Below the pieces are notes generated by a model. That model was not told the origin of the DNA. It saw only the letters and a program-made list of their open reading frames with translations, and made no database searches. Positions 1 through 64,000 of a stretch of 64,000 bases of DNA are shown in pieces. The stretch is from Podocnemis expansa (taxonomy: Eukaryota; Chordata; Testudines; Podocnemididae), in the NCBI GenBank assembly GCA_007922195.1, contig ML681989.1, positions 47,686,451 through 47,750,450 of the forward strand. The letters run 5' to 3'. Position numbers and translations under genes: made by a program. Each line of letters begins with the position of its first letter. The stretch's first letter is position 1.

Positions 1-3000
1 ACCTAACTCACCTTTCCAGGAACAAAGAACTGGCCTAATGGAGGACTCTTGAGTGAGTTACTTCCCTTCCTTTGGCCAGCTTGGAGCCATGGAAAGGTAA
101 TGCTCACTGACTCAGGATATGAATGAGTCCATATAAGGACACTGTTTGTAACTTGACCCTGGGGGGTGGGGGCAGGGAGGGAAGCCCCAGAGGAGAGAAG
201 GAACATTATAAAAAGGGGAGACATTTGCCAGTCTCTCTCCCACTTCCATCTACAAATACTACCAGAGAATTCAAGTGCTGACCAAAGGGGAGAGCCTGAC
301 TAAGAAGAAGCCATCTGACCTGTGGTGAGAATCACCTAAATTTTAAGGTTCCTAAAAGCACCAGCCTCAGTCACTCAGGGTCATTCTGGATACAGGAAGG
401 AATTTCTGATTTACCCTTCTGTAATCTCAAGAAGGTGCAGCTTCCTTAGTAGTGGAAGCCTTATGGGTCTGCTTGGGCACAGCCTACCTAAAACTCCTAG
501 AACTTTAATGTGGAGCCAGTATGCCCTGTGTGTGGAGCAAGAAAGGGGTGGAAGGAGACATAGGGAGAAAGCCTTTCCCACCTTTCAGAGTCTGAGGCCC
601 ATTCCGTGGCAGAGTATCGTTGCTGATCAAAAGGCACAATTCCCATTCCATTATTACCTGAAATCTGAGCCCCTTCCCCTGGCAGAATGTGAGTCCTTAG
701 GCTAAAACTCAGATCCAGCTCTTCTGGATTGCAGTTACAACTCTTCAGGGAAGGGTGGGGACTCACCATACAAGCCCAAATGCCCTATATCTTGGCAATA
801 CGAAAACAGGCTGGAAACATGCAGAGCATAGTTCACCCTCTGTAGAGCTTGCAAATGTTACCTCATGCAGGGAATGCTGCTTAATGAACTTGGTGCTGTG
901 TTTGCAAAATGGCTGAGTGGTGGCAGAGGAGTCCAGAGGGCAGTACTGCAGCAAAAAAATACACAAATCAGCATGCTGCTATTTATCCAATCCAGGTGAG
1001 AAGAAAGAAGATTAAGTCACAACTGCACACAAACAAATAAAAATGGTTCTAAAACAAAATGGTCAGGAGAAACTGAATCATTAACTGAAGCAGAAAATAT
1101 AGTGGCCTGAGCTATAGGACAGACTTTAGTCTTGAAACCTCCAACAACACTGGACTAATTCAGAATTTCCTGGGAGGGAGGGACATTAGCCTGTAATGAA
1201 TGAACAGAGAAGTTGATCAAGAGAAAGGCATAGCAATCACATAGATAAAGAGCTCCCCAGCAAATAACTCAAATGCAATAGCCAGATTATTAGCTGTGAA
1301 GAAGCTCTCTGCCTTGTGCCAGGAAAGTTACACAGCTATTTTGCCAAGGATGAGAAAAGAAAGATCATGAGACACTTGACCCATTCAATTTTAAGAATTT
1401 ATGCTGCAGAAATGGAGATGGATAAAAAATATCCATAGTCTGAGGCTGACATAGAAATTGACAGGAGTACACTGAGAGGGACTATAAGGATGCCAGCTAA
1501 TGCTCTGAGTCAGAAGTGGAGGTCCGGAATAAGTTGAACCTAATTGAACTATGGATAGACAGGTTAAACTTAGGTAAGACAAACACTATATAGGATTCTG
1601 TTTTAACTCTTTTCCTCAGTACAGTGTTCCCACTGACAAATAAATACAACTTTGTTCTGAAAAAGCTGTTTCTGTGTCATGGCACATTCATTCTACCACA
1701 GGCTCCGAAACTAAAAGGGCTTACAGGTATACCACCCAGCTGAGCCTGTCAAGTTAACACAGTTGGTAACCAGAGGAGATGCAGCTCAGAGATGCTGTCC
1801 AGTGGTGGTAAGGACAGGTAGTTTCATCCCACATGAGGAGCACACAACCAGGCTTTGTCACTTGCAGATGCACCCAAAAGGTACTGAAAGTGCAACTTAC
1901 CCCCTGACAACTATACAGAAAGACTGTTCGGAAAGAAAGGGTAGTGGCTTGAATATTTTCTTGTTAAACTGGCTACAAATCTTTTCAGTGTCAAACACAA
2001 AAAATGCTCATACACATGCAAACATCTGAAATCTATGGGACATGCTAGAAAGCTGTTCATAACAGTTTGGTTTATTATAGTTCACTTCTTTTAGCTACAC
2101 AACACCCAAGCAAGCAAAATGCATCTTTCAAGCATTGTATTCAAATAAGAAAATTCAAAAACCTGCATATAAGCAAATGAAATCCTGTAAGGTATGACTG
2201 CCAAAAACATGAAGAGATACAGACTTACAAATGAATTGACTTATTTATGGTTATGGCACACATTACAAGACTAGCTTCAAGAGCACAACACTTGCTGTAA
2301 AAAAGAAGATTCAACTTAAATCTCAGAAGATGCATATGGGAGGTTGACTAACAGCTAACAGTTTGCTAACAGATTCATTCTATTTTTATCAATAATTTAA
2401 CATGGACAATTACACTCAGTTTGCAGAGACTCTCACAATGCACATTCTTTTGCTGACAAAATTCCACATGGCTTGCAGGTCCATAAAGCATCACTGAATT
2501 TGAATTGCTTCTGTACAACATGTTAGTTTAATATCAAAATGAAGATGTTCAAATGAATGGTATAATAAACAACAAAGGGCACAAGAAAACTCCAAACACT
2601 TCAAAATGAATTTGAATGCTGTAGAGAAGCACATATTAATTGAACACTTTTCAATACAAAAAAAGAAATGACAAAATTTTTCAATCAGTTATGTTATACA
2701 TCTGAATCACCCTGAAACCACATCTCCACTGAGTAATATTATATTAGAAGCCATAAAGATTGTTACAAAATGCAAACAACTGGAAGTCAGTTGGCAGCTT
2801 ATGGTCTTAAAAAACATACTCAGAGCTTACACAAGAATTACTTGCAATTGCTTACAGAGGTTACATCTTCTTCTAAGCAATCTGGGACGGGGGGAAGGAA
2901 AGAAACTCGGTTAAAATAAATTAATTGTGTTTATGGACTTTGATCACAGTATTTCTGAAAACTTAGTGTGTAGGCTAGACTCACGGGCACATAATCTTAA

Positions 3001-3440
3001 CTAAACAATCTAAATTCATGATGTAGATAAATCAAGATATCTGGCCGGTACCAGTGATTAATGTATTTGCTGATATTAACTGTTTTTAAAGCATTTGACA
3101 AATAATAAATAAATGAATGCTTTCTTTCAACATTAGAGGGCAAGTTAATTATACATGCATATATTTTAAACTCCACTTGTGTTTAAATTCCTAAATGATT
3201 GTTTTAGACTAAAATATGATACTGTATAGAATCTCATTTTAAATTATCTCTGAGCTTATAATTTTTCATTGTATTCTTATCAAATTCACACCCTAAAGTT
3301 GGGGAAAACAAAGTTATTTTACCTGAAATCAGAATTCTCCAAATTCACCATCCCAAATACATAGTGTTCAAATATGAGAACCTGGAAGTCTCTAGTCTTA
3401 GGTCTGAAAAGCAGCATTGTGTTTACCTTTTAGAATCAGC
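1..3440. other. AT-rich region without recognisable genes; LTR-like tail near 1600-1690
   Basis: I see no convincing coding exon here on either strand; the open frames are short and lack domain motifs. Around 1600-1690 the sequence has the look of the R/U5 end of an old LTR: a pyrimidine-rich stretch, the polyadenylation-type signal aataaa at about 1640 and a following T/G-rich segment. No partner LTR or internal retroviral sequence is seen beside it, so a solo LTR is only a possibility. From about 1800 to 3420 the DNA is AT-rich and looks like ordinary intergenic or intronic sequence. Confidence 0.4.
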
Positions 3441-3442
3441 AG

Positions 3443-3616
3443 CTGCCAAACTTATGGAACTCAAGAACCACACAAGTTGATTATTAACCTTCAAGAACTA
3501 CACTGAGGCATATAGACATATACTTTTACCTACTAAATTGATTTGCTGATGTTCTTCCGTGAGCCACACTTTTTCATTCAAGAGCCACATGCGGCTCCCA
3601 AGCCATAGTTTGGCCA
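3443..3616. mobile_element. small hAT-like MITE with terminal inverted repeats
   Basis: The ends read gccaaacttatgg (3445-3457) and, inverted, ccatagtttggc (3603-3614), which pair as terminal inverted repeats with one or two differences. The interior contains the phrase agccacatgcggctccc. There is no coding capacity. It lies directly beside the hAT element at 3631-3815. I did not find a clear target duplication, so the superfamily call is tentative. Confidence 0.45.
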
Positions 3617-3630
3617 TGCTTGTTCTAGAT

Positions 3631-3815
3631 CAGTGGTTCTCAACCACTGTGTCGAGATACATTACTGTGTCACCAGACAGTGGTAAGTGTGTCACAGAGG
3701 GTTGGGGAGATGACCGGATTTGGCCTGGGGGAATTTGGGGGGTAGGTGGTATGTCCTTTAAGGTCACGATATGCCTCAAAGGGTGTCACAAACCACAAAA
3801 GGTTGAGAATCATTG
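3631..3815. mobile_element. hAT-type MITE with 8-bp target duplication
   Basis: The element starts with cagtggttctcaacc (3631-3645) and ends with the inverted form ggttgagaatcattg (3801-3815). This terminus is the classic signature of non-autonomous hAT elements. The flanks are ttctagat (3623-3630) and ctctagat (3816-3823), an 8-bp target-site duplication with one mismatch, as hAT transposition predicts. There is no transposase; mobility would have depended on an enzyme encoded elsewhere. Confidence 0.85.
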
Positions 3816-3823
3816 CTCTAGAT

Positions 3824-5690
3824 ACATACTTTATAGCAAGAAACCTCCCTTAAATCTACATTTCCAATCAACACTTCAAATCCTTCATCCACCTATCTAT
3901 AAACCTGCTGTTTCTAAAGATAGTGGGCAGAAAGGCGAGTGAATCTGTGAAGAATGTAAATGGCAAGAATTCCAATTATAGATAAGTAACCTACTTTTAT
4001 CCTACTGAGACTAAAAAGTAGTGCCTGTCATTGAAGGAGGACTGACAGAGAAACATTCATTTTAAAAGAATGGAGAAAATCTTTGCTAATGTGTATTGCA
4101 ATATTGCTTATGACAAATACATACAAGCTCCAACAGGGTCCAGCTTCCTGAGGGCGTACCTTACAAACTCTCGGAAGTTCAAAACTGGTAAAAGAATACA
4201 AGAATTCTAGACTGTGAATACAGCTGGACAGAAGATATTTTGTAACAGGTTTATCTTTGATGTAAACCAACATGAGACAAGAACATATACAAAATGCTTC
4301 TCTCCTATCAACATAAACATTCAAAATCCAAGTCTTTCCTGAGTTATCAGACTCTCTCCAGACATGAGCATTAGGTGTTCTTTTAACACATCACTGCTCG
4401 TTTTTCAAATTCTGTGCTATGGCTGCCAGGTGGTAAAAGAGGCTCAAGTTGGTGGGGAGAGAAGCAAGCTTACAATGGTTACATAACTGTTGCTCAGGAT
4501 GGCGGCAGCAGCAGCCTGATGCCATCTTCTTTCCTCTCCCCATGTGCTGCTGGATTGAATAGCTTCAAAAGGCCAAGGTGGGTTTCAGGGCTAAACCAGG
4601 CATTCCATCCTGGTACTGCATGCAAGAAGGGAGTTGCCCTTGAAACAGATGTTGAGGTTGCCTTGGTAATGGCCACATTTGAAGAAGGCTCCATGTTTTC
4701 GTGAGCGTAGTAGACCTTAACATTTTGGATAGGTTATGTGGCAGGGTTGCCCCTCCTGGGGGAGGGCCTGACCCACCAGCCCCAAACTCTCCCCTGGTGG
4801 TACGGGCCTGAGGCCGATCTGCCCCAGCCCAGGTGGGTCTTCTGGGAAACTTCCCTGGGCATCTCAGTTAATTCCTCTCTCTCTCTCTCTTTCTGTCTGT
4901 CAGCAAAAGGGGTAGGGGTGACAGCTTTCTCCTCAGCCTGAGGTGGCTCCAGACCTAGAGGCAGCTTCAGTCTCTCCCCCCTTCCTTCTGGTAACAGCAG
5001 CCTTTATAGGTCTGGGGCAGCCCTTGACTGAGCCCAGGTGTCTCTAATTGGCCTGCAGAAACCTTTTCTCTCTAGCCAGGGTAAAGAGCCTTTATCAGCC
5101 TGAGGCTTACATATCTGCCCTGGCACACCCTTCTGTAGCCCTCTTAGCTGACCTTATCACAGTTATAAAAAAATGTTTACTGCCTAAATGTAACCAATAT
5201 CTGACCTTCAGCAAGTCATTTCCACTCCCTGTGCCTTTGTTTTTATAGTCATTAAATGGAATGATGATACTTACTGCTTTGTAAAGCATATTGATGAAAA
5301 GCACTATGTCAGAATTATGTATTAGTATATCACAATGGACAGGGTCAGCCTAAAAACCTGTTTGACTTTTGTTTTATGTCTTCTGATATGCAGTCAATAA
5401 ATTCTAAAATCTTTGTCATGGTCCTAAAGTGATAACATCATTGCATAATTTGCAATCCACAACTGTAAAGTAGTGGAGGTGTATACTTTCCTGCCCAGCA
5501 ACCCTAGTTTTTTTTATCTTCTTTATCAAGTGGTGGTGTAGCCCGAGATTTTGCCGTCTAAATTGGCTTTCAATTAGTGAATAAGGAGAATCTGGTGAAA
5601 ATAGGATAAGGCAATCTAGCAGAGAAAATTAAATTAAGGATGCTATATTCAAAATGGACATTAGATAGTGCCTAACAGAGTTATGCATTA
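3824..5690. other. non-coding, repeat-derived DNA, probably old LTR pieces
   Basis: The sequence at 4740-5240 is GC-richer than its surroundings. It contains a CT-dinucleotide run near 4878-4893, several CCAGCCC/CCTGGGG phrases and no long open frame with domain motifs. It resembles old LTR-retrotransposon LTR sequence in style, but I cannot name a family. The rest, 3824-4400 and 5250-5690, is AT-rich and shows nothing I can classify. The left edge of the ERV 5' LTR may lie near the right end of this interval. Confidence 0.3.
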
Positions 5691-5857
5691 AGAGCAATGG
5701 TATGAGGAGTGAGATAAGCTCACTCCCCCTCCCATCAGGCATCCACCCACACATTCCACCTCCCCCATCATTGACCGCCTCGCACCTCCCCCACAGCTCT
5801 CTATCTTCACACCTCTGCCACAGCTCTTTATCCTCACACCTCCCCCACTCCCTTTTG

Positions 5858-5935
5858 TGATTGGATAGAGCAAGTCAGCTGGCTTATAGAAAGGTGGAGT
5901 TTTTACCCTCAGATTTGTATATAAGGAGCAGCATT
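5858..5935 (+). promoter_or_regulatory. candidate LTR promoter: inverted CCAAT box plus TATA box
   Basis: gattgg at 5858-5863 is an inverted CCAAT box, and tatataagg begins at about 5927. The roughly 65-bp spacing is normal for an RNA polymerase II core promoter, and transcription would start near 5957. This is motif-level evidence only. The alternative TATA-like site at about 7260 sits closer to the polyadenylation signal and competes with this call. Confidence 0.4.
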
Positions 5936-6168
5936 TCCAGCTAAACTTTGGAGATCTAGGAGCTCCTTACGGGATCCAGCGGCCTTTTGGTGCTGGTTCC
6001 CAGTGCATTAGGAGTCTCCTCTCCCACTCCCTACTGGGTTCCACTAGCCTCTGGCTATGTTCCCGCTGCACTAGGAGTCACACTCTCACTCATCCCCAGA
6101 GAGAGTTGTGGGACTTAGTCTCAGAAGGGCATCTCTGGACTTAGTCTCTGAGCAGGGACTCAGGACTT

Positions 6169-6376
6169 AATCTGAGCTAGGTCGCAGGACTTAGTGTCAG
6201 AGCAGGCTTCCTTTCCAAAGGGCTGCACCACACAGCTAACTGAGTTCTGCCCATAGGTGTTGGTTCCAGTGGAATCTGAGCTAAGTCACAGGACTTAGTC
6301 TCAGAAGAGCCTTTCTTTCCAAAGAGCCGCACTACGCAGCTAACTGAGTCCTGCCTATAAGTGCTGGCTACAGAGG
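6169..6376 (+). repeat. two tandem copies of a 104-bp unit in the LTR/leader
   Basis: Copy 1 (6169-6272) and copy 2 (6273-6376) both open with aatctgagcta, continue through a caggacttagt phrase and a ctttccaaag phrase, and include cagctaactgag followed by tcctgcc or ttctgcc. They differ by scattered substitutions, so the duplication predates some of the decay. The next bases (aatcc) begin another weak partial copy, and related phrases recur at about 6100-6160 and 6440-6470. Confidence 0.8.
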
Positions 6377-6614
6377 AAATCCTATCCAGTTGTGTGAAGT
6401 CCCAGTTAGTTCGACTTACTGCTCAATGAAGGGTCCAGACCATGCAGCTAACCAAGTCCTGCCTCAAGGTCTGATACTTGCAAGCATACACTGCACGTAT
6501 GCTGAAAGAGCTAAGTTCCAACTTAGGCTCTGAAAGCTCTGACTCTGCACGCACTCTGAAGGACTTAGTGCCACCCAGCCACTGGAAGGCAGCAGTCCTA
6601 GAAGCACCTAACAA

Positions 6615-6615
<1 letters not shown>

Positions 6616-6660
<45 letters not shown>
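6616..6660 (+). repeat. (CA)n microsatellite
   Basis: An uninterrupted run of about 21 CA units lies inside the LTR/leader. The open frames that read through it (poly-Thr-His on one strand, poly-Cys-Val on the other) are artefacts of the repeat. Confidence 0.95.
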
Positions 6661-7349
6661 TTGCATGCACGCAACTTACCTTCCATCGATACGGATAGAC
6701 CAGCATGGAGTCTACAAATAGAGCTGTGACATCACTGCCGTGAGCCCTGCTGAGTCTAAAGAAACCCTGTAGTCCTGTCATTAGGGCAACCACAGAGAAA
6801 GAGAGGGAGCAAGACCGTTACGCCACAAGCCAAAGCCCACTCAGCATCTAGCTGCATCAAGAGGACTCTCTTTTCCAGCTGAACTTTCATCAGGTGTTTT
6901 TGGGTGAGGAAGATTACATCTTGTAAGAAGTTAGGGTTTTAAGAACTGATCAACCACAGAGAGAGAAAAACCATCAGAACGTTAACTAACCCAAGTGGCT
7001 GACAAGGGCCCAATCCTTACAGAAAGTTCCTTACTGTAACAGAGACAGCTATGAAAGTACTGATAGTCCTTACCCCTTAAAAGTGAGAAAAATTGAGATC
7101 TCCCAATTTCACATGTGATTGATCCCCACCTGTGAAATGCTTCTATTTGTAACTTCTTATGTGTTAACTGTTGTTTGTGTGATCTTGCCCTGCCTTCTTG
7201 TTAAATATTATTGTGCCTTTTAATGTACCTTTGCTATTAGTTATGCTTGTCTAAATATGCTTATATAACTAATATTTCCTGCCTCGTGGTACCTTGTTGG
7301 TTAGATTGCCTTGCATCTTTCCTATTGTATTTTAATTATTGTGCTAATT

Positions 7350-7356
7350 AATAAAT
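7350..7356 (+). terminator. candidate LTR polyadenylation signal
   Basis: aataaa is found at about 7350 in an AT-rich stretch, followed within 20-40 bases by a T/G-rich segment around 7370-7410. Placed about 190 bases before the LTR end, it is suitably located to define the R/U5 border. There is no transcript evidence. Confidence 0.5.
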
Positions 7357-7551
7357 ATTGGCATTCGTTAACTCTGTGGCTCCTGGTTTTTCATTGCTTT
7401 CCTTGTCTGTTCTTGAGTGGCAGACTGTAGCCGTATTTCCACCAGAGGCATTGGGCCATTTGGGTAGCACAGATCCCATCTCGCTACCTCAGTGTTTATT
7501 ATCTAATTAGACTGTGGGACAGTCTGAAACCAAGTCCTGGGGTAACAGAAT

Positions 7552-7569
7552 TGGCGCCCGAACAGGGAC
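7552..7569 (+). other. primer-binding site, tRNA-Lys3 type
   Basis: tggcgcccgaacagggac at 7552-7569 is, from established knowledge, the primer-binding site that pairs with the 3' end of tRNA-Lys3, the primer used by lentiviruses and mouse mammary tumour virus. It begins four bases after the LTR's terminal CA. It is intact over all 18 positions. It would prime minus-strand DNA synthesis during reverse transcription. Confidence 0.93.
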
Positions 7570-8439
7570 CCATACTGCCTAAATTGGAAATTGAATGGAC
7601 TTTGAAGCAATGAAATATCAAATAGAGATAGGTCCATAACAGTATCTGTTCCATCTAAATTGGGATCAGTCTAGATAAATTTAAAGATTGTGCCTTAAGA
7701 ACAGGAATGCCTTGCTTGATTAACAGATATTGGAGCAATGGAGTATAACAGCTGTTAAGGTAAACTACATTTAGAAATTGAGAATTCTAAAGCTTAATTG
7801 CAGTATTGCAATATTGATTTCTATGTGCACACATTGAGAGAACATCAACAGGTAAGTGAAAGATTTATTTTAACTAAAAAAGAAGTAGAGATTCTATTGT
7901 TTATTGGCAGTATTACTTAGAGATTGAATGCAGGTTAATTTCAAGGAATTATTGTGATCCAGAAAAAGTGATATACGATCTAGCTAGATAAGAAAATTCT
8001 TGTCTAGCTGGAGGACAACCCGTGACCAAGATAGTAAGGGTAAAGGACAACCTTGCTTGAGGAAACAGAGCCTGTGGCCAACTGGGAGTGGGACGCCGCT
8101 ACAGGTTGAGAAGGGTTTTTAAGTTAGTTTTGGAGGAATATGGTTGGTAGATAAACTAATTTAGGAGTCTTAGGTAGAAGCTTTTGGCTTTGATTTCTGA
8201 GGTTGGCCGGTGATAGAAATCAGCCCAAGGATTCCAGGGGTTACTTAGCCCCTGTATAAAATGAGTTTGTTATCCCTTGGTCTTGCACAAAGGGTGTGTG
8301 TCCTAATTTTATAGTTGAGGTTTACTTTTAAGAGGATTTGGCAAACAGGTAATTTTCCTGCTGGAAAAGGTGTCCAGTATTGTTGAATACGCCTGTCCTG
8401 CTGTAGGCACATATCTAATTAATTATTGTTTCAGAAATA
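7570..8439 (+). other. retroviral 5' leader, about 870 bases
   Basis: This stretch separates the primer-binding site from the first gag ATG. It should hold the packaging signal, although no specific motif can be named. It contains the consensus splice donor at 7851/7852 and several short upstream ATGs. It is unusually long for a simple retrovirus. Confidence 0.6.
7849..7857 (+). promoter_or_regulatory. major splice donor, CAG/GTAAGT
   Basis: caggtaagt at 7849-7857 matches the vertebrate 5' splice-site consensus at every position, with the cut after G7851. It lies in the leader upstream of gag, where retroviruses place the common donor for subgenomic mRNAs. It would join to the acceptors seen before each small gene and before env (16494, 17025, 17917, 18722, 19345). 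Confidence 0.75.
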
Positions 8440-10253
8440 ATGGTTTTTTTACGATGTCAAAGAGCCAGAAGCAAATGCGTGCTGAAGCTAGTTTTTGATA
8501 AATCTGACAAGATGTTAGGAGATAATCTGGGAGATTTTGTGCAGAAAACAGGCAGAGGTCCATGGAAGGAGAATGCCTTCATGGGACCAGGAGCCCTCCA
8601 GCAACTTTGTCAGCAATGGGATCAATGGATCCATGAGAAGAAGAAAGGAATTTTTAAGGGAGGACCTAGTAGAAAAGAAAGGAAGCAAGCTGCTATACTG
8701 GGGTTATATTTGGCAGCAACTATTTTATATAAAGAAGTGGGAAAAGTAATGGAAGAGAAATAGAAGTTACAGGAGGAAAAAGTAAAAAAGAGCACACAGA
8801 TCAAGAAATTAGAAGCTGAAGCTAATAATCTGAGATCAATAATACTAACACAGTCTACTCAGCTAAGGACATTTCAGACAGAGACTGAAGAAAGAAAAGA
8901 GGAGGTAGAAAAATGTATAGAGAATATGAAAAGTGGAAATGAATGGCTACGGATAGCCAAGCTGCAGTCAGAGTAATGCTTTCGGATGCTGGAGAAAAAG
9001 AAAGATAGAGCATATGCAGATTGTTTGAAGCAAAGAGAAGCCCTAAAAAGGGAATTAAGGGTCAGTAAAGGAGTGATTTCAGTAGTTAAAACCAACAGCA
9101 GTTATCCTTGGAGTAATGAAGAAATAGAGGAAGATGAAGATGAATGGGAGGACATTCAGGAAGACTTTGAGAAACCATACAGGAAAGCAGGATTATATAG
9201 TGCCTTACGAGAGGAATTGAGAGAATTGGATAGACCACCTCCAGTAACACCAGTTATAACTACAAAGGTAATAAAGACAACTGCAGCTGGTAATAAAGAA
9301 GGGACGGAGGAATGTAGGGAAGAAAGACGATATACACCTGAACAAATAAAAGCCTTAGGAAAGACATTAGATCCCTTAAATTGAAGTTCAGTGATTAAAT
9401 GGATAACTAGAACAGCAGGAATACCAGGATTAAAGGAGAAGACATCTCAGCAATCCTAAAAGAGTGTATGGGAATGGAAGAATTTGCAGGCCTTCGCTAT
9501 GATATACAAAATGGAGGAGAGAAGAAGAGGGATACAACAGAGTTGGAAATCTTGAAATTTTTCTTCCCTGGAGAGGATCCAATTGTATGGTTTCATAGGG
9601 AGAAACAACAAGCAGGAGAAAGACCTGAACCTTAGAAGAAATTGCTGTTTAAACACTCAGGGCTTGTAAGAACAGAGGATGAGGAGGAGGAACAGGGACA
9701 GACAAAGGGAACAGAAGTGGAATGTGAAGGAGAAATGTCTGTGGTAAAGGAAGTACAGACGCCGATAGACTATGATGTATATCAGTTCAAGAAGGCTTTG
9801 TTACTTGGATTCAATCCAACCACAAGAACTTTAATGGTGTCTACAAATCCATGGCACATGCCTTTAATGTGTATAGAAGCAAGAGCAAAAGAAATATATG
9901 AAATCCAGAGAGAAACCTTTCCTGCTCCAAGGAGAAAGATTGAGAAAGTAGCAACAGTGACTTTCTCTAATAATGGCCCACTAAGAACAGAAAATTCCTC
10001 CTCCAAGCAAATAAGGAATGGTAGGAACAAAGGATTAAATGGAAACAGGATTAGGACTCTGTACACTCGTTAGAGCAATGCCTACTCTGAAGATAAATCA
10101 GATCCTACAAGATTACGGGCATGGAGGAAGTTGCTTAAGTATGAATCTAGAGATAGGATTAATGGATTATCTACTGAAGAACTGCTAAGGAAATTAGCAA
10201 AACATGAAAGTCCACCTCCATCTGCTCCTCCTCTCCCAGAAAATCAAATATAG
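8440..10253 (+). pseudogene. gag: ERV gag (decayed), coiled-coil rich, no zinc knuckle
   Basis: This is the gag position, between leader and protease. Frame one runs from the ATG at 8440 to 9384, interrupted in frame by TAG at 8761 and TAA at 8974. It then shifts frame between 9384 and 9441 and continues to TAG at 10251, with further in-frame stops at 9633 and 10071. The segment at about 8760-9060 is rich in Glu/Lys with Leu/Ile spaced as in a coiled coil. An acidic stretch (EEIEEDEDEWED) follows at about 9115-9155. The part from about 9441 to 9630 reads like capsid sequence. The C-terminal part is Arg/Asn/Gly-rich and ends Pro-rich (about 10210-10245). No CCHC zinc knuckle is visible. A basic C-terminus replacing CCHC boxes is known from foamy viruses; the link here is inference. 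Confidence 0.7.
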
Positions 10254-10270
10254 GGAGTCCGAGCGCTCCC
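10251..10270 (+). promoter_or_regulatory. possible gag stop-codon readthrough site with small hairpin
   Basis: The gag-end frame closes with TAG at 10251-10253. The same frame then continues without a frameshift into the protease, which has no good ATG of its own. GGGAG (10253-10257) can pair with CTCCC (10266-10270) around an 8-base loop just after the stop. A same-frame gag-pol junction with UAG and downstream structure is the gammaretrovirus arrangement. The frame carries other decay stops, so this one might also be a mutation. Confidence 0.35.
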
Positions 10271-12209
10271 TATTTCCCCTATAACAGCCAAGGAACACTC
10301 TGGCTTAGTGGCACATTTAAACCAGGATAAATGGGGAAGACCTACAGTTCATGTAGAGTTTCAAAAGGGAGCGTTCGGACAAAATATGTTAATTGATACA
10401 GGTGCTGCTTTTTTCTTAGTTAGTACAAGGAAGAAAAATTTGTTTGGAAAACCAGTTTTGGTAAGAGATCTGCAAGGATTTAATGATGCTACAAGGAAAG
10501 TTTCATTCAGTTCGATAGTAAATTTCAAACTTGGAAATAAATATGGAAAAGGACAATTCGGCCTAATAAATTTAGATGGAAATGGAATATTAGGCAGGGA
10601 CATTTTGAGAAACCTTAAACTCACAACAGATTTAGTAAATAAAGTTCTATGGAAAATGCCTATAGGTGATGAAAATATTCCAACAGAATCAGAAATTATA
10701 GAAGCAGATTATATGCTGTCTGCAGTGAAAGCAGCTGAAGACATAAAATGGCCTGATTGGCCACCAGCCATCTTAGATATATCTTTAAGGCATAAAGAAG
10801 TGTGGGCAAAGAACAAGGCAGAATGTGGAAGGATCAACGCTGAAGTTTTAATCACAGGACCTGATCCCCCACCTCAAAAGCAGTACAGGTATCCTAAGGA
10901 ATCAGAAGAAAGTTTAGCGAAAACCATTCAAGGACTTATAGATCAAGGAGTGCTGGTAGAAAAACAAAGCAGAAATAATGCAGCAATTTGGCCAATTTTA
11001 AAGGCAGAAGGAAAGACATGGATAACAACAGTGGATTTTAGACCTTTAAATAAAGTCACGCCGATGACAGCACCAGTTGTGGCCAAATATCCTGATGTAA
11101 TGGCTTCCATAATAGGAGGAGCTAAATGGTTCACTGTGTTGGATCTGGTGAATGTTTTCTTTTCAATACCATTAGATCCAGACCGTTGGTACAAATTCAC
11201 ATTCACTTTTCAGGGAAGACAACTGTGTTTTTGCCGAGCCCCACAGGGATTTTCTTTGTCACCCACGATATGCCATATACATGTAATTAAAATGTGGGAT
11301 GACACGCCTAACAAGGATAATATCATATCTTATGTTGATGACATCTTGATCAGCACAAAAACCAGAGAAGAGAATTTAGAGATCTTGGATCAAGTTTTAC
11401 AGAAAATTAAGGGAACAGGATTTAAGGTGAGCCCTGAAAAAGCTCAGATTTGCCAACAGCAAGTGAATTATTTAGGAGTCACCTTAGGACAAGAAGGACA
11501 TTCTCCTGATAAACAAAGAGTAGAACTCTTGCAAAAATTGCCAGCCCCTACAGATGTTTCCACTCTCCAATCATTCTTAGGAATAACAAATTTTTCCAGA
11601 GATTTTGTGGAGAACTATGCAGAAAAAGCTTCTCCATTATACAAGTTATTGAAGAAAAGCACTCAATGGGAATGGGGTTCAGAACAGCAAAAAGCATTTA
11701 TACAGCTGAAACAAGCATTAGCACAAGCTCCAGCTTTAGCTTACCCAAAAGTAGGACAACCTTTTGTGCTTCAATTAACAACCACAAATACTGAAATGAG
11801 TGCAGTCCTTAGTCAAGATCATGGCACTGGAGTAAGACCTGTGACTTATGCATCCAGAAAACTCAATGGGGTAGAACAAGGCTTTATTCCATGTGAAAAG
11901 GAAGTCTTAGCCTTGGTATGGGCCTTGCAACATTGGGAATATTTAGTGGGATTATCCCTAGTACTGTTGAAGACTTCTCACTCTCCTGTAAAATATGTCT
12001 TGACTGGGAAAATCAACGATGGTCATGCATCCAGTCCTCAATTAGCTAAATGGACATTAGCTTTACTGAATAAGAATGTGAACATGGAAAAAGTTCCAGC
12101 ATTGTCTCCAGTCCCTTATGGACTTATTATAGAGGGAGAAAACATGAATGCCCGCTACCAGAGATTCTTCCAGAGGGCCCTATTCTGTTCCAAGGAGGAG
12201 AAGTATTAA
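10254..12209 (+). pseudogene. pol: ERV pol, protease and reverse transcriptase part
   Basis: One long open frame encodes retroviral protease fused directly to reverse transcriptase. Counting from the GTG at 10308, the protease active site LIDTGAA has its Asp at residue 30, and the conserved GILGRDIL block is at 93-100; both are intact. RT follows with motif A (FTVLDL, Asp279), motif B (APQGFSLSP, 311-319) and motif C (YVDD, 342-345). The connection domain and the start of RNase H come next. There is no dUTPase domain between gag and RT. The frame ends at 12209 because of decay; RNase H resumes just downstream. This 633-codon piece is the best preserved part of the provirus and would be the best handle for classification. 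Confidence 0.93.
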
Positions 12210-13594
12210 AGGAAATAAGGGCTGAAATAGATGAAATTTGGTCTGTGGATGGATCAAGATACCACAAGGAAGGACAAGCCTTTACTAGCTATGTGGCAAT
12301 CAGAATCTCTAATGAAAGTTATAAAGGGTCAATGTTCCCCACATTCAGCTCAAAGCAGCAGAGATAGTAGCTGTGATTGTAGTATTAGAAAATGTCCCAG
12401 AGGATAAACAAGTTGCTATCTTCACTGATTTGGATTGGGTATTAAGGGCTATAGTAGATTGGATGCCTCAATGGCAGAAGAGAGGAATGAAGTCAGCAGA
12501 TGGTAAATCCATAGGTCATTCTGAGAAGCTAATATATTTGTGGAATCTAACTCAAGGAAGATCACACCCAGTGTTAATGGGAAAAACAAAAGCACATAGG
12601 AAGAATACAGAAGAAGCTCAGTGGAACAATAAAGCAGATGAACAAGTCAAACTAGGAGCCAAGGAGGGGACTCCATTGGAACCCAAAGTAAAGTTTCCAA
12701 CTGTCCCTATAGCCAGCAGAGGAAAAGAACAAGTAGAAAAAGATGACTTACTTGCATTACAATGTAGAGATCTGGAAATAAAGAAGTTGGTCAAAAAAGA
12801 GGAATTCCAAGGATGGCGGATTAGACAACATGAAACAGGATTAGTATTGGCAACTAAAAAGGAAGATGACTTACCTGTATGGATAGTACCATCAGATCTT
12901 AGAGCAGAAGTGGTATCCTTAGCACATGATCATGGACACTTTGGCACAGACAAAACAACAGAAAGGCTACAAATGGCAGGTTGGTGGTCTAATATGAGGA
13001 CAGACATAGAGCAATATGTGAATAACTGTCTACCTTGTGCAACAAACAATGCAGATAGCAGAATATGAAAAGGAAAATTGAGACACCAAAGGACTGAAGG
13101 CCCATGGTCCAGAATAAAAATTGATTACATCGGTCCACTTTCCCAACAGGTAAAGGAAATAAATAATGCCTAGTAATAGTGGATCCATTCACCAAGTGGG
13201 TGGAAGCAATCCCCACTAAAAATAATACAGCTCTGACTACTGCAAGAGTATTAGTAGATCAAGTCTTTTCCAGATGGGGAATTCCAAGAGATTGACTCAG
13301 ATCAAGGTCCACATTTTGTAGGAGAAATAACAAAAGGATTATGCCAGGGATTTGGAATTAAACAAAGATTACAAATAGCAAGGGATCCTCAAAGTTCAGG
13401 ACAAGTAGAAAGAATCAACAGAACTATAAAACAGCTTTAAGAAAAGTAGCTAACTTACAAGAAAAAACTGGGATCAAAAGTTACCTTTAATATTAATGGC
13501 TATTAGAGTAACCATAGCATTTCATGGGGTAACACCATTCAAGGAGATGACTGGAAGAAACAATTGAATGCCAGAGCAATGGTGGTTAGCTGGG
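12210..13594 (+). pseudogene. pol: ERV pol, RNase H and integrase N-terminal/core part (frameshifted)
   Basis: RNase H is recognisable by SVDGS at about 12243, FTDLDW at about 12423 and NNKADE at about 12630, with one frameshift near 12345. The integrase zinc-binding domain follows: a His pair in HDHGHFG (about 12928-12945) and CLPC (about 13030-13040). The catalytic core has Asp in IDYIGP at about 13122, Asp in DQGPHF at 13300-13302 and Glu in GQVERIN at 13408-13410. The last two are exactly 36 codons apart, the D,D-35-E spacing of retroviral integrases. Several frameshifts and stops lie between 13065 and 13500. The gene is cut at about 13594, after a Pro-Glu-Gln-Trp-Trp stretch, by the CR1 copy A insertion. 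Confidence 0.88.
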
Positions 13595-13671
13595 AATCAT
13601 AGAATCATAGAGTTGGAAGGGACTTCATAGGTCATCTAGTCCAACCCCTGCCAAAGGCAGGACCACTCCCA

Positions 13672-14804
13672 CTAAACCATCCCAGTCATGGTTTTGTCCA
13701 GCCGGGCCTTAAACACCTCCAAAGATGAAGACTCCACCACCTCCCTCGGCAGCTCATTCCAAGGCTTCACCACTCTCCTAGTAAAAAAGTTTTTTCTAAT
13801 ATCCAGCCTCGACCTCCCTAACCGCAACTTGAGAACATTGGTCCTCATTCTGTCCTCTGTTATTACCGAGAATAGTCGAGCTCCATCTTCCTTAGACCAT
13901 CCCTTCAAGTAGTTGAAGGTTGCTATCAAATCCCCCCTCAATCTTCTCTTCTGCAGACTAAATAAGCCTAATGCTTTCAGTCTTTCCTCATTGGGCTTGT
14001 GCTCCAGCCCTTTAATCATTTTGGTTGCCCTCCTCTGAACTGTCTCTAGCATGTCCCTGTCCTTTTTGTAGTGGGGAGCCCAAAACTGAACACAGTATTC
14101 TAGATGTGGCCTTACCAGTGCAGAATAGAGGGGAATGATCACATCTCTTGATCTGCTGGTAATACTTCTTTTGATGCAGCCCAGTATGCCATTGGCCTTT
14201 TTGGCAGCAAGAGCACACTGCTGACTCATATCTAGCTTCCCATCCACCATGACCCCCAGGTCCTTTTCTACACTGGCATGCTTCCACTTCCATAATGGAG
14301 CTCTGAGCAGTCATAGAGCTCTTTTACATATAACGCTACTCCTCCCCCTCTTCTTCCCTGCCTGTCTTTCCTGAACAGTTTATACCCATCCATGGCAGAG
14401 CTCCAGTCGTGCACACTATCCCACCACGTCTCCGTTATTCCTATAATATCATAGTTCCTTGTCTGTGCTAGTATTACCAATTCTTCTTGCTTATTTCCCA
14501 GGCTCCTCGCATTAGTGTACAGGCACCTAAGATACCCGGTCGATTGCCCTACTTTGTCATGTTGATTTCCAGTTCTATTATATAAACCTCCTTGCATTTT
14601 TTCTTGGAGTTCTCCTCCCCCACTCTCCTCACATATTGGGGATTCAGTAGAGCATTTAAGACATTTATTTGATTCCCCCCCCATGTTCCAACTACCTTCT
14701 CTTTTATTGCTGTTGATACAGTCCCAGCACCCCCCAAGTTCCATCCCTTCCCCCAGATCACCCATATTGTTACTTACCTGTGGGCTTTGGTCTCCTTCCC
14801 CCAT
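13672..14804 (-). pseudogene. CR1 ORF2 remnant: endonuclease start joined to C-terminal domain
   Basis: The N-terminal frame (14804 down to about 14270) contains the APE-type endonuclease opening CLYTNARSLGNKQEEL and ITETWW. It breaks after a HYGSG phrase near 14272. The next recognisable residues ([12 protein letters not shown], from about 14260) belong to the far C-terminal part of ORF2, past the RT fingers and palm. That part continues through [11 protein letters not shown] and [16 protein letters not shown] to 13672. Comparison with copy B shows the end of the endonuclease and all RT catalytic motifs are absent, so this copy could not have moved by itself after the deletion. Confidence 0.85.
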
Positions 14805-14809
14805 TGAAC

Positions 14810-15873
14810 CTAGTTTAAAGCCCTCCTCACTAGGTCAGCCAGTCTGTGCCCAAACACGCTCTTCCCCTTCCTGGACAGCTGAAGGCCATCTCTGCCTATC
14901 AATCCTCTGTCCTGAAACAGGACTCCATGGTCAAGGAAGCCAAATCCCTCCTGACCACACCATCTTTGCAGCCAGGCATTCACCTCTGGATGCATCTGTC
15001 TCTCCTCAGGCCTCTAGCCCTGACTGGAAGGATCAAGGAGAACACCACCTGTGCTCCAAACTCCTTCACCCTCGCTCCCCGAGCCCTGAAGTCACCTTTG
15101 ATCTGCTGAGGATCACGTCTCACAGTATCATTGGTACCCACATGGATAAGAAGCATGGGGTAGTAATTTGAGAGGAGGATGATTTTAGACAATCCCTCCA
15201 TTACATCATGGATACGGGCACCTGGCAGGCAGCATACCTCTCTAGAGGCCTTGTCAGGGTGACAGATGGGCGCCTCTGTTCCTCTCCGGAGTGAGTCCCC
15301 AATCATCACAACCCTACGTTTCCTCTTAGGTGAGGTGGCTGTGGTCTGCCCAGCCTTTGGGGTGGATGGCAACTCCTCTACCTCCTTTAGTGTGTCCAGC
15401 ACCGCATAACGGTTCCTCACCACAGTGGATGGTGGGATGTGAGCAGGCGTGGAACACTGTCTACTGCCAGAGGTGACCAGCTGCCAGTGTCCTTCCTCTG
15501 CCATAGGCATTCCATCCATTTCCAGAGCTGTGGCAGTAGCCCTTGGCATTGGGATAGGGACCTCCTCCTTGCAGGTCTCATCGTGGACACTGTCAAGGAA
15601 CTTTTCAAGGGCATAGATACCCCTGAGTCGTGACATCTCCTCCTGTAACTCTCCTACCTGTTTCTTAAGAGATGCCACCAGAAGGCACCTATCACATAGG
15701 CTCATCTCCCTAGCCTGATCATCAGTGGCAGGAAAATGAAGGCCACACTCCCTGCAATTCCACACCAGGGTCTGGGTGGAGATATCCATGGACAGACAGT
15801 CTGTCTGGCTACAAACAGAGGCAAAGGAAACAGCAGGGGTGCTGGCTCCAGCAGTACAGCTCCTCTTCACCAT
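14810..15873 (-). pseudogene. CR1 ORF1: zinc-ribbon, coiled coil and SGNH-type esterase domain
   Basis: Starting at the ATG at 15873 (good context, MVKRSC), the protein first shows two Cys-x2-Cys pairs (CRECG and CDRC) typical of the CR1 ORF1 zinc module. A short coiled coil (KKQVGELQEEMSRLR) follows, then a Pro/Ser-rich linker, a basic KRKRR stretch and an esterase domain. The esterase blocks are GDS (VMIGDSL) and GTND (HVGTNDT). The last block reads RDGLQLS in a second frame (14995-14810), after a frameshift near 14985. In this family the position after DGL is normally the catalytic His, so this copy has Gln there. ORF1 proteins bind RNA and act with ORF2 in retrotransposition. This copy is broken. 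Confidence 0.8.
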
Positions 15874-15932
15874 CTTGGCCTCACCAAACTCCCTCGTAAA
15901 CTCCCCTGTTCGCAAGCTCCCTCTGGTCGCTC

Positions 15933-15991
15933 AAGCAGTGGCTTTTAAAGGCCTTCTCNNNNNNNNNNCAGTGGCTTTTAAAGGCCTTCTC
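15933..15991. other. assembly gap (10 N) flanked by identical sequence
   Basis: Ten Ns occupy 15959-15968. The 23 bases cagtggcttttaaaggccttctc end just before the gap and start again immediately after it. This is the usual look of an unresolved overlap or a collapsed tandem repeat in the CR1 5' UTR, so the real distance here is unknown. The open frame that crosses the gap is not a gene. Confidence 0.95.
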
Positions 15992-16049
15992 TGCCTAGGT
16001 CAGCCCTTGCCCCTTATTAGTCACACAGGGGCAGGCAAATCCCCCACAT

Positions 16050-16409
16050 GAGTTACAACCAAAAGTATTAAATGATCAATGGATGCAACAACTTTTGAAA
16101 TCAATTTCTGAAACCCACAAACAGATAGCAATAGCTTTGAAAGCTAAAACTCAGCAGATGGATCAAAAGCTAGGACCAATTCTGCACCCACAGGAATGGC
16201 AAATAGGAGATAGGGGTATGCATAAGCAGTTTAAAGAAAAGTAACATGTTATTTGTCCTGTGTGGGAAGGACCTGTTAGGACTGTTAATAAAGCTAGTCC
16301 CACAGTATATATTTTGGAAGTATGACAAGGAAAAAGAAAAGTAGCAAAATGGTTTCACTCTTCACAGATGAAGAAATGGAAAGGAAATCCCACAGTAAAA
16401 GAAGGGTAA
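16050..16409 (+). pseudogene. pol: ERV integrase C-terminal domain
   Basis: The integrase frame resumes to the right of the CR1 with ELQPKVLNDQW. It continues through a helical region and a DNA-binding SH3-like C-terminus recognisable by IGDRGMHKQFKEK, CPVWEGPVR, TVYILEV and KWFHSSQMKKWK. A TAA at about 16244 and a TGA at about 16323 interrupt it, and the frame closes at 16407-16409. Together with the upstream part this completes pol. The following 90 bases are non-coding and lead to the first accessory splice acceptor. Confidence 0.85.
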
Positions 16410-16481
16410 AAATGCTATCTTGAGTCAGTGTAAATAGTGTATATAATAGCTCAGAACCAGAGTCTAAGTATAGTTAAAATT

Positions 16482-16494
16482 ACTATCCTTATAG
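16482..16494 (+). promoter_or_regulatory. splice acceptor 1 (before accessory gene 1)
   Basis: The run actatccttatag ends in AG at 16494, only 5 bases before the ATG at 16499. It is a pyrimidine-biased stretch and the weakest of the five. Its value comes from recurring in the same position before each downstream gene. Confidence 0.5.
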
Positions 16495-16498
16495 GAAA

Positions 16499-16954
16499 AT
16501 GGAAAGTGATGGCAAAGACAGTGGATATGGAAGTGCTAGAGAGGAGTGAAATGAATTAGGATTACTAGATGGAGAAGTTGCTAAACTGATAGAAGATACG
16601 GAACATAGATGGGTCATTCCCACAGTTGTTATAATAAGGGAAGAATTTAAAAGTATATATTTTACCATATACACAGGAGCCACCTTCTCAATCCTAAATT
16701 GCCATGGCTCAAACATCAAAGGATTAGCCACAGAAGAAAGAATATGGGTTCATTCTTCTGGAGGATGGGCTGCAATTCCTATAAGTGTCTCTATGGCTGT
16801 ACAGATAGGAAAAAGAATGATGAAAGGACGTTTTGGGCTTATGGATTTAGGTCCAGGACAGCATAGTGTATTAGGACTAGATGCCACCTATGTAATGAAA
16901 TGTAAAATAGATAGAAGAAGAAGAAGATTGATAGAAGATAATGATGATGATTAA
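16499..16954 (+). pseudogene. accessory gene 1: pseudo-protease, Asp-Thr-Gly changed to Tyr-Thr-Gly
   Basis: The frame from ATG 16499 to TAA 16952-16954 is 151 codons, with one in-frame TGA at 16547-16549 and no indel. A short polar N-terminus precedes a retropepsin-like core. The strand segment FTIYTGATFSIL lines up with the pol protease active site LIDTGAAFFLV, with Tyr replacing the catalytic Asp. The later segment FGLMDLG...VLGLD lines up with FGLINLD...ILGRD. Retropepsins act as homodimers with one Asp from each chain, so this protein could not be a normal protease. The C-terminus is very basic, then acidic (Arg5, then Asp-rich). It lies directly after integrase with its own splice acceptor. 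I infer descent from the protease by duplication. Role unknown; modulation of the true protease is one idea. Confidence 0.7.
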
Positions 16955-17012
16955 GAATAGAGTAATAAGTAGTAAAGGTGAGTAAAGGTGATAGATAATC
17001 AGGTTATTTCTT

Positions 17013-17025
17013 TTACAAAACCTAG
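17013..17025 (+). promoter_or_regulatory. splice acceptor 2 (before accessory gene 2)
   Basis: A pyrimidine-rich stretch (ttatttcttttac at about 17004-17016) leads to cctag ending at 17025, 6 bases before ATG 17031. This is good acceptor geometry. Confidence 0.6.
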
Positions 17026-17030
17026 AAAAC

Positions 17031-17660
17031 ATGGCAGAAAGATTTGAAGAAGTCTCCTCCATAGAAGACGATGAGGTTTTATGACTATTAGATCACAGAG
17101 GAACAACACCATTAAGTCAAGAAATTACAAGAATTACATGAGAATTAAACTCAGAGGAAGTTCACCCATTCAGACCATCCTGGATGGAGGAAATAATGCA
17201 AGATCCACCATTTAATGCTCTTGCTGAAACGGAAGAAAAGGCCGTTCAAACAGAAAAAGCTCCTGGGATCATAGGTTTGAAATGTGGAATCATTCCTTTA
17301 TTAAGAGACTGTGTCAATAGGCCAATGATAGCAGTACATATTGAAATACAAGATGAGGAAATAAGTCAAATCTACTACATTGACTCAACTACTCCACCGT
17401 CTATAATAAATACCAAAGTAATACCACAAATTCTCCTTTATAGATCGACAAAGAAGATTCAAGTGAGCAGGATGTTAGGAAAACTGGAAACCTCAATTCC
17501 CATGACAATGCACTTGGGAAAGAGAAGAATTCCCAACGTGGAATTTGGTCTAATAGAAGTAGACAAGACCCCATTTGGAATAGCAGGAATTGAAGTCCTA
17601 AGAGCTCTTAAATGTTTCCTGGATTTTGGAGGAAATTTCCTGATTTATCAACTTAACTGA
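17031..17660 (+). pseudogene. accessory gene 2: pseudo-protease with Asp-Ser-Thr
   Basis: The frame from ATG 17031 to TGA 17658-17660 is 209 codons, with in-frame TGA codons at 17082 and 17139 and no frameshift; the last 158 codons are open. After an acidic N-terminus of about 90 residues comes the retropepsin-like core. The strand IYYIDSTTPPSII aligns with the protease active site; this is the only one of the four copies that keeps the Asp, but Thr-Gly has become Ser-Thr. The second block FGLIEVD...GIAGIEVLRAL aligns with FGLINLD...GILGRDILRNL of the pol protease. The copy is about 30 percent longer than copy 1 because of its N-terminus. It lies between accessory genes 1 and 3 with its own acceptor. 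Function unknown. Confidence 0.7.
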
Positions 17661-17941
17661 AATTCTAAGAAAATATATATATAAAAATGTTAGACTAAAT
17701 GTAGAAATCAGTTAAATAGCTATAGCAATTGAAATAAGGAAAAAAATTAGGACATTATAGTTTAAAAGAATAAAAATGAGAGTAGAATGTTTAATTTTTG
17801 CAAAAGATATTTATATATATGGTAGTAAATGCTTAATAAATAGTTACTAAAAGTTGATAGTCAGTAAAAGTCTGATAGTTTGAATAACAAATTTTATTAT
17901 TCTAATTTTTGCTCAAGGACAGAATAGAGAAAGGGAAAGAG
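17661..17941 (+). other. AT-rich spacer between accessory genes 2 and 3
   Basis: About 280 bases of A/T-rich DNA, with tatatata near 17671-17682 and several taa-containing phrases, and no open frame of interest. It would serve as intron sequence upstream of acceptor 3. Confidence 0.6.
17893..17917 (+). promoter_or_regulatory. splice acceptor 3 (before accessory gene 3)
   Basis: A long pyrimidine-rich tract (ttattattctaatttttgct) ends in caag at 17917, 25 bases before ATG 17942. The acceptor context is strong. Confidence 0.6.
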
Positions 17942-18474
17942 ATGGATATGGCTGAGGGATAGATCAGAGAAAGGGATTTGATTGAAGCAGAAGACGCAGA
18001 AAGAGGACAAGACCAGGCAGCCTTTCCAAAGCAAGGATTTATAGACGAATATGAAACGGAGGCGGAGGACTGGGAGAGAGACAGAGACCCTATTGTGCAA
18101 ATATTTAGATCAGGAAGAGGATCTCTGACTGTTCCAGCGCTTCTGGAATATGAGGGACTGACGACAACAGTTTTTTTTTTTTTTTAATTTTGATTCCCAG
18201 TTCCACACATTCCATTTTAAATGTTAATCAATTATCCATTCCTCCTCCCCAATCTGGTCTGGTAAGATATTACCAGAGGCCTACAAAGCAGCAGCCCATT
18301 TTAATGCCCTTGAGCCATCCCATTCCAGTAGAAATAGGACAAAGAAGAGTAAATCATCAATTTGGAATAATTAATGTAAACCCAAATGTTAGGAGCACTT
18401 TGGGAGAAGACCTTCTCTTAAAGATAAACGGAAAAATAATTGACATCGATAGATTAGAAATTAGGGAAATATAG
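17942..18474 (+). pseudogene. accessory gene 3: pseudo-protease with Pro-Ser-Ser; broken at a T15 run
   Basis: The reading starts at ATG 17942 (a second in-frame ATG is at 17948), with a TAG at 17960-17962. An acidic, charged N-terminus is followed by the core strand LTVPALLEYEGLTTTVF. A run of 15 T (18171-18185) then breaks the frame. In the next frame the sequence continues LIPSSTHSIL, which aligns with the protease active-site strand, with Pro-Ser-Ser at the Asp-Thr-Gly position. It ends with FGIINVN...STLGEDLL, aligning with FGLINLD...GILGRDIL, and closes at TAG 18472-18474. The T-run probably grew from a few Phe codons. The tract VPALLEYEG also aligns with IPTVVIIRE of copy 1. Catalytically dead by sequence. 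Function unknown. Confidence 0.65.
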
Positions 18475-18731
18475 GAGAAAGTAAGATAAGATTGTTAACA
18501 AGTTTAAGTTTTAATGTTTGTTATTAGTATTAGGAATAGGTTTCAGTTTCAGTTTTGTTATTGATATTATAGAAAATTTGATAGGCATTTCAATGGAAAT
18601 AAATAAACCAATAAGTTATGTTAAATAAATTTGTTTAATGACAGAAAGACAGACTTTGTGTTTATTTCTATATAGATAATTATAAGAAGGTAATAAAGGG
18701 TTCTATATCTTTTAAATTCCAGAAAAGTCAT
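18475..18731 (+). other. AT-rich spacer between accessory genes 3 and 4
   Basis: 257 bases, rich in T and A with several taaa motifs and no credible open frame. It ends in the acceptor for gene 4. Confidence 0.6.
18700..18722 (+). promoter_or_regulatory. splice acceptor 4 (before accessory gene 4)
   Basis: ttctatatcttttaaattccag ends in CAG at 18722, 10 bases before ATG 18732. It has a good pyrimidine tract with the preferred C before AG. Confidence 0.65.
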
Positions 18732-19226
18732 ATGGCAAAACAATTAATGAGGATTGAAATGCTAGAAGCTGAAGAAGCAGAAGCGCCAGGGAGAGAAGCA
18801 GTATTACAAACTCAAGAAGCTCAAGGACAGGAAGATGTTGTTAATCATATAGGAGAAGAACCTGAGACAGGACCAATCATTAGAATTATCCAAAACCCCA
18901 TTACTCAGTTTATGATGATCCCTGTGAACATATATCATTCACAGCACATACAGTTGGAGTATTTTAATTTAGTGCCTACTGAATCTAGATCTTTAGTAAA
19001 TTTGTATAGAATGGAAGAATTGCCTCCTGTAACAGGTCAAGTAAGATTCCACAGGACCAAAATATATTTAACTCATCCCCTTCATATACGAATTGGAAGG
19101 AAGAGTATCTATCACAGGTTTGGAGTTATGTTTTGGCCGTACTCTACATTAGGGATTGTTGGAAAAGACATAAAAGGTACAGTGGATGAAGTTCACTTGG
19201 AGATTCAGGAAGTACCAGTGAATTAG
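18732..19226 (+). CDS. accessory gene 4: intact pseudo-protease ORF with Pro-Thr-Glu
   Basis: This is the only accessory frame with no lesion: 164 codons from ATG 18732 to TAG 19224-19226. The N-terminal 50 residues are Glu/Ala/Gln-rich (EAEEAEAPGREAVLQTQEA). The core strands follow: MMIPVNIYHSQHIQLEYF, then LVPTESRSLV at the position of the protease LIDTGAAFFLV, and RFGVMFWP...LGIVGKDI at the position of FGLINLD...GILGRDI. The catalytic Asp-Thr-Gly is Pro-Thr-Glu, so it cannot be a retropepsin. It has its own acceptor and sits just upstream of env. An open frame in an otherwise decayed provirus could be chance or a sign of later retention. A diverged dUTPase was considered and does not fit. 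Function unknown. Confidence 0.7.
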   Translation: MAKQLMRIEMLEAEEAEAPGREAVLQTQEAQGQEDVVNHIGEEPETGPIIRIIQNPITQFMMIPVNIYHSQHIQLEYFNLVPTESRSLVNLYRMEELPPVTGQVRFHRTKIYLTHPLHIRIGRKSIYHRFGVMFWPYSTLGIVGKDIKGTVDEVHLEIQEVPVN

Positions 19227-19321
19227 ATATCAGTTTACTGATGGAAAAAGAAATAAATAAAAGAACTCTTTTAAGGTATAAAATGAATAATCTCATTATT
19301 GTTAAAAAAAAGAAGGAAGGG

Positions 19322-19345
19322 TGCTTTGTTTTTATCTCATTTCAG
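19322..19345 (+). promoter_or_regulatory. env splice acceptor
   Basis: tgctttgtttttatctcatttcag ends at 19345. It is a textbook pyrimidine tract plus CAG, 11 bases before the env ATG at 19356. Confidence 0.75.
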
Positions 19346-19621
19346 AATTAAATTAATGGAAGATGGATTGGTATTCATACTTGCTCTTTTGGGTCTTCTT
19401 GCACTCACATTGCTGCTATGGTGGTGCAAACAAGACAGTCCTGACTGCAACTATTGAATGGAGCAAACAATCAGAAGATGATAGCATCGTGTATGGAAGT
19501 ACAGAAGAATGCATTTTCTTTCTCACATCATTAAAATAATACAAAATTAGAAGTACGTATGGGACCAATACGAATTATCGAGTCCATAGTCAAAAACAAA
19601 GGGTTTTCTGCAAATAGTGCC

Positions 19622-20275
19622 CATAGATGTTATCTAGAGTTTAATAACCAAGGAAGAGGATTTGTAAGTATTGTAGAATCCAGCAGAATGCTACCACAAC
19701 CCTCTAGTTGTACATGGGACAATACTAAAAGGCAAGAGAAATTGATTGGAAAAATAACTAGATCAGGATCATGGCAATGTGCCCTTAATCAAAATTCGAT
19801 CTTAAGGAAAACAATAACCACTGAATTGAAAGTAACACAGCCACTAGACAGACAAGACATAGTCACTAGTGTCCAGTGGAGTCATTCTAATGCAGCAGAA
19901 ATAGTAAACCAAGTGCAAAGTTGTGAATTCACAATTCAAGAAAAACTTAGAAAGGAGGTAATAAGGAAGAATAAAAGTCTCACTATTATGATGGGAACAT
20001 TAGAAACTATTATGCAGAGGAACAATGTGAGAAATACTGCTACACAGTTTTCATACAAATGCTCTCTTAAATTTGACACTGTAGAACGAGGAAGAATTTT
20101 AACTCATCCACACTATTATTCAGCTCCTAAACCCTCCACTTGTGAATAGGATAACAATTTAAATAAAGGGAAAATTTCTGGAGAAACATTAATGCCAGGA
20201 CATTGGCAATGTGCCATTATTGAAGGACAAAATGTAGTATCCAGATCAGAACAAAAGACAGTTCTAATCGAAAAG
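19622..20275 (+). repeat. tandem duplicated domain in the env surface subunit
   Basis: Copy 1 (about 19622-19843) and copy 2 (about 20051-20275) share the order: aromatic-x-Cys, a short strand, Pro-Ser-x-Cys-x-Trp-Asp-Asn, a Gly-Lys-Ile phrase, then Gly-x-Trp-Gln-Cys-Ala. In copy 2 the Trp after Cys-x is replaced by the TAG at 20147, while its neighbours Asp-Asn are kept, which supports a TGG-to-TAG change. The Cys/Trp spacing suggests an Ig-like or similar beta domain, but that is inference. Confidence 0.7.
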
Positions 20276-22252
20276 GAATGTAAATGTAGTATTTTGGTTT
20301 GGTATCTTCCACTATGGAATAAAGGGAATGCACAAGAACTATATGTTAGGTGGTATCATAATAATTACAGTGATACAATGCCTAAATTTAGCTTGGAAGA
20401 TCCAAAAGGGAATGTCAGCACACACTCAGTAACCTGTGAGACAAAAATCAGTATAATAACAAAGGAACAAATAGCAGACTTTATTCCATCAATATATAAA
20501 TATTTTATTCAGGAAAAGGAGTGCCAGACAGGATCATACCATCAAACATTATTCAATTATTTTTGTGAGACTTATACAAAAATAGTTAGACAATGTGGAA
20601 GTGGAACTTGGAAGATCCTCGGTGAAGACTTTAGTTTCACTTTTCCTTTTACATGGGTATCCAAGCCCATCATAACAAGTATCAGTCCATATGTGGTAAA
20701 AGAAGATATTAAAAAACAATTGATAATAAATCCCACATAGTCTTTGAAAAAGGTAGTATTAGATTTACCACCAATAGCTCTGATAAAACCACAGTGTCAA
20801 GAATATACCGAACCTTTGGAGAAAGGATGGAAAAGGTGGGTATACACTAAGGGATTTCCAGACAATACCAAAACCAGAAGGAGAAATGTTATAGACACAG
20901 CTGTAGGAGGAGCAGGAACAGGATTAGGAATTCTCAGTAGTATAGATGTAGAAATTTTGGCAAATAGATTAAGCATATTAGGACAACAATTAGGAAATTT
21001 AGCAAAACCATCACAAACTTCGTTGACAGAGATGAGTACAAGCCAATATATAGTTGCTAAATTGTTTCCAGAATGGGAAAAATCCCATAAGGAGGATCAT
21101 TTAAAAATTTTGGATGCAATAGAAGTGCTGCAGTAAAATTTATCTTTAGCATTATCATGCATCCAGGCACAATCATGGATGAATGATATAATGAAGGATT
21201 TTATCAGGGATGGAATAACTGGAAAATTGCCCTTGGAAACCAAAAATGCAATATGGAAGCATGCTTCAGAGTTTGAGACAGAATTAAACGGATGGTGGAA
21301 AATGATTAATTTTACTTATAATCCACAGGAAAATCAAATTACTACATATATACTTATGATTTCCAAAGCCCAAATTGAATGGATATCTCTGGTAATTGGA
21401 CTAGGAATAAACTTAAATTCCACAGTAATGCAACCAATTGGATATAAATTATGGGCATTAAAGCAAAAAGATACCTGGAGAACTATAGAGCTTGAACCAT
21501 GCACTGAAGAGCCAAATGGTGTTGGATATGTTTGTAATAATAATGCTATTCAAACTTGTGATGTTTGTCTCAACAGGAATCAAGGAGAATGCCAATATCA
21601 ATTGGATCCACGACCCTCTAATGAATCAATGGTGGTGTACGTTGGAAAAACCTGTATATGCATCAGAAGCTGGTGCACAAAATTTAAAGTGAATTATGCC
21701 TATGATATTATGCATAATCCATATGAAAATCAATGTTTATGTAACGTGACATCTTTAGTAGGATGTGATGTAGAATATACTTTACCTCCAACAGTTAGTG
21801 AGGAAATTAAGGAACGATTCCAAATGTATGAGCAAATCAACCCACTTCCATTAGGACCAAATATTAGTATAATTAAGAAATTAATAGACCACCCAGATCT
21901 AAAGAAAGAGGTAGAAAAAGTAAAAGAAACAGCACAAAGTGTGCTACTGACCATGCGTCATTCAGCAAAACAGATTGAACAAGTAATGGAACGTATTGAA
22001 AAGATCTCTAAACATAATTGGTGGAGAATATTTCTAGGATTATCCCCCACAGCCACAAAGTATTTAAATGTTTTAGTGCATCCAATTGTAATATTATTAA
22101 TAATGCAGATTGCCTTGGCTATTGCACTTATAATGGTTACATTTTGGATGAGAAGAAAAATTAACAAATTAAAATTTATGTTATGGTTTTCAGGCAGCAG
22201 AATCCACCTGAACTCCCCCACAAACTCGTGTGGTAAAAAATCCATCTATGAC

Positions 22253-22447
22253 GACTTGTGCCAGTATGAAGATATGACAGCTCGCTGTCCTTGCACGGAC
22301 AGCCTTGAGGTCAAACTGGACAAGAAACTCAAAAAATGGATAATGATGGAAGATTTGTGCCGATGCAAAGATACCATAGCTCGGTCTCCCTTAATGGAGA
22401 GCCTTGAGCTTCAATCAGACAGCAGTCTTCATAAAGAAATCATGGTA
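22253..22447 (+). repeat. tandem duplication in the env cytoplasmic tail
   Basis: Unit 1 (22253-22351) and unit 2 (22352-22447) both encode Asp-Leu-Cys, then an acidic and Thr/Ile-Ala-Arg stretch, then Glu/Asp-Ser-Leu-Glu and a Lys-rich end. The unit length is about 33 codons. They differ at many positions, so the duplication is old. Confidence 0.75.
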
Positions 22448-22529
22448 TGAGTAAACAAAGTCTCGTAAGAATGCTGGACTTGAAAAACAAGTTTTTAAAC
22501 CCAGCTGCCACCACCTACAATGTTGAAAG

Positions 22530-23940
22530 CCTGTCACTTTGCATCAAATATCAGGGCCAATTGTCCCATCCCAGCCAAGGCATGCAGAAAGGTGGTGGTG
22601 CATACCATGGGGAGTAGGAAGAAGGCCATGCATATTCGGGGTGAGAAGAGTGGTAGATAGTCCCAGAATTTTTTTATAGGTGAATGCTTATAAGGCATGA
22701 GAGAGATATCTTCACCACCCAGGTCATCATCTGATGAGAGTGATATGGGGCTAAACTGCCCCAGGGAGGTATCTGGGCTATACAATGGTGGAAAAGGAGA
22801 AGAAGCACATGGTTTCTCTTCCTCATGATGGTGCCGTATTTTTTCTTTGTGTTTTCTTGGGGCTGATGAGGGCAGCATCAGCCTTTTGCACTGCTGGTAA
22901 GTGAAGTTGTGGTACCAGCAGTTGTGCCAGTGCCTGTCTGGGTGCCACGATCATCATCAGTGCAACTGAGTATTCCTGTGTGGGCTCAGTTGCTGCCAGC
23001 GTTATTGATATGGTAGCTAGTGCTGAGGTCACTACTGGTGACAACAACAGGCACAATGCCAACATTATGGTGGTTGTTTGTGCCATAGCCATGGTTGTTG
23101 TTGGTGCTGGTGGGAGCTATTTGCCCTTATCTCTCTGCTCAGTATCTGAGCTCTGAGAACATGTCCCAAGTTTCAGAAAATGGGTAACTGTAGATCCATC
23201 TGCCTCTTTGGTACCAGCTCCTATTTCCGAGTGTTTCTTCTTCTTAATTACTGAACGTGAGAAGAAAGAGAAGTGCTTCTTTGGAGGTTTCTTAGTGGTA
23301 CTGGAGGGTTGTCCAGGGTCTGAGGCAGGTCTTAATGATCCTTCTATTAGTATCAGCTTAAGCCTCCATGATCCTTCTGTTAGTATCAGCTTAAGCCTCA
23401 GGTCTCTCTCATTCCTGGCCCTTGATTTTAAATTTTTACAGTGTGGGTATTTATAAGAAAGGTATGCCCCGCCCAGGCACTGAATGCATTCTGTGTGGCA
23501 TAGCATCTCTTCATTAAGTGCATCACTTAAAGACTGATGAGGCAGGCATACTTATCTAAAAACCAGAACAACAGTTTGAGAAAAGGGGATTGGTGGTGGT
23601 GGGGTTTTTTTGTTTGTTTGTTTGTTTTTGTAGGTAGGACAATAAGGGAAAACTACTACCAAAAACTGACTAAATAACTAGAGGGAAGTAACTAGAACTA
23701 TCAAATAATGCTAAAGTTAATTTGGGCCGTGAGAGCCCATCTCAGACTGGAGGTGGCTGAGAAGGAACTGCAGAGTGGGGGCCACGCACGTGTCAAAAAA
23801 GGCTCCAAAGGTGCCTTGGGGCACCTGCAGCATATACATGGCCCCACAGGCTCTGCTGAAAAGTTTCAATCAAGGATGTGAGGTGCACCAATGCACCTGG
23901 AGTAGAGCACCACAGGGATACTACTGGAAGAAGAATATTC
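22530..23940 (-). mobile_element. DIRS retrotransposon fragment D (gag end only)
   Basis: The minus-strand frame 23506-23117 carries the DIRS gag N-terminal zinc module style (CIQCLGGAYLSYKYPHCKNLKSRARNERD). It closely matches the modules in copies A, B and C. The frame 22878-22534 is a Ser/Pro-rich gag segment. At the right, about 23760-23940, the sequence resembles the terminal repeat of DIRS elements and ends in a gaagaa phrase. RT, RNase H and recombinase are missing. The left edge lies about 80 bases after env stops, where the ERV 3' LTR would be expected. Confidence 0.75.
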
Positions 23941-23948
23941 ACTTAGAG

Positions 23949-24123
23949 CAGTGGTTCTTGACCTAATTACCATTGCAGACTGCATATGCAGCTCTCTCTA
24001 TGTGTTATGTGGGCTGCATCCACACTATATACTACTTGTATGGCCTTGAGGATGTCACATGTGCCACAGATGTATGCTGACTGTGTTCCAGGCAGCCTGA
24101 AGGCTACAGGTTGAGAACCACTG
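23949..24123. mobile_element. hAT-type MITE
   Basis: The ends are cagtggttcttgacc (23949-23963) and ggttgagaaccactg (24109-24123), inverted copies of one another. It is the same terminus class as 3631-3815 but with a different interior. The target duplication is not clear. Confidence 0.8.
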
Positions 24124-24449
24124 AGCAAAACGATGGGCAAAAAAGTGAAGACACTTTCCAGAGAAACACAGGAAGCTAAAAAAATCACATGAAAATAATG
24201 AAGGAAGGTAACTGAATTAGAAATCCCAGAACAAGTACTACTGTAAATTCAATTAATTAAATTAACATTATTACTGGAAAATCAAGGGGAATCAGATTCT
24301 TAATTATTAGCTAACAAGGACATGAGAGATAAAAAAATGAGTGTCATAAGGACATGGTGTAAACAAAAATTCTTCATGACCCCAACTAGTAATCATGGGA
24401 GCATGGCATTAAACACCAAATCCATTATAGATCTTTTTGATTGTTTAAA

Positions 24450-25526
24450 ATTAAGTGTTATAAGGTAGAAGTGAATGACAACCTGGGCAGTAGACGTGAA
24501 TGACAACCTGGACAGCAGTAACCATAAGATGGTAGACTTCAAGGTGCTGATTAATGGAAAAATGGAAAGAAGCAAAACATACACCCTGGACTTCAGAAAA
24601 GCAGATTTTGGCTCCCTGAGGAAGCTGATGGGCAGTATTCCTTGGGAGGCTGATCTGAAGGGGAAGCACATCCAAGAGAGCTGGCTGGAGGGCAGGGACA
24701 GGATTCAGGGAGACCTAGACGAATTGGAGCAGAGGGCCAATAGAAATCTCATGAGGTTCAACAAGGACAAGTGCAAAGTCCTGCACTTGGAGCAGAAAAA
24801 CCCCATGCACTCCTACAGGCTGGCAAGCAATCGGCTAAGTAGTAGCACTGTAGAAAAGGACCTGGGGGTTATGGTGGATGAGAAGCTGGATACAAGTCAA
24901 CAGTGTGCCCTTGTTGCCAAAAAGGACAATGGCATAATGGGCTGCATCAGCAGAAGTGGTGTCAGCAGATTGGGGGATGTGATTGTTCCTCTTTATCCAG
25001 CACTAGTGAGGCTGCATCTGGAATACTGTTTCCAGTTTTGGGCACCTCCCTACAAAAAAGACATGGACAGATTAGAAAGAGTCCAGCAGAGAGCAACAAA
25101 AATGATCAAGGGGCTAGAGCACAAGACTTATGAAGAGAGACTGAAGGAACTAGGCTTGTTTAGCCTGCAGAAGAGAAGACTGAGGGGAGATTTGATAGCA
25201 ACTTTCAACTACTTGAAGGGGTGCTCCAAGGAGGACAGAGCTCAGTTGTTCTCAGTAGTAACAGAGCACAGAACAAGGAGCTATGGTTTCAAGTTACAGC
25301 TGGGGAGGTCGAAGTTGGATATTAGGAAAAGCTTTCTTACTAGGAGGGTGGTGAAGCATTGGAATGGGTTACCTAGGGAGGTGGTGGAATCTCCATCTTT
25401 GGAGATATTTAAGGCTCAGTTACCAAAACCCTGGATGGGATGATTTAGTAAGAGTGGTCCTGGTTTTTCTCAGGGGGGTAGACTAGATGGTCTCATGAGG
25501 TCCCTTCTAACCCTATGATTCTATGT
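24450..25526 (+). mobile_element. CR1 LINE copy C with in-frame internal deletion
   Basis: This is a 5'-truncated CR1. One frame of 322 codons (24475-25443) starts in the region after the endonuclease (KADFGSLRKLMG) and jumps after HIQESWLEG straight to the C-terminal domain (GRDRIQGDLDELEQRANRNLMRF). It ends RRVVKHWNGLPREV. The whole RT catalytic core is missing and the frame is kept. The 3' end shows the CR1 tail ctatgattctatg at about 25513-25525. A 25-bp tandem duplication (gtgaatgacaacctgg twice) sits at the left edge. The long frame is a by-product of the deletion, not a cellular gene. Confidence 0.9.
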
Positions 25527-25690
25527 ATCCAGAACCATAGTGACTGCCCCACATAAATGTTTAAAATAAATCAAAACAATAAAAATGTCATTAAAAATGT
25601 TAAAGTTGCTAGACAAACAACATTTCTGAGACAATCTCATAAAAGCAGAGAAATGAAAAGATAACTCATTTTAGATTATTTATCAAGCTA
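25527..25690. other. short AT-rich spacer
   Basis: AT-rich sequence between CR1 copy C and DIRS fragment B. I see nothing in it. Confidence 0.5.
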
Positions 25691-28680
25691 ACTACTCTTC
25701 CATGTATTTCATCTTTATCTCAACTATACATCTAAGGCCATGCACCATGACTTCAGATTTCTTGGTTGTTAGAAAATAGGGAGAATAGAAACCTCTGCCT
25801 CGATGGGTGTCTGGTACTTTTTCAATGGCGCCGATGTGGAGGCAGGCGTTGTACCTCTTGATGCAGGAGATGTACATGAGAGACATCGTTGAAGAGGGAG
25901 GGAGAAGGGTAGTATGGAGCAGGTTTAGAAAGAAAAGGAATGAGGTATCCAGCCTCAATGGTGTCAACTACCTATTTGTCAGAGGTGATAAGCCTCCAGG
26001 AGGAAAGGAATGGTAGCAGACGGCGTGCACAGAGGAGGTTGTGGTTTGGTTCTAGCAGAAATGAAGGAGGATGGCTGCCCTTGACATTATTTTCAAAATT
26101 GTGGTTTGGGTGGAGGTGGTTGAGGTAGAGTAGGTTGGTTTGAAGTTTGCTAGCACCGCTGGTTGCGTTGTCTGGGTCATGATTATGTATCTTGTCATGT
26201 AAATTGTAGCCTGTTATTGTACTGGTATTGATACCTGGATATATAAGGTTGATATCTGTACGTTCTACGCCAGTTTTGCGGGGGGTAAATGCCAAATGTG
26301 CGTAAGGTAGCCCTTGAGTCCTTCGAGCCATGCATAATTTGATCGGGTTTGTCTGAATATAGTTTATTTTTCTCAAAAGGGAGATCTTTGAGTGTTGCCT
26401 GAAGTTGTCTCAGAAGATCTGCAGAATGAAGCCACGAGCATCTGCAAAGCAACAGTGGTTGTGATAGCTCGAGATGTTGTGTCAGCTGCATCGAGTGCTG
26501 CTTGAAGGACGGTTCTAGAAGTAATTTGCCCTTCTTAGATTATGGAGTGGAATGATTGTTTTTTGTCTTCTGGAATGAACTCAATAAAATCAGCTAGCTT
26601 AAGATAATTGTTATGATCATAATTTGTGAGAGGCGCTGAATAGTTTGCCACATGAAGTTGAAGAGTAGAAGAGGCATATACTTTTCGCCCGAGACTGTCC
26701 ATTTTTTATTGTCCTTGTCATATAGGGTTGACCTGTTAAAGAGTTGTTTATGGCACTGGTTCACTGCATTGATGACCAGAGATTTTTTTTGGGGGGGGGG
26801 GGTTTGAAGAGAAATTTGGCTCCTTTGTTCAATATGTAGTATTTTTTGTCCATTCTTTTAGCAGTGGGAAGGATAGACACTAGAGTCTGCCAGATTTCTG
26901 AGACAGGTTCTATAATGGCCAGATTCATAGGTAGAGCTATACGTGGGTTCGATTGGGCTTGCAGAATACGCAGAAGAGAGTGTTGGGATTCTGGAGCGTC
27001 TTGTGGGGAGATCTCTAAGGAGTCTGCAACCCTTCTGAGCAATTCTTGGAATTGCCGAAAATCATCAGTGGAAGAGGAAGTGGATGGAAATATCCTGTCT
27101 CCTGGAGAACCAGGTAAGCACTGCAGATGAGAACAAGAAAGTGACTCATTATCATTCGGATTATCAGCTTTGTTGTCCTGGATGTCTGTGATTTGATGAT
27201 TTTGAGGTGGTTGTGGTGAAGGTCTCTGAGAAGCTATGGGAGGTCTAGGTGATGACATGGAGTATTGGGATCTTGCATCCCATATGGGATATGGGTAATG
27301 ATAAGCTGGTGGATATGTGTACCACTGAGGGGGACAGAAGTGGTACGGTGGATATGGAGATGATATATGGGCTTGTTTCAACTTATGTACTGGGGAGGGA
27401 AACTGAGTCAGGAAAAAGGTTCCATCATGCTCTTTTTCTTCATCATCGCTGGAATATCCCAGGTTAGGGATATTATGTTCAGAGAAAGTCTGGCGGTGGT
27501 ATGTAGTTAATGATGGCTCACGGTGTCTCTGTTTTTCTGTGTGCTTTTGTGGTGCTTTAGATATGTGTGTCTGCTTATGAGAGGAAGATGTCATTTCTAG
27601 TCCTGAAATAGAGCAGCTTCGAAGCATGTCTGTATTGCTCAGAGCCGGTGGTGGAAGCATGTTAGTTAAAGGAGCGGAACTTGACGGTGCCGAACGCTCA
27701 ATTGACAGCTGGTCAGACCTGGCTGTTATCAGTGCTTGTATGGGATCCAACCACACTACTGGGCTCCGGTACAGATTGTTGTTGCCCCTGGAACTGCTAA
27801 GATGGGGGAGGGCGGTGCTGAGCCTGGATTTATTAAAAACTGCTCTGTAGTAGGTGCTGAAGGAGGCGGTAATTTTGGTTATTTTGAAGCCGGCATTGAT
27901 GAAGTATGGTGTGACTCTTCCTGCTGGTCCAAATGAGAAGCAGACCTTTTTTAGGGTTTATGTCTTGGTGTACCTGAGGAACCTAAAGCCTCATTGGTAC
28001 CCAGTTTTGGAGAGGATGACCTTCTTCTTTTATTAGAGCTGTGAGGAGAAGACCTGCGATTGCTGTATGGCTCGCGGGAGCTGTTCATTCCTTGCCCTGG
28101 GTCCAAAGCTGGGTGCAGGGAGTGCTCCATCATAATTAATTTGAGGTGGAGTTCCCTGTCTTTACGTGCTCTGGCACTCAAATTTTTACAGTGCTGGCAC
28201 TTTGAGGAGATTTGGATTTCTCCTAAGCATGTTATACATTGTGAATGCCCACCGGACACTGGCATAATGTCATGACAGGCTTTATAGCGCTTGAAGCCCG
28301 ATGAGGAGGGCATAGCGGGAACCGGGACAACTCAGTTTTATGGTGTTGGGTTTTTTGGGGGGGGGGGGTACTGTGGTGAGGATGTGAAGAAAGGATAAAG
28401 AAAAATGGCATTGAAGCTATTTTGAAGGTACTGTAGAAGGAAGACAAGCTGAGTGAAGGGAGCAAGAGTGATTCCTGCCGAGTCCACAGACAACTGTAAA
28501 GGAACTCAGGGGGTATGGGTCACACGCACAGCCAGAGGGCGCCAATCATGGTGCAAGACCACCTCTGGCTGCCTGCACAACCCTGACGAGCTCTGCTTTT
28601 AGATAGTCTGAGCCGCGTCGCATGGATGCGCCATCACCCAAGGTGAGCAATCATGGGGACACAACTCAAAGGAGAAGGCA
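25690..28680 (-). mobile_element. DIRS retrotransposon fragment B (gag and start of RT)
   Basis: Reading leftward from the terminal-repeat-like sequence at 28440-28680, the element has the gag zinc module (28313-27951: CHDIMPVSGGHSQCITCLGE, then CQHCKNLSARARKDRE). A long Ser/Pro/Tyr-rich gag frame follows (27756-26761), then a gag C-terminal part with frameshifts (26491-25972). The first RT block comes last (HIGAIEKVP, RGRGFYSPYFL; 25967-25692). There it stops; RT catalytic motifs, RNase H and the tyrosine recombinase are missing. Homopolymer G runs at about 26791-26802 and 28361-28370 are secondary changes. Confidence 0.8.
26761..27756 (-). pseudogene. DIRS-B gag middle region
   Basis: A 331-codon frame, rich in Ser, Pro, His, Gln and Tyr, with repeats of Tyr-Pro-Pro-Tyr-His type. 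It includes a region (FRQFQELLRRVADSLEI) that matches the corresponding FRDLFRRAAVTMNI segment of the copy A gag. Its N-terminus lies in the other fragment at 28313-27951, so at least one frameshift separates them. DIRS gag proteins package the element RNA. This copy is a relic. Confidence 0.7.
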
Positions 28681-29533
28681 TAGTACTGCTTGCTCGCTTA
28701 TTTGCACAAAGTAATATGGTCACATCTTCACTATTCTTAAACAGATCATACATTGTTGGATCCTGTTCAAAACTATTCTCTTTGCCTTTGCCCACAGATC
28801 TATTCTAGCCTATCTACTTCTCTGCCCCCTCTCTCTCGTTATCTGTCAACGACTTCCTCATTCCTTCATATATCTCATCACTCCTGAAAGAGTCATATCT
28901 ACATCACTTGAGGTCTTGAACAACTTTCTCTTATCAGTCACCTTTTTGTCTCTCCATCTATTTTCAAATTCGAGCTGAACATATTGATTCAACCTTGCCT
29001 GAAGCTCTTATTCTTATTCTCCCTCCACTATTTTTTCATTTTACTTGGTAATTGTATTATTTAATTCTATAAACAAACTTTTTGTATTAGTTTACATGAA
29101 CTATAGCATTATAAAAAGAAAATTCTGTGGTACTGTGTCAGTCCACATAAATGTAGAACATGTTATACTTCAGACCTTCAGTCATTTTTTGTTATTTTAA
29201 ATATACCAGGAAAAAAATAAAAGTATTACAAAAGGCGATATTAATTAAATTAGTTGTCTGAGTTTAGTAAAGAAAGCTTTTTTAAAATGTTTCCAAAACA
29301 ATCACTTGACCTCTAGTTAGCTTTTATTCTGAAGTCCATTTCTAGAGAAGTATTTTGATCACTGGACAGTGGACTTTGAGTCAGGAAACCAGGGTTTTGT
29401 TTCTAGCTTTTACCTACCTTGTGAAGACTTGGGAAAGTCACTTCACTTCTCTGCGCTTCTTTTTCCTTCCCACTCTGTGCGTGTTCTGTTAGTTTACTTT
29501 GTAAGCTCTTTGAGACAGGTACTGTCTCTCACT
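28681..29533. other. unclassified AT-rich DNA
   Basis: No gene and no repeat terminus that I recognise. Pyrimidine-rich stretches at about 28770-29040 do not frame a credible exon. Confidence 0.4.
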
Positions 29534-29930
29534 ACAGGTATGTCTACACTGGAGCCTTATGTCAACTTAAAGAAGACTAAGTCAACCTACAGGTCCCCAC
29601 GTCCACACTGAGCTTCCTTAAGTGCTTCCTTAAGTTGACTTAACACCGGACCTTAAGGTCGACTTAACACTTAACCTAACCTTATTACATCATTTTAAGC
29701 CAGTATAGATGGAGAATAGCCCTTAAATTGGCTTAATTGGCCTCCAGGCCGCCTCCCACAGTTCCACCAGGCAGGGTCGACCTGGAACCTGCCAGTATGG
29801 ACGCAGGCAGTTGACAGGAGTTTTCAGTCTGCACTCTTTAAGTCAACTTAACAAGATTGAGTTTAAGTCGATTTTAAAGTCGACCTTGTTACATTGACTT
29901 AACAGAGCCTCCAGTGTAGACATACCCTAA
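29534..29930. mobile_element. MITE with GTATGTCTACACTGGAG inverted ends
   Basis: The left end is aggtatgtctacactggag (29536-29554) and the right end is ctccagtgtagacatacc at about 29909-29926, nearly perfect inverted repeats. The interior holds many ttaagtcgac/gtcgacttaa phrases that can self-pair. The same sequence recurs in truncated form at 33632-33790. There is no coding capacity. The target duplication is unclear, so I do not assign a superfamily. Confidence 0.75.
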
Positions 29931-31460
29931 GTGTATATCCAGAGCCTAGCCTACCAGAATTGGGCCCTACTCTGTGCTAAGGCCTCTAGGTGCTACAGAA
30001 GGAAAGACTCTCATCACAACCCTTCCCAGACTAAAAAATCTTATATCCTGTAAACTAGGCTATATTCTAGTTAATCTCAACTAAAACAAAACTGCTACCA
30101 GTGACAAAGTATCTGTTACTTTCCAAGCAATTTTTCCTAGAAACAGACAAATTATCTAAGATCAATTATTTTATTTTAAGCATCTCTTAATTTATGTATA
30201 TTAAATTTAAATATAAAACCCCAAAACAAAATCCTAAGAACAAAGCTATCTCACAATTACAGAGAACAATGAACTGCAATTATAAGTAAAAATTTATTTT
30301 AATCCGCCTACTACAGGCATTTTTAATGACATCTGGTTTTCAACTGACTATTTTTCTAGGACTTTAGAATCTCAAAAGATCTTCCAGAAATTAGTTATAA
30401 TGAGTTAAGGCAGCATGGTAAAATCATCTGAAATAAATCAAATGTTGTAAATAAATAGATTTACATTATTTTTGATGTTTTATCACCAGCAGCAACAGAA
30501 GAAAAAAAAAAACACCTGCAGTTTGAGAGCAATAGGGAGACATTAGTGGAAAGTTCAATACACAATTTTCTTTAAGCTCTTGCAATGGAGCTTGAAATCA
30601 AAACTTCAAACACTTACATGCAGAAAACTAACTGGATAAGAATGTTAGTACACTATCCCAAAAAAGCTATTTTAATTTCTTCTTTAAACTAGAGAGCAGG
30701 TTATCAGCATAGACATGATAAAAGAAGATAACAATGGAGCAAACTGGTATACCAGGAACACAAATGCTGGCAACGCTTTTCAAAATACTTAAAAAAATGT
30801 TCGACTTTAAGAGCTAAATCCTGTTCTTTCTGCACAAGGGACACAATCCTACAAACTTTTACATCCTAACTTAACTTAAAACATGTAAATAGTCCTATTG
30901 ACCTCAGTGGAGTTACTCAGGTGCTTAAATTATACAAGTGCTTGAGTCTTTGAAAAAGCAAGGCCTAAAATCCTTGACTTGGTATTGAGCAGTAAAATAG
31001 CGTTTGGGAGGTGGAGAAATCTTGCCTATAGGTTTCTCTAAAGTTGCTACTACCCTACTTATGAATGCCTGTAGTCAAGACTAGCCAGTTACACACATTT
31101 CCTTTCATTGGGAAACCAGTCTGTAGCCTGTTCACACCTAGATACTTCCATTGTTCAACCCAGATGTAGAATACTGCGGGCATATCCAGAGCTGCAACCT
31201 ATTATGTTACCTCTCTGCCTCAGCAAGAGTGAGTTTTGTGAGTGATTATGTCATGTGTCAGCCCTCAGACATGCCAATCCGCCTTCATCTGCAAACTCCT
31301 CAAAACTTTCACAGCTCCAGCTTAATAATTAATGAACTGCAGACCCCAAGATATTATGAGATGTTTCTCTGTACTTCTCTGCCTTTGCAACTATGTATTC
31401 ACAAAAAACATTATCTTTGCTATTCTGTTAAAGACTCAGCTTATTAAACTTAAGTCAGAA
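29931..31460. other. unclassified AT-rich DNA
   Basis: About 1.5 kb without recognisable gene or transposon ends. Open frames are short and have no motifs. Confidence 0.4.
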
Positions 31461-31759
31461 GTAGCTGCTTGCCTATAGTAACTCTGTTCTTCAAGATGTG
31501 TGTCCTGTGGGTGTTCCATCATGGTGTTGTAGTGTCCCTGTGCTGCTGCATGGAGATTTTGTAGCAGTGGTCCCCAGGCTGTGCCTGCACAGAAGCTGTC
31601 TTGTAGTGGCTTCAGCAAGCCTTCAGCGTGAGTCCATCTGATTCCCCTCAGTTCCTTTTCTATGTTCCAGCCATCTGAAAGAACATTATAATTGGAAAGA
31701 TGGGAGGTTGAAAGGGTGGTGGAGCAGCCACAGGAGACACATCTCAAAGAACAGAGTTA

Positions 31760-32639
31760 CTACAGGTGAGCAACTACTACTTCTTCTTTGAGTGATGTCC
31801 TATAGGTGCTCCACCATAGGTGACTGTAGCATTTTCCCTGTGTACGAGGAGGGTTTCCACGTACTTTCAAGAGCATCGCCCTCCCCATTTGAGCATCATT
31901 GGCAGAGTCTACATCTAACGCGTAATGAGATATGAAAGTATGCAGTGTGGACCAAGTGGCTGCTCTACAAACATCTGTAATGGGGACATTCTTCAGAAAT
32001 GTAGTGGTAGAAGCCACAGCTCTAGTAAAGTGCAATCGTACATTGTGAGGTGCTGTGCAGTTCAATAACTTGTAGCAGCTATGTATGCAGTCTCTTATCC
32101 ATTTGGATAATCTCTGATTGGAGATCGCTGAGCATTTAAGCATTCTGCAATACAGACAAAGAGGCTTCTCGATTTTCTGAATTTTTGTTTTATGCTAGGG
32201 AGCGTTTGACATCTAAAGTATGCAAAGTGGCTTGTTGGTTATGGTGTGGCTTCGGTTAGAACATAGGAAGATGTATTGATTGATTCAAATAAAAGTCAGA
32301 AACCATCTTAGGCCAGAACTTAGGATCTGGCTGGACAGTCATTTTGTCTTTATAGAAAGTGGTATATGGCGGGTCACATCTGAACACGTTTATCTCACTT
32401 ACTCTTCCTGCCGATGTAATAGTAATGAGGAATGCCACTTTCAATGATAGATGGTATAAGGAACAAGTTGACACAGGTTCAAAATGTTCCTTCATAAGAG
32501 TTTGAAGTTTTAAATTTAGGTCCCATGGTAATGCTGTAGGATGTATGGTTGGGTACAGCCTTTGCAACCCCGACAGAAAACGTTTTAATGTGGGGTGACT
32601 GAATATAGAGACATCAGATAGCTGGTCGTGAAAAGTCAA
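31760..32639 (-). pseudogene. DIRS-C tyrosine recombinase fragment
   Basis: Two frames, 32639-32256 and 32143-31760, together cover the recombinase. ITSAGRVSEI keeps the first catalytic Arg (R-V-S-E). LHFTRAV gives the His-x-x-Arg pair. CRAATWSTLHTFISHYAL ends with the nucleophile Tyr. A deletion or frameshift of about 110 bases separates the two parts. The enzyme inserts the circular DIRS DNA by site-specific-type recombination. This copy is split, but its visible catalytic residues are better kept than in copy A. Confidence 0.75.
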
Positions 32640-33239
32640 AATTGCTGCCAGATATACTTTTATGGAGTTATTTGATAGATGCGAGGCCTTTAATGCTAGA
32701 AGGTATTTTACGATCTGTGGACAAGATGAAGAGGACAGTAGAATCCGCTTATCTAGACACCAGCAGTGGAATCTATGCCATTTTGGGCTGTACGATTTTC
32801 TTGTCGTCCATTTTCTACCATTTAGCAGAACAGTGTATACTGTGTTGAAACAGTAAAATTCTGTTCCGTGGAACTATTGAGGAACCATGCTGTTAAGTGT
32901 AGTTTTTGTATGTGGGTGTTATATTGCTATGTTGTGTTGGTAGAGCAACATTGGACTGTCCGGGAAGCAAATTGGTTTGTGTACTGAAAGATCAAGTAGT
33001 TGGGAGTACCAGATCTATTTATCATCAAAACAGCATGGACCAAGTGATACCATGAAAAAGAAATAAAGGTACGGATGGTTACAAGCAAATAAATGCCTAA
33101 ACATGTCTAAAAGTCTATAGCTTAATCTAGCAGGATAATTTTTTATGAATAACAAATTCTCCAACTCTCAGGCTCCTTTCCAGATTTTTACTGGCCAGCC
33201 CAGCCAGGACCCATGGCGGAGATCATATAACTTGGTTTC

Positions 33240-33800
33240 TTTGGTTATGTCTGCACTAGAAACATAGGCTGACCTATATTAAGTTGATTCACACAGTAAA
33301 TTTACACAGCACAGTAATTACCACTCATGTCCACACTAGTCTCCTTGGCTCAGTGGTGCACATACTCACCAGGAGCACTTCCACCGGCCTAAGAGCGCAG
33401 TGCAGAAGCTCCACAGGCTCCTGGAAGCTTCCTCCATCTCTACTCCCCATTTTCCATAAGGATCAGAGGAAGTCACCAGAGCTTCTCCCGTCCTCACTCC
33501 CCAGTGGAAGAAAGAGGAAGCTGCCTGAGGTGTCTCACACTTGGAGAATAGGACCCAGCTGTCCTGGATTCTTATCCGTTTCTTCTTCCATGAAATTGGC
33601 AAGACAACGAACAGCCAACGTAAGGGACACAGGGTATGTCTACACTGGAGGCTTAAGTTGACTTAACCAGGCTGAAGTCGACTTAAACAACTCCAAAACC
33701 ACATTGTGGAGTTCATTAAATTGACTTAAGCACCAGCTTAAGTTGACCTAACTCTCACCCTTAAAGTTAATTTCCAGGGTTAAGTCAACTTTACTAAGTT
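33240..33800. mobile_element. MITE material inside DIRS-C
   Basis: From 33632 the sequence gtatgtctacactggagg and the following ttaagttgacttaa phrases match the MITE at 29534-29930; the copy is truncated. The part 33240-33630 has related atgtctgcacta and tgtccacactag phrases but I cannot fix its ends. Confidence 0.5.
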
Positions 33801-34800
33801 GACTTAACAATATGTGGCCATTCAAGTCATCAACAGTTTCCTGCACTGGATCTGCAGGTTCTGATGGTTTGCCTGTAGGCAGTGGTTTGCTTGTTATTTT
33901 ATGTCCTTTTGAGGTAGAGGGTCTACAGTGACAGCTGGAATAAGGGGACCAAGGTTCCCATCCCTGCCAGTAGTGGTGGTGATAGTCTGGTGGGAGTCCA
34001 TAAGGAGTGGACTTTATCCAATGACAAGGAAGTAGCTCTCGATAGTAGTGGTATGCTTGAGATCTGGATTGAATGGATGGTGATTGGGGTGAAAAGGTGA
34101 CACGCTGGTCATTTACATCCTCATCTGATGAGAAAGGGATTGGAAAGAGCATATCTTCTCTCATGAAAGGAGAGGGAGATCTTTCTGAAGAGAAAGAGGA
34201 TGCAGAAGACCATGAAGTATAGTCTTCCTGAAATGAGCATCTCTTTCTCTTTCCTGTATGAGTTCACACAACTGGTTCCAGGATCAGTGGCGAGGTGTTC
34301 TGTTCCGTCCTTGTTTATGTGGATGGTGCTGCGAGTTTCAAATGATTCCAAAGTCTAAGTTGGTGCCATCTGCTCAGAAAGTGCCAAAGTAGGCTTTTTA
34401 TGGTCCTGTGTTGTTGCTCAGTGGAAAATAACAGCTGTTTAGCAGGTCTTCCTACCATATTACCTGATGGAACAGGAGCCTCACAGGTACACAACAGAGT
34501 AGCAGAAGAGGCAGGAGTTTTTTCTCTTTTTCCCTGATTGTTTAGGAGAGATTGACTACCTCTTTGACTACTGCTGAGCAGTTTTTCCCTGGCCTGAGTC
34601 AGAAAGTGGCTTGAGGGACTTCTCCATTAAAAGCAGTTTGCAGCGGACGTCTCTATCACAATGAACTCTACAGCTGAGATTTCAGCAATGGGAGTACTTC
34701 TGGGAAATGTGCTCTTCCCCAAGGCATTTTGGACAAACAGCATGACTGTCAAACTCTAGCATCGTGTCTCAACAGAATTCACAAAGTTCAAACCTGGGGG
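33748..34800 (-). pseudogene. DIRS-C gag remnant
   Basis: The frame 34164-33748 is Ser/Pro/His/Tyr-rich in the manner of the gag middle region of copy B. Sequence at about 34620-34790 reads, out of frame, like the Cys-rich zinc module of the other copies. Frame shifts are frequent. It is part of the retrotransposon and not a host gene. Confidence 0.6.
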
Positions 34801-34839
34801 ACCTGGGTATCTTTTGATATAATGAAAAAGAAAAGTGTT

Positions 34840-34876
34840 TTTTATTTTTATTCTTTTATTTATTTATTTATTTATT
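34840..34876 (+). repeat. (TTTA)n-like simple repeat
   Basis: A T/A-rich run dominated by tttatttatt units, inside the DIRS-C terminal region. Confidence 0.85.
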
Positions 34877-35207
34877 AAATGGGGGGTGGAAAAGAACACA
34901 AGATAGCAGGAAAAAAGAATAGGCAATGTAAACTAGTTTTTGAGGAGAAAAAATGATGAGCTAGGGAGAGAGATTATGTTCCATCTGATACTGATGAGAG
35001 TTAGAAGGAACTGAGGGAGCTTGAGCTGAACATGCTGCAAAAGAGACACTAAAGAATTGCTCCGACATTGCTGGGCTGCATGCACGGCACAACAAGCACA
35101 GTTACTAAACTCTCCAATCTGGCTACACACAGATGCACTGACATCAACTGTGGGGCATGTACAAGGATATCAACTGTGGGGCACCCACTGGGATATCTCT
35201 TGAAGAA

Positions 35208-36110
35208 AAATTAAGCATCATGATGAAATTGCTTGTCTCAAGGCCACTGCTTAAAAAGTGAACTGATGGGCTTATAAAAAACATTGCTATTCTAAATAAA
35301 TAATTTATCAATTGACTTCTGGTAAGAAACTGAATTAAATAGTTTTTGTTCAGATTCTTAGGATGCAGTTTATAAATACGCTGAGAAAAGTTATCTGAAT
35401 TGTTTAGATTATTTTGATACATCAAAAAGGATTCACCAACTTTTCATTTGTGTATTATAATCTGCTTCAGTTATCTGGTCCATGGGAGATATTAAAGGCA
35501 GCAGGCACTCTGAGAGTGAGTGGAGGGAGGTATATAAGCTGTAGAATGTTAAGAGCTTGTTCCCCTAGTGGCTAGCTGCGGTTACTGCAGGGCAATCAGA
35601 GGCACCTGAGATCAATTAAGTCGAAGCCAGGTGTCTGATAAAAGCTGCCCCATCCCAAACAGATGTGTCACAAGCTGGAGAAGGAGTAGGAAGTTAGTGC
35701 TGTGCTGAAGAACTTCAAGAAGACATTGGAGAAGAGAAGGAGAAACACAAACAGAGGAAAGGATAGAGAGAGCTGGAGAAGAAACCCAGCAGGAGGAGAG
35801 ACTAGGTGAAAACCCTAAAAGATATAAAGGAGGGGGAAAACAGCCCAGAGGAAAAGAGTGCAGGACTGGGACTTGGTCAGCAGCACACAGCTGCATCTCT
35901 TAGGGCCCCTGGGCTGGGACCCAGAGGAGAGCGCAGGCCTGGGTCCCAAACCCCCCTCCTCACACCAGAAGCAACACCCATGGCAGCCCCAATGGGTGGA
36001 AACAAAGAAAAAGAGGACCTCTGTGACCCACCAGCCTTCTAGAGCATGAGTCCCACCACCACAAAGGTACTGTTGTTTTGTCACATACACTAAGCCAGGA
36101 TTCACTACTG
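35208..36110. other. repeat-derived, purine-rich DNA without genes
   Basis: From about 35490 to 36060 the strand is rich in gga/gaag phrases and begins with a TATA-like tatataagc. It has the general style of an LTR-retrotransposon LTR/leader, but I cannot name the family. The open frames here overlap each other in several frames and show no domain. Confidence 0.35.
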
Positions 36111-36112
36111 AT

Positions 36113-36600
36113 TTGGGGTAATAATTTATTTCAGCCCTAACTTACCTGGAGAATGTTTTCTCCCTTTCACCTGTTGCAGACTCAAAGTTGCAATCTTTGC
36201 TGGAAGCGCTCCAAAAGAGAGACATTCAGGGGCGTTGCTGGCGCTGGGCACTCCTGGGCACGTGCCTCGAACCCCAGCGCCAGTGCCCCAGATCTCTGGC
36301 CCAAGATCCAGGGCCTGGCTGCCCGCAGCCACAGCAGCCCTGTCCCCGGCCGGGGATCCGGGGCCTGGCCACCGGCAGCCGCGGCAGCCCCATCCCCAGC
36401 CAGGGCGGGGCCTGGGCCTGGGCCCATGCCCTGGGTTCCTCCCCCAGCCAGCGACGCCCCTGGAGACATTAAAAAAAAAAAAAACAGTCTGCCCCAGGTA
36501 AAAGGGACAGCATATTTCCCAGGCAAATTTGGGCTGAAATAAATTATTACCCTCAAGTCTTTTTGGAAGGTCTCCAAAAGAGAGACATAAAGACAGACCA
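36113..36600. repeat. inverted-repeat element interrupted by a GC-rich MITE
   Basis: taataatttatttcagccc (about 36119-36137) is the reverse complement of gggctgaaataaattatta (about 36531-36549). The complementarity continues inward (acctgg...gcagact on the left, cagtctgccccaggt on the right). The GC-rich element at 36227-36462 sits between the arms. A further partial copy of the left arm (ggaag..tctccaaaagagagacat) follows at 36565-36588. A G run of 17 lies at about 36627-36643, just outside. Confidence 0.65.
36227..36462. mobile_element. GC-rich hAT-type MITE with perfect 8-bp target duplication
   Basis: The left end is caggggcgttgctggc and the right end is gccagcgacgcccctg, inverted repeats with one difference. 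Both flanks are gagacatt (36219-36226 and 36463-36470), a perfect 8-bp target duplication diagnostic of hAT-type insertion. The interior is very GC-rich (Pro/Gly/Ala-rich in every frame), unlike the AT-rich surroundings. The several open frames across it are composition artefacts. Confidence 0.88.
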
Positions 36601-36643
36601 GAGCTGAAATAATGGTTGTTATGGTTGGGGGGGGGGGGGGGGG

Positions 36644-37206
36644 GTGTTTTTTTAAAGACCTTTCTCATTTTCCCCTCTCTTTAATAATTAATCATGGTTT
36701 GCTGGACTTTAGTTCTTGTGTCCCTAAAACATAAAAGGGCCATATTAAAATAGTGACGTTCATATCCATGACTTTGTACTAAAAGAACCCATTACCACAA
36801 AATGGCCTACAAATCTTGTTTTTCTACATAACACTTCAGTAATTTGCAGAATAAAATTAGTTGCTACTTAACACATTAAAAGACCTTTTTTGGGGCCACG
36901 CCATTTCTCATTTGTCATTACAGATCCTCAGTCCCAGAAGCATAACTAGCAGTAACAAAGTGGTGGGTCTCCTCACCTGAATTAGGCATTAGGTCTAACT
37001 GCCAGGTCAAAAGAAGAATGCTGAAGAAACACATTAATTTAATTACAGTTTGCAGAACTGTTTATCTTGTTGACAGAAATTTCTGAAATATGCAGATGAG
37101 AGTGCTTTAGATGTGTCAAAGTGTCTTTTTAAAACATCAGTTACCACTACGTGTTCTGATATCAATTTTCCTTTTAACTTACCTCTACATGATTTACTTA
37201 AAAGAA
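36644..37206. other. unclassified AT-rich DNA
   Basis: No gene, RNA gene or transposon terminus recognised. Confidence 0.4.
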
Positions 37207-37500
37207 GCAAGGAATCCTTTGGCTCTTGAAGACTAACAAATTTATTTATTTCATGAGCTTTTTGTGGGAGAAAATCTCACTTTGCCAGAAACTTTGGAGA
37301 TGGGGGAACTTACAGAATGGGATGAAAATAAATGCAGAGGACACATCTTACACTACCCTGTATTTATTTTCATTTCATTCTGTAAGTTCCCCCATCTTCA
37401 AAGTGTCTGATGAAGTGGGATTTTCTCCCACAAAAGCTCATGCAATAAAAAAAATTGTTATTCTTTAACTGCCACAGGACTCCTTGTTTGTTTTACTGGG
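37207..37500. repeat. foldback (palindromic) repeat, copy 1
   Basis: The left arm (about 37207-37340) is the near-exact reverse complement of the right arm (about 37352-37490), with a loop of about 12 bases. The arms contain gtgggagaaaatc / gattttctcccac, and the right flank reads gctagactaacaatggct. A single strand would form a hairpin of more than 100 bp. Related sequences occur at 49785-49905, 50905-51065, 61716-61805 and 63540-63760. Confidence 0.85.
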
Positions 37501-38255
37501 CTAGACTAACAATGGCTGTCCCTTTGGAACTTGGCATGATTTACTTACAATATGGAATCTTGGGCAAGCAGTATTTAGAATGGAAATTCCACTGCCAAAA
37601 CCAGGGAATCTGAGAACAAAGTGCAGCTAGTAAACAGAGCCCACTGGGGCTTATGTAGGGACTCCTAAATAATAATAGCCCCAAATTGTTGGCACCAGAA
37701 GCAAATATGCTCACAACTTCCTACAGAATCTGCTTTCTCTGATTTGATAACAAGGGCACTTCCAAATGATGCCACGAACGGGATTCATACTGACAATATC
37801 CTAAGAAGAGCCTGTGATATCCTATAAAACAGGTTGATCTGATATTCTGAGGCAGTTTCTCAACAAATTTTAGGGATTATTCTCCTTGACCTTTTGAAAC
37901 GATATAATCACATCAGTAATACTTGATCTGCCATCAACAAAAATAACTTTAAAAGTAAGGCAACGTGTTTAATAGCATATGAGAAATCATTTGTTATCTT
38001 TTATTTTGAAAAAATATCAAATGCTTCATTGCTCACAGTGTTGCAAAAATTGAAAAACAACCAATGCTCAAAACTACACAAATATACTTTGAGAATCAAC
38101 CAAAGGGCAAGCTCTTATTATTGCATGAAATAAACATTTCTCTATGCATTATGAACAGACCCATGACTTGTCATATAAAATATGCATTCATTTAAAAATG
38201 AATGATGATAGAAGTTTATACAGATTTATAATGAAATCATCCATAATAAACATAC
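37501..38255. other. intronic/intergenic DNA without recognised features
   Basis: AT-rich, no transposon ends identified. It would be intron downstream of the host exon at 38256-38393. Confidence 0.4.
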
Positions 38256-38393
38256 CAGTGTTTGTTGCATCAATAGTTTGTGATGTCTCTGTTGACAATT
38301 TCTGAAGGGCCTGTTCACCATCTGTCTCCCCCGGTGAGCTGTTATGTTGAGACTGCTGTTGTTCTTCAACTTCAACAATAAATGAAATTACAC
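38256..38393 (-). CDS. host gene internal exon (138 nt)
   Basis: On the minus strand the segment is preceded by a good acceptor (tacctatttgttttag) and followed by a donor (CTG/gtatgt). It is open only in the frame that uses its first two bases to finish a codon, exactly the phase left by the exon at 60751-60862. The other two frames stop within seven codons. It encodes VISFIVEVEEQQQ, then a polar Ser/Thr/Glu/Gln-rich stretch (NSSPGETDGEQALQKLSTETSQ). The first residues continue a beta-strand-like sequence from the upstream exon; the rest looks disordered. I do not recognise the gene. Its style is compatible with a large protein built of beta-sandwich repeats (for example the ciliary ASH/Hydin class), but that is a guess. 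Confidence 0.72.
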
Positions 38394-39429
38394 CTAAAAC
38401 AAATAGGTACCAGATGTTATATTAACCAGGACATTCGTTTTATAAGATTGTCTGCCAAACTTATATTAATGTTGCTGCAGCTCTGAACTAATAAAATATG
38501 AGGTAAAAACTAAAATCCAGAAGACAGTTATCCAATTACAACTGATTTGACAGAAAATACATCTTTAGTGACCGAGTTCAGAGAATGAACCCACTTTCCA
38601 AATTTGTTTTCTTTCTTCAAAAGGATAATTATTTTAGCAACTTACACAAAATGACTAAAGCTCAATAATAAGGAATGCAGCTACATTGTCATTTTGAATA
38701 TTATCATATTTGGATAAAAACTTTTAATTAACATTCTTTCCAATCTCATTTTTATGCATGGTTTAGAGTGTTGATGAAGTCCATGATTTTTTTTTAAATC
38801 ACTGACCAGAGCAATCTGATGCCATCCAAGGTACCTAATTGCTTTAATTTTCCTGAGCAATTTTAATGACTGTCACACATTTTGAGGATTGAACCTGTTT
38901 TACAATAAAATATTTAGTCACCATAAGATATCCTGAGATTGCAAAACTTGTCTTTATTTAGTGGAGTGGCAAAGGCCCTATTCAACTAAAAATAAATGTT
39001 TTTATTTAATCTTAAAGAAAAGTACAGGTTCTAATACATACATAGCCCCGTTAAGTAATGCTGATAACACCGCTAAGCATTTGAAAGAGCAGCTTGTAAA
39101 GAGTGATTTTGTTACTTGCATTATGTGCCTCTAAATATACAGCTTAACCAACACATATTAACCAACACATATTCTTAAAAGCACTATATTTCCATGCCAA
39201 TTAATTTTTGTCATACTCAATATAGTACTTTTATGCCTGAAAGATGTCAAGAATTCTCAGCAAAATTCCTGAGCAGAAAAATGTAAATATAGTAAGTATG
39301 ATAATTGACAGGCATTTAAGACACTTTATTAGACACCAAATAAAATTATAATTCCTTAGTCACCAAAGGCAATTCTTTGGTTAAACAATCATCCTGGTTA
39401 AAAAGGAATATGAAAGTAGCATTAAAATA

Positions 39430-41640
39430 AATAACAAATGCAAAAATGGGGAGGTTGACAGCAGTGACTACAAATTAGCAGTTAGGAATTACAGATAATC
39501 AATAAAAGAAGCTAAAGATATCAGTAACAACACCACAAATCTATAACCAGTAAGATTAAAGAGAATAAGAAGTTATTTAAATATAACTGGGAATGAAAGA
39601 AATCTTAACAATGGCATAAGGTCCAATACTGGGTAAAGATGTTAAAATTGTCACTCATGATGTAGAAAAGGCAGAGGTATTCAAAAAAATATTTCTGTGC
39701 TGTCTTTGGAAAGTAGCAGAATGGGTTTTTCACATATTGCTGTGATACTAAAATTCTTTCTATTCTATCAGCACTAAAGAGGATGTTAAATGACAGCTAT
39801 TGAATATTTTTAAATGAGTAGGAATGGATAGCTTGCACTCAAGAGTATTAAAATAATTGACAGAGGAGCTTTCTGAACCATTAGTGTTAATTTTTAACAA
39901 ATCTTGGAACACTGAAGAAGTTCCTGAGCACTGGAACGAAGCTAATGTTGTGAAATATTTAAAAGTAAATGGGACAACCAAAGTAATTACAGGCTCATTA
40001 GACTTATTCTGATACTACGCAAAATCATGGAAAAGTTGATAGTCACTCTATCAGTAAAGAATTAAATGATGGAAACATAATTCATGACACTTTATAAAGT
40101 TTAATGGATAATATGTCTTTTCAAACAAGCTTGATATTTCCTTGGATGAAATTACCAATTTGGGTAAATAAAGATAACTATGTTGGTATAATAGATGTAC
40201 AATGACATCCAATGATTAGAAGCTGAAGACTGAAAAATAAAGATTGGATATATGTTTGATTAAGAAATTATTGGGTTAAATTCCATGGCTTGTCTTACAG
40301 AGGAGGTCCTAATGGCTACATCTGGCCTTAAAAGTCTATGGGAATTGCTGTGAATGAAGAGAAATGTAACAAAACATTGAAGCTCTAGAGGAACAGTATC
40401 ATCATGTGAGAGAATATTTTTAAAATTGCATGCTATCTATATTTAGTTTAACAAAAATAGCCACCAAAATGTGGGAGAGAAATAGAAGGAAAGAGCAAAA
40501 TGGTATTCAATATATAAGACCATTCCTCTCCTTATCAGATCATTCTTTAAGACAGTCTTTTTTAAGACGTCTTTTTTCTCTTTTTTTGTTTTAGTATGCA
40601 ATATAAAACTTTAATTCAACTGCAGCCAATGTATGATGCAAAAATACTGTTTTATATCATTGAAATGAAGTCATTTCTCTTAAAACAGACAAACTGGTTT
40701 ATTTCCCATTAAAGCTGCATTTGCAACCCAATGCTGCACCATATGAGATTCACTGGCCATAAACCATAACATCATATACATAAGTGAAGTGGAAAATATT
40801 AAACTTTTCTCTTTCTCTACACAACAGACTGTACCAACTGAAGGATTATGCGTATAAAAAGAAATTCTCATATGATTATTATCTAGTTTTAAACAGAAGT
40901 AAAATCCATTACCCCCCTCATAATACTCAGTATATTGTCTGAAGACAACTACAGAAATCTATTTTTGAGCTGGAATTTACCACATGAATCTGAAAATATG
41001 TGGAAAGTTTAGTTAGTTTAAATATTGCAGGCATAATCTTAATAAGTACATTAAGTATGACTGTCTTCTTAATAATATACTGCAATGACCTTGAAACAAA
41101 TATTCAATGTGCACTAGAGCACATTTTAGTCTAGTATCTTCTAAAAGAATGGCAGTCTAAATTAGCTGTACTGACTCAAGAAAGATCTTGGAGCCATTGT
41201 GAATAGTTCTCTAAAAACTCAGGCTCATTGCATGGCAGCAGTCAGAAAAAAAAATGCTAATAGAATGTTTGGAACCATTATGAAAAAGGATATTTAAGAA
41301 GACAGAAAATACTATATTGCCAGTATATAAACCCATTGTACTCACACACCTTGAATACTGTGTGCAGTTCTAGATGTCCCAGCTCAGAAAACAGAATATT
41401 AGAACTGAAAAAAAGTACAGAGAAGGGCAACAAAAGCAATGAGGGGTATGGAACAGTATCTGTAAGAAGAGAGATTAAAAAGAGTGTGAATTTTCAGCTT
41501 GAAAAAGAGAGGACTAAGTGGGAGGTAAAATAAAGGTACATAAAATCATTAATGTGATGGAGAAGATGAATAGCGAAGTATTATTAACCCCTTTCACACA
41601 ACACAAGAACCAAGAGTAACCAAATGAAATTAATAGGCAG
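39430..41640 (+). mobile_element. old, highly decayed CR1 LINE (copy F)
   Basis: Fragments of CR1 ORF2 can be read with many stops. EELSEPLVLIFNKSWNTEEVPEHWNEANVV near 39860-39955 matches the RT entry region. HTLNTVCSSRCP and RRATKAM near 41345-41440 match the C-terminal HLEYC...RRATKMIKG region of copies A-C. Divergence is far greater than in copies A-C, so it is the oldest CR1 in the window. Between about 40260 and 41150 little can be aligned by eye. Confidence 0.65.
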
Positions 41641-41654
41641 AAGGGTTAAAACAA

Positions 41655-43543
41655 ATAATTCTCTTAGATGTTCTAATGAAGCCCCAATAACTGAGGCAAG
41701 AGGGAGAGGACAATGCTGGGAGAAAATGCAAGGACGTAGATGCAATAGAATTGCAAATCGACAGGGGAAAGTAGGGCAATCAGCCTGGTATCTCAAGTGC
41801 CTGTACACAAATGTGAGGAGCCTGGGAAACAGGCAGGAAGAATTGGTAGTACTGGTGCAGTCAAGTAACTATGATACAATTGAAATAACACAGACGTGGT
41901 GGGATAGCTTGCATGACTGGAGCTCTGCCACAGATTGGTATAAATTGTTCAGGAAAGACAGGCAGGGAAGAAGAGGGGGAGGAGTAGCACTATATGTAAA
42001 AGAGCTCTATGACTGCTCAGAGCTCCATTATGGAAGTGGAAAGAGGCCAGCTGAAAGTCTGTGGGTTAAGTTTAGAGGGGAGGGCAACAAGGGGGATGCC
42101 ATGGTGGGTATACACCTCCAGACCAGAAGGAGAAGGTGGATGAGGCATTCTATGGACAACTGGCAGAACTTTCTAGATCACAGGCCCTGGTTCTCATGGG
42201 GGATTTCAATTACCCTGACATCTGCTTAGGAGGCCAATACAGCAGCGCACAGGCAATCCAGGAAGTTTTTGGAGAATGTTGAGGACAACTTCTTAGTACA
42301 AATGCTGGAGGACGCAACTAGAGGCCTTGTACTTCTCGACCTCCTGCTCACAAACAGAGAAGAATTGATTGGAGATCTAGAAGAGAATGGCAATCTGGGC
42401 AGCAGTCACCATGAGATGGTAGAGTTCAAGATGCTGATTAACAGAAAAAAGGAAAGAAGCAAAATGCAGACACTAGACTTCAGAAAAGCAGATTTTGGCT
42501 CCCTCAGGGAACTGATGGGCAGGATCTCTTGGGAGGCTGATCTGCAGGGGAAAGGTGTCCAAGAGAACTGGATGTATTTTGAAGAAACCCTGATAAGAGC
42601 ACAGGAAGATACCATTCCGATGTGCAGAAAGAACAGCAAATCTGGAACGCGTCCAGCGTGGCTTAACAGAGAACTCTGCACTGAGCTAAAGCATAAAAAG
42701 GAACTTACAGAAAGTGGAAGCTTGGACTGATGACTAAGGAGGCATATAAAGATATTGCTCAGGACTGCAGGGATAAAACCAGAAAGGCCAAAGGACAACT
42801 GGAGTTGTGGCTAGCAAGGGATGTTAAAGATAACAGGAAGGGGTTCTACAAGTATATCAATAAGAAGAGAATCAGGGATGGTGTAGGTCCCTTACTGAAT
42901 GGGGCAGGTATCCTCATGATGGAGGATGAGGAAAAAGCTGAAGTGCTCAATGCTTTTTTTACTTCAGTTTTCATAGACAGGGCCAGCTCCCAGCCCTCTA
43001 CATTGGGTATGGCAGATTGGAGAGAAGAAGAGAGGCCCTTGGTGACAGAAGGTCAGGTTAGGGACTACTTAAAAAAGATGGATGTGCACAAGTCCATGGG
43101 GCTGGATGAACTGCATCCCAGGGTGCTGAGGGAGTTGGCCAATGAGATAGCAGTACCACTGGCCATTATCTCTGAAAATTCATGGTGAATGGGGGAGGTG
43201 TCAGAGGACTGGAAAAAAAGCAAATATAGTGCCTATCTTCAAGAAAGGCAAAAAGGAGGATCCAGGGAATTACAGACCTGTCAGCCTCACCTGAATCCCT
43301 GGAAAAATCATGGAGCAGATTCTCAAAGAATCCATCCTGAAGCACTTGGAGGAAAATAGAGTGATCAGGAACAGTCAACATGGACTCACCAAGGGTAAAT
43401 CATGCCTGACCAACCTCATCGCCTTCTATGATGAGATGACTGGCTTTGTGGATGTGGGCAGAGCCATTGATGTGATATATCTCGACTTTAGCAACGCTTC
43501 TGATACAGTTTCCCCACAGCATTCTTGTCAGCAAGTTAAGGAA
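41655..43543 (+). mobile_element. CR1 LINE copy B, first part (endonuclease and start of RT)
   Basis: ORF2 begins near 41770 with the endonuclease (CLYTNVRSLGNRQEEL, TQTWWDSLHDWSS). It continues with frameshifts near 42230 and 42730 through TLDFRKADFGSLRELMG, NRELCTELKHKKEL and the RT entry ([27 protein letters not shown]). It ends at RT motif A ([13 protein letters not shown], catalytic Asp kept). It is interrupted after cagcaagttaaggaa (43543) by DIRS-A. ORF1 is absent because the copy is 5'-truncated. It continues at 49256 and 51779. Confidence 0.92.
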
Positions 43544-43830
43544 ATGGAGGTTACTCACCTTCGTGCAGTAGCCGAAGTTCTTCGAGATGCGTGCTCCTGA
43601 CATGCTCCACTCTGGGTCATTCGCGCGGCACCGCGCTCTGCCTCGGAATCTTTTAAGTAGCAGTGGCTCCATTGGTGGAGAGGAGAGACTGAGGCTGTCC
43701 GTTGGTGTTCCCGCCAATGATGACATCAGTATCTCTCTCTCTCCAACTGTCACTTCAGTTCCTTTCTACTGCGGAACTACCTGCTGGAAGCGAAGGAATA
43801 TTTCGAAGTAGAGGGGAGGTGGGTGGGTAG

Positions 43831-43936
43831 TGGAGCATGTCGGGAGCATGCATCTCGAAGAACTTCGGCTACTGCACGAAGATGAGTAACCTCCATTTCT
43901 TCGACGAGCAGTGCTCCCGACTGCTCCACTCTGGGT
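43831..43936. repeat. DIRS-A internal complementary region
   Basis: Left half: catctcgaagaacttcggct...gagtaacctccat, complementary to the first bases of the element at 43544 onward. Right half: ttcttcgacgagcagtgctc...ctctgggt, complementary to the last bases up to 49255. In the DIRS replication model this region templates completion of the circular DNA intermediate. Confidence 0.88.
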
Positions 43937-43986
43937 GACTGTTAGCAGTTGCTGTTGCTGGAGGTGGGTACTTCGGAGCGTGGCGG

Positions 43987-45033
43987 TCAGACCGAGTCAA
44001 GCACTGCTCGTCCGACTGCAGTGTCCACGGCTGAGAGCTGATCTAGAGCGTAGTGCTTGGCAAAGGTGTCTGTGGACGACCAAGTCGCTGCTTGGCATAT
44101 GGCGTGTAGAGGCACTTTCGTTAGAAAGGCTAAAGATGATGCCATAGCCCGTGTAGAATGGGAGCGGATGGAAGTAGGTGGAGCTGCATGTGAGGTGTCG
44201 TAGGCAGCCCTAATACAAGAGGAGATCCAGGTGGATAGTCTGCGTTTGGAGATAGGTTGGCCCTTGGAGCATTCGACGGCGGAGACAAATAACAGAGAAG
44301 TCTTTTGGAAGGCTTGTGTCCATTCCAAGTAAAGGGAAAGGGCTCTCCTGACATCTAATGTATGCAGTGCCCTCTGTTGTGATGTCGTATGTGGCTTTGG
44401 ATAGAACACAGGTAAATTGATAGTCTGGTTGATGTGGAATGAGGAAGCCACCTTAGGGATGAATTTTGGGTGAGGTCTCAATGACACCCTATCCTTGTAA
44501 AAAATAGTATATGGGGGGTGCGCCATGCGGGCTGCTATCTCTCCCCCTGGACATGCCGAAGTTATAGCCACGAGGAAGGCCACTTTCATGGACAAGTGTA
44601 GTAAGGTGCATGTGGCTAAAGGTTCAAATGGGGGCCCCATGAGCATCTTTAGAACTCTGGGAAGATAGCATGGGGGTGCCAGGGGATGGACGTCTGGGTA
44701 AAGGTTACGCAAACCCAGCATGAATCGTTTAGAGGTGGGGTGAGCGAAGATTGAGATGTTATCTATACTGTCGTGAAATGTAGAGATAGCGGCTAGGTGT
44801 ACTCTTACTGTGTTGACCGAAACTTTCGTCTCTTTCAGGTTCGCCAGATAGTCCAAGATGAGCAGGAGCGGAACTGTGCGTGGATCAATGGCTCGTGAGG
44901 AACACCAGGAGGAGAAGCGGCACCATTTCTGTAGGTAAGTAATGCGTGTAGTGGGTTTTCTACTGTTTAATAAGATGTTTTTAACAGCATGTGAACACCT
45001 GGTTTCTAAATTATTGAACCATCGAGCAGCCAT
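43987..45033 (-). pseudogene. DIRS-A tyrosine recombinase (348 codons)
   Basis: Translation from the ATG at 45033 (MAARWFNNLETRC) gives an N-terminal core-binding region (TTRITYLQKWCRFSSWC, VSVNTVRVHLAAISTFHD). The catalytic domain follows. The first catalytic Arg motif, R-x-x-E in the family and RVSE in copy C, reads PGGE here at about 44550, so the Arg is lost. His-Ser-Thr-Arg (about 44140-44160) and the terminal His-Tyr (about 44045-44055) are present. The open frame extends upstream to 45756, but that part overlaps RNase H in another frame and is probably not coding. The enzyme would integrate the circular DIRS DNA; this copy should be inactive. Confidence 0.85.
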
Positions 45034-45155
45034 GCCGTGAGGTGGAGTCTGTTGAGGTAATGGTGAAGTTGAGTCCCGCGATTCTGGGATAGGAGATCCG
45101 GGACAAGGGGTAGAGTTATAGGCTGTGCTCTGGACAGAGCATGTAGCTGGGTGTA

Positions 45156-45869
45156 TCACGGCTGACGTGGCCATGCTGGGGCAATTAGGATGACCTGTGC
45201 TTTGTCCTGCTGGATTTTGGACAGAACTCGAGGGATCAACGGTGTTGGGGGGAAGGCATAGAAAAGTGCGTTGCCCCAGTGCTGAGAGAAAGCGTCGCCT
45301 CTTGAGGCGTGACCGTGTCTCGCTCGAGAGCAATACTGAGGGCACTTCCTGTTCCCCTCGGTGGCAAAGAGGTCGATGAGGGGCAAGCCCCACTGATGGA
45401 ATATTGCCTGTATAATGTTGTGGCATAATTCCCACTCGTGATGGTTGGGGAAGGAGCAGCTGAGGGAATCTGCTAGTGTATTGTCCTTGCCCGGGAGGTA
45501 ATCCGCGACAAGGTGTATTGAATGTTGTGCACACAGATTCCATAGTTCCATCGCCTCGAGGCATAAGTCTTGTGATTTGGTGCCGCCTTGGCGATTTATA
45601 TAAAACATGGACGATCTGTTGTCTGTATGAATCCTGATCGTCTTCCCGGAGATTAGGGGAAGAAAGTATTGACAGGCCCTTATCACCGCTCTTAGTTTGA
45701 GTAAATTTATGTGGGCGGACATGTCTGTTGACTGCCATCTGCCCTGTGTCATCCAATCCTGCAGGTAGGCCTCCCAGCCGCTGCGGAGGAGTCTGTGGTG
45801 ATGGTCATGACCGGTTGAGGTGGAAGGAAAGGTACGCCCTGCAGAAGGTTGTTGCTGCCGGTCCACCAA
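45156..45869 (-). pseudogene. DIRS-A RNase H and methyltransferase-like region
   Basis: RNase H features are HINLLKLRAVIRAC, IHTDNRSSMFYINRQGG (catalytic Asp in HTDN) and LPGKDNTLADSLS. It is followed by a segment typical of the DIRS Dam-like methyltransferase domain (LPLIDLFATEGNRKCPQYCS, then GDAFSQHWGNALFYAFPP and APAWPRQ). It is joined to RT upstream by a frameshift near 45870-45950. In DIRS elements these domains form one pol polyprotein. Confidence 0.82.
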
Positions 45870-45953
45870 GCTAAAGAGTGCTTGACTGACTATGGCTGGA
45901 ACGGATAGAGGTCGATGGAGGACGTGTCGATCCTTTTTGAACTGCGATAGGAA

Positions 45954-46829
45954 TCACAACTGAAAGGGACGCATGCGTAGACGAGCATGATAGACTAGGT
46001 AAGTGGCTGCCGACATATGGCCAAGCATCCGCATGCAAGTGCGTACTGAGGTGATTGGTGAGTCCTGAATAGAGAGAGCCAACTGTTGTAAGTTGAGGAA
46101 CCTGTCCATAGGGAGAAAAGCCCTTGCTGACAGGGTATGGATACGAGCACCAATAAAGTGGATTTCTTGTGCCGGTTGGAGACATGATTTTGCGAGATTT
46201 ATCTGAAGACCTAGAGAGCTGAACAGATTCATTGTCCTCTGGATTATGTGATGGGCCTGTTGTTGTGTTGTGGCCCTTAGGAGGAAATCGTCCAGGTAAG
46301 GGAAAATAGAGATGTGTTGCTTGCGCAGGAAAGCGATGACCAGTGCCATCACTTTGGAAAACACCCTTGGCGCAGTACAAAGTCCGAAGGGGAGGACCGT
46401 GTATTGGTAGTGGTGATGGAGAAACAGGAATCGAAGGAAGCAGCGGTGGGGTGGACGTATCGGGATGTGAAAATAAGCATCCTTTAGATCGAGGGAGGCC
46501 AGCCAATCTCCCTGGTGAAGTGCTGATAGGATATTGGGTAGAGTCACCATCCTGAATCTTTTGACCTGGACATGCACGTTTAGGCTTCTGAGATCTAATA
46601 TTGGTCTCCAGCCCCCTGTTTTCTGCATTAAGAAATATGGGGAGTAAAAACCCCTCCCTATTTGGTCCTGAGGAACATGTTCGATGGCGCCGATGTGGAG
46701 AAGATGGCTGATCTCCTCATGCAGAAATTGTACATGAATTGGATCCCTGAAAAGGGACAGGGAAGGGGGTTGGGGCTTCGGTCTCGACAGAAAGGGGATG
46801 GAGTACCCTTTTTGGATGATCTCCAGCAC
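45954..46829 (-). pseudogene. DIRS-A reverse transcriptase
   Basis: A 291-codon frame with the RT blocks in order: LHIGAIEHVP, RGFYSPYFLMQKTGGWRPILD, motif A (ASLDLKDAYFHIPI), motif B (LPFGLCTAPRVFSK), motif C (FPYLDDFLL) and the following GLQINLAKSCL. The three catalytic Asp residues are present. The frame is the best kept part of the element. RNase H continues in another frame at 45869, so one frameshift separates them. Confidence 0.9.
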
Positions 46830-46959
46830 TCATCTGTCGGATGTGATCTGCTGCCATTGGTGTAGAAATGGGTGCAGCTTGTCCTTGAAGATGAGGTGTG
46901 TAGATGGTGACACTTGTACCCTGGGAAGTGTATGGCTGGTAGTTCCCTCGACTGGAGCG

Positions 46960-48913
46960 TTAAAACTGATGCTTTGTGTCTGTGGATTGCAGATTTTGAT
47001 TTGTCAGGAATGGTTGCTTGTTGCGACGCGATTGTCTTGACTTGTTTTTATAATTATCCGCTCGACGGTTGTACTGATTGTGTGGATATTTCGTCGTAGG
47101 TGGTTGACTCCTATAGAACTTATGACGTGAAACTGTGGGAAAAATCCCCAGTGTGCGAAGTGTTGTGTGGGAGTCCTTGAGGTCGTGCATTATGTCATTA
47201 GTGGATTTGGCGAATAGATTATCCTTGTCAAAGGGTAGATCTTCGATTGTACGCTGCATTTGTTTAGGCAGGTCTGCGGCCTGGAGCCAGGAGGCACGGC
47301 GCATGACTACTGCTGTGGCAAGAGTTCGAGCAGCAACATCGGCTGAGTCGAGAGAAGCTTGAAGGGCTGTCTTGGCCACGAGTTTGCCCTCAGTAATTAA
47401 GAGGTCGAACTGCTCCCTTTTGTCTTGCACAATAAAGTCAGTGAGCTCAGAGAGCTTAGAATATAGTTCGTGGTTGTAGTTGGAGAGCAGCACTGTATAG
47501 TTCGCTACCCGTAACTGGAGGGCTGCAGAGGTGTAAACCTTTCGGCCAAGAGAATCCAGCTTCTTTTTGTCCTTATTGGTGGAGGTAGTTTTGTTATAAG
47601 GTTGTCTGGTCCTCTGGTTTGCCGCCTCGATTACAAGAGAATTCGGTTGAGGGTGGTTGAAAAGGAATTCGTTGCCCTTAGGGGCAACGAAGTACTTCTT
47701 GTCAGCTTTCTTATTAGACGGAAGGATGGAAGCAGGAGTTTGCCATATATCCACTGCCGGTTGCATTATGCCCTCATCCATGGGCAGAGCCAATTTGTTG
47801 GGGGCAGATGCCTGAAGGATCTTGAACAGTTTATGTCGTGTTGTAGGGCTGTCATTAAGCGAGATGTTCATAGTGACAGCAGCTCGCCTGAAAAGGTCTC
47901 TGAATTGCTTCAGGTGGTCAGTAGGCTGTTGTTGAAGGTCGTCCGGCTGGGGGATGCACTTGAAGATGCTGAGGAAGATGAACAAGCCGTTGTGGGATCG
48001 GACCTCCTGGATAAATTACTGCTGGAGGACTCCGATTGAAATAGCGGTGATGGAGGAGCAGAGTGGATCACGAAATCCTGCTCCTTGACTGTATGTTTGA
48101 CCTTCCACAGTTGTTTCCTGTGCGCGGGAGGGACAGGCACCGTGGGCTGCAGTGCCGACAGCAGTGATGCAGTGGGTGGCTGCGGTGGTGGTGCTGGTAC
48201 CGTAGCTGACATGGGCTGCGGAACCGCAGATGTCAGGGCGGGCAGCAGCTGTTGCTGTGTTTGAGGCACCGGTGTTAACGGCGGAATCGGTGCTGGAGGC
48301 GGCAATGGAAAAAACGCCTGTTGCAGTGCCTGGGGCAGCCTGAGTGGAAAGGGCTGCAGCGCCGGTGCCGGTTATGGACCCTGTGCCTGAGGGGAGGTTA
48401 ACCCCGGCACAAGAAGTGGCAGTGCCGAGGGAGATAGCAGAGGCGGCGCTGCTGTCATCAGCGGTGGCGGCGGTGGTAGCGCGTCCTTAGGCAGCGGAGT
48501 TTCGTTCGCCTGTGCTCTGAACGCTCTGGCACAAGTCTCTGTGAGGTGAGATTCCCTCACAGGTTCACCCGATTTTTGGGTTCCTGCTGCAGGGCTTTTG
48601 ATTTTTGCCCAGTCCTCTTTGATTTCTTTAGAGGTACTGGGGATGACCTGTTGGAGTGGCGCTTGCGTTCTCCCTCAGAGCCCTGAGAGGAGGCACCGGG
48701 ATCAGAGGAGGGACGGAGAGAGCCCTCCAAAAGTAGAAGTTTCAACCTTCTCTCCCTTTCCTTCCTAGCACGGGAGGTAAGGCTACTGCAGTGTGGGCAT
48801 TTGTGGGACAAATGTCCCTCCCCCAAGCATACCATGCATGCCTCGTGTCCATCCGAGGCTGGCATCGGCTCTTTACAAGTAGCACAGTGTTTAAAGCCAG
48901 CGCTGTGCGGCAT
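46960..48913 (-). pseudogene. DIRS-A gag
   Basis: The ATG at 48913 opens MPHSAGFKHCATCKEPMPASD. A Cys-rich module follows (CMVCLGEGHLSHKCPHC), then a basic coiled region (RARKERERRLKLLLLEG) and a Ser-rich stretch to 48557. The middle is Pro/Ala/Gln-rich (48305-47910), and the C-terminal part (47985-46960) is a long helical region (FRDLFRRAAVTMNI, VAKTALQASLDSADVAARTLA). At least two frameshifts join these frames. The same module order is seen in fragments B, C and D, which confirms that all four belong to related DIRS families. Confidence 0.82.
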
Positions 48914-49255
48914 CGCTGAAGTTTCCTTTTTTTTGTGTGTGTGTGTGTTGTTTCTTTCTTGTTGTGTCTTTGTTCTTAATTGTTTAATTATGGGTATTTG
49001 TTCTTCGTTGTTTGCAGTCGCTGTGAAGGAGCCACCACTGACTCCGTGCAGAGCCGGAGGGCGGTAGAAAGGAACTGAAGTGACAGTTGGAGAGAGAGAG
49101 ATACTGACATCATCATTGGCGGGAACACCAACGGACAGCCTCAGTCTCTCCTCTCCACCAACAGAGCCACTGCTACTTAAAAGATTCCGAGGCAGAGCGC
49201 GGTGCCACACGAATGACCCAGAGTGGAGCAGTCGGGAGCACTGCTCGTCGAAGAA

Positions 49256-49468
49256 GTATGGGTTGGATGTTTGGACTGTAAGGTGGGTAGAGAACCGGCT
49301 AGATCAACAGTTTCAGCATGTAAGAATCAATGGCTCCATGTCTAGTTGGCAACCAGTAACGAGTGGTGTGCCCCAGGGGTCGGTCCTGGGGCCAGTTCTG
49401 TTCAACATTTTCATTAATGATCTGGATGATGGGATAGATTGCATACTTAGTAAGTTTGTGGATGACAC
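49256..49468 (+). mobile_element. CR1 LINE copy B, second part (RT motifs B and C)
   Basis: After DIRS-A the CR1 frame resumes: [15 protein letters not shown], then [18 protein letters not shown] (motif B), then FINDLDDGI and SKFVDDTN (motif C, Val in place of the usual Ala, Asp-Asp kept). It ends where the hAT-like element is inserted. Confidence 0.9.
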
Positions 49469-49784
49469 CAATGTTCCCTCTAAGCTGATGATGCAGCTGA
49501 GCAAGTTATGGTATTTACTGAGCAACAATTTATGAGGCCTGGGCAACAGTTTTTTGGTGCTGAAAGCATCAGCATGCCTAAGTATCTTAATTCAAAAGTA
49601 ATTCATAGATGTCTTTTCATTCAAACTTCAATAAAAATGTTAAATTGATGTACTGTAGTTTTATTAATTTACTAAACAAATGTGAGACAATGAAACTTGC
49701 TGCCTGTCTAGCCTCTACCATCATCTACACCGCTCAGTTTTTGTTGCCTGTCTTTGTCAGATTTCCAAAATACATATACAGACA

Positions 49785-49905
49785 AAGTGGGATTTTCTCC
49801 CACAAAAGCTCATGCAAAAAATAAGTCTGTTAGTCTTTAAGTGCCTCAAGACTCCTTGCTTTTTTTGCTTTACTAGACTAACACGGCTGCCCCTTTGGAA
49901 TTAAA
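49785..49905 (+). repeat. foldback-family repeat, copy 2 (single arm)
   Basis: gtgggattttctcccacaaaagctcatgc... followed by gttagtctttaagtgcc and tagactaacacggctgcccc. This is the same arm and right flank as at 37352-37500. Confidence 0.8.
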
Positions 49906-50904
49906 GGGGATTCAAAGTGGATCAGGCCCTAAATGTCCAAAATGTAGATTGAAATTAAGTAGGTAGCTTCATATTTGATCATGAGACTGACATGTTGAGG
50001 GGACTGTAGTTACTATCTAGCTATCAACCTTGAAAATACACCTATTCTGCCCTCAGTAAACATATTAAATTACCATGCATTGCAAATCACAATCACTAGG
50101 TAGCAACCGCTTCCCAGAATTCCTCAGGGCAACACCTTAAGTAAAGTTATCTGAGAAATTCAAAACTTTTAAAGGTGGCAAGGGCAGAAAACATGTTTCA
50201 AGACAGCATCACATCTCTGTAACCAGGGCCATCTTTTGTTGTGCCTAAAGAATTTGCATCAAATAGAGCTAGGTTAGAGTCTGTTACATTATTGTGCCCA
50301 ATCATACCTCTCAAAAGCTAAATATAGGACAGCAATCCCCTAAGTGAATGGCAAAAAACTGATTAGGCATACAGGAAACTTTAAACACTGTGAGTATCTT
50401 CCTTTAATACAGTGTCTCTAACATCTCAGTTTTGGAGTTTATGGGGGTTTTTTTAATCCAAATCATTTTCAAAAATAAAAGGGAGGCTATAATTAGTATG
50501 CCTGGAGTGTAAATACTCTCAGAACTAAAATAAGCAAAATGAGGTACAATTGAGATGTGTGTGTCTGGTAGTGGAATATAATAAAGGTTGTTTAATAATT
50601 TTTAATTTTTGACAGTTAAAGCAAACCTTCTCAAAGCTGCAAGAAGCAAGAGCATAAATGGATTTGTGAAAAAAATGAGTATTTTTCTAACACAGTTTTG
50701 GGGAAATAGAAATACAAAGTCTCTTTTTTTTTTTTTTTTAAATTATTGCATCACTGGCAATATTTTTTTCCTTCTGCCTTAAATGACTTTTTATCCTTTC
50801 AGTTTTTCATTTCATTTTCCTAATCATTAGGATTTGTTTCCTTCCATCACAGGAGTCTATACAAAGTTGACTTGATCCTATGTTTTATACCCCCTTGCAT
50901 TTAG

Positions 50905-51065
50905 TTTCTTTCCTTTCTGTAAGTTCACCCATCTTCGCAGCATCTGAGGAAGTGGGATCTTCTTCCACGAAAGCTCATGCAAAAAATAAATCTGTTAGTC
51001 TTAAAGTGCCACACAACTCCTTGTTGTTTTTTCACTGGACTAGACTAACGCGGCTATCCCTTTTA
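50905..51065 (+). repeat. foldback-family repeat, copy 3 (single arm)
   Basis: tctgtaagttcacccatcttc, then gaagtgggatcttcttccac, gaaagctcatgc and gactagactaacgcggct, matching the right arm of copy 1 including its outer part. Confidence 0.8.
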
Positions 51066-51778
51066 AAATATACAAAGTTGCACTGTAAAGCCCCACCTTG
51101 ACAAACTGATTGCATTAGAATCTCTCACAGAAAAGAAAATAAATCTGAAATTAACCCAACTTGGTTTTGCTTATTTTAAAGGATTGCTTTTCTTTCAGGA
51201 GCCTTTTAGGAAGTGAAAAGCAAAGCATTCACTCTTGATAGAGATGCTAAATGGCTCAATACAATTTTGCTTGGGTCTTTCAAGTCCCAAGTCCTCCTCC
51301 AGCTCCAGCCTGGCTCCTTTGCCTGCAGCCCAGCTCCCATCCCCTGCCCCCACAGAGAGCCCTGCATCCCTGTGGCCACTACATGGCTGCCTCTGGGAGC
51401 CCCACAATTTAGCCCTGCTGTCTCTCAGGGTCCCCCCTCTTGCCCAGGCTCAGGGCTGCTTACCTGCTGGGGCCCACACAGGCCCCAAAGATGCCACCAT
51501 CTCTGCACAAGCAGCCTGGTGCAGAGGAGAGGGAGAGATTTAAATTTCCCTCCCCCTCTGCTCCTTCCCTGGCTATGTGCAGCAGGAGGGAGGGGCCGTC
51601 AGCTCTCACTGTTCCCGCAGGCAGCACAGGCTGCCTGCCGGAGCTGAGACAGGAAACATATGGGGCTCCTCAGGGCTAGGGAAAGGCAGGGCTGCCTGCG
51701 CTGTCCCACATGCTCACTGCGCTGGTGGGGGGGGCCCACTGCGTCCCTGCCCACTAGCACAGCTTAGAGGGAACACTG

Positions 51779-52650
51779 GATGACACCAAGCTGGGGCGAA
51801 CAGTAGACATGCTGGAGGGCAGGGACAGGGTTCAGGGAGACCTAGACAAATTGGAGCAGAGGGCCAATAGAAATCTCATGAGGTTCAACAAGGACAAGTG
51901 CAAAGTCCTGTACTTGAGACAGAAAAACCCCACACACTGCTACAGGCTGGGCAGTGATCAGTTAAGTAGCAGCACTGTAGAAAAGGACCTGAGGGTCATG
52001 GTGGATGTGAAGCTGGCTGCGAGTCAACAGTCTGTTCTTGCTGCCAAAAAGGCCAGTGGCATACTGGGCTGCATCAGAAGAAGTGTTGCCAGCAGATCGA
52101 GGGATGTGATCATTCCCCTCTATTCGGCACTGGTGAGGCTGCATCTGGAATACTGTGCCCAGTTTTGGGCTCACCACTACAAAAAAACCATGGACAAATT
52201 AGAGTCCAGGAGAGGGCAACAAAAAATGATCAAGGGGCTGGAGCACTAGACCTATGAAGAAAGACTGAAGGAAGTAGGCTTATTTAGCCTAAAGAAGAGA
52301 AGACTGAGGGGGGATTTAATAGCAACCTTCAACTACTTGAAGGGATGCTTCAAGGAGGATGGAGCTCAGCTGTTCTCAGTAGTAACAGAGGACAGAACAA
52401 GCAGCAATGGTTTCAAGTTGCAGCTGGGGAGGTCAAGGCTGGATATTAGAAAAAACTTTCTTACTAGGTGAGTGGTGAAGCATTGGAATGGGCTACCTAG
52501 GGAGGTGGTGGAATCTCCGTCTTCAGAGATGTTTAAGGGCCGGCTGCACAAAACCCTGGCTGGGATAATTTAGTGGGAGTGGTCCTGCTTTTCTGACGGG
52601 GGTTGGACTAGATGACCTCATGATGTCCCTTCCAACCCTATGATTCTATG
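51779..52650 (+). mobile_element. CR1 LINE copy B, third part (C-terminal domain and 3' tail)
   Basis: It resumes after the hAT-like element with VDMLEGRDRVQGDLDKLEQRANRNLMRF and continues through EKDLRVMVDVKL and HLEYCAQFWA to the 3' tail ctatgattctatg (about 52638-52650). Frameshifts occur near 52210 and 52250. It supplies the intact reference for judging the deletions in copies A and C. Confidence 0.9.
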
Positions 52651-52935
52651 AAACCACTTAAGAATTACTTCACAGTCAACCACTGGAGCTCATTGCTAGG
52701 GGATGCTGTGAAGGTTTAAAAAAAATGAACTAAGTTAATGGAGAATTGGTCCACCAGTAGCTATTAGCAAAGATGATTAGGGACATAACCCCATGCTCTA
52801 TGGATCACTCAACGATTGCCCTGTTCTGTTTACCCCTCTGAAGCATCTGGCACTAGCTACTGTTGAAAGACAGGATACTGGGATAGATGAACCATTGGGC
52901 TGACCAACTATGGTTATTCTTATGTGTTCCAGGCT
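52651..52935 (+). mobile_element. 3' end of a second CR1 family
   Basis: A decayed C-terminal segment (NHWSSLLGDAVKV) is followed by a 3' UTR ending gaaccattgggctgaccaactatggttattcttatg. This tail is the reverse complement in style of the left edge of the element at 62660-63540, so both are the same CR1 family. Confidence 0.65.
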
Positions 52936-55900
52936 AGCTTTAAATTAGGAATAGGTATGATATATGTGGCTGTACCTTTGGTCAACAGACTGGGGGCAAA
53001 TTAAACTTGTTTTCTATAGGATGCTCTAAAACCCGTTTGGAATGAATTTGTGTTTAGAGAATCTTCACTTAAATAAAAGAGTGAAATATATATTGCCTCT
53101 GCAAACTCCAGTGCTAGGCTCATTTCTGGAAACAGAAGCTCTTGGGCTTCCAGTATATGCAAAACGAAATATTGAGAGTGTGTTGAAGCTCATTGCCAGA
53201 CTAATGCTTATGTGAAGCTCTAAAATTCCCATTTAGTCAAAAAGGAAAAAAAAAATAACCAGGTTGGCAAACATGCTGACAGATGCAATTTGCATGTTAT
53301 TCAGTGGAATTTCATTAAGTGCTTAAAATAATACTATTCAGAATTTGTTATGCTTTATTTTTAGGAAACAAGTTAAAAATGTGATGTAACAATATATGTG
53401 AGGAAGGGCATGAGTATGCATTTATTCAGATGACTTCATGGGGAATGGTATGCTCTAATCTAACACTTATTAGGCTCACAAATCCAGGGCACAGAAAGGA
53501 GACTGAGGACAGTGCCTGAGGTCTTACTTTGTCCTGGTAACAGTGACTCCAACTCAGGGCTTAAACAAGTTGAGAGCCTGTGGAGTTCACTTAGTAGAGT
53601 CAGGGTAGTGGACTGCACTGGATTTGGCAACAATGGGACAGATATAATCTGACTGGGTGGTAAACAGAACAGCCCTCAACAGTCATCAGTGAACTGAACC
53701 AGACTAGATATGGACAGAATACAGCAACCCAGAGCAGCTGAGTTTAAAAAGAGCTTCCTGTAATTTTTACCAACTTGCCTGCATGGTCATACTAATTACT
53801 AATGTGATTTAGGTGGCTGGGAATTGTGAACTGAAGAAGAGCTGCAGGGTCCCCACCAAAAAAACCTACCAATTATTAAATGAGATTGTAGAAACTGTCT
53901 ATGTATTGTCATTTTGCTCAAATTTCATTTTAAAGTTACATAAGATATAAATGTCCAATTCTTTATCCAAATATAGAGGCTCACAAATTAAACCAGAAAA
54001 CTCTGCCAGTAGAAGCAGCTGTACCATTCTGAATCAGCAAACATATAGGGTATCGTACAGCAGCCTTGCACAAAAACATGGGCAAGTACTGAAGGGAAAT
54101 AATGTTATGCCAACTAGGTATGCAAACTATAGAGTTCTGACAGTATTAGCATCCTCTTAGTCAACTTATATACAAAGTGTCAGAGCTTCTGTCTCCTTTG
54201 AAGGAGCCCTGATGTGGTCTGGCTTGTTAAGGTGGGCAATTTCCAAAGCAAGATCCAGAAGTTCAAGGTAACAACATAAAAACAATTCCTTTTAAGTTTA
54301 CTTAGGCTTCAAAAATACACAGACAAATAAAGTAAGGATCTTAAAAAAAATTAGAAAATGGGTTAATGCCCACTCATCAAATTGCAGAGCTTATATGCAT
54401 AAAGATTTTGCTGAATACAAGCTTACAATCAAATGCAAGGAAGGGGAAGACAACTGAAGGAAAGAGAAGAGAGTATGGTTCATTATAAATGGACTGGTGA
54501 CAAAAGCTAGTCTGCTTTCTATATGGTTAGTGCCCTAAGTGCCAGTGATAGCGAAATCTGTCCTTCTCTTTGGCTTTTTACTCATGATCCAACAGAAATA
54601 AAGTGATATTCAGAAGAAAACCAGCATGTGTTTAGCATGTAAACAAAGATAATCAATGGCAGATTTCCACATGGAGCGCATATTTGTTATTAATGTTTGA
54701 GCAATCTCTCTACATCTTCTCTTCCTCCTCCTCCATATGCCTTTCTTCCCTTTTGCTATGAGTCAGCATGTGTTGTAACATTTGTTTACTGGGCTGTAGC
54801 AGGTGTTTGTTTCAATAAAGGCAAGTCACTCCATATTCCACATGGAAAGCAGTTACATATGTTGGTGACTGTAGCACAGAGGTATCATACATACAGTCCA
54901 CAGTTTCACTCGGTTAAGATACACGGTATTGTGTGTGCTGCTCATCCAAACAGTGAAGTGTAGAATTCCAAATCAATCTTCCTCTGCAGCTGGTGGCTAG
55001 GAAATTAATGTCCAAATAAAGGTTTCAGAGAGTGAGGTATAGTGAAAGACCAGAGGAAATGGATTCAGATCTTTTGCCCTATTCTAGTCTCAGGGCTTTT
55101 GTCCTTGTGACAGTGCCTTCACAAAACTCCATTTCAAGTGGTACGGTGTGCAAAGCAGGACATGAAAATGAAGCTGCCTGCAGTACCTTCTAAGAGGAAC
55201 CCAGAATGCTCTAAAAGGAATGTAATCGGTGGTGAATGTCCACTAACACAGTACTTTATAGTATGCTGAACTGTGATCTGTACTGCTTGGTTATAGCCAT
55301 TCAAAGCAAGGAAAAATATTAAGCCAGCCAATCTGGTTCAGCAATAGCCTCTATCAACTTCTGGAGGTCCCTGGAAGAAAGATGAGCAGACCAAATGACA
55401 GCATCTTTGGAAACAACTGTCAAACACTGGGATTTGGCATATTCCCAATAATTTTGGGAGGGAAGAAAACACACCTCAAGGTAAAATGTAACGAAGAGTC
55501 ATTATCATTCTGTGCAACACAACTATTACTATTTAATACTTTAAAAAAGAATATTTTGAAATCACTATATAAAATCTATACAATGTTTGTCTGGAGCCAG
55601 AATGCTACATCAACTAGTTTTAAATCTCACTGCTACATTAAGTTGAAACTGATTAGAGTATACAGTCCTTGCCCAATCTTAGAGTATTTCTAAAGAGATC
55701 TCTTAAGAAAGATCAAAGTCTGAAAGGACTGACTTAAAAGCTGTGTCCCTTTTCAGGAAAACAATATTAAAATAAGAAACTGCAAAATCCAAGAAACGTA
55801 ATTTTGCTATTATAATTTCATGTGTAACAAAGCACTTTCACGAAAAAAGAATCTTTGAATAATAAAGAGAACTAAACTTTTGCTCAGTACAGTAGTTCCT

Positions 55901-56290
55901 GACATAAAAGCTTCATATCCAATATAAACTGCAAAATGCATTTTAAAAATACATAAAAATGACATTAAAAGCACATTATCTGAACTCTGCACTGAACACA
56001 GAATTATTAATTTCCTTGTGGACTTTTAAATGGTGCTCTCTTTTGCAATATCTTAGTTCTTTACAAAGGTTAATGAATTTAGCTTCACATCTTTTCTACA
56101 CATGAACAACAGAGATTAAAAAGTCCAAAAATTTTGGGTACCCACTATGAGATGTTTATGTTACCAGATCTGCCCCTTAGCTTGAGTGCGCTCATTTATT
56201 AGGGGTACTTTCTTTGGGGGGAAGAGGCAGGTTTGTAATGCTGTGAGCATACTTGATTCTGTCACTTGTGTTTTCTTATGGAATTTTGCT
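52936..56290. other. intronic DNA without recognised features
   Basis: About 3.3 kb of AT-rich sequence. I see no exon with both splice sites, no transposon ends and no RNA gene. Confidence 0.4.
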
Positions 56291-56485
56291 TCTCCCTTCT
56301 GCAAGTGATTAACTGGAATAAGTTGCCTATGGAGGCTGTGTAATCTCTACCACTAGAATTTTTTAAAATCATGTTAGACAAATACCTGTCAGGGATGGTT
56401 TAAGATGCTACTTAGTCCTGCCATTAGAAAAAGGGGACTGGACTTGATGACCACTCATGGTCCCATCCAGCTCTACGATTCTATG
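56290..56485 (+). mobile_element. CR1 3' fragment (copy E)
   Basis: aactggaataagttgcctatgg reads WNKLPMEAV of the CR1 C-terminus. The 3' UTR follows with ggactggacttgatgacc and the tail ctctacgattctatg ending near 56485. Confidence 0.8.
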
Positions 56486-56604
56486 CCCCTCCAAATGGAG
56501 GAAACCTAAATTTCCCAGGCTTGTTCCTCTAGCCTCAAACTGTCATAAACACCCACATATATAAACATACTCACAGATTAGCAGAAAGTGTTTGAATGAA
56601 CCTG

Positions 56605-56768
56605 GTCAGTCAGCACTTTCAAGATGTCACCCGTATATACTGCTGGACTCAACAGGCTGGGTCAAACAGCACTTTCCGGCCGACACCCTTATATGACCCT
56701 GGACTTTGCAGGTTCAGTCAAAAAGCATTTCCAAGCTGCCACCATCCATATATGCCACAGGTTCAGCG
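56605..56768 (+). repeat. 56-bp minisatellite, about 3 copies
   Basis: Copies start at 56605 (gtcagtcagcactttcaag), 56661 (gtcaaacagcactttccgg) and 56717 (gtcaaaaagcatttccaag). Each then has a gccacc/gtcaccc phrase, ccttatatg/ccgtatata and a final cagg. The period is exactly 56. Confidence 0.8.
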
Positions 56769-59700
56769 CATCCCTATCCTAACTTTAACATTATAATTAT
56801 TTTGGTACTAACCACCATGATGAGCAAACCTCACAGGACACTGTTGTTGGGTATTACAGGGATCTTTGGCTTAAGTAGGAGCATTCCTGCTGAGCAAAAA
56901 TATAGAAGCCAGGAATACACAGAGTAGACAAAGTTTGAAGAAAGTCTGGCAACCAGCTTGATTATAAAAGTTATCTTATTGCCACATATATAAAACTTAT
57001 GATACCAATAGTAACAGTCGTACAAAGAGAGAAAACCAACCAAACAGCTACAATATTATGTGATTTCAGTTGAGATACTGGGGAAATCTGGCCTCAGGTT
57101 TAGAAAGCTGTATCTGAAATGACAGAGATCAAATTAGGTCTGAGGTGGAAAAGTGAGCCTAACAAAAGGGTGGGGGGAGAAAAGGGGGAGAGAAAAGGGG
57201 AGAGGGTTGAGGTCTCACCATTCCATGCAGCTGGAACAGGTTGAAGGTTCTCAGGAGAAAGGTTGTTCAGCTTAGGGTCCAGAGTGCTTGAGACAGGCAG
57301 AGTCCCCAACACAATTAGTCAGGAAAATGTGAAGTCCCAGTGGAACATATGCAGATTTTAGCTCCAGACATCAGAACACAGATTTGAACTCGGATGGAGG
57401 TTTTTGTAGGGAAGAAACAAGGCAGAAGCTAAATTTCTTTATGGGTAAACAATGACTCAAAGGAGGATTCCAGAGTTGTTTTGTTTGGGCTAGAAAATAC
57501 AAATGGATCAGTCCTGGCTATGGACAGTGTTCCTTCAAGGCAACAGACAATGCAATTAGATTAAGTGATTGGATGTCAATAGAAGGTTCATTACTAAAAT
57601 TGGTCTGATAATTACTGATCTGGGAATGTTCTGGCATGGGTTTATTAATATCAGGAGCAGAAATTTCCCCATCATGCAGTGCTTCCCTGCTTCTCTGGTC
57701 CCTGAGTTCACTGTGGTCCATGCCTTTGAATGTCTGGACTCCTTTCTGCATGCTGATTGAAATAACCTCCTTCTTACAACTTCAGTGCCAATGAAGCTAG
57801 GGGAGTTGCCTCAATCCTCTTAGCCTTGTCCAGAGGGGTTTATGCACATCTCCCACCACCTTTTCATTGATTTTTGTATGTCACTCTTCTAAGCAGTTCT
57901 GGTACATAGGGTAGTGGGGAGTCCTTTGCAAATCAGACAGGTAGGGTACTGTGCCTCAGTTGGCCAACAACACAGAGCTGACAGGTAATACCAAAGGCTT
58001 GTTTTTTGATGTCCTTAGTATTTTATAGCACTTCTTATATTCAGAGCAGAGCTCCCATTGACCCTGGTTGCAATTACAATTAGTCAGTCCCTCTGCAAAG
58101 TGTTTCAGGTTGAGTGCCCTGAAAATAAGGAGCACACCTTGACCACCCATGAAAAGTTTGTTTTGAGTTACTCTGGCATCACATAGGAAATCTGTCACAG
58201 AAGCAGGGATATGATCCAACAATTCTCCAGGAAAATATTCTGCCCAAATTCCATCTTTGCCCATGCCCATCTAAATAGACACCTTTTTTTTTTTAAAATA
58301 AACACTAAAACCTCTTTCTCCTATACAAAGCAGAGAGAAAACGTATGGTTGTGTACTCACTTCTGTTAGAGAATGCTGTTGTTAAAGAATGCTGTGATGA
58401 ATTGCAGGCCTAAGGGATTTAAACTGGTGCCTCTCTGTGCCTCCCTGCTCCAGACACCAAGCATCCTTGGCACCTACCATCCTACCTTTTCATACTGGTA
58501 CGACCTGCCTCAATCCTGTCACTATCAATTTGTTATACGAGATTTTCTTCCCCTCTGACCTTGGTCCCTTTTAAGGAATAATGTTAGTCTGCACCAATAA
58601 GAAAATGTTAGATCTTATTACTGTTACTTTATGTATATGAATATATGTTAATGTTGCTGATCAGACAAAAGTTTCTGTAATACATTACAGGGGCGGATAC
58701 TAGCACCAAACTGCTCTCCCCACTAGACTGGTGTTCCTGTTATAACCGGTAATAAACCTGTTTTAGCTTTGATACTGCACTCAAAGTTGGGCTGTGTTAT
58801 ATTGTTATGTTGTATTAAGAGTGAGTAGCCATAAAAGAACATAAGTGGAGTTGAGGCCACAGTTTGTTACACAAGTCATTTCAAATATGCACATATATTT
58901 TGATCATGCATAAAGCCCAACAGTCATTACTATCACTTCATGGGGGGTTGTGAAATGGCATTGCAGGAGTGTAAGTGCCCAGATGGAACAGTGAATCTGT
59001 GTTGCCAAAAGTGTAAAGAGAAATATTTATTTACAGTCTCACTTCTGTAAATATGCTTTGCGAACTGTATTCAATAGAGAATTATTCATTACTATGGCAT
59101 TTTAATGTTAACCAACCGAGTAGCAAAAGTTGTAGATAACACTGAAGTCATATCTACTTTTTATAGTAATTGTCATTTATTCTTCTAAAGAAAAAAAAAT
59201 CTCTTCCCAAAGTTAAAAATGGTAATTTGACTTTCCATTCTTCTTCAGGTAAGGTAAACAATGGTCAGTGTTGATGTATTACCATAGAATACTAGGGTTC
59301 AGTACATACTGATCCTAAATTATCTTGACAGTTAAATTAATTTTAAGCATCCAGGTCTTTATTAGCATGAGCAGGACATTTCCCATTTATCAGAGAAGAA
59401 AGTAAGCCATTGTGTTTCAATGCACAGGGTCACTTAGCACACTATTTCTACCCTGCCCTTGAGACAGAGAAAGAGCAAGGTCTTTCCATCTTTCCTAACT
59501 CAGAAGGATATCTTACATTACAGGACAAAACCAGACTCTGCTCTTCATTCTCTGGTGTCACTAATGTTATGTCCTCATTTGTTCAGCTTTCTTTGGAATA
59601 TTAGTTTCCACTCCTAAAAACACATGTGTGTAATCAGGCACATGAATGGTTTCAGTCTAGTCAAACTTTGGTGGGTGTACTCTTGTGATTAAAATTATTC

Positions 59701-60750
59701 ACGTTACTTATTCATATGCCATCTTTGCAAGGTGTTGTCCTTAAGCTCTAAACACGAAAACAATGATAAATAAAATTAAAATGACCATAGGTCCACTGTT
59801 AGCTATTTTTAAAATGCCGAATATTGGACTACATTTTTTTTGAGACCTGGCTCCTTTCTTTTCTAGAAAGTTGGAGGAAAACTGGTTCAGTCATTTTCCA
59901 ACTTTTATTGATTATTACTGGCACTGACACAGATGGGAGCAATAAGTTTAAATGTAGCAAGAAAACAGTACCCTTAAAAATAAGAAGATACCTACATAGA
60001 CAAATATTTGATGCATAAAAAATGCTAGCCTGACTAGTCAGACAAGAGACCAATGTTCCTCCACTTACAACTGTAGAGAAGAAATAGAGGTGGTCTGCCC
60101 TTCCTAATTTTCATAATTTGCAGTGTTGAATATTTGTTGTCATGAGATGGCTCTTATGAAATTCCCAATGGATATGTTTTTCAGAAACAGGCAAAGGTGG
60201 CGTCCTTCCCAATGGAAGGAACATATTCATACTTTCTTAAAGAATTGTTGTGTTTTTAATGTGGCCAAGAAACACATCTTTCAAACCACATACTACTTAA
60301 GTACAAGAGTTAAAAAGCATTTTAATACTTACAGCTAAATATTCAGAAGGACAATGCCACTGGAACACAAATGACTAGTTTGCCCCAACAATGCACTAAC
60401 AATGCAGTAAGGAATGAATTGCCTTTACATGGACAAACATCATGATCTTGAGCCATAAATTTTTCTGTTACACTGAAAATATGTTCCCTGCACAAAAAAT
60501 ATTCAGTGGCATATATACCATGAGACAAAACTGCAGAAACCCTTGTCTCATTCAGCAAGGTAAACAGGCTGAGGAAATCATATTCACTTGCTTAATATAC
60601 AATAAGCAGTACAGAAAGAGGATATAGACCTGTTTAGATTATTCTATTCAAGCTAACTTAAGTTCGGTTTTTGAAGAGAGGGTTAATAGTTTTGTACTCA
60701 TCATTATGAAAATAATGGTTTAAAAACTGAACTTTTGCATTGAACTTTAC
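56769..60750. other. intronic DNA; possible solo LTR near 58365-58800
   Basis: Mostly unclassified. From about 58365 to 58800 the sequence has LTR-like traits, with an aataaa signal near 58750 followed by a T/G-rich stretch, but neither edge nor a pair is found. A short open frame at 56706-56927 begins with a signal-peptide-like stretch (HRTLLLGITGIFGLS); it has no downstream continuation and is not called as a gene. Confidence 0.3.
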
Positions 60751-60862
60751 CTTTAAATATTCCTCGTTTCCATGTAGACACATTTACTGTATAAGCAGCT
60801 GTGTCATCAGCTTCTACAGTAAGGTTTGAATTGCCAGCCACCATTGGAAGATCTGACGTCAC
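60751..60862 (-). CDS. host gene internal exon (112 nt)
   Basis: On the minus strand a good acceptor (tctatcttttag) precedes GTGACGTCAG and a good donor follows (AAAG/gtaaag). Only one frame is open; the other two stop immediately or within 18 codons. It encodes VTSDLPMVAGNSNLTVEADD and TAAYTVNVSTWKRGIFKG, with the final Gly codon split and completed by the exon at 38256-38393. The alternation of hydrophobic and polar residues and the pattern Tyr-x-Val-x-Val...Gly-x-Phe-x-Gly-Val-x-Ser-Phe suggest a beta-sandwich domain. I do not recognise the gene and leave the symbol empty. The phase match over a 22-kb intron is the best evidence that both are real. Confidence 0.75.
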
Positions 60863-62660
60863 CTAAAAGATAGATTTCACACACACACATGAAATTAAAT
60901 CTAACTCCCCTCCCGAATGAAAGTAAAAAGTAACAAAGAACAAACAACACTGTGAGGAGGAGGAAGAGGAGTGTCTATTCTTGTATAGCACTTTTCCAGA
61001 GGTTAAAGTGGCTGGGAATGCACCAGAACACCGTTCCAGAGCCCATTATTTTTAGGAGCTCAGTGTTCCGGGCTCCCTAGAAATAGGAAATGGTGCCAGA
61101 ATGCTGGATTCCAGGGTGCACCATTTAAAAATAGCAGGCGGTGGCAAGCAGGGGAACAGCAGGGGAACGGACAGAGCAAGGGAACAACAGGGGGAACAAA
61201 CAGAGCAAAGGAACAGCAAGGGGAGCAGACAGAGAAGGGGGACAACAGCAAAGAGTGGTGGGGGATGGGGAAGCACAGTGGCAGGGGTTTGGGGGTTAGG
61301 GAGGATGTCGAGAACTCTGGGGGAAGACAGCAGCCCTGGGTGGGGGGTTTAGGGGCTGAGACCAAAAGGGGACCTTGGCTTATACATGAGTCACCCATTT
61401 TTGCCTTTTTTGAGGGCTCGTATTTGGAGGGTCGGCTTATGCACGGACTGGCTTGTACATGAGTGTATAAGATAGTTTCTTAGCCCAGTGTGTGACTGCC
61501 CGTGAGTACTGGGGCAACCTGGCTCATGCTTGGGGGTGGGTATTGGGGGGAGGGGGTGGATTCTGGGGACAGGGGAATGGATATTGGGGGCAGGAGCTGG
61601 CGTGGGGGAAGGCGTTTGGGGGGCAGGAGCTGGGGTGCGGCGGGGGGGGCCACCCACGCAGGAGGATTCCAGGGCCCACCAAATTATACTTTAACCCCTG
61701 CACTTTTCATTATCAGAAACAATGAGAGCCCTGCGGCACCTAGAAAACTAACAAATTTCTGTGGGAATAAGCTTTTGTGGGCTCCAACCCACTTTGTCAG
61801 ATGCCTTTTAAAGAAGATATAAACCCTGGTTATTTTAAAGGAGATATAAATCCTATTCTTTCCATGTAGTCTTTGATTGACTTTAAAATGGAAAAAAAAA
61901 TATGCACAATATAAGAACTGGTGTCACACAGAGAGTATCAGTTATAAATTCTAGAGCTTTAATCAAGTTATATACCATTAACTCATTAAGTCGGTCAATG
62001 GGACTACTTAAGCGTAAGTAAGGAATTAGGGCACAGTATTTTGCATACATTTTTCTGAGAACGAAAATAGGTGTGAAAAACATTTGATACTGCTAAATTC
62101 ACTAGGGAACATATTAAATAATGTTGTGTTACTATTCATTCTGGCAACTTTTATACTATGTAAAAAATAGCCAGTAGTATGTTCCCAATATTATGTCCAT
62201 AATTCAGATGGAAAAACAATTATTTTAATAAGAACTGAACTAGCAGAAGATTTCATATAGATATTAATGTTGCAGAGCATAATTCTTTTTATAAAATGTA
62301 AAAGTTCAAAGTGACCATACTGCAAAATCTCCACACAGCTAAGATTCACAGAAAAATTAAGTCTAGTGTTCATAATGGATCTCAAAATTCAAACTTTTAT
62401 TTTAAATTCCAAAACTCCTTGATTTTACCTTTAACTATTCTCAAATCTCCCCCTTGTTTTCCATGGCATGTTTGCTAGGAGTCAGACTGCCAGCATGGTA
62501 ATAACAAGCGAGATACATTAGTGGTTATGATGCTAAACATCCCAATATATGGTAGACAGTCTTCAGAAAGTGTGGTTCTACATGTCATGGTCCTTTCCTG
62601 CCTGAACTTCTGTACATTTTCTCTCTATGCTCCCAGACTCTCCCCTTTCCAATCTAATCA
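60863..62660. other. intronic/unclassified DNA with G-rich and A/G-rich blocks
   Basis: 61140-61260 is an A/G-rich block with repeated ggaacagcag/ggaacaacag phrases. 61260-61660 is strongly G-rich. These produce several long but meaningless open frames (Gly/Pro-rich). 61716-61805 is a reversed half copy of the foldback family (ctaacaaatttctgtggg...cttttgtggg). The rest is AT-rich without recognised features. Confidence 0.45.
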
Positions 62661-63540
62661 TCATTTTGGAGCTCATCACATAAGACTGTACATACTGGGT
62701 CAAACCAACAATCCATCTTCCTCAGTATCTGATCCTCTGACAGTAGCTGGTGCCAGATGTTTCAGAGGAAATGAACAGAACAGGGATATTTATAAATGAA
62801 CCATCCCTTGCCATCCAGCCCCAGCTTCCAGCAGTTTGAGGCATAGGAATATCCAGAACATGGACTTACATCACTGAATTTCTTGCCTAATAGCCATTGA
62901 TGAACCTATCTTTCATGACCTTACCTCATTCTTACTTTTAACCTAACTACACTTTCAGTCTTCAAAACATTCCCTGGCAATTAGTTCCAAAGGTTAAAAG
63001 AAGAAATACTGTGAAAATTATGAAGAAATACTTCCTTATATTTGCTTTTAACGTGATGCCTATTAATTTCATTGGGTCTTGGGTCTTCTGTAAATTATGA
63101 CACCTTACTCTTCACCCCCCCCCAAGAACATTTATGTATGTATTTTACAGCATTGGTCCCAGTACAAATCCTTGGGCACCCTTGTTATTATCTTCTCTCC
63201 ACTGTAAAAATTTACCATTTATTTCTACCTTTTGTTTCCTATTTTTTAACCTGTTACTGATCCATGGGAAAAACCTTCTCCTATTCCATGGCTGCCTACT
63301 TTGCTTAGAGCTTTTGATGAAAGACCTTGTCAAAGACTTCTTGAAAGTCCAACTACACTAGATTCACTGAATAACCCTTCTCCACCTATTTGTTGACTTC
63401 CCCAAGGAATTTTAATGGATTGGTTAGGCATAATTTCCCTTTACAAAACCCATGTTGACTCTTCCTCAACAAATTATCACATTCACTGTGTCTGATAATT
63501 AAGCTCTTTACTATAATTTCAATCAATTTTCCTGGTACTG
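62660..63540 (-). mobile_element. CR1 LINE of a second family (copy D), internally deleted
   Basis: On the minus strand the right part encodes the RT region: residues similar to SQHGFCKGK...TNLLEF, DIVYLDFQKAFDKV and the following linker can be followed through stops at about 63535-63140. At about 63120 it jumps to the C-terminal WNxLP-like region and the 3' UTR, ending at about 62660 with the cagtatgtacagtcttat-type tail. The C-rich run at about 63114-63123 marks the junction area. Confidence 0.7.
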
Positions 63541-63760
63541 AAAAAAGAGAGTCTTGTGACACTTTTAAAGATTAACAAATCTGATTCTTGCATGAGCTTT
63601 TGTGGAAGAAAATCCCATTTCATCAGAAGCTTTGTCTGATGAACTGGGATTTTCTCCCATAAATGCTCATGCGATAAATAAATGTGTTAGTCTTTAAAAG
63701 CACCACAGGTCTCCGCATTTGTTTTACTGAACTAGACTAACATGACTACCCTTCTGGAAC
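63540..63760. repeat. foldback (palindromic) repeat, copy 4
   Basis: The left arm (63547-63634) and right arm (63636-63722) are reverse complements with almost no loop (gaagctttg / tctgatgaactgg at the centre). The flank after it, aactagactaacatgactaccc, matches the flank of copies 1-3. Confidence 0.82.
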
Positions 63761-64000
63761 CTGGTACTGAAGTAAGTTTGCTCTTTAGCCATGGTGGCAA
63801 TCATTTGGTTCTCTTCACTATTTTTTTTTTTTAATTTGGAGGTATACATATAATTTGAGACTGTACTTTGGTGTTTTTAAACATTTCCATGCAATTTGCA
63901 GGCATTTCACTCTTTACAATTGTCCTTTTAATTATCATTTAACAAGCTTTATCACTTTTGTGTGGTTTCCCTATTTGACATTAAATGCAAATATGGTGAG
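63761..64000. other. window end, unclassified
   Basis: AT-rich sequence with a T12 run near 63821-63832. Nothing is recognised. Confidence 0.4.

What the first reader, a model, noticed from the sequence alone, without database searches (positions are those of the whole stretch)
16499..19226. Four consecutive pseudo-protease accessory genes between pol and env of an endogenous retrovirus
Four adjacent small frames each carry two blocks that align with the same virus's protease. Active-site strand: LIDTGAAFFLV in pol; TIYTGATFSIL, YIDSTTPPSII, LIPSSTHSIL and LVPTESRSLV in genes 1-4. Second block: FGLINLD..GILGRD in pol; FGLMDLG..VLGLD, FGLIEVD..GIAGIE, FGIINVN..TLGED and FGVMFWP..GIVGKD in genes 1-4. 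The catalytic triplet has become YTG, DST, PSS and PTE. I know of no described retrovirus with a protease-derived accessory array. Because retropepsins are dimers, dead paralogues could pair with the real protease and regulate it, or they may have taken on new host-facing roles.
Basis: partly seen in the sequence, partly recalled or inferred. Interest (0 to 1): 0.93.

Follow-up and report, generated by a model that had tools for sequence, protein, structure and literature searches.

The report
Retrovirus accessory genes from dead proteases
In an old retrovirus family scattered through a (likely reptile) genome, four to five neighbouring genes are relatives of the virus's own protein-cutting enzyme that lack its intact cutting site yet show the mark of selection, and they likely serve the virus as binding proteins rather than as enzymes.

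Summary
The four frames between pol and env are relatives of the same provirus's protease (PR): leave-one-out profiles find each at E 2e-12 to 8e-6, and the four together find PR at 2.5e-7 among 447 window frames. The host assembly gave 130 matches to gene 2. Forty fetched regions reveal a sister lineage with FIVE such genes (a-e; window genes = a, b, d, e); 20 of 40 show all five. DTG/DSG is absent in 143 of 143 frames, while the psi-loop glycine is kept in 127 of 130. Median dN/dS is 0.21-0.34 for a, b, c, e; PR 0.18. Gene d looks swapped between proviruses about 90% identical elsewhere. A model of the gene 1 domain matches retropepsins. So these are real, selected protease paralogues without the catalytic triad, probably spliced accessory genes. 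Function is inferred: most likely non-cutting, host-facing binding proteins. Ten searches of an open-licence paper library showed no described case.

The parts
7552..7569 (+). primer-binding site, tRNA-Lys type (motif recalled)
   Evidence: single exact match in the window
7849..7857 (+). candidate major splice donor in the leader (MAGGTRAGT match)
   Evidence: one of two matches in 7500-22450; the other is at 16975
10326..10655 (+). retroviral protease domain (IDTG active site) inside open frame 10308-12209 with RT and RNase H
   Evidence: Pfam RVP 17.3 bits (below its cut-off 20.7), RVT_1 97.9 bits
13653..15915 (-). LINE insertion (CR1-like by recall; ends approximate) splitting the integrase region; not part of the virus
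   Evidence: inverted copies elsewhere in the window, antisense frames
16478..16494 (+). candidate splice acceptor of gene 1
   Evidence: score rank 24 of 1153 AGs, 5 nt before the ATG
16499..16954 (+). gene 1 (= gene a): acidic tail with DSGYGS, then protease-like domain 16586-16930 (triad YTG); stop at 16547
17009..17025 (+). candidate splice acceptor of gene 2
   Evidence: rank 31 of 1153, 6 nt before the ATG; weaker in relatives
17031..17660 (+). gene 2 (= gene b): acidic tail, then domain 17280-17657 (triad DST); stops at 17082 and 17139
   Evidence: 130 matches in the genome
17901..17917 (+). candidate splice acceptor of gene 3
   Evidence: rank 15 of 1153, 25 nt before the ATG; none reaches the threshold within 30 nt in relatives
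17942..18474 (+). gene 3 (= gene d): acidic tail, domain in two overlapping frames 17963-18187 and 18154-18474 (triad IPS); stop at 17960
18706..18722 (+). candidate splice acceptor of gene 4
   Evidence: rank 7 of 1153, 10 nt before the ATG
18732..19226 (+). gene 4 (= gene e): complete open frame, 164 aa, acidic tail then domain 18888-19223 (triad VPT)
   Evidence: 150 matches in the genome, cross-matches to c and d included
19356..22450 (+). env (broken): best-scoring candidate acceptor at 19345, several separate frames, membrane segment near the end
   Evidence: no significant Pfam match in the three frames scanned

Best explanation
These are four to five adjacent retroviral genes, related to the virus's own protease and lacking its catalytic DTG, that show purifying selection and likely act as spliced accessory proteins whose dead protease domain binds host factors instead of cutting. 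Shown: homology to PR; the array in many copies of one lineage; no DTG/DSG in any frame seen; kept psi-loop glycine; open frames with median dN/dS 0.21-0.34 for a, b, c, e; an acidic tail plus, in b-e, a basic domain. Predicted: retropepsin fold (gene 1 domain only) and separate splicing. Inferred: absence of cutting activity; birth by duplication of PR followed by tandem duplication (c, d, e last); and the role: tail motifs and the old substrate cleft or dimer face as docking surfaces, with gene d exchanged between viruses as in an arms race with the host.
For: Homology: (profile-profile to PR: a 91%, b 95%, e 61%, d 36% probability; 40 column-shuffled controls per gene at most 2.3%). Pfam reads an intact gene b (L018) as Asp_protease_2 just above its cut-off (24.5 vs 24.3 bits) and near RVP's (19.5 vs 20.7). 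Fold: gene 1 domain pLDDT 68.5, pTM 0.61; all 33 PDB hits at E<=1e-3 are DDI1 or retroviral proteases. Array: 20 of 40 fetched loci show all five families; L014 and L018 have each of the five in one open frame. Lineage trait: 42 of 54 PR copies at 53-99% identity have a b/e-family match 1-16 kb downstream on the same strand, the nearest at 4.1-5.2 kb in 27 of the 42; 0 of 20 PR copies at 31-39%. Triad lost: DTG/DSG 0 of 143 frames; psi-loop Gly 127 of 130. PR of the same lineage keeps IDTG (2) or is one change from it (3), in the 5 found. Selection; PR yardstick 0.18. Host-facing: window and L018 proteins are 43-53% identical (60% in one d frame) while PR is 68-74% identical to the window in most sister copies; gene d 56% between L014 and L018 whose a, b, c, e are 89-94%, with saturated dS in d; gene a tail [DE]SGYxS in 9 of 9 copies with that stretch.
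Against: No expression, protein or interaction data. Acceptor scores come from a matrix I made from the recalled consensus with a threshold set afterwards; in relatives they hold for a (17 of 22), c (14 of 23), e (17 of 22), but b reaches the threshold in 3 of 26 and d in 0 of 12 within 30 nt. The gene 4 fold job failed (pLDDT 35); the gene 1 job had PR as one of its five rows, and its four other models were poor (at most 38.1). Gene c is no better than controls against PR (2.2%) and is tied in through e (about 31-38% identity in gene 4 cross-matches of about 174-aa frames; tree). 12 of 54 PR copies show no b/e match within 16 kb and were not examined. Low dN/dS would equally fit a role inside the virus. 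Gene b keeps the aspartate in 37 of 40 frames, so inactivity of b is inferred from the lost TG.
Confidence: 0.55

Rival explanations
1. Internal regulators: one or more of the dead paralogues pairs with PR monomers as inactive heterodimers and delays or tunes Gag-Pol cutting.
For: Retropepsins are obligate dimers (established knowledge). Genes a and b are the closest to PR; a keeps TG with the aspartate replaced (NTG in 21 of 28 frames), b keeps the aspartate in 37 of 40. The proteins end at or soon after the last strand of the domain.
Against: The residue after the catalytic position (Thr 26 of HIV, the dimer 'grip', recalled) is Pro in 34/40, 21/25, 21/25 and 23/25 frames of b, c, d, e. Five families and swapping of d are more than a dosage regulator needs. 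No complex was modelled.
Confidence: 0.22
2. RNA-binding helpers: the basic domains (median pI 9-11 in b-e) act as nucleic-acid chaperones in a virus whose Gag lacks zinc knuckles.
For: Domain pI medians b 9.2, c 11.1, d 9.8, e 10.1; no CCHC motif in the three plus-strand frames of 7900-10320.
Against: PR itself has pI 10.3, so basic charge may be inherited; gene a's domain has median pI 5.7 in relatives; the acidic tails would oppose RNA binding.
Confidence: 0.08
3. Captured host retropepsin-like gene (ASPRV1 or DDI type) rather than a duplicate of the viral PR.
For: Nearest folds in the PDB are DDI1 domains; weak profile hits to DDI1 and ASPRV1 (E 0.17 at 15.1 bits and E 0.89). ERVs with host genes between pol and env are known (PMC4299795).
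Against: The accessory profile scores the same virus's PR best (25.5 bits), though a related PR (P0007, 15.6 bits) is no better than DDI1. Profile-profile ties a and b to this lineage's PRs. The tree places b next to PR, though weakly (73/45). No intron was looked for and no reptile host gene was compared.
Confidence: 0.05
4. Chance or decayed junk: no gene function, only old duplicates in one provirus.
For: Three of the four window copies have stops or a frame break.
Against: Open frames in many copies, median dN/dS 0.21-0.34, shared loss of the triad; the four stop-free runs of 194, 172, 134 and 106 codons were not reached at their rank in 500 shuffles.
Confidence: 0.02

Closest known systems
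Lentiviral accessory genes (vif, vpr, vpx), recalled
   Same: Several small genes between pol and env, likely from spliced RNAs; paralogues (vpr/vpx)
   Different: None is known to me as derived from the protease; no array of five paralogues
Fish foamy-like ERVs with acc3/acc4 between pol and env and paralogous acc1a/acc1b (PMC5512871, passages)
   Same: Extra genes between pol and env; tandem paralogy of accessory genes
   Different: Those proteins are reported without known conserved domains; the paralogous pair lies after env
ERV4 of crocodilians and turtles (PMC4299795, abstract, passages and sections 6, 7, 8, 12)
   Same: No zinc finger, no GPF/Y, no dUTPase, turtle hosts; insertion of a gene between pol and env in one ERV group of that paper
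   Different: The insert described there between pol and env is host KIT-ligand (nectin3 replaces env in another group); the parts I read mention no protease-like accessory genes
Retroviral dUTPase, once called 'pseudoprotease' (PMC4531489, reference-list passages)
   Same: Old idea of a second protease-like gene in retroviruses (recalled)
   Different: It proved to be a dUTPase (title in that reference list); no dUTPase match here
Chelonid herpesvirus 5 HP36 (PMC3462797, passage; BFVD V5NXH4)
   Same: A protease-like small gene directly upstream of a retroviral env-like gene, in a turtle virus; a predicted fold of matching length from that virus (F-pol, 150 aa) matches the gene 1 model
Pseudoproteases such as iRhoms (abstracts in a search listing, and recall)
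   Same: Protease fold kept, catalysis lost, works by binding
   Different: Cellular rhomboid fold, not retropepsin

Membership tests
Retropepsin (aspartic protease A2 / RVP) | Catalytic D-T/S-G | tested here: not met
   DTG/DSG in 0 of 143 frames; D alone in 37, all gene b
Retropepsin (aspartic protease A2 / RVP) | psi-loop hydrophobic-hydrophobic-Gly near the C-terminus | tested here: met
   Gly in 127 of 130 frames
Retropepsin (aspartic protease A2 / RVP) | Retropepsin fold | tested here: inconclusive
   Gene 1 domain matches (PR was a row of its alignment); gene 4 job failed; genes 2, 3 and a-e of the sister lineage not folded
Retropepsin (aspartic protease A2 / RVP) | Pfam aspartyl protease model above its cut-off | tested here: inconclusive
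   Gene b of L018 passes PF13650 (24.5 vs 24.3); b of L029 does not; the four window frames and the eight a, c, d, e frames scanned have no aspartyl-protease match
Retropepsin (aspartic protease A2 / RVP) | Dimer that cuts peptides | not testable with these tools
   needs protein
Retroviral accessory gene | Lies outside gag, pol, env; here between pol and env | tested here: met
Retroviral accessory gene | Conserved open frame under selection | tested here: met
   a, b, c, e; d: dS saturated, dN 0.23-0.51 between types, so not measured for d
Retroviral accessory gene | Made from its own spliced RNA | tested here: inconclusive
   Acceptor-like sites strong for a, c, e, weaker for b, not found within 30 nt for d; no RNA data
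dUTPase ('pseudoprotease' of old) | dUTPase domain | tested here: not met
   No dUTPase family in Pfam scans at E<=1
ERV4 | No CCHC zinc knuckle and no GPF/Y motif | tested here: met
   No CCHC in plus-strand frames of 7900-10320; the only GP[YF] in 12301-16500 is inside the LINE; gag and integrase are broken in this copy
ERV4 | RT falls in the ERV4 clade | not tested
   No ERV4 reference sequences at hand; nearest named pols are turtle proteins
ERV4 | 5-bp target-site duplication | not tested
   No 3' LTR found in the window

The most novel reading that the evidence does not exclude
A retrovirus lineage built its whole accessory toolkit out of its protease: five dead retropepsins with different targets, one of them (gene d) traded between viruses as a cassette in an arms race with the host, and a relative of which may have been carried into a turtle herpesvirus (HP36) next to an env gene.
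Probability: 0.35. Interest if true: 0.95.

Novelty: categorically new. Interest (0 to 1): 0.88.

Why it matters
Many retroviral accessory genes have no traceable parent (general knowledge). Here the likely parent still sits upstream in pol of the same provirus, and tens of copies record how a viral enzyme was (by inference) duplicated several times, lost its catalytic triad in different ways, and stayed under selection. It gives a direct case for asking how an enzyme turns into binding proteins, whether dead retropepsins regulate live ones, and what host factors such a fold can engage.
Full report
WHAT IS THERE. The window holds one decayed provirus: a tRNA-Lys-type primer site at 7552-7569 (type recalled) and a consensus splice donor at 7849-7857, a broken gag, an open protease-RT-RNase H frame to 12209, an RNase H/integrase piece to 13068, an antisense LINE insertion of roughly 13.65-16.06 kb, four small frames, and a broken env to about 22450. 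No 3' LTR was found. Among 50 pol relatives in a 5.8-billion-protein database the best are from turtles: Pelusios castaneus 52%, Caretta 45%, Pelodiscus 55-56%. RT scores best against gammaretroviral and foamy structures (virus names by recall). The window lies in an unnamed 2.39-Gb assembly.

THE GENOME SHOWS A LINEAGE OF SUCH VIRUSES. Gene 2 has 130 matches in the host assembly (150 of 229 candidates scored), gene 4 has 150 (150 of 246 scored; cross-matches to other members included) and PR 150 (150 of 285 scored). I fetched about 5 kb around 40 of the 130 gene 2 matches. A few are close kin of the window copy (L009-L011). Many belong to a sister lineage, about 38-53% identical to the window in genes b and e, with five protease-like genes in a row. 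Stop-to-stop frames are about a 156, b 214, c 174, d 161-213, e 173 aa. Twenty of 40 loci show all five families, fragments included; L014 and L018 have each in a single open frame. Window genes 1, 2, 3, 4 are a, b, d, e; c is not found in the window or in its close kin L009 and L010. Of 54 PR copies at 53-99% identity, 42 have a b/e-family match 1-16 kb downstream on the same strand (nearest at 4.1-5.2 kb in 27) and 12 have none and could not be examined; of 20 PR copies at 31-39%, none has (74 of 150 PR rows used; distant arrays may be beyond detection). So the array is a trait of a lineage, not a feature of one copy.

DEAD ENZYMES, KEPT FOLD MARKS. Across the loci and the window, the triad at the catalytic position is: a, 28 frames, NTG in 21 and no D; b, 40 frames, D in 37 but DPT, DPA, DST and the like; c, 25 frames, RPN in 18; d, 25 frames, APS in 15; e, 25 frames, IPS, VPT, MPT and others. 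DTG or DSG: 0 of 143. The psi-loop glycine is kept in 29/30, 37/38, 19/20, 21/21 and 21/21. PR of the same lineage was found in 5 of 10 regions: IDTG in L049 and L058, one change away in L052, L056 and L057. Loss of the triad is therefore ancestral within each family, and different between families. That none of them cuts is inferred, least safely for b.

SELECTION. Among copies with a frame covering at least 80% of the L018 gene, median dN/dS is 0.34 for a (9 copies, 36 of 36 pairs), 0.25 for b (22 copies, 150 of 231), 0.21 for c (12 copies, 65 of 66) and 0.23 for e (16 copies, 92 of 120), over pairs with dS 0.05-1; one pair, in b, is at or above 1. In b and c it falls as dS grows, as expected if constraint acted while the viruses replicated and not after insertion. 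PR in six copies (15 pairs): 0.18. Gene d is different: only 1 of 36 pairs was usable (0.80); between types its silent sites are saturated while dN is 0.23-0.51. L014 and L018 are 92, 94, 92 and 89% identical in a, b, c and e but 56% in d; L019 and L025 share the L018 type (96 and 89%). Gene d thus looks exchanged between viruses as a unit. I read this as diversifying pressure on d; a recombination scan was not run.

ARCHITECTURE. All five families have an acidic tail (median pI 4.1-4.4) before the domain, and the domain is basic in b-e (medians 9.2-11.1; gene a 5.7) in the 8, 17, 8, 8 and 16 frames measured. Gene a's tail carries [DE]SGYxS in 9 of 9 copies that cover it (in one the start Met is gone, so the script counted 8) and DSGYGS in the window at 16517; 0 in 30,838 background residues. 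It resembles the DSGxxS degron bound by beta-TrCP (recalled), which is a hint only. Genes c, d and e share an acidic-Trp motif before the domain (12 of 26, 12 of 22, 18 of 25 frames). Candidate splice acceptors precede the starts of a, c and e in most copies (17/22, 14/23, 17/22 against 349 of 4378 background ATGs), are weaker before b (3/26 over the threshold, though an AG 5 nt upstream is common) and absent within 30 nt for d (0/12).

ORIGIN. Profile-profile comparison ties a and b to PR at 91% and 95% probability, e at 61%, d at 36%, c at 2.2%, with 40 column-shuffled controls per gene at 2.3% or less; c is linked through e. The tree groups c+d+e (97/98), a (99/99) and b (99/98), with PR apart (89/71) and b nearest PR but weakly (73/45). 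An intact b passes the Pfam Asp_protease_2 cut-off by 0.2 bits. The simplest history, inferred, is duplication of PR into the pol-env gap, then tandem duplication, with c, d, e youngest.

FUNCTION. Not shown. Proteins that keep fold marks, lose the triad, stay under selection, sit where accessory genes sit, diverge faster than PR (43-53%, one d frame 60%, against 68-74% for PR in most sister copies) and in one case are swapped between viruses are most simply host-facing binding proteins. My confidence in the array and its protease kinship is about 0.97; in the host-facing role about 0.55.

NOVELTY. Ten full-text searches of an open-licence library (listings only except for the papers named) showed no protease-derived retroviral accessory gene. 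The nearest cases are fish foamy-like ERVs with unidentified acc3/acc4 between pol and env (PMC5512871, passages), the crocodilian ERV paper with a captured host gene between pol and env (PMC4299795, abstract, sections 6, 7, 8, 12 and passages), and Ovex1, which is reported without obvious accessory ORFs (PMC2717909, passages).

Noticed in passing
Chelonid herpesvirus 5 HP35-HP36 (not in the window): A turtle herpesvirus has a small pepsin-like gene (HP36) directly upstream of a retroviral env-like gene (HP35) (PMC3462797, passage), with Ka 0 between strains (PMC5824677, passages); the BFVD entry F-pol (150 aa, probably HP36) matched the gene 1 model at E 2.8e-4. Could be a capture from a virus of this kind; sequence not at hand.
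   Followed up: partly
L014 and L018, gene d (L014 reversed 2731-3345; L018 2810-3343): Gene d differs (56%) between proviruses that are 89-94% identical in the four other genes: likely cassette exchange.
   Followed up: partly
window 16517-16534: DSGYGS in the tail of gene 1, kept as ESGYES in relatives; resembles a beta-TrCP degron (recalled).
   Followed up: partly
window 8428-8440: A strong acceptor-like site (AG at 8434) also precedes the first gag-like ATG at 8440, 6 nt upstream.
   Followed up: no
L011 2276-2518: An extra short protease-like frame between b and d in a close relative of the window copy; perhaps a remnant of gene c or a second d.
   Followed up: no
G000 C432:312-518, C612, C56, C100, C102 and others: Several partial PR matches cover only residues 1 to about 73-83 at 52-59% identity, as if one deleted or diverged subfamily had spread.
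   Followed up: no
G000 C269:1041585, C80:18975410, C106:10810692 and nine more: PR copies with no b/e-family match within 16 kb downstream: array lost, swapped, truncated or diverged; could not be fetched.
   Followed up: no
window 13653-15915: Antisense LINE (CR1-like by recall) inserted in the integrase region; related copies at 24.5-25.5 kb and 41.6-52.6 kb.
   Followed up: no
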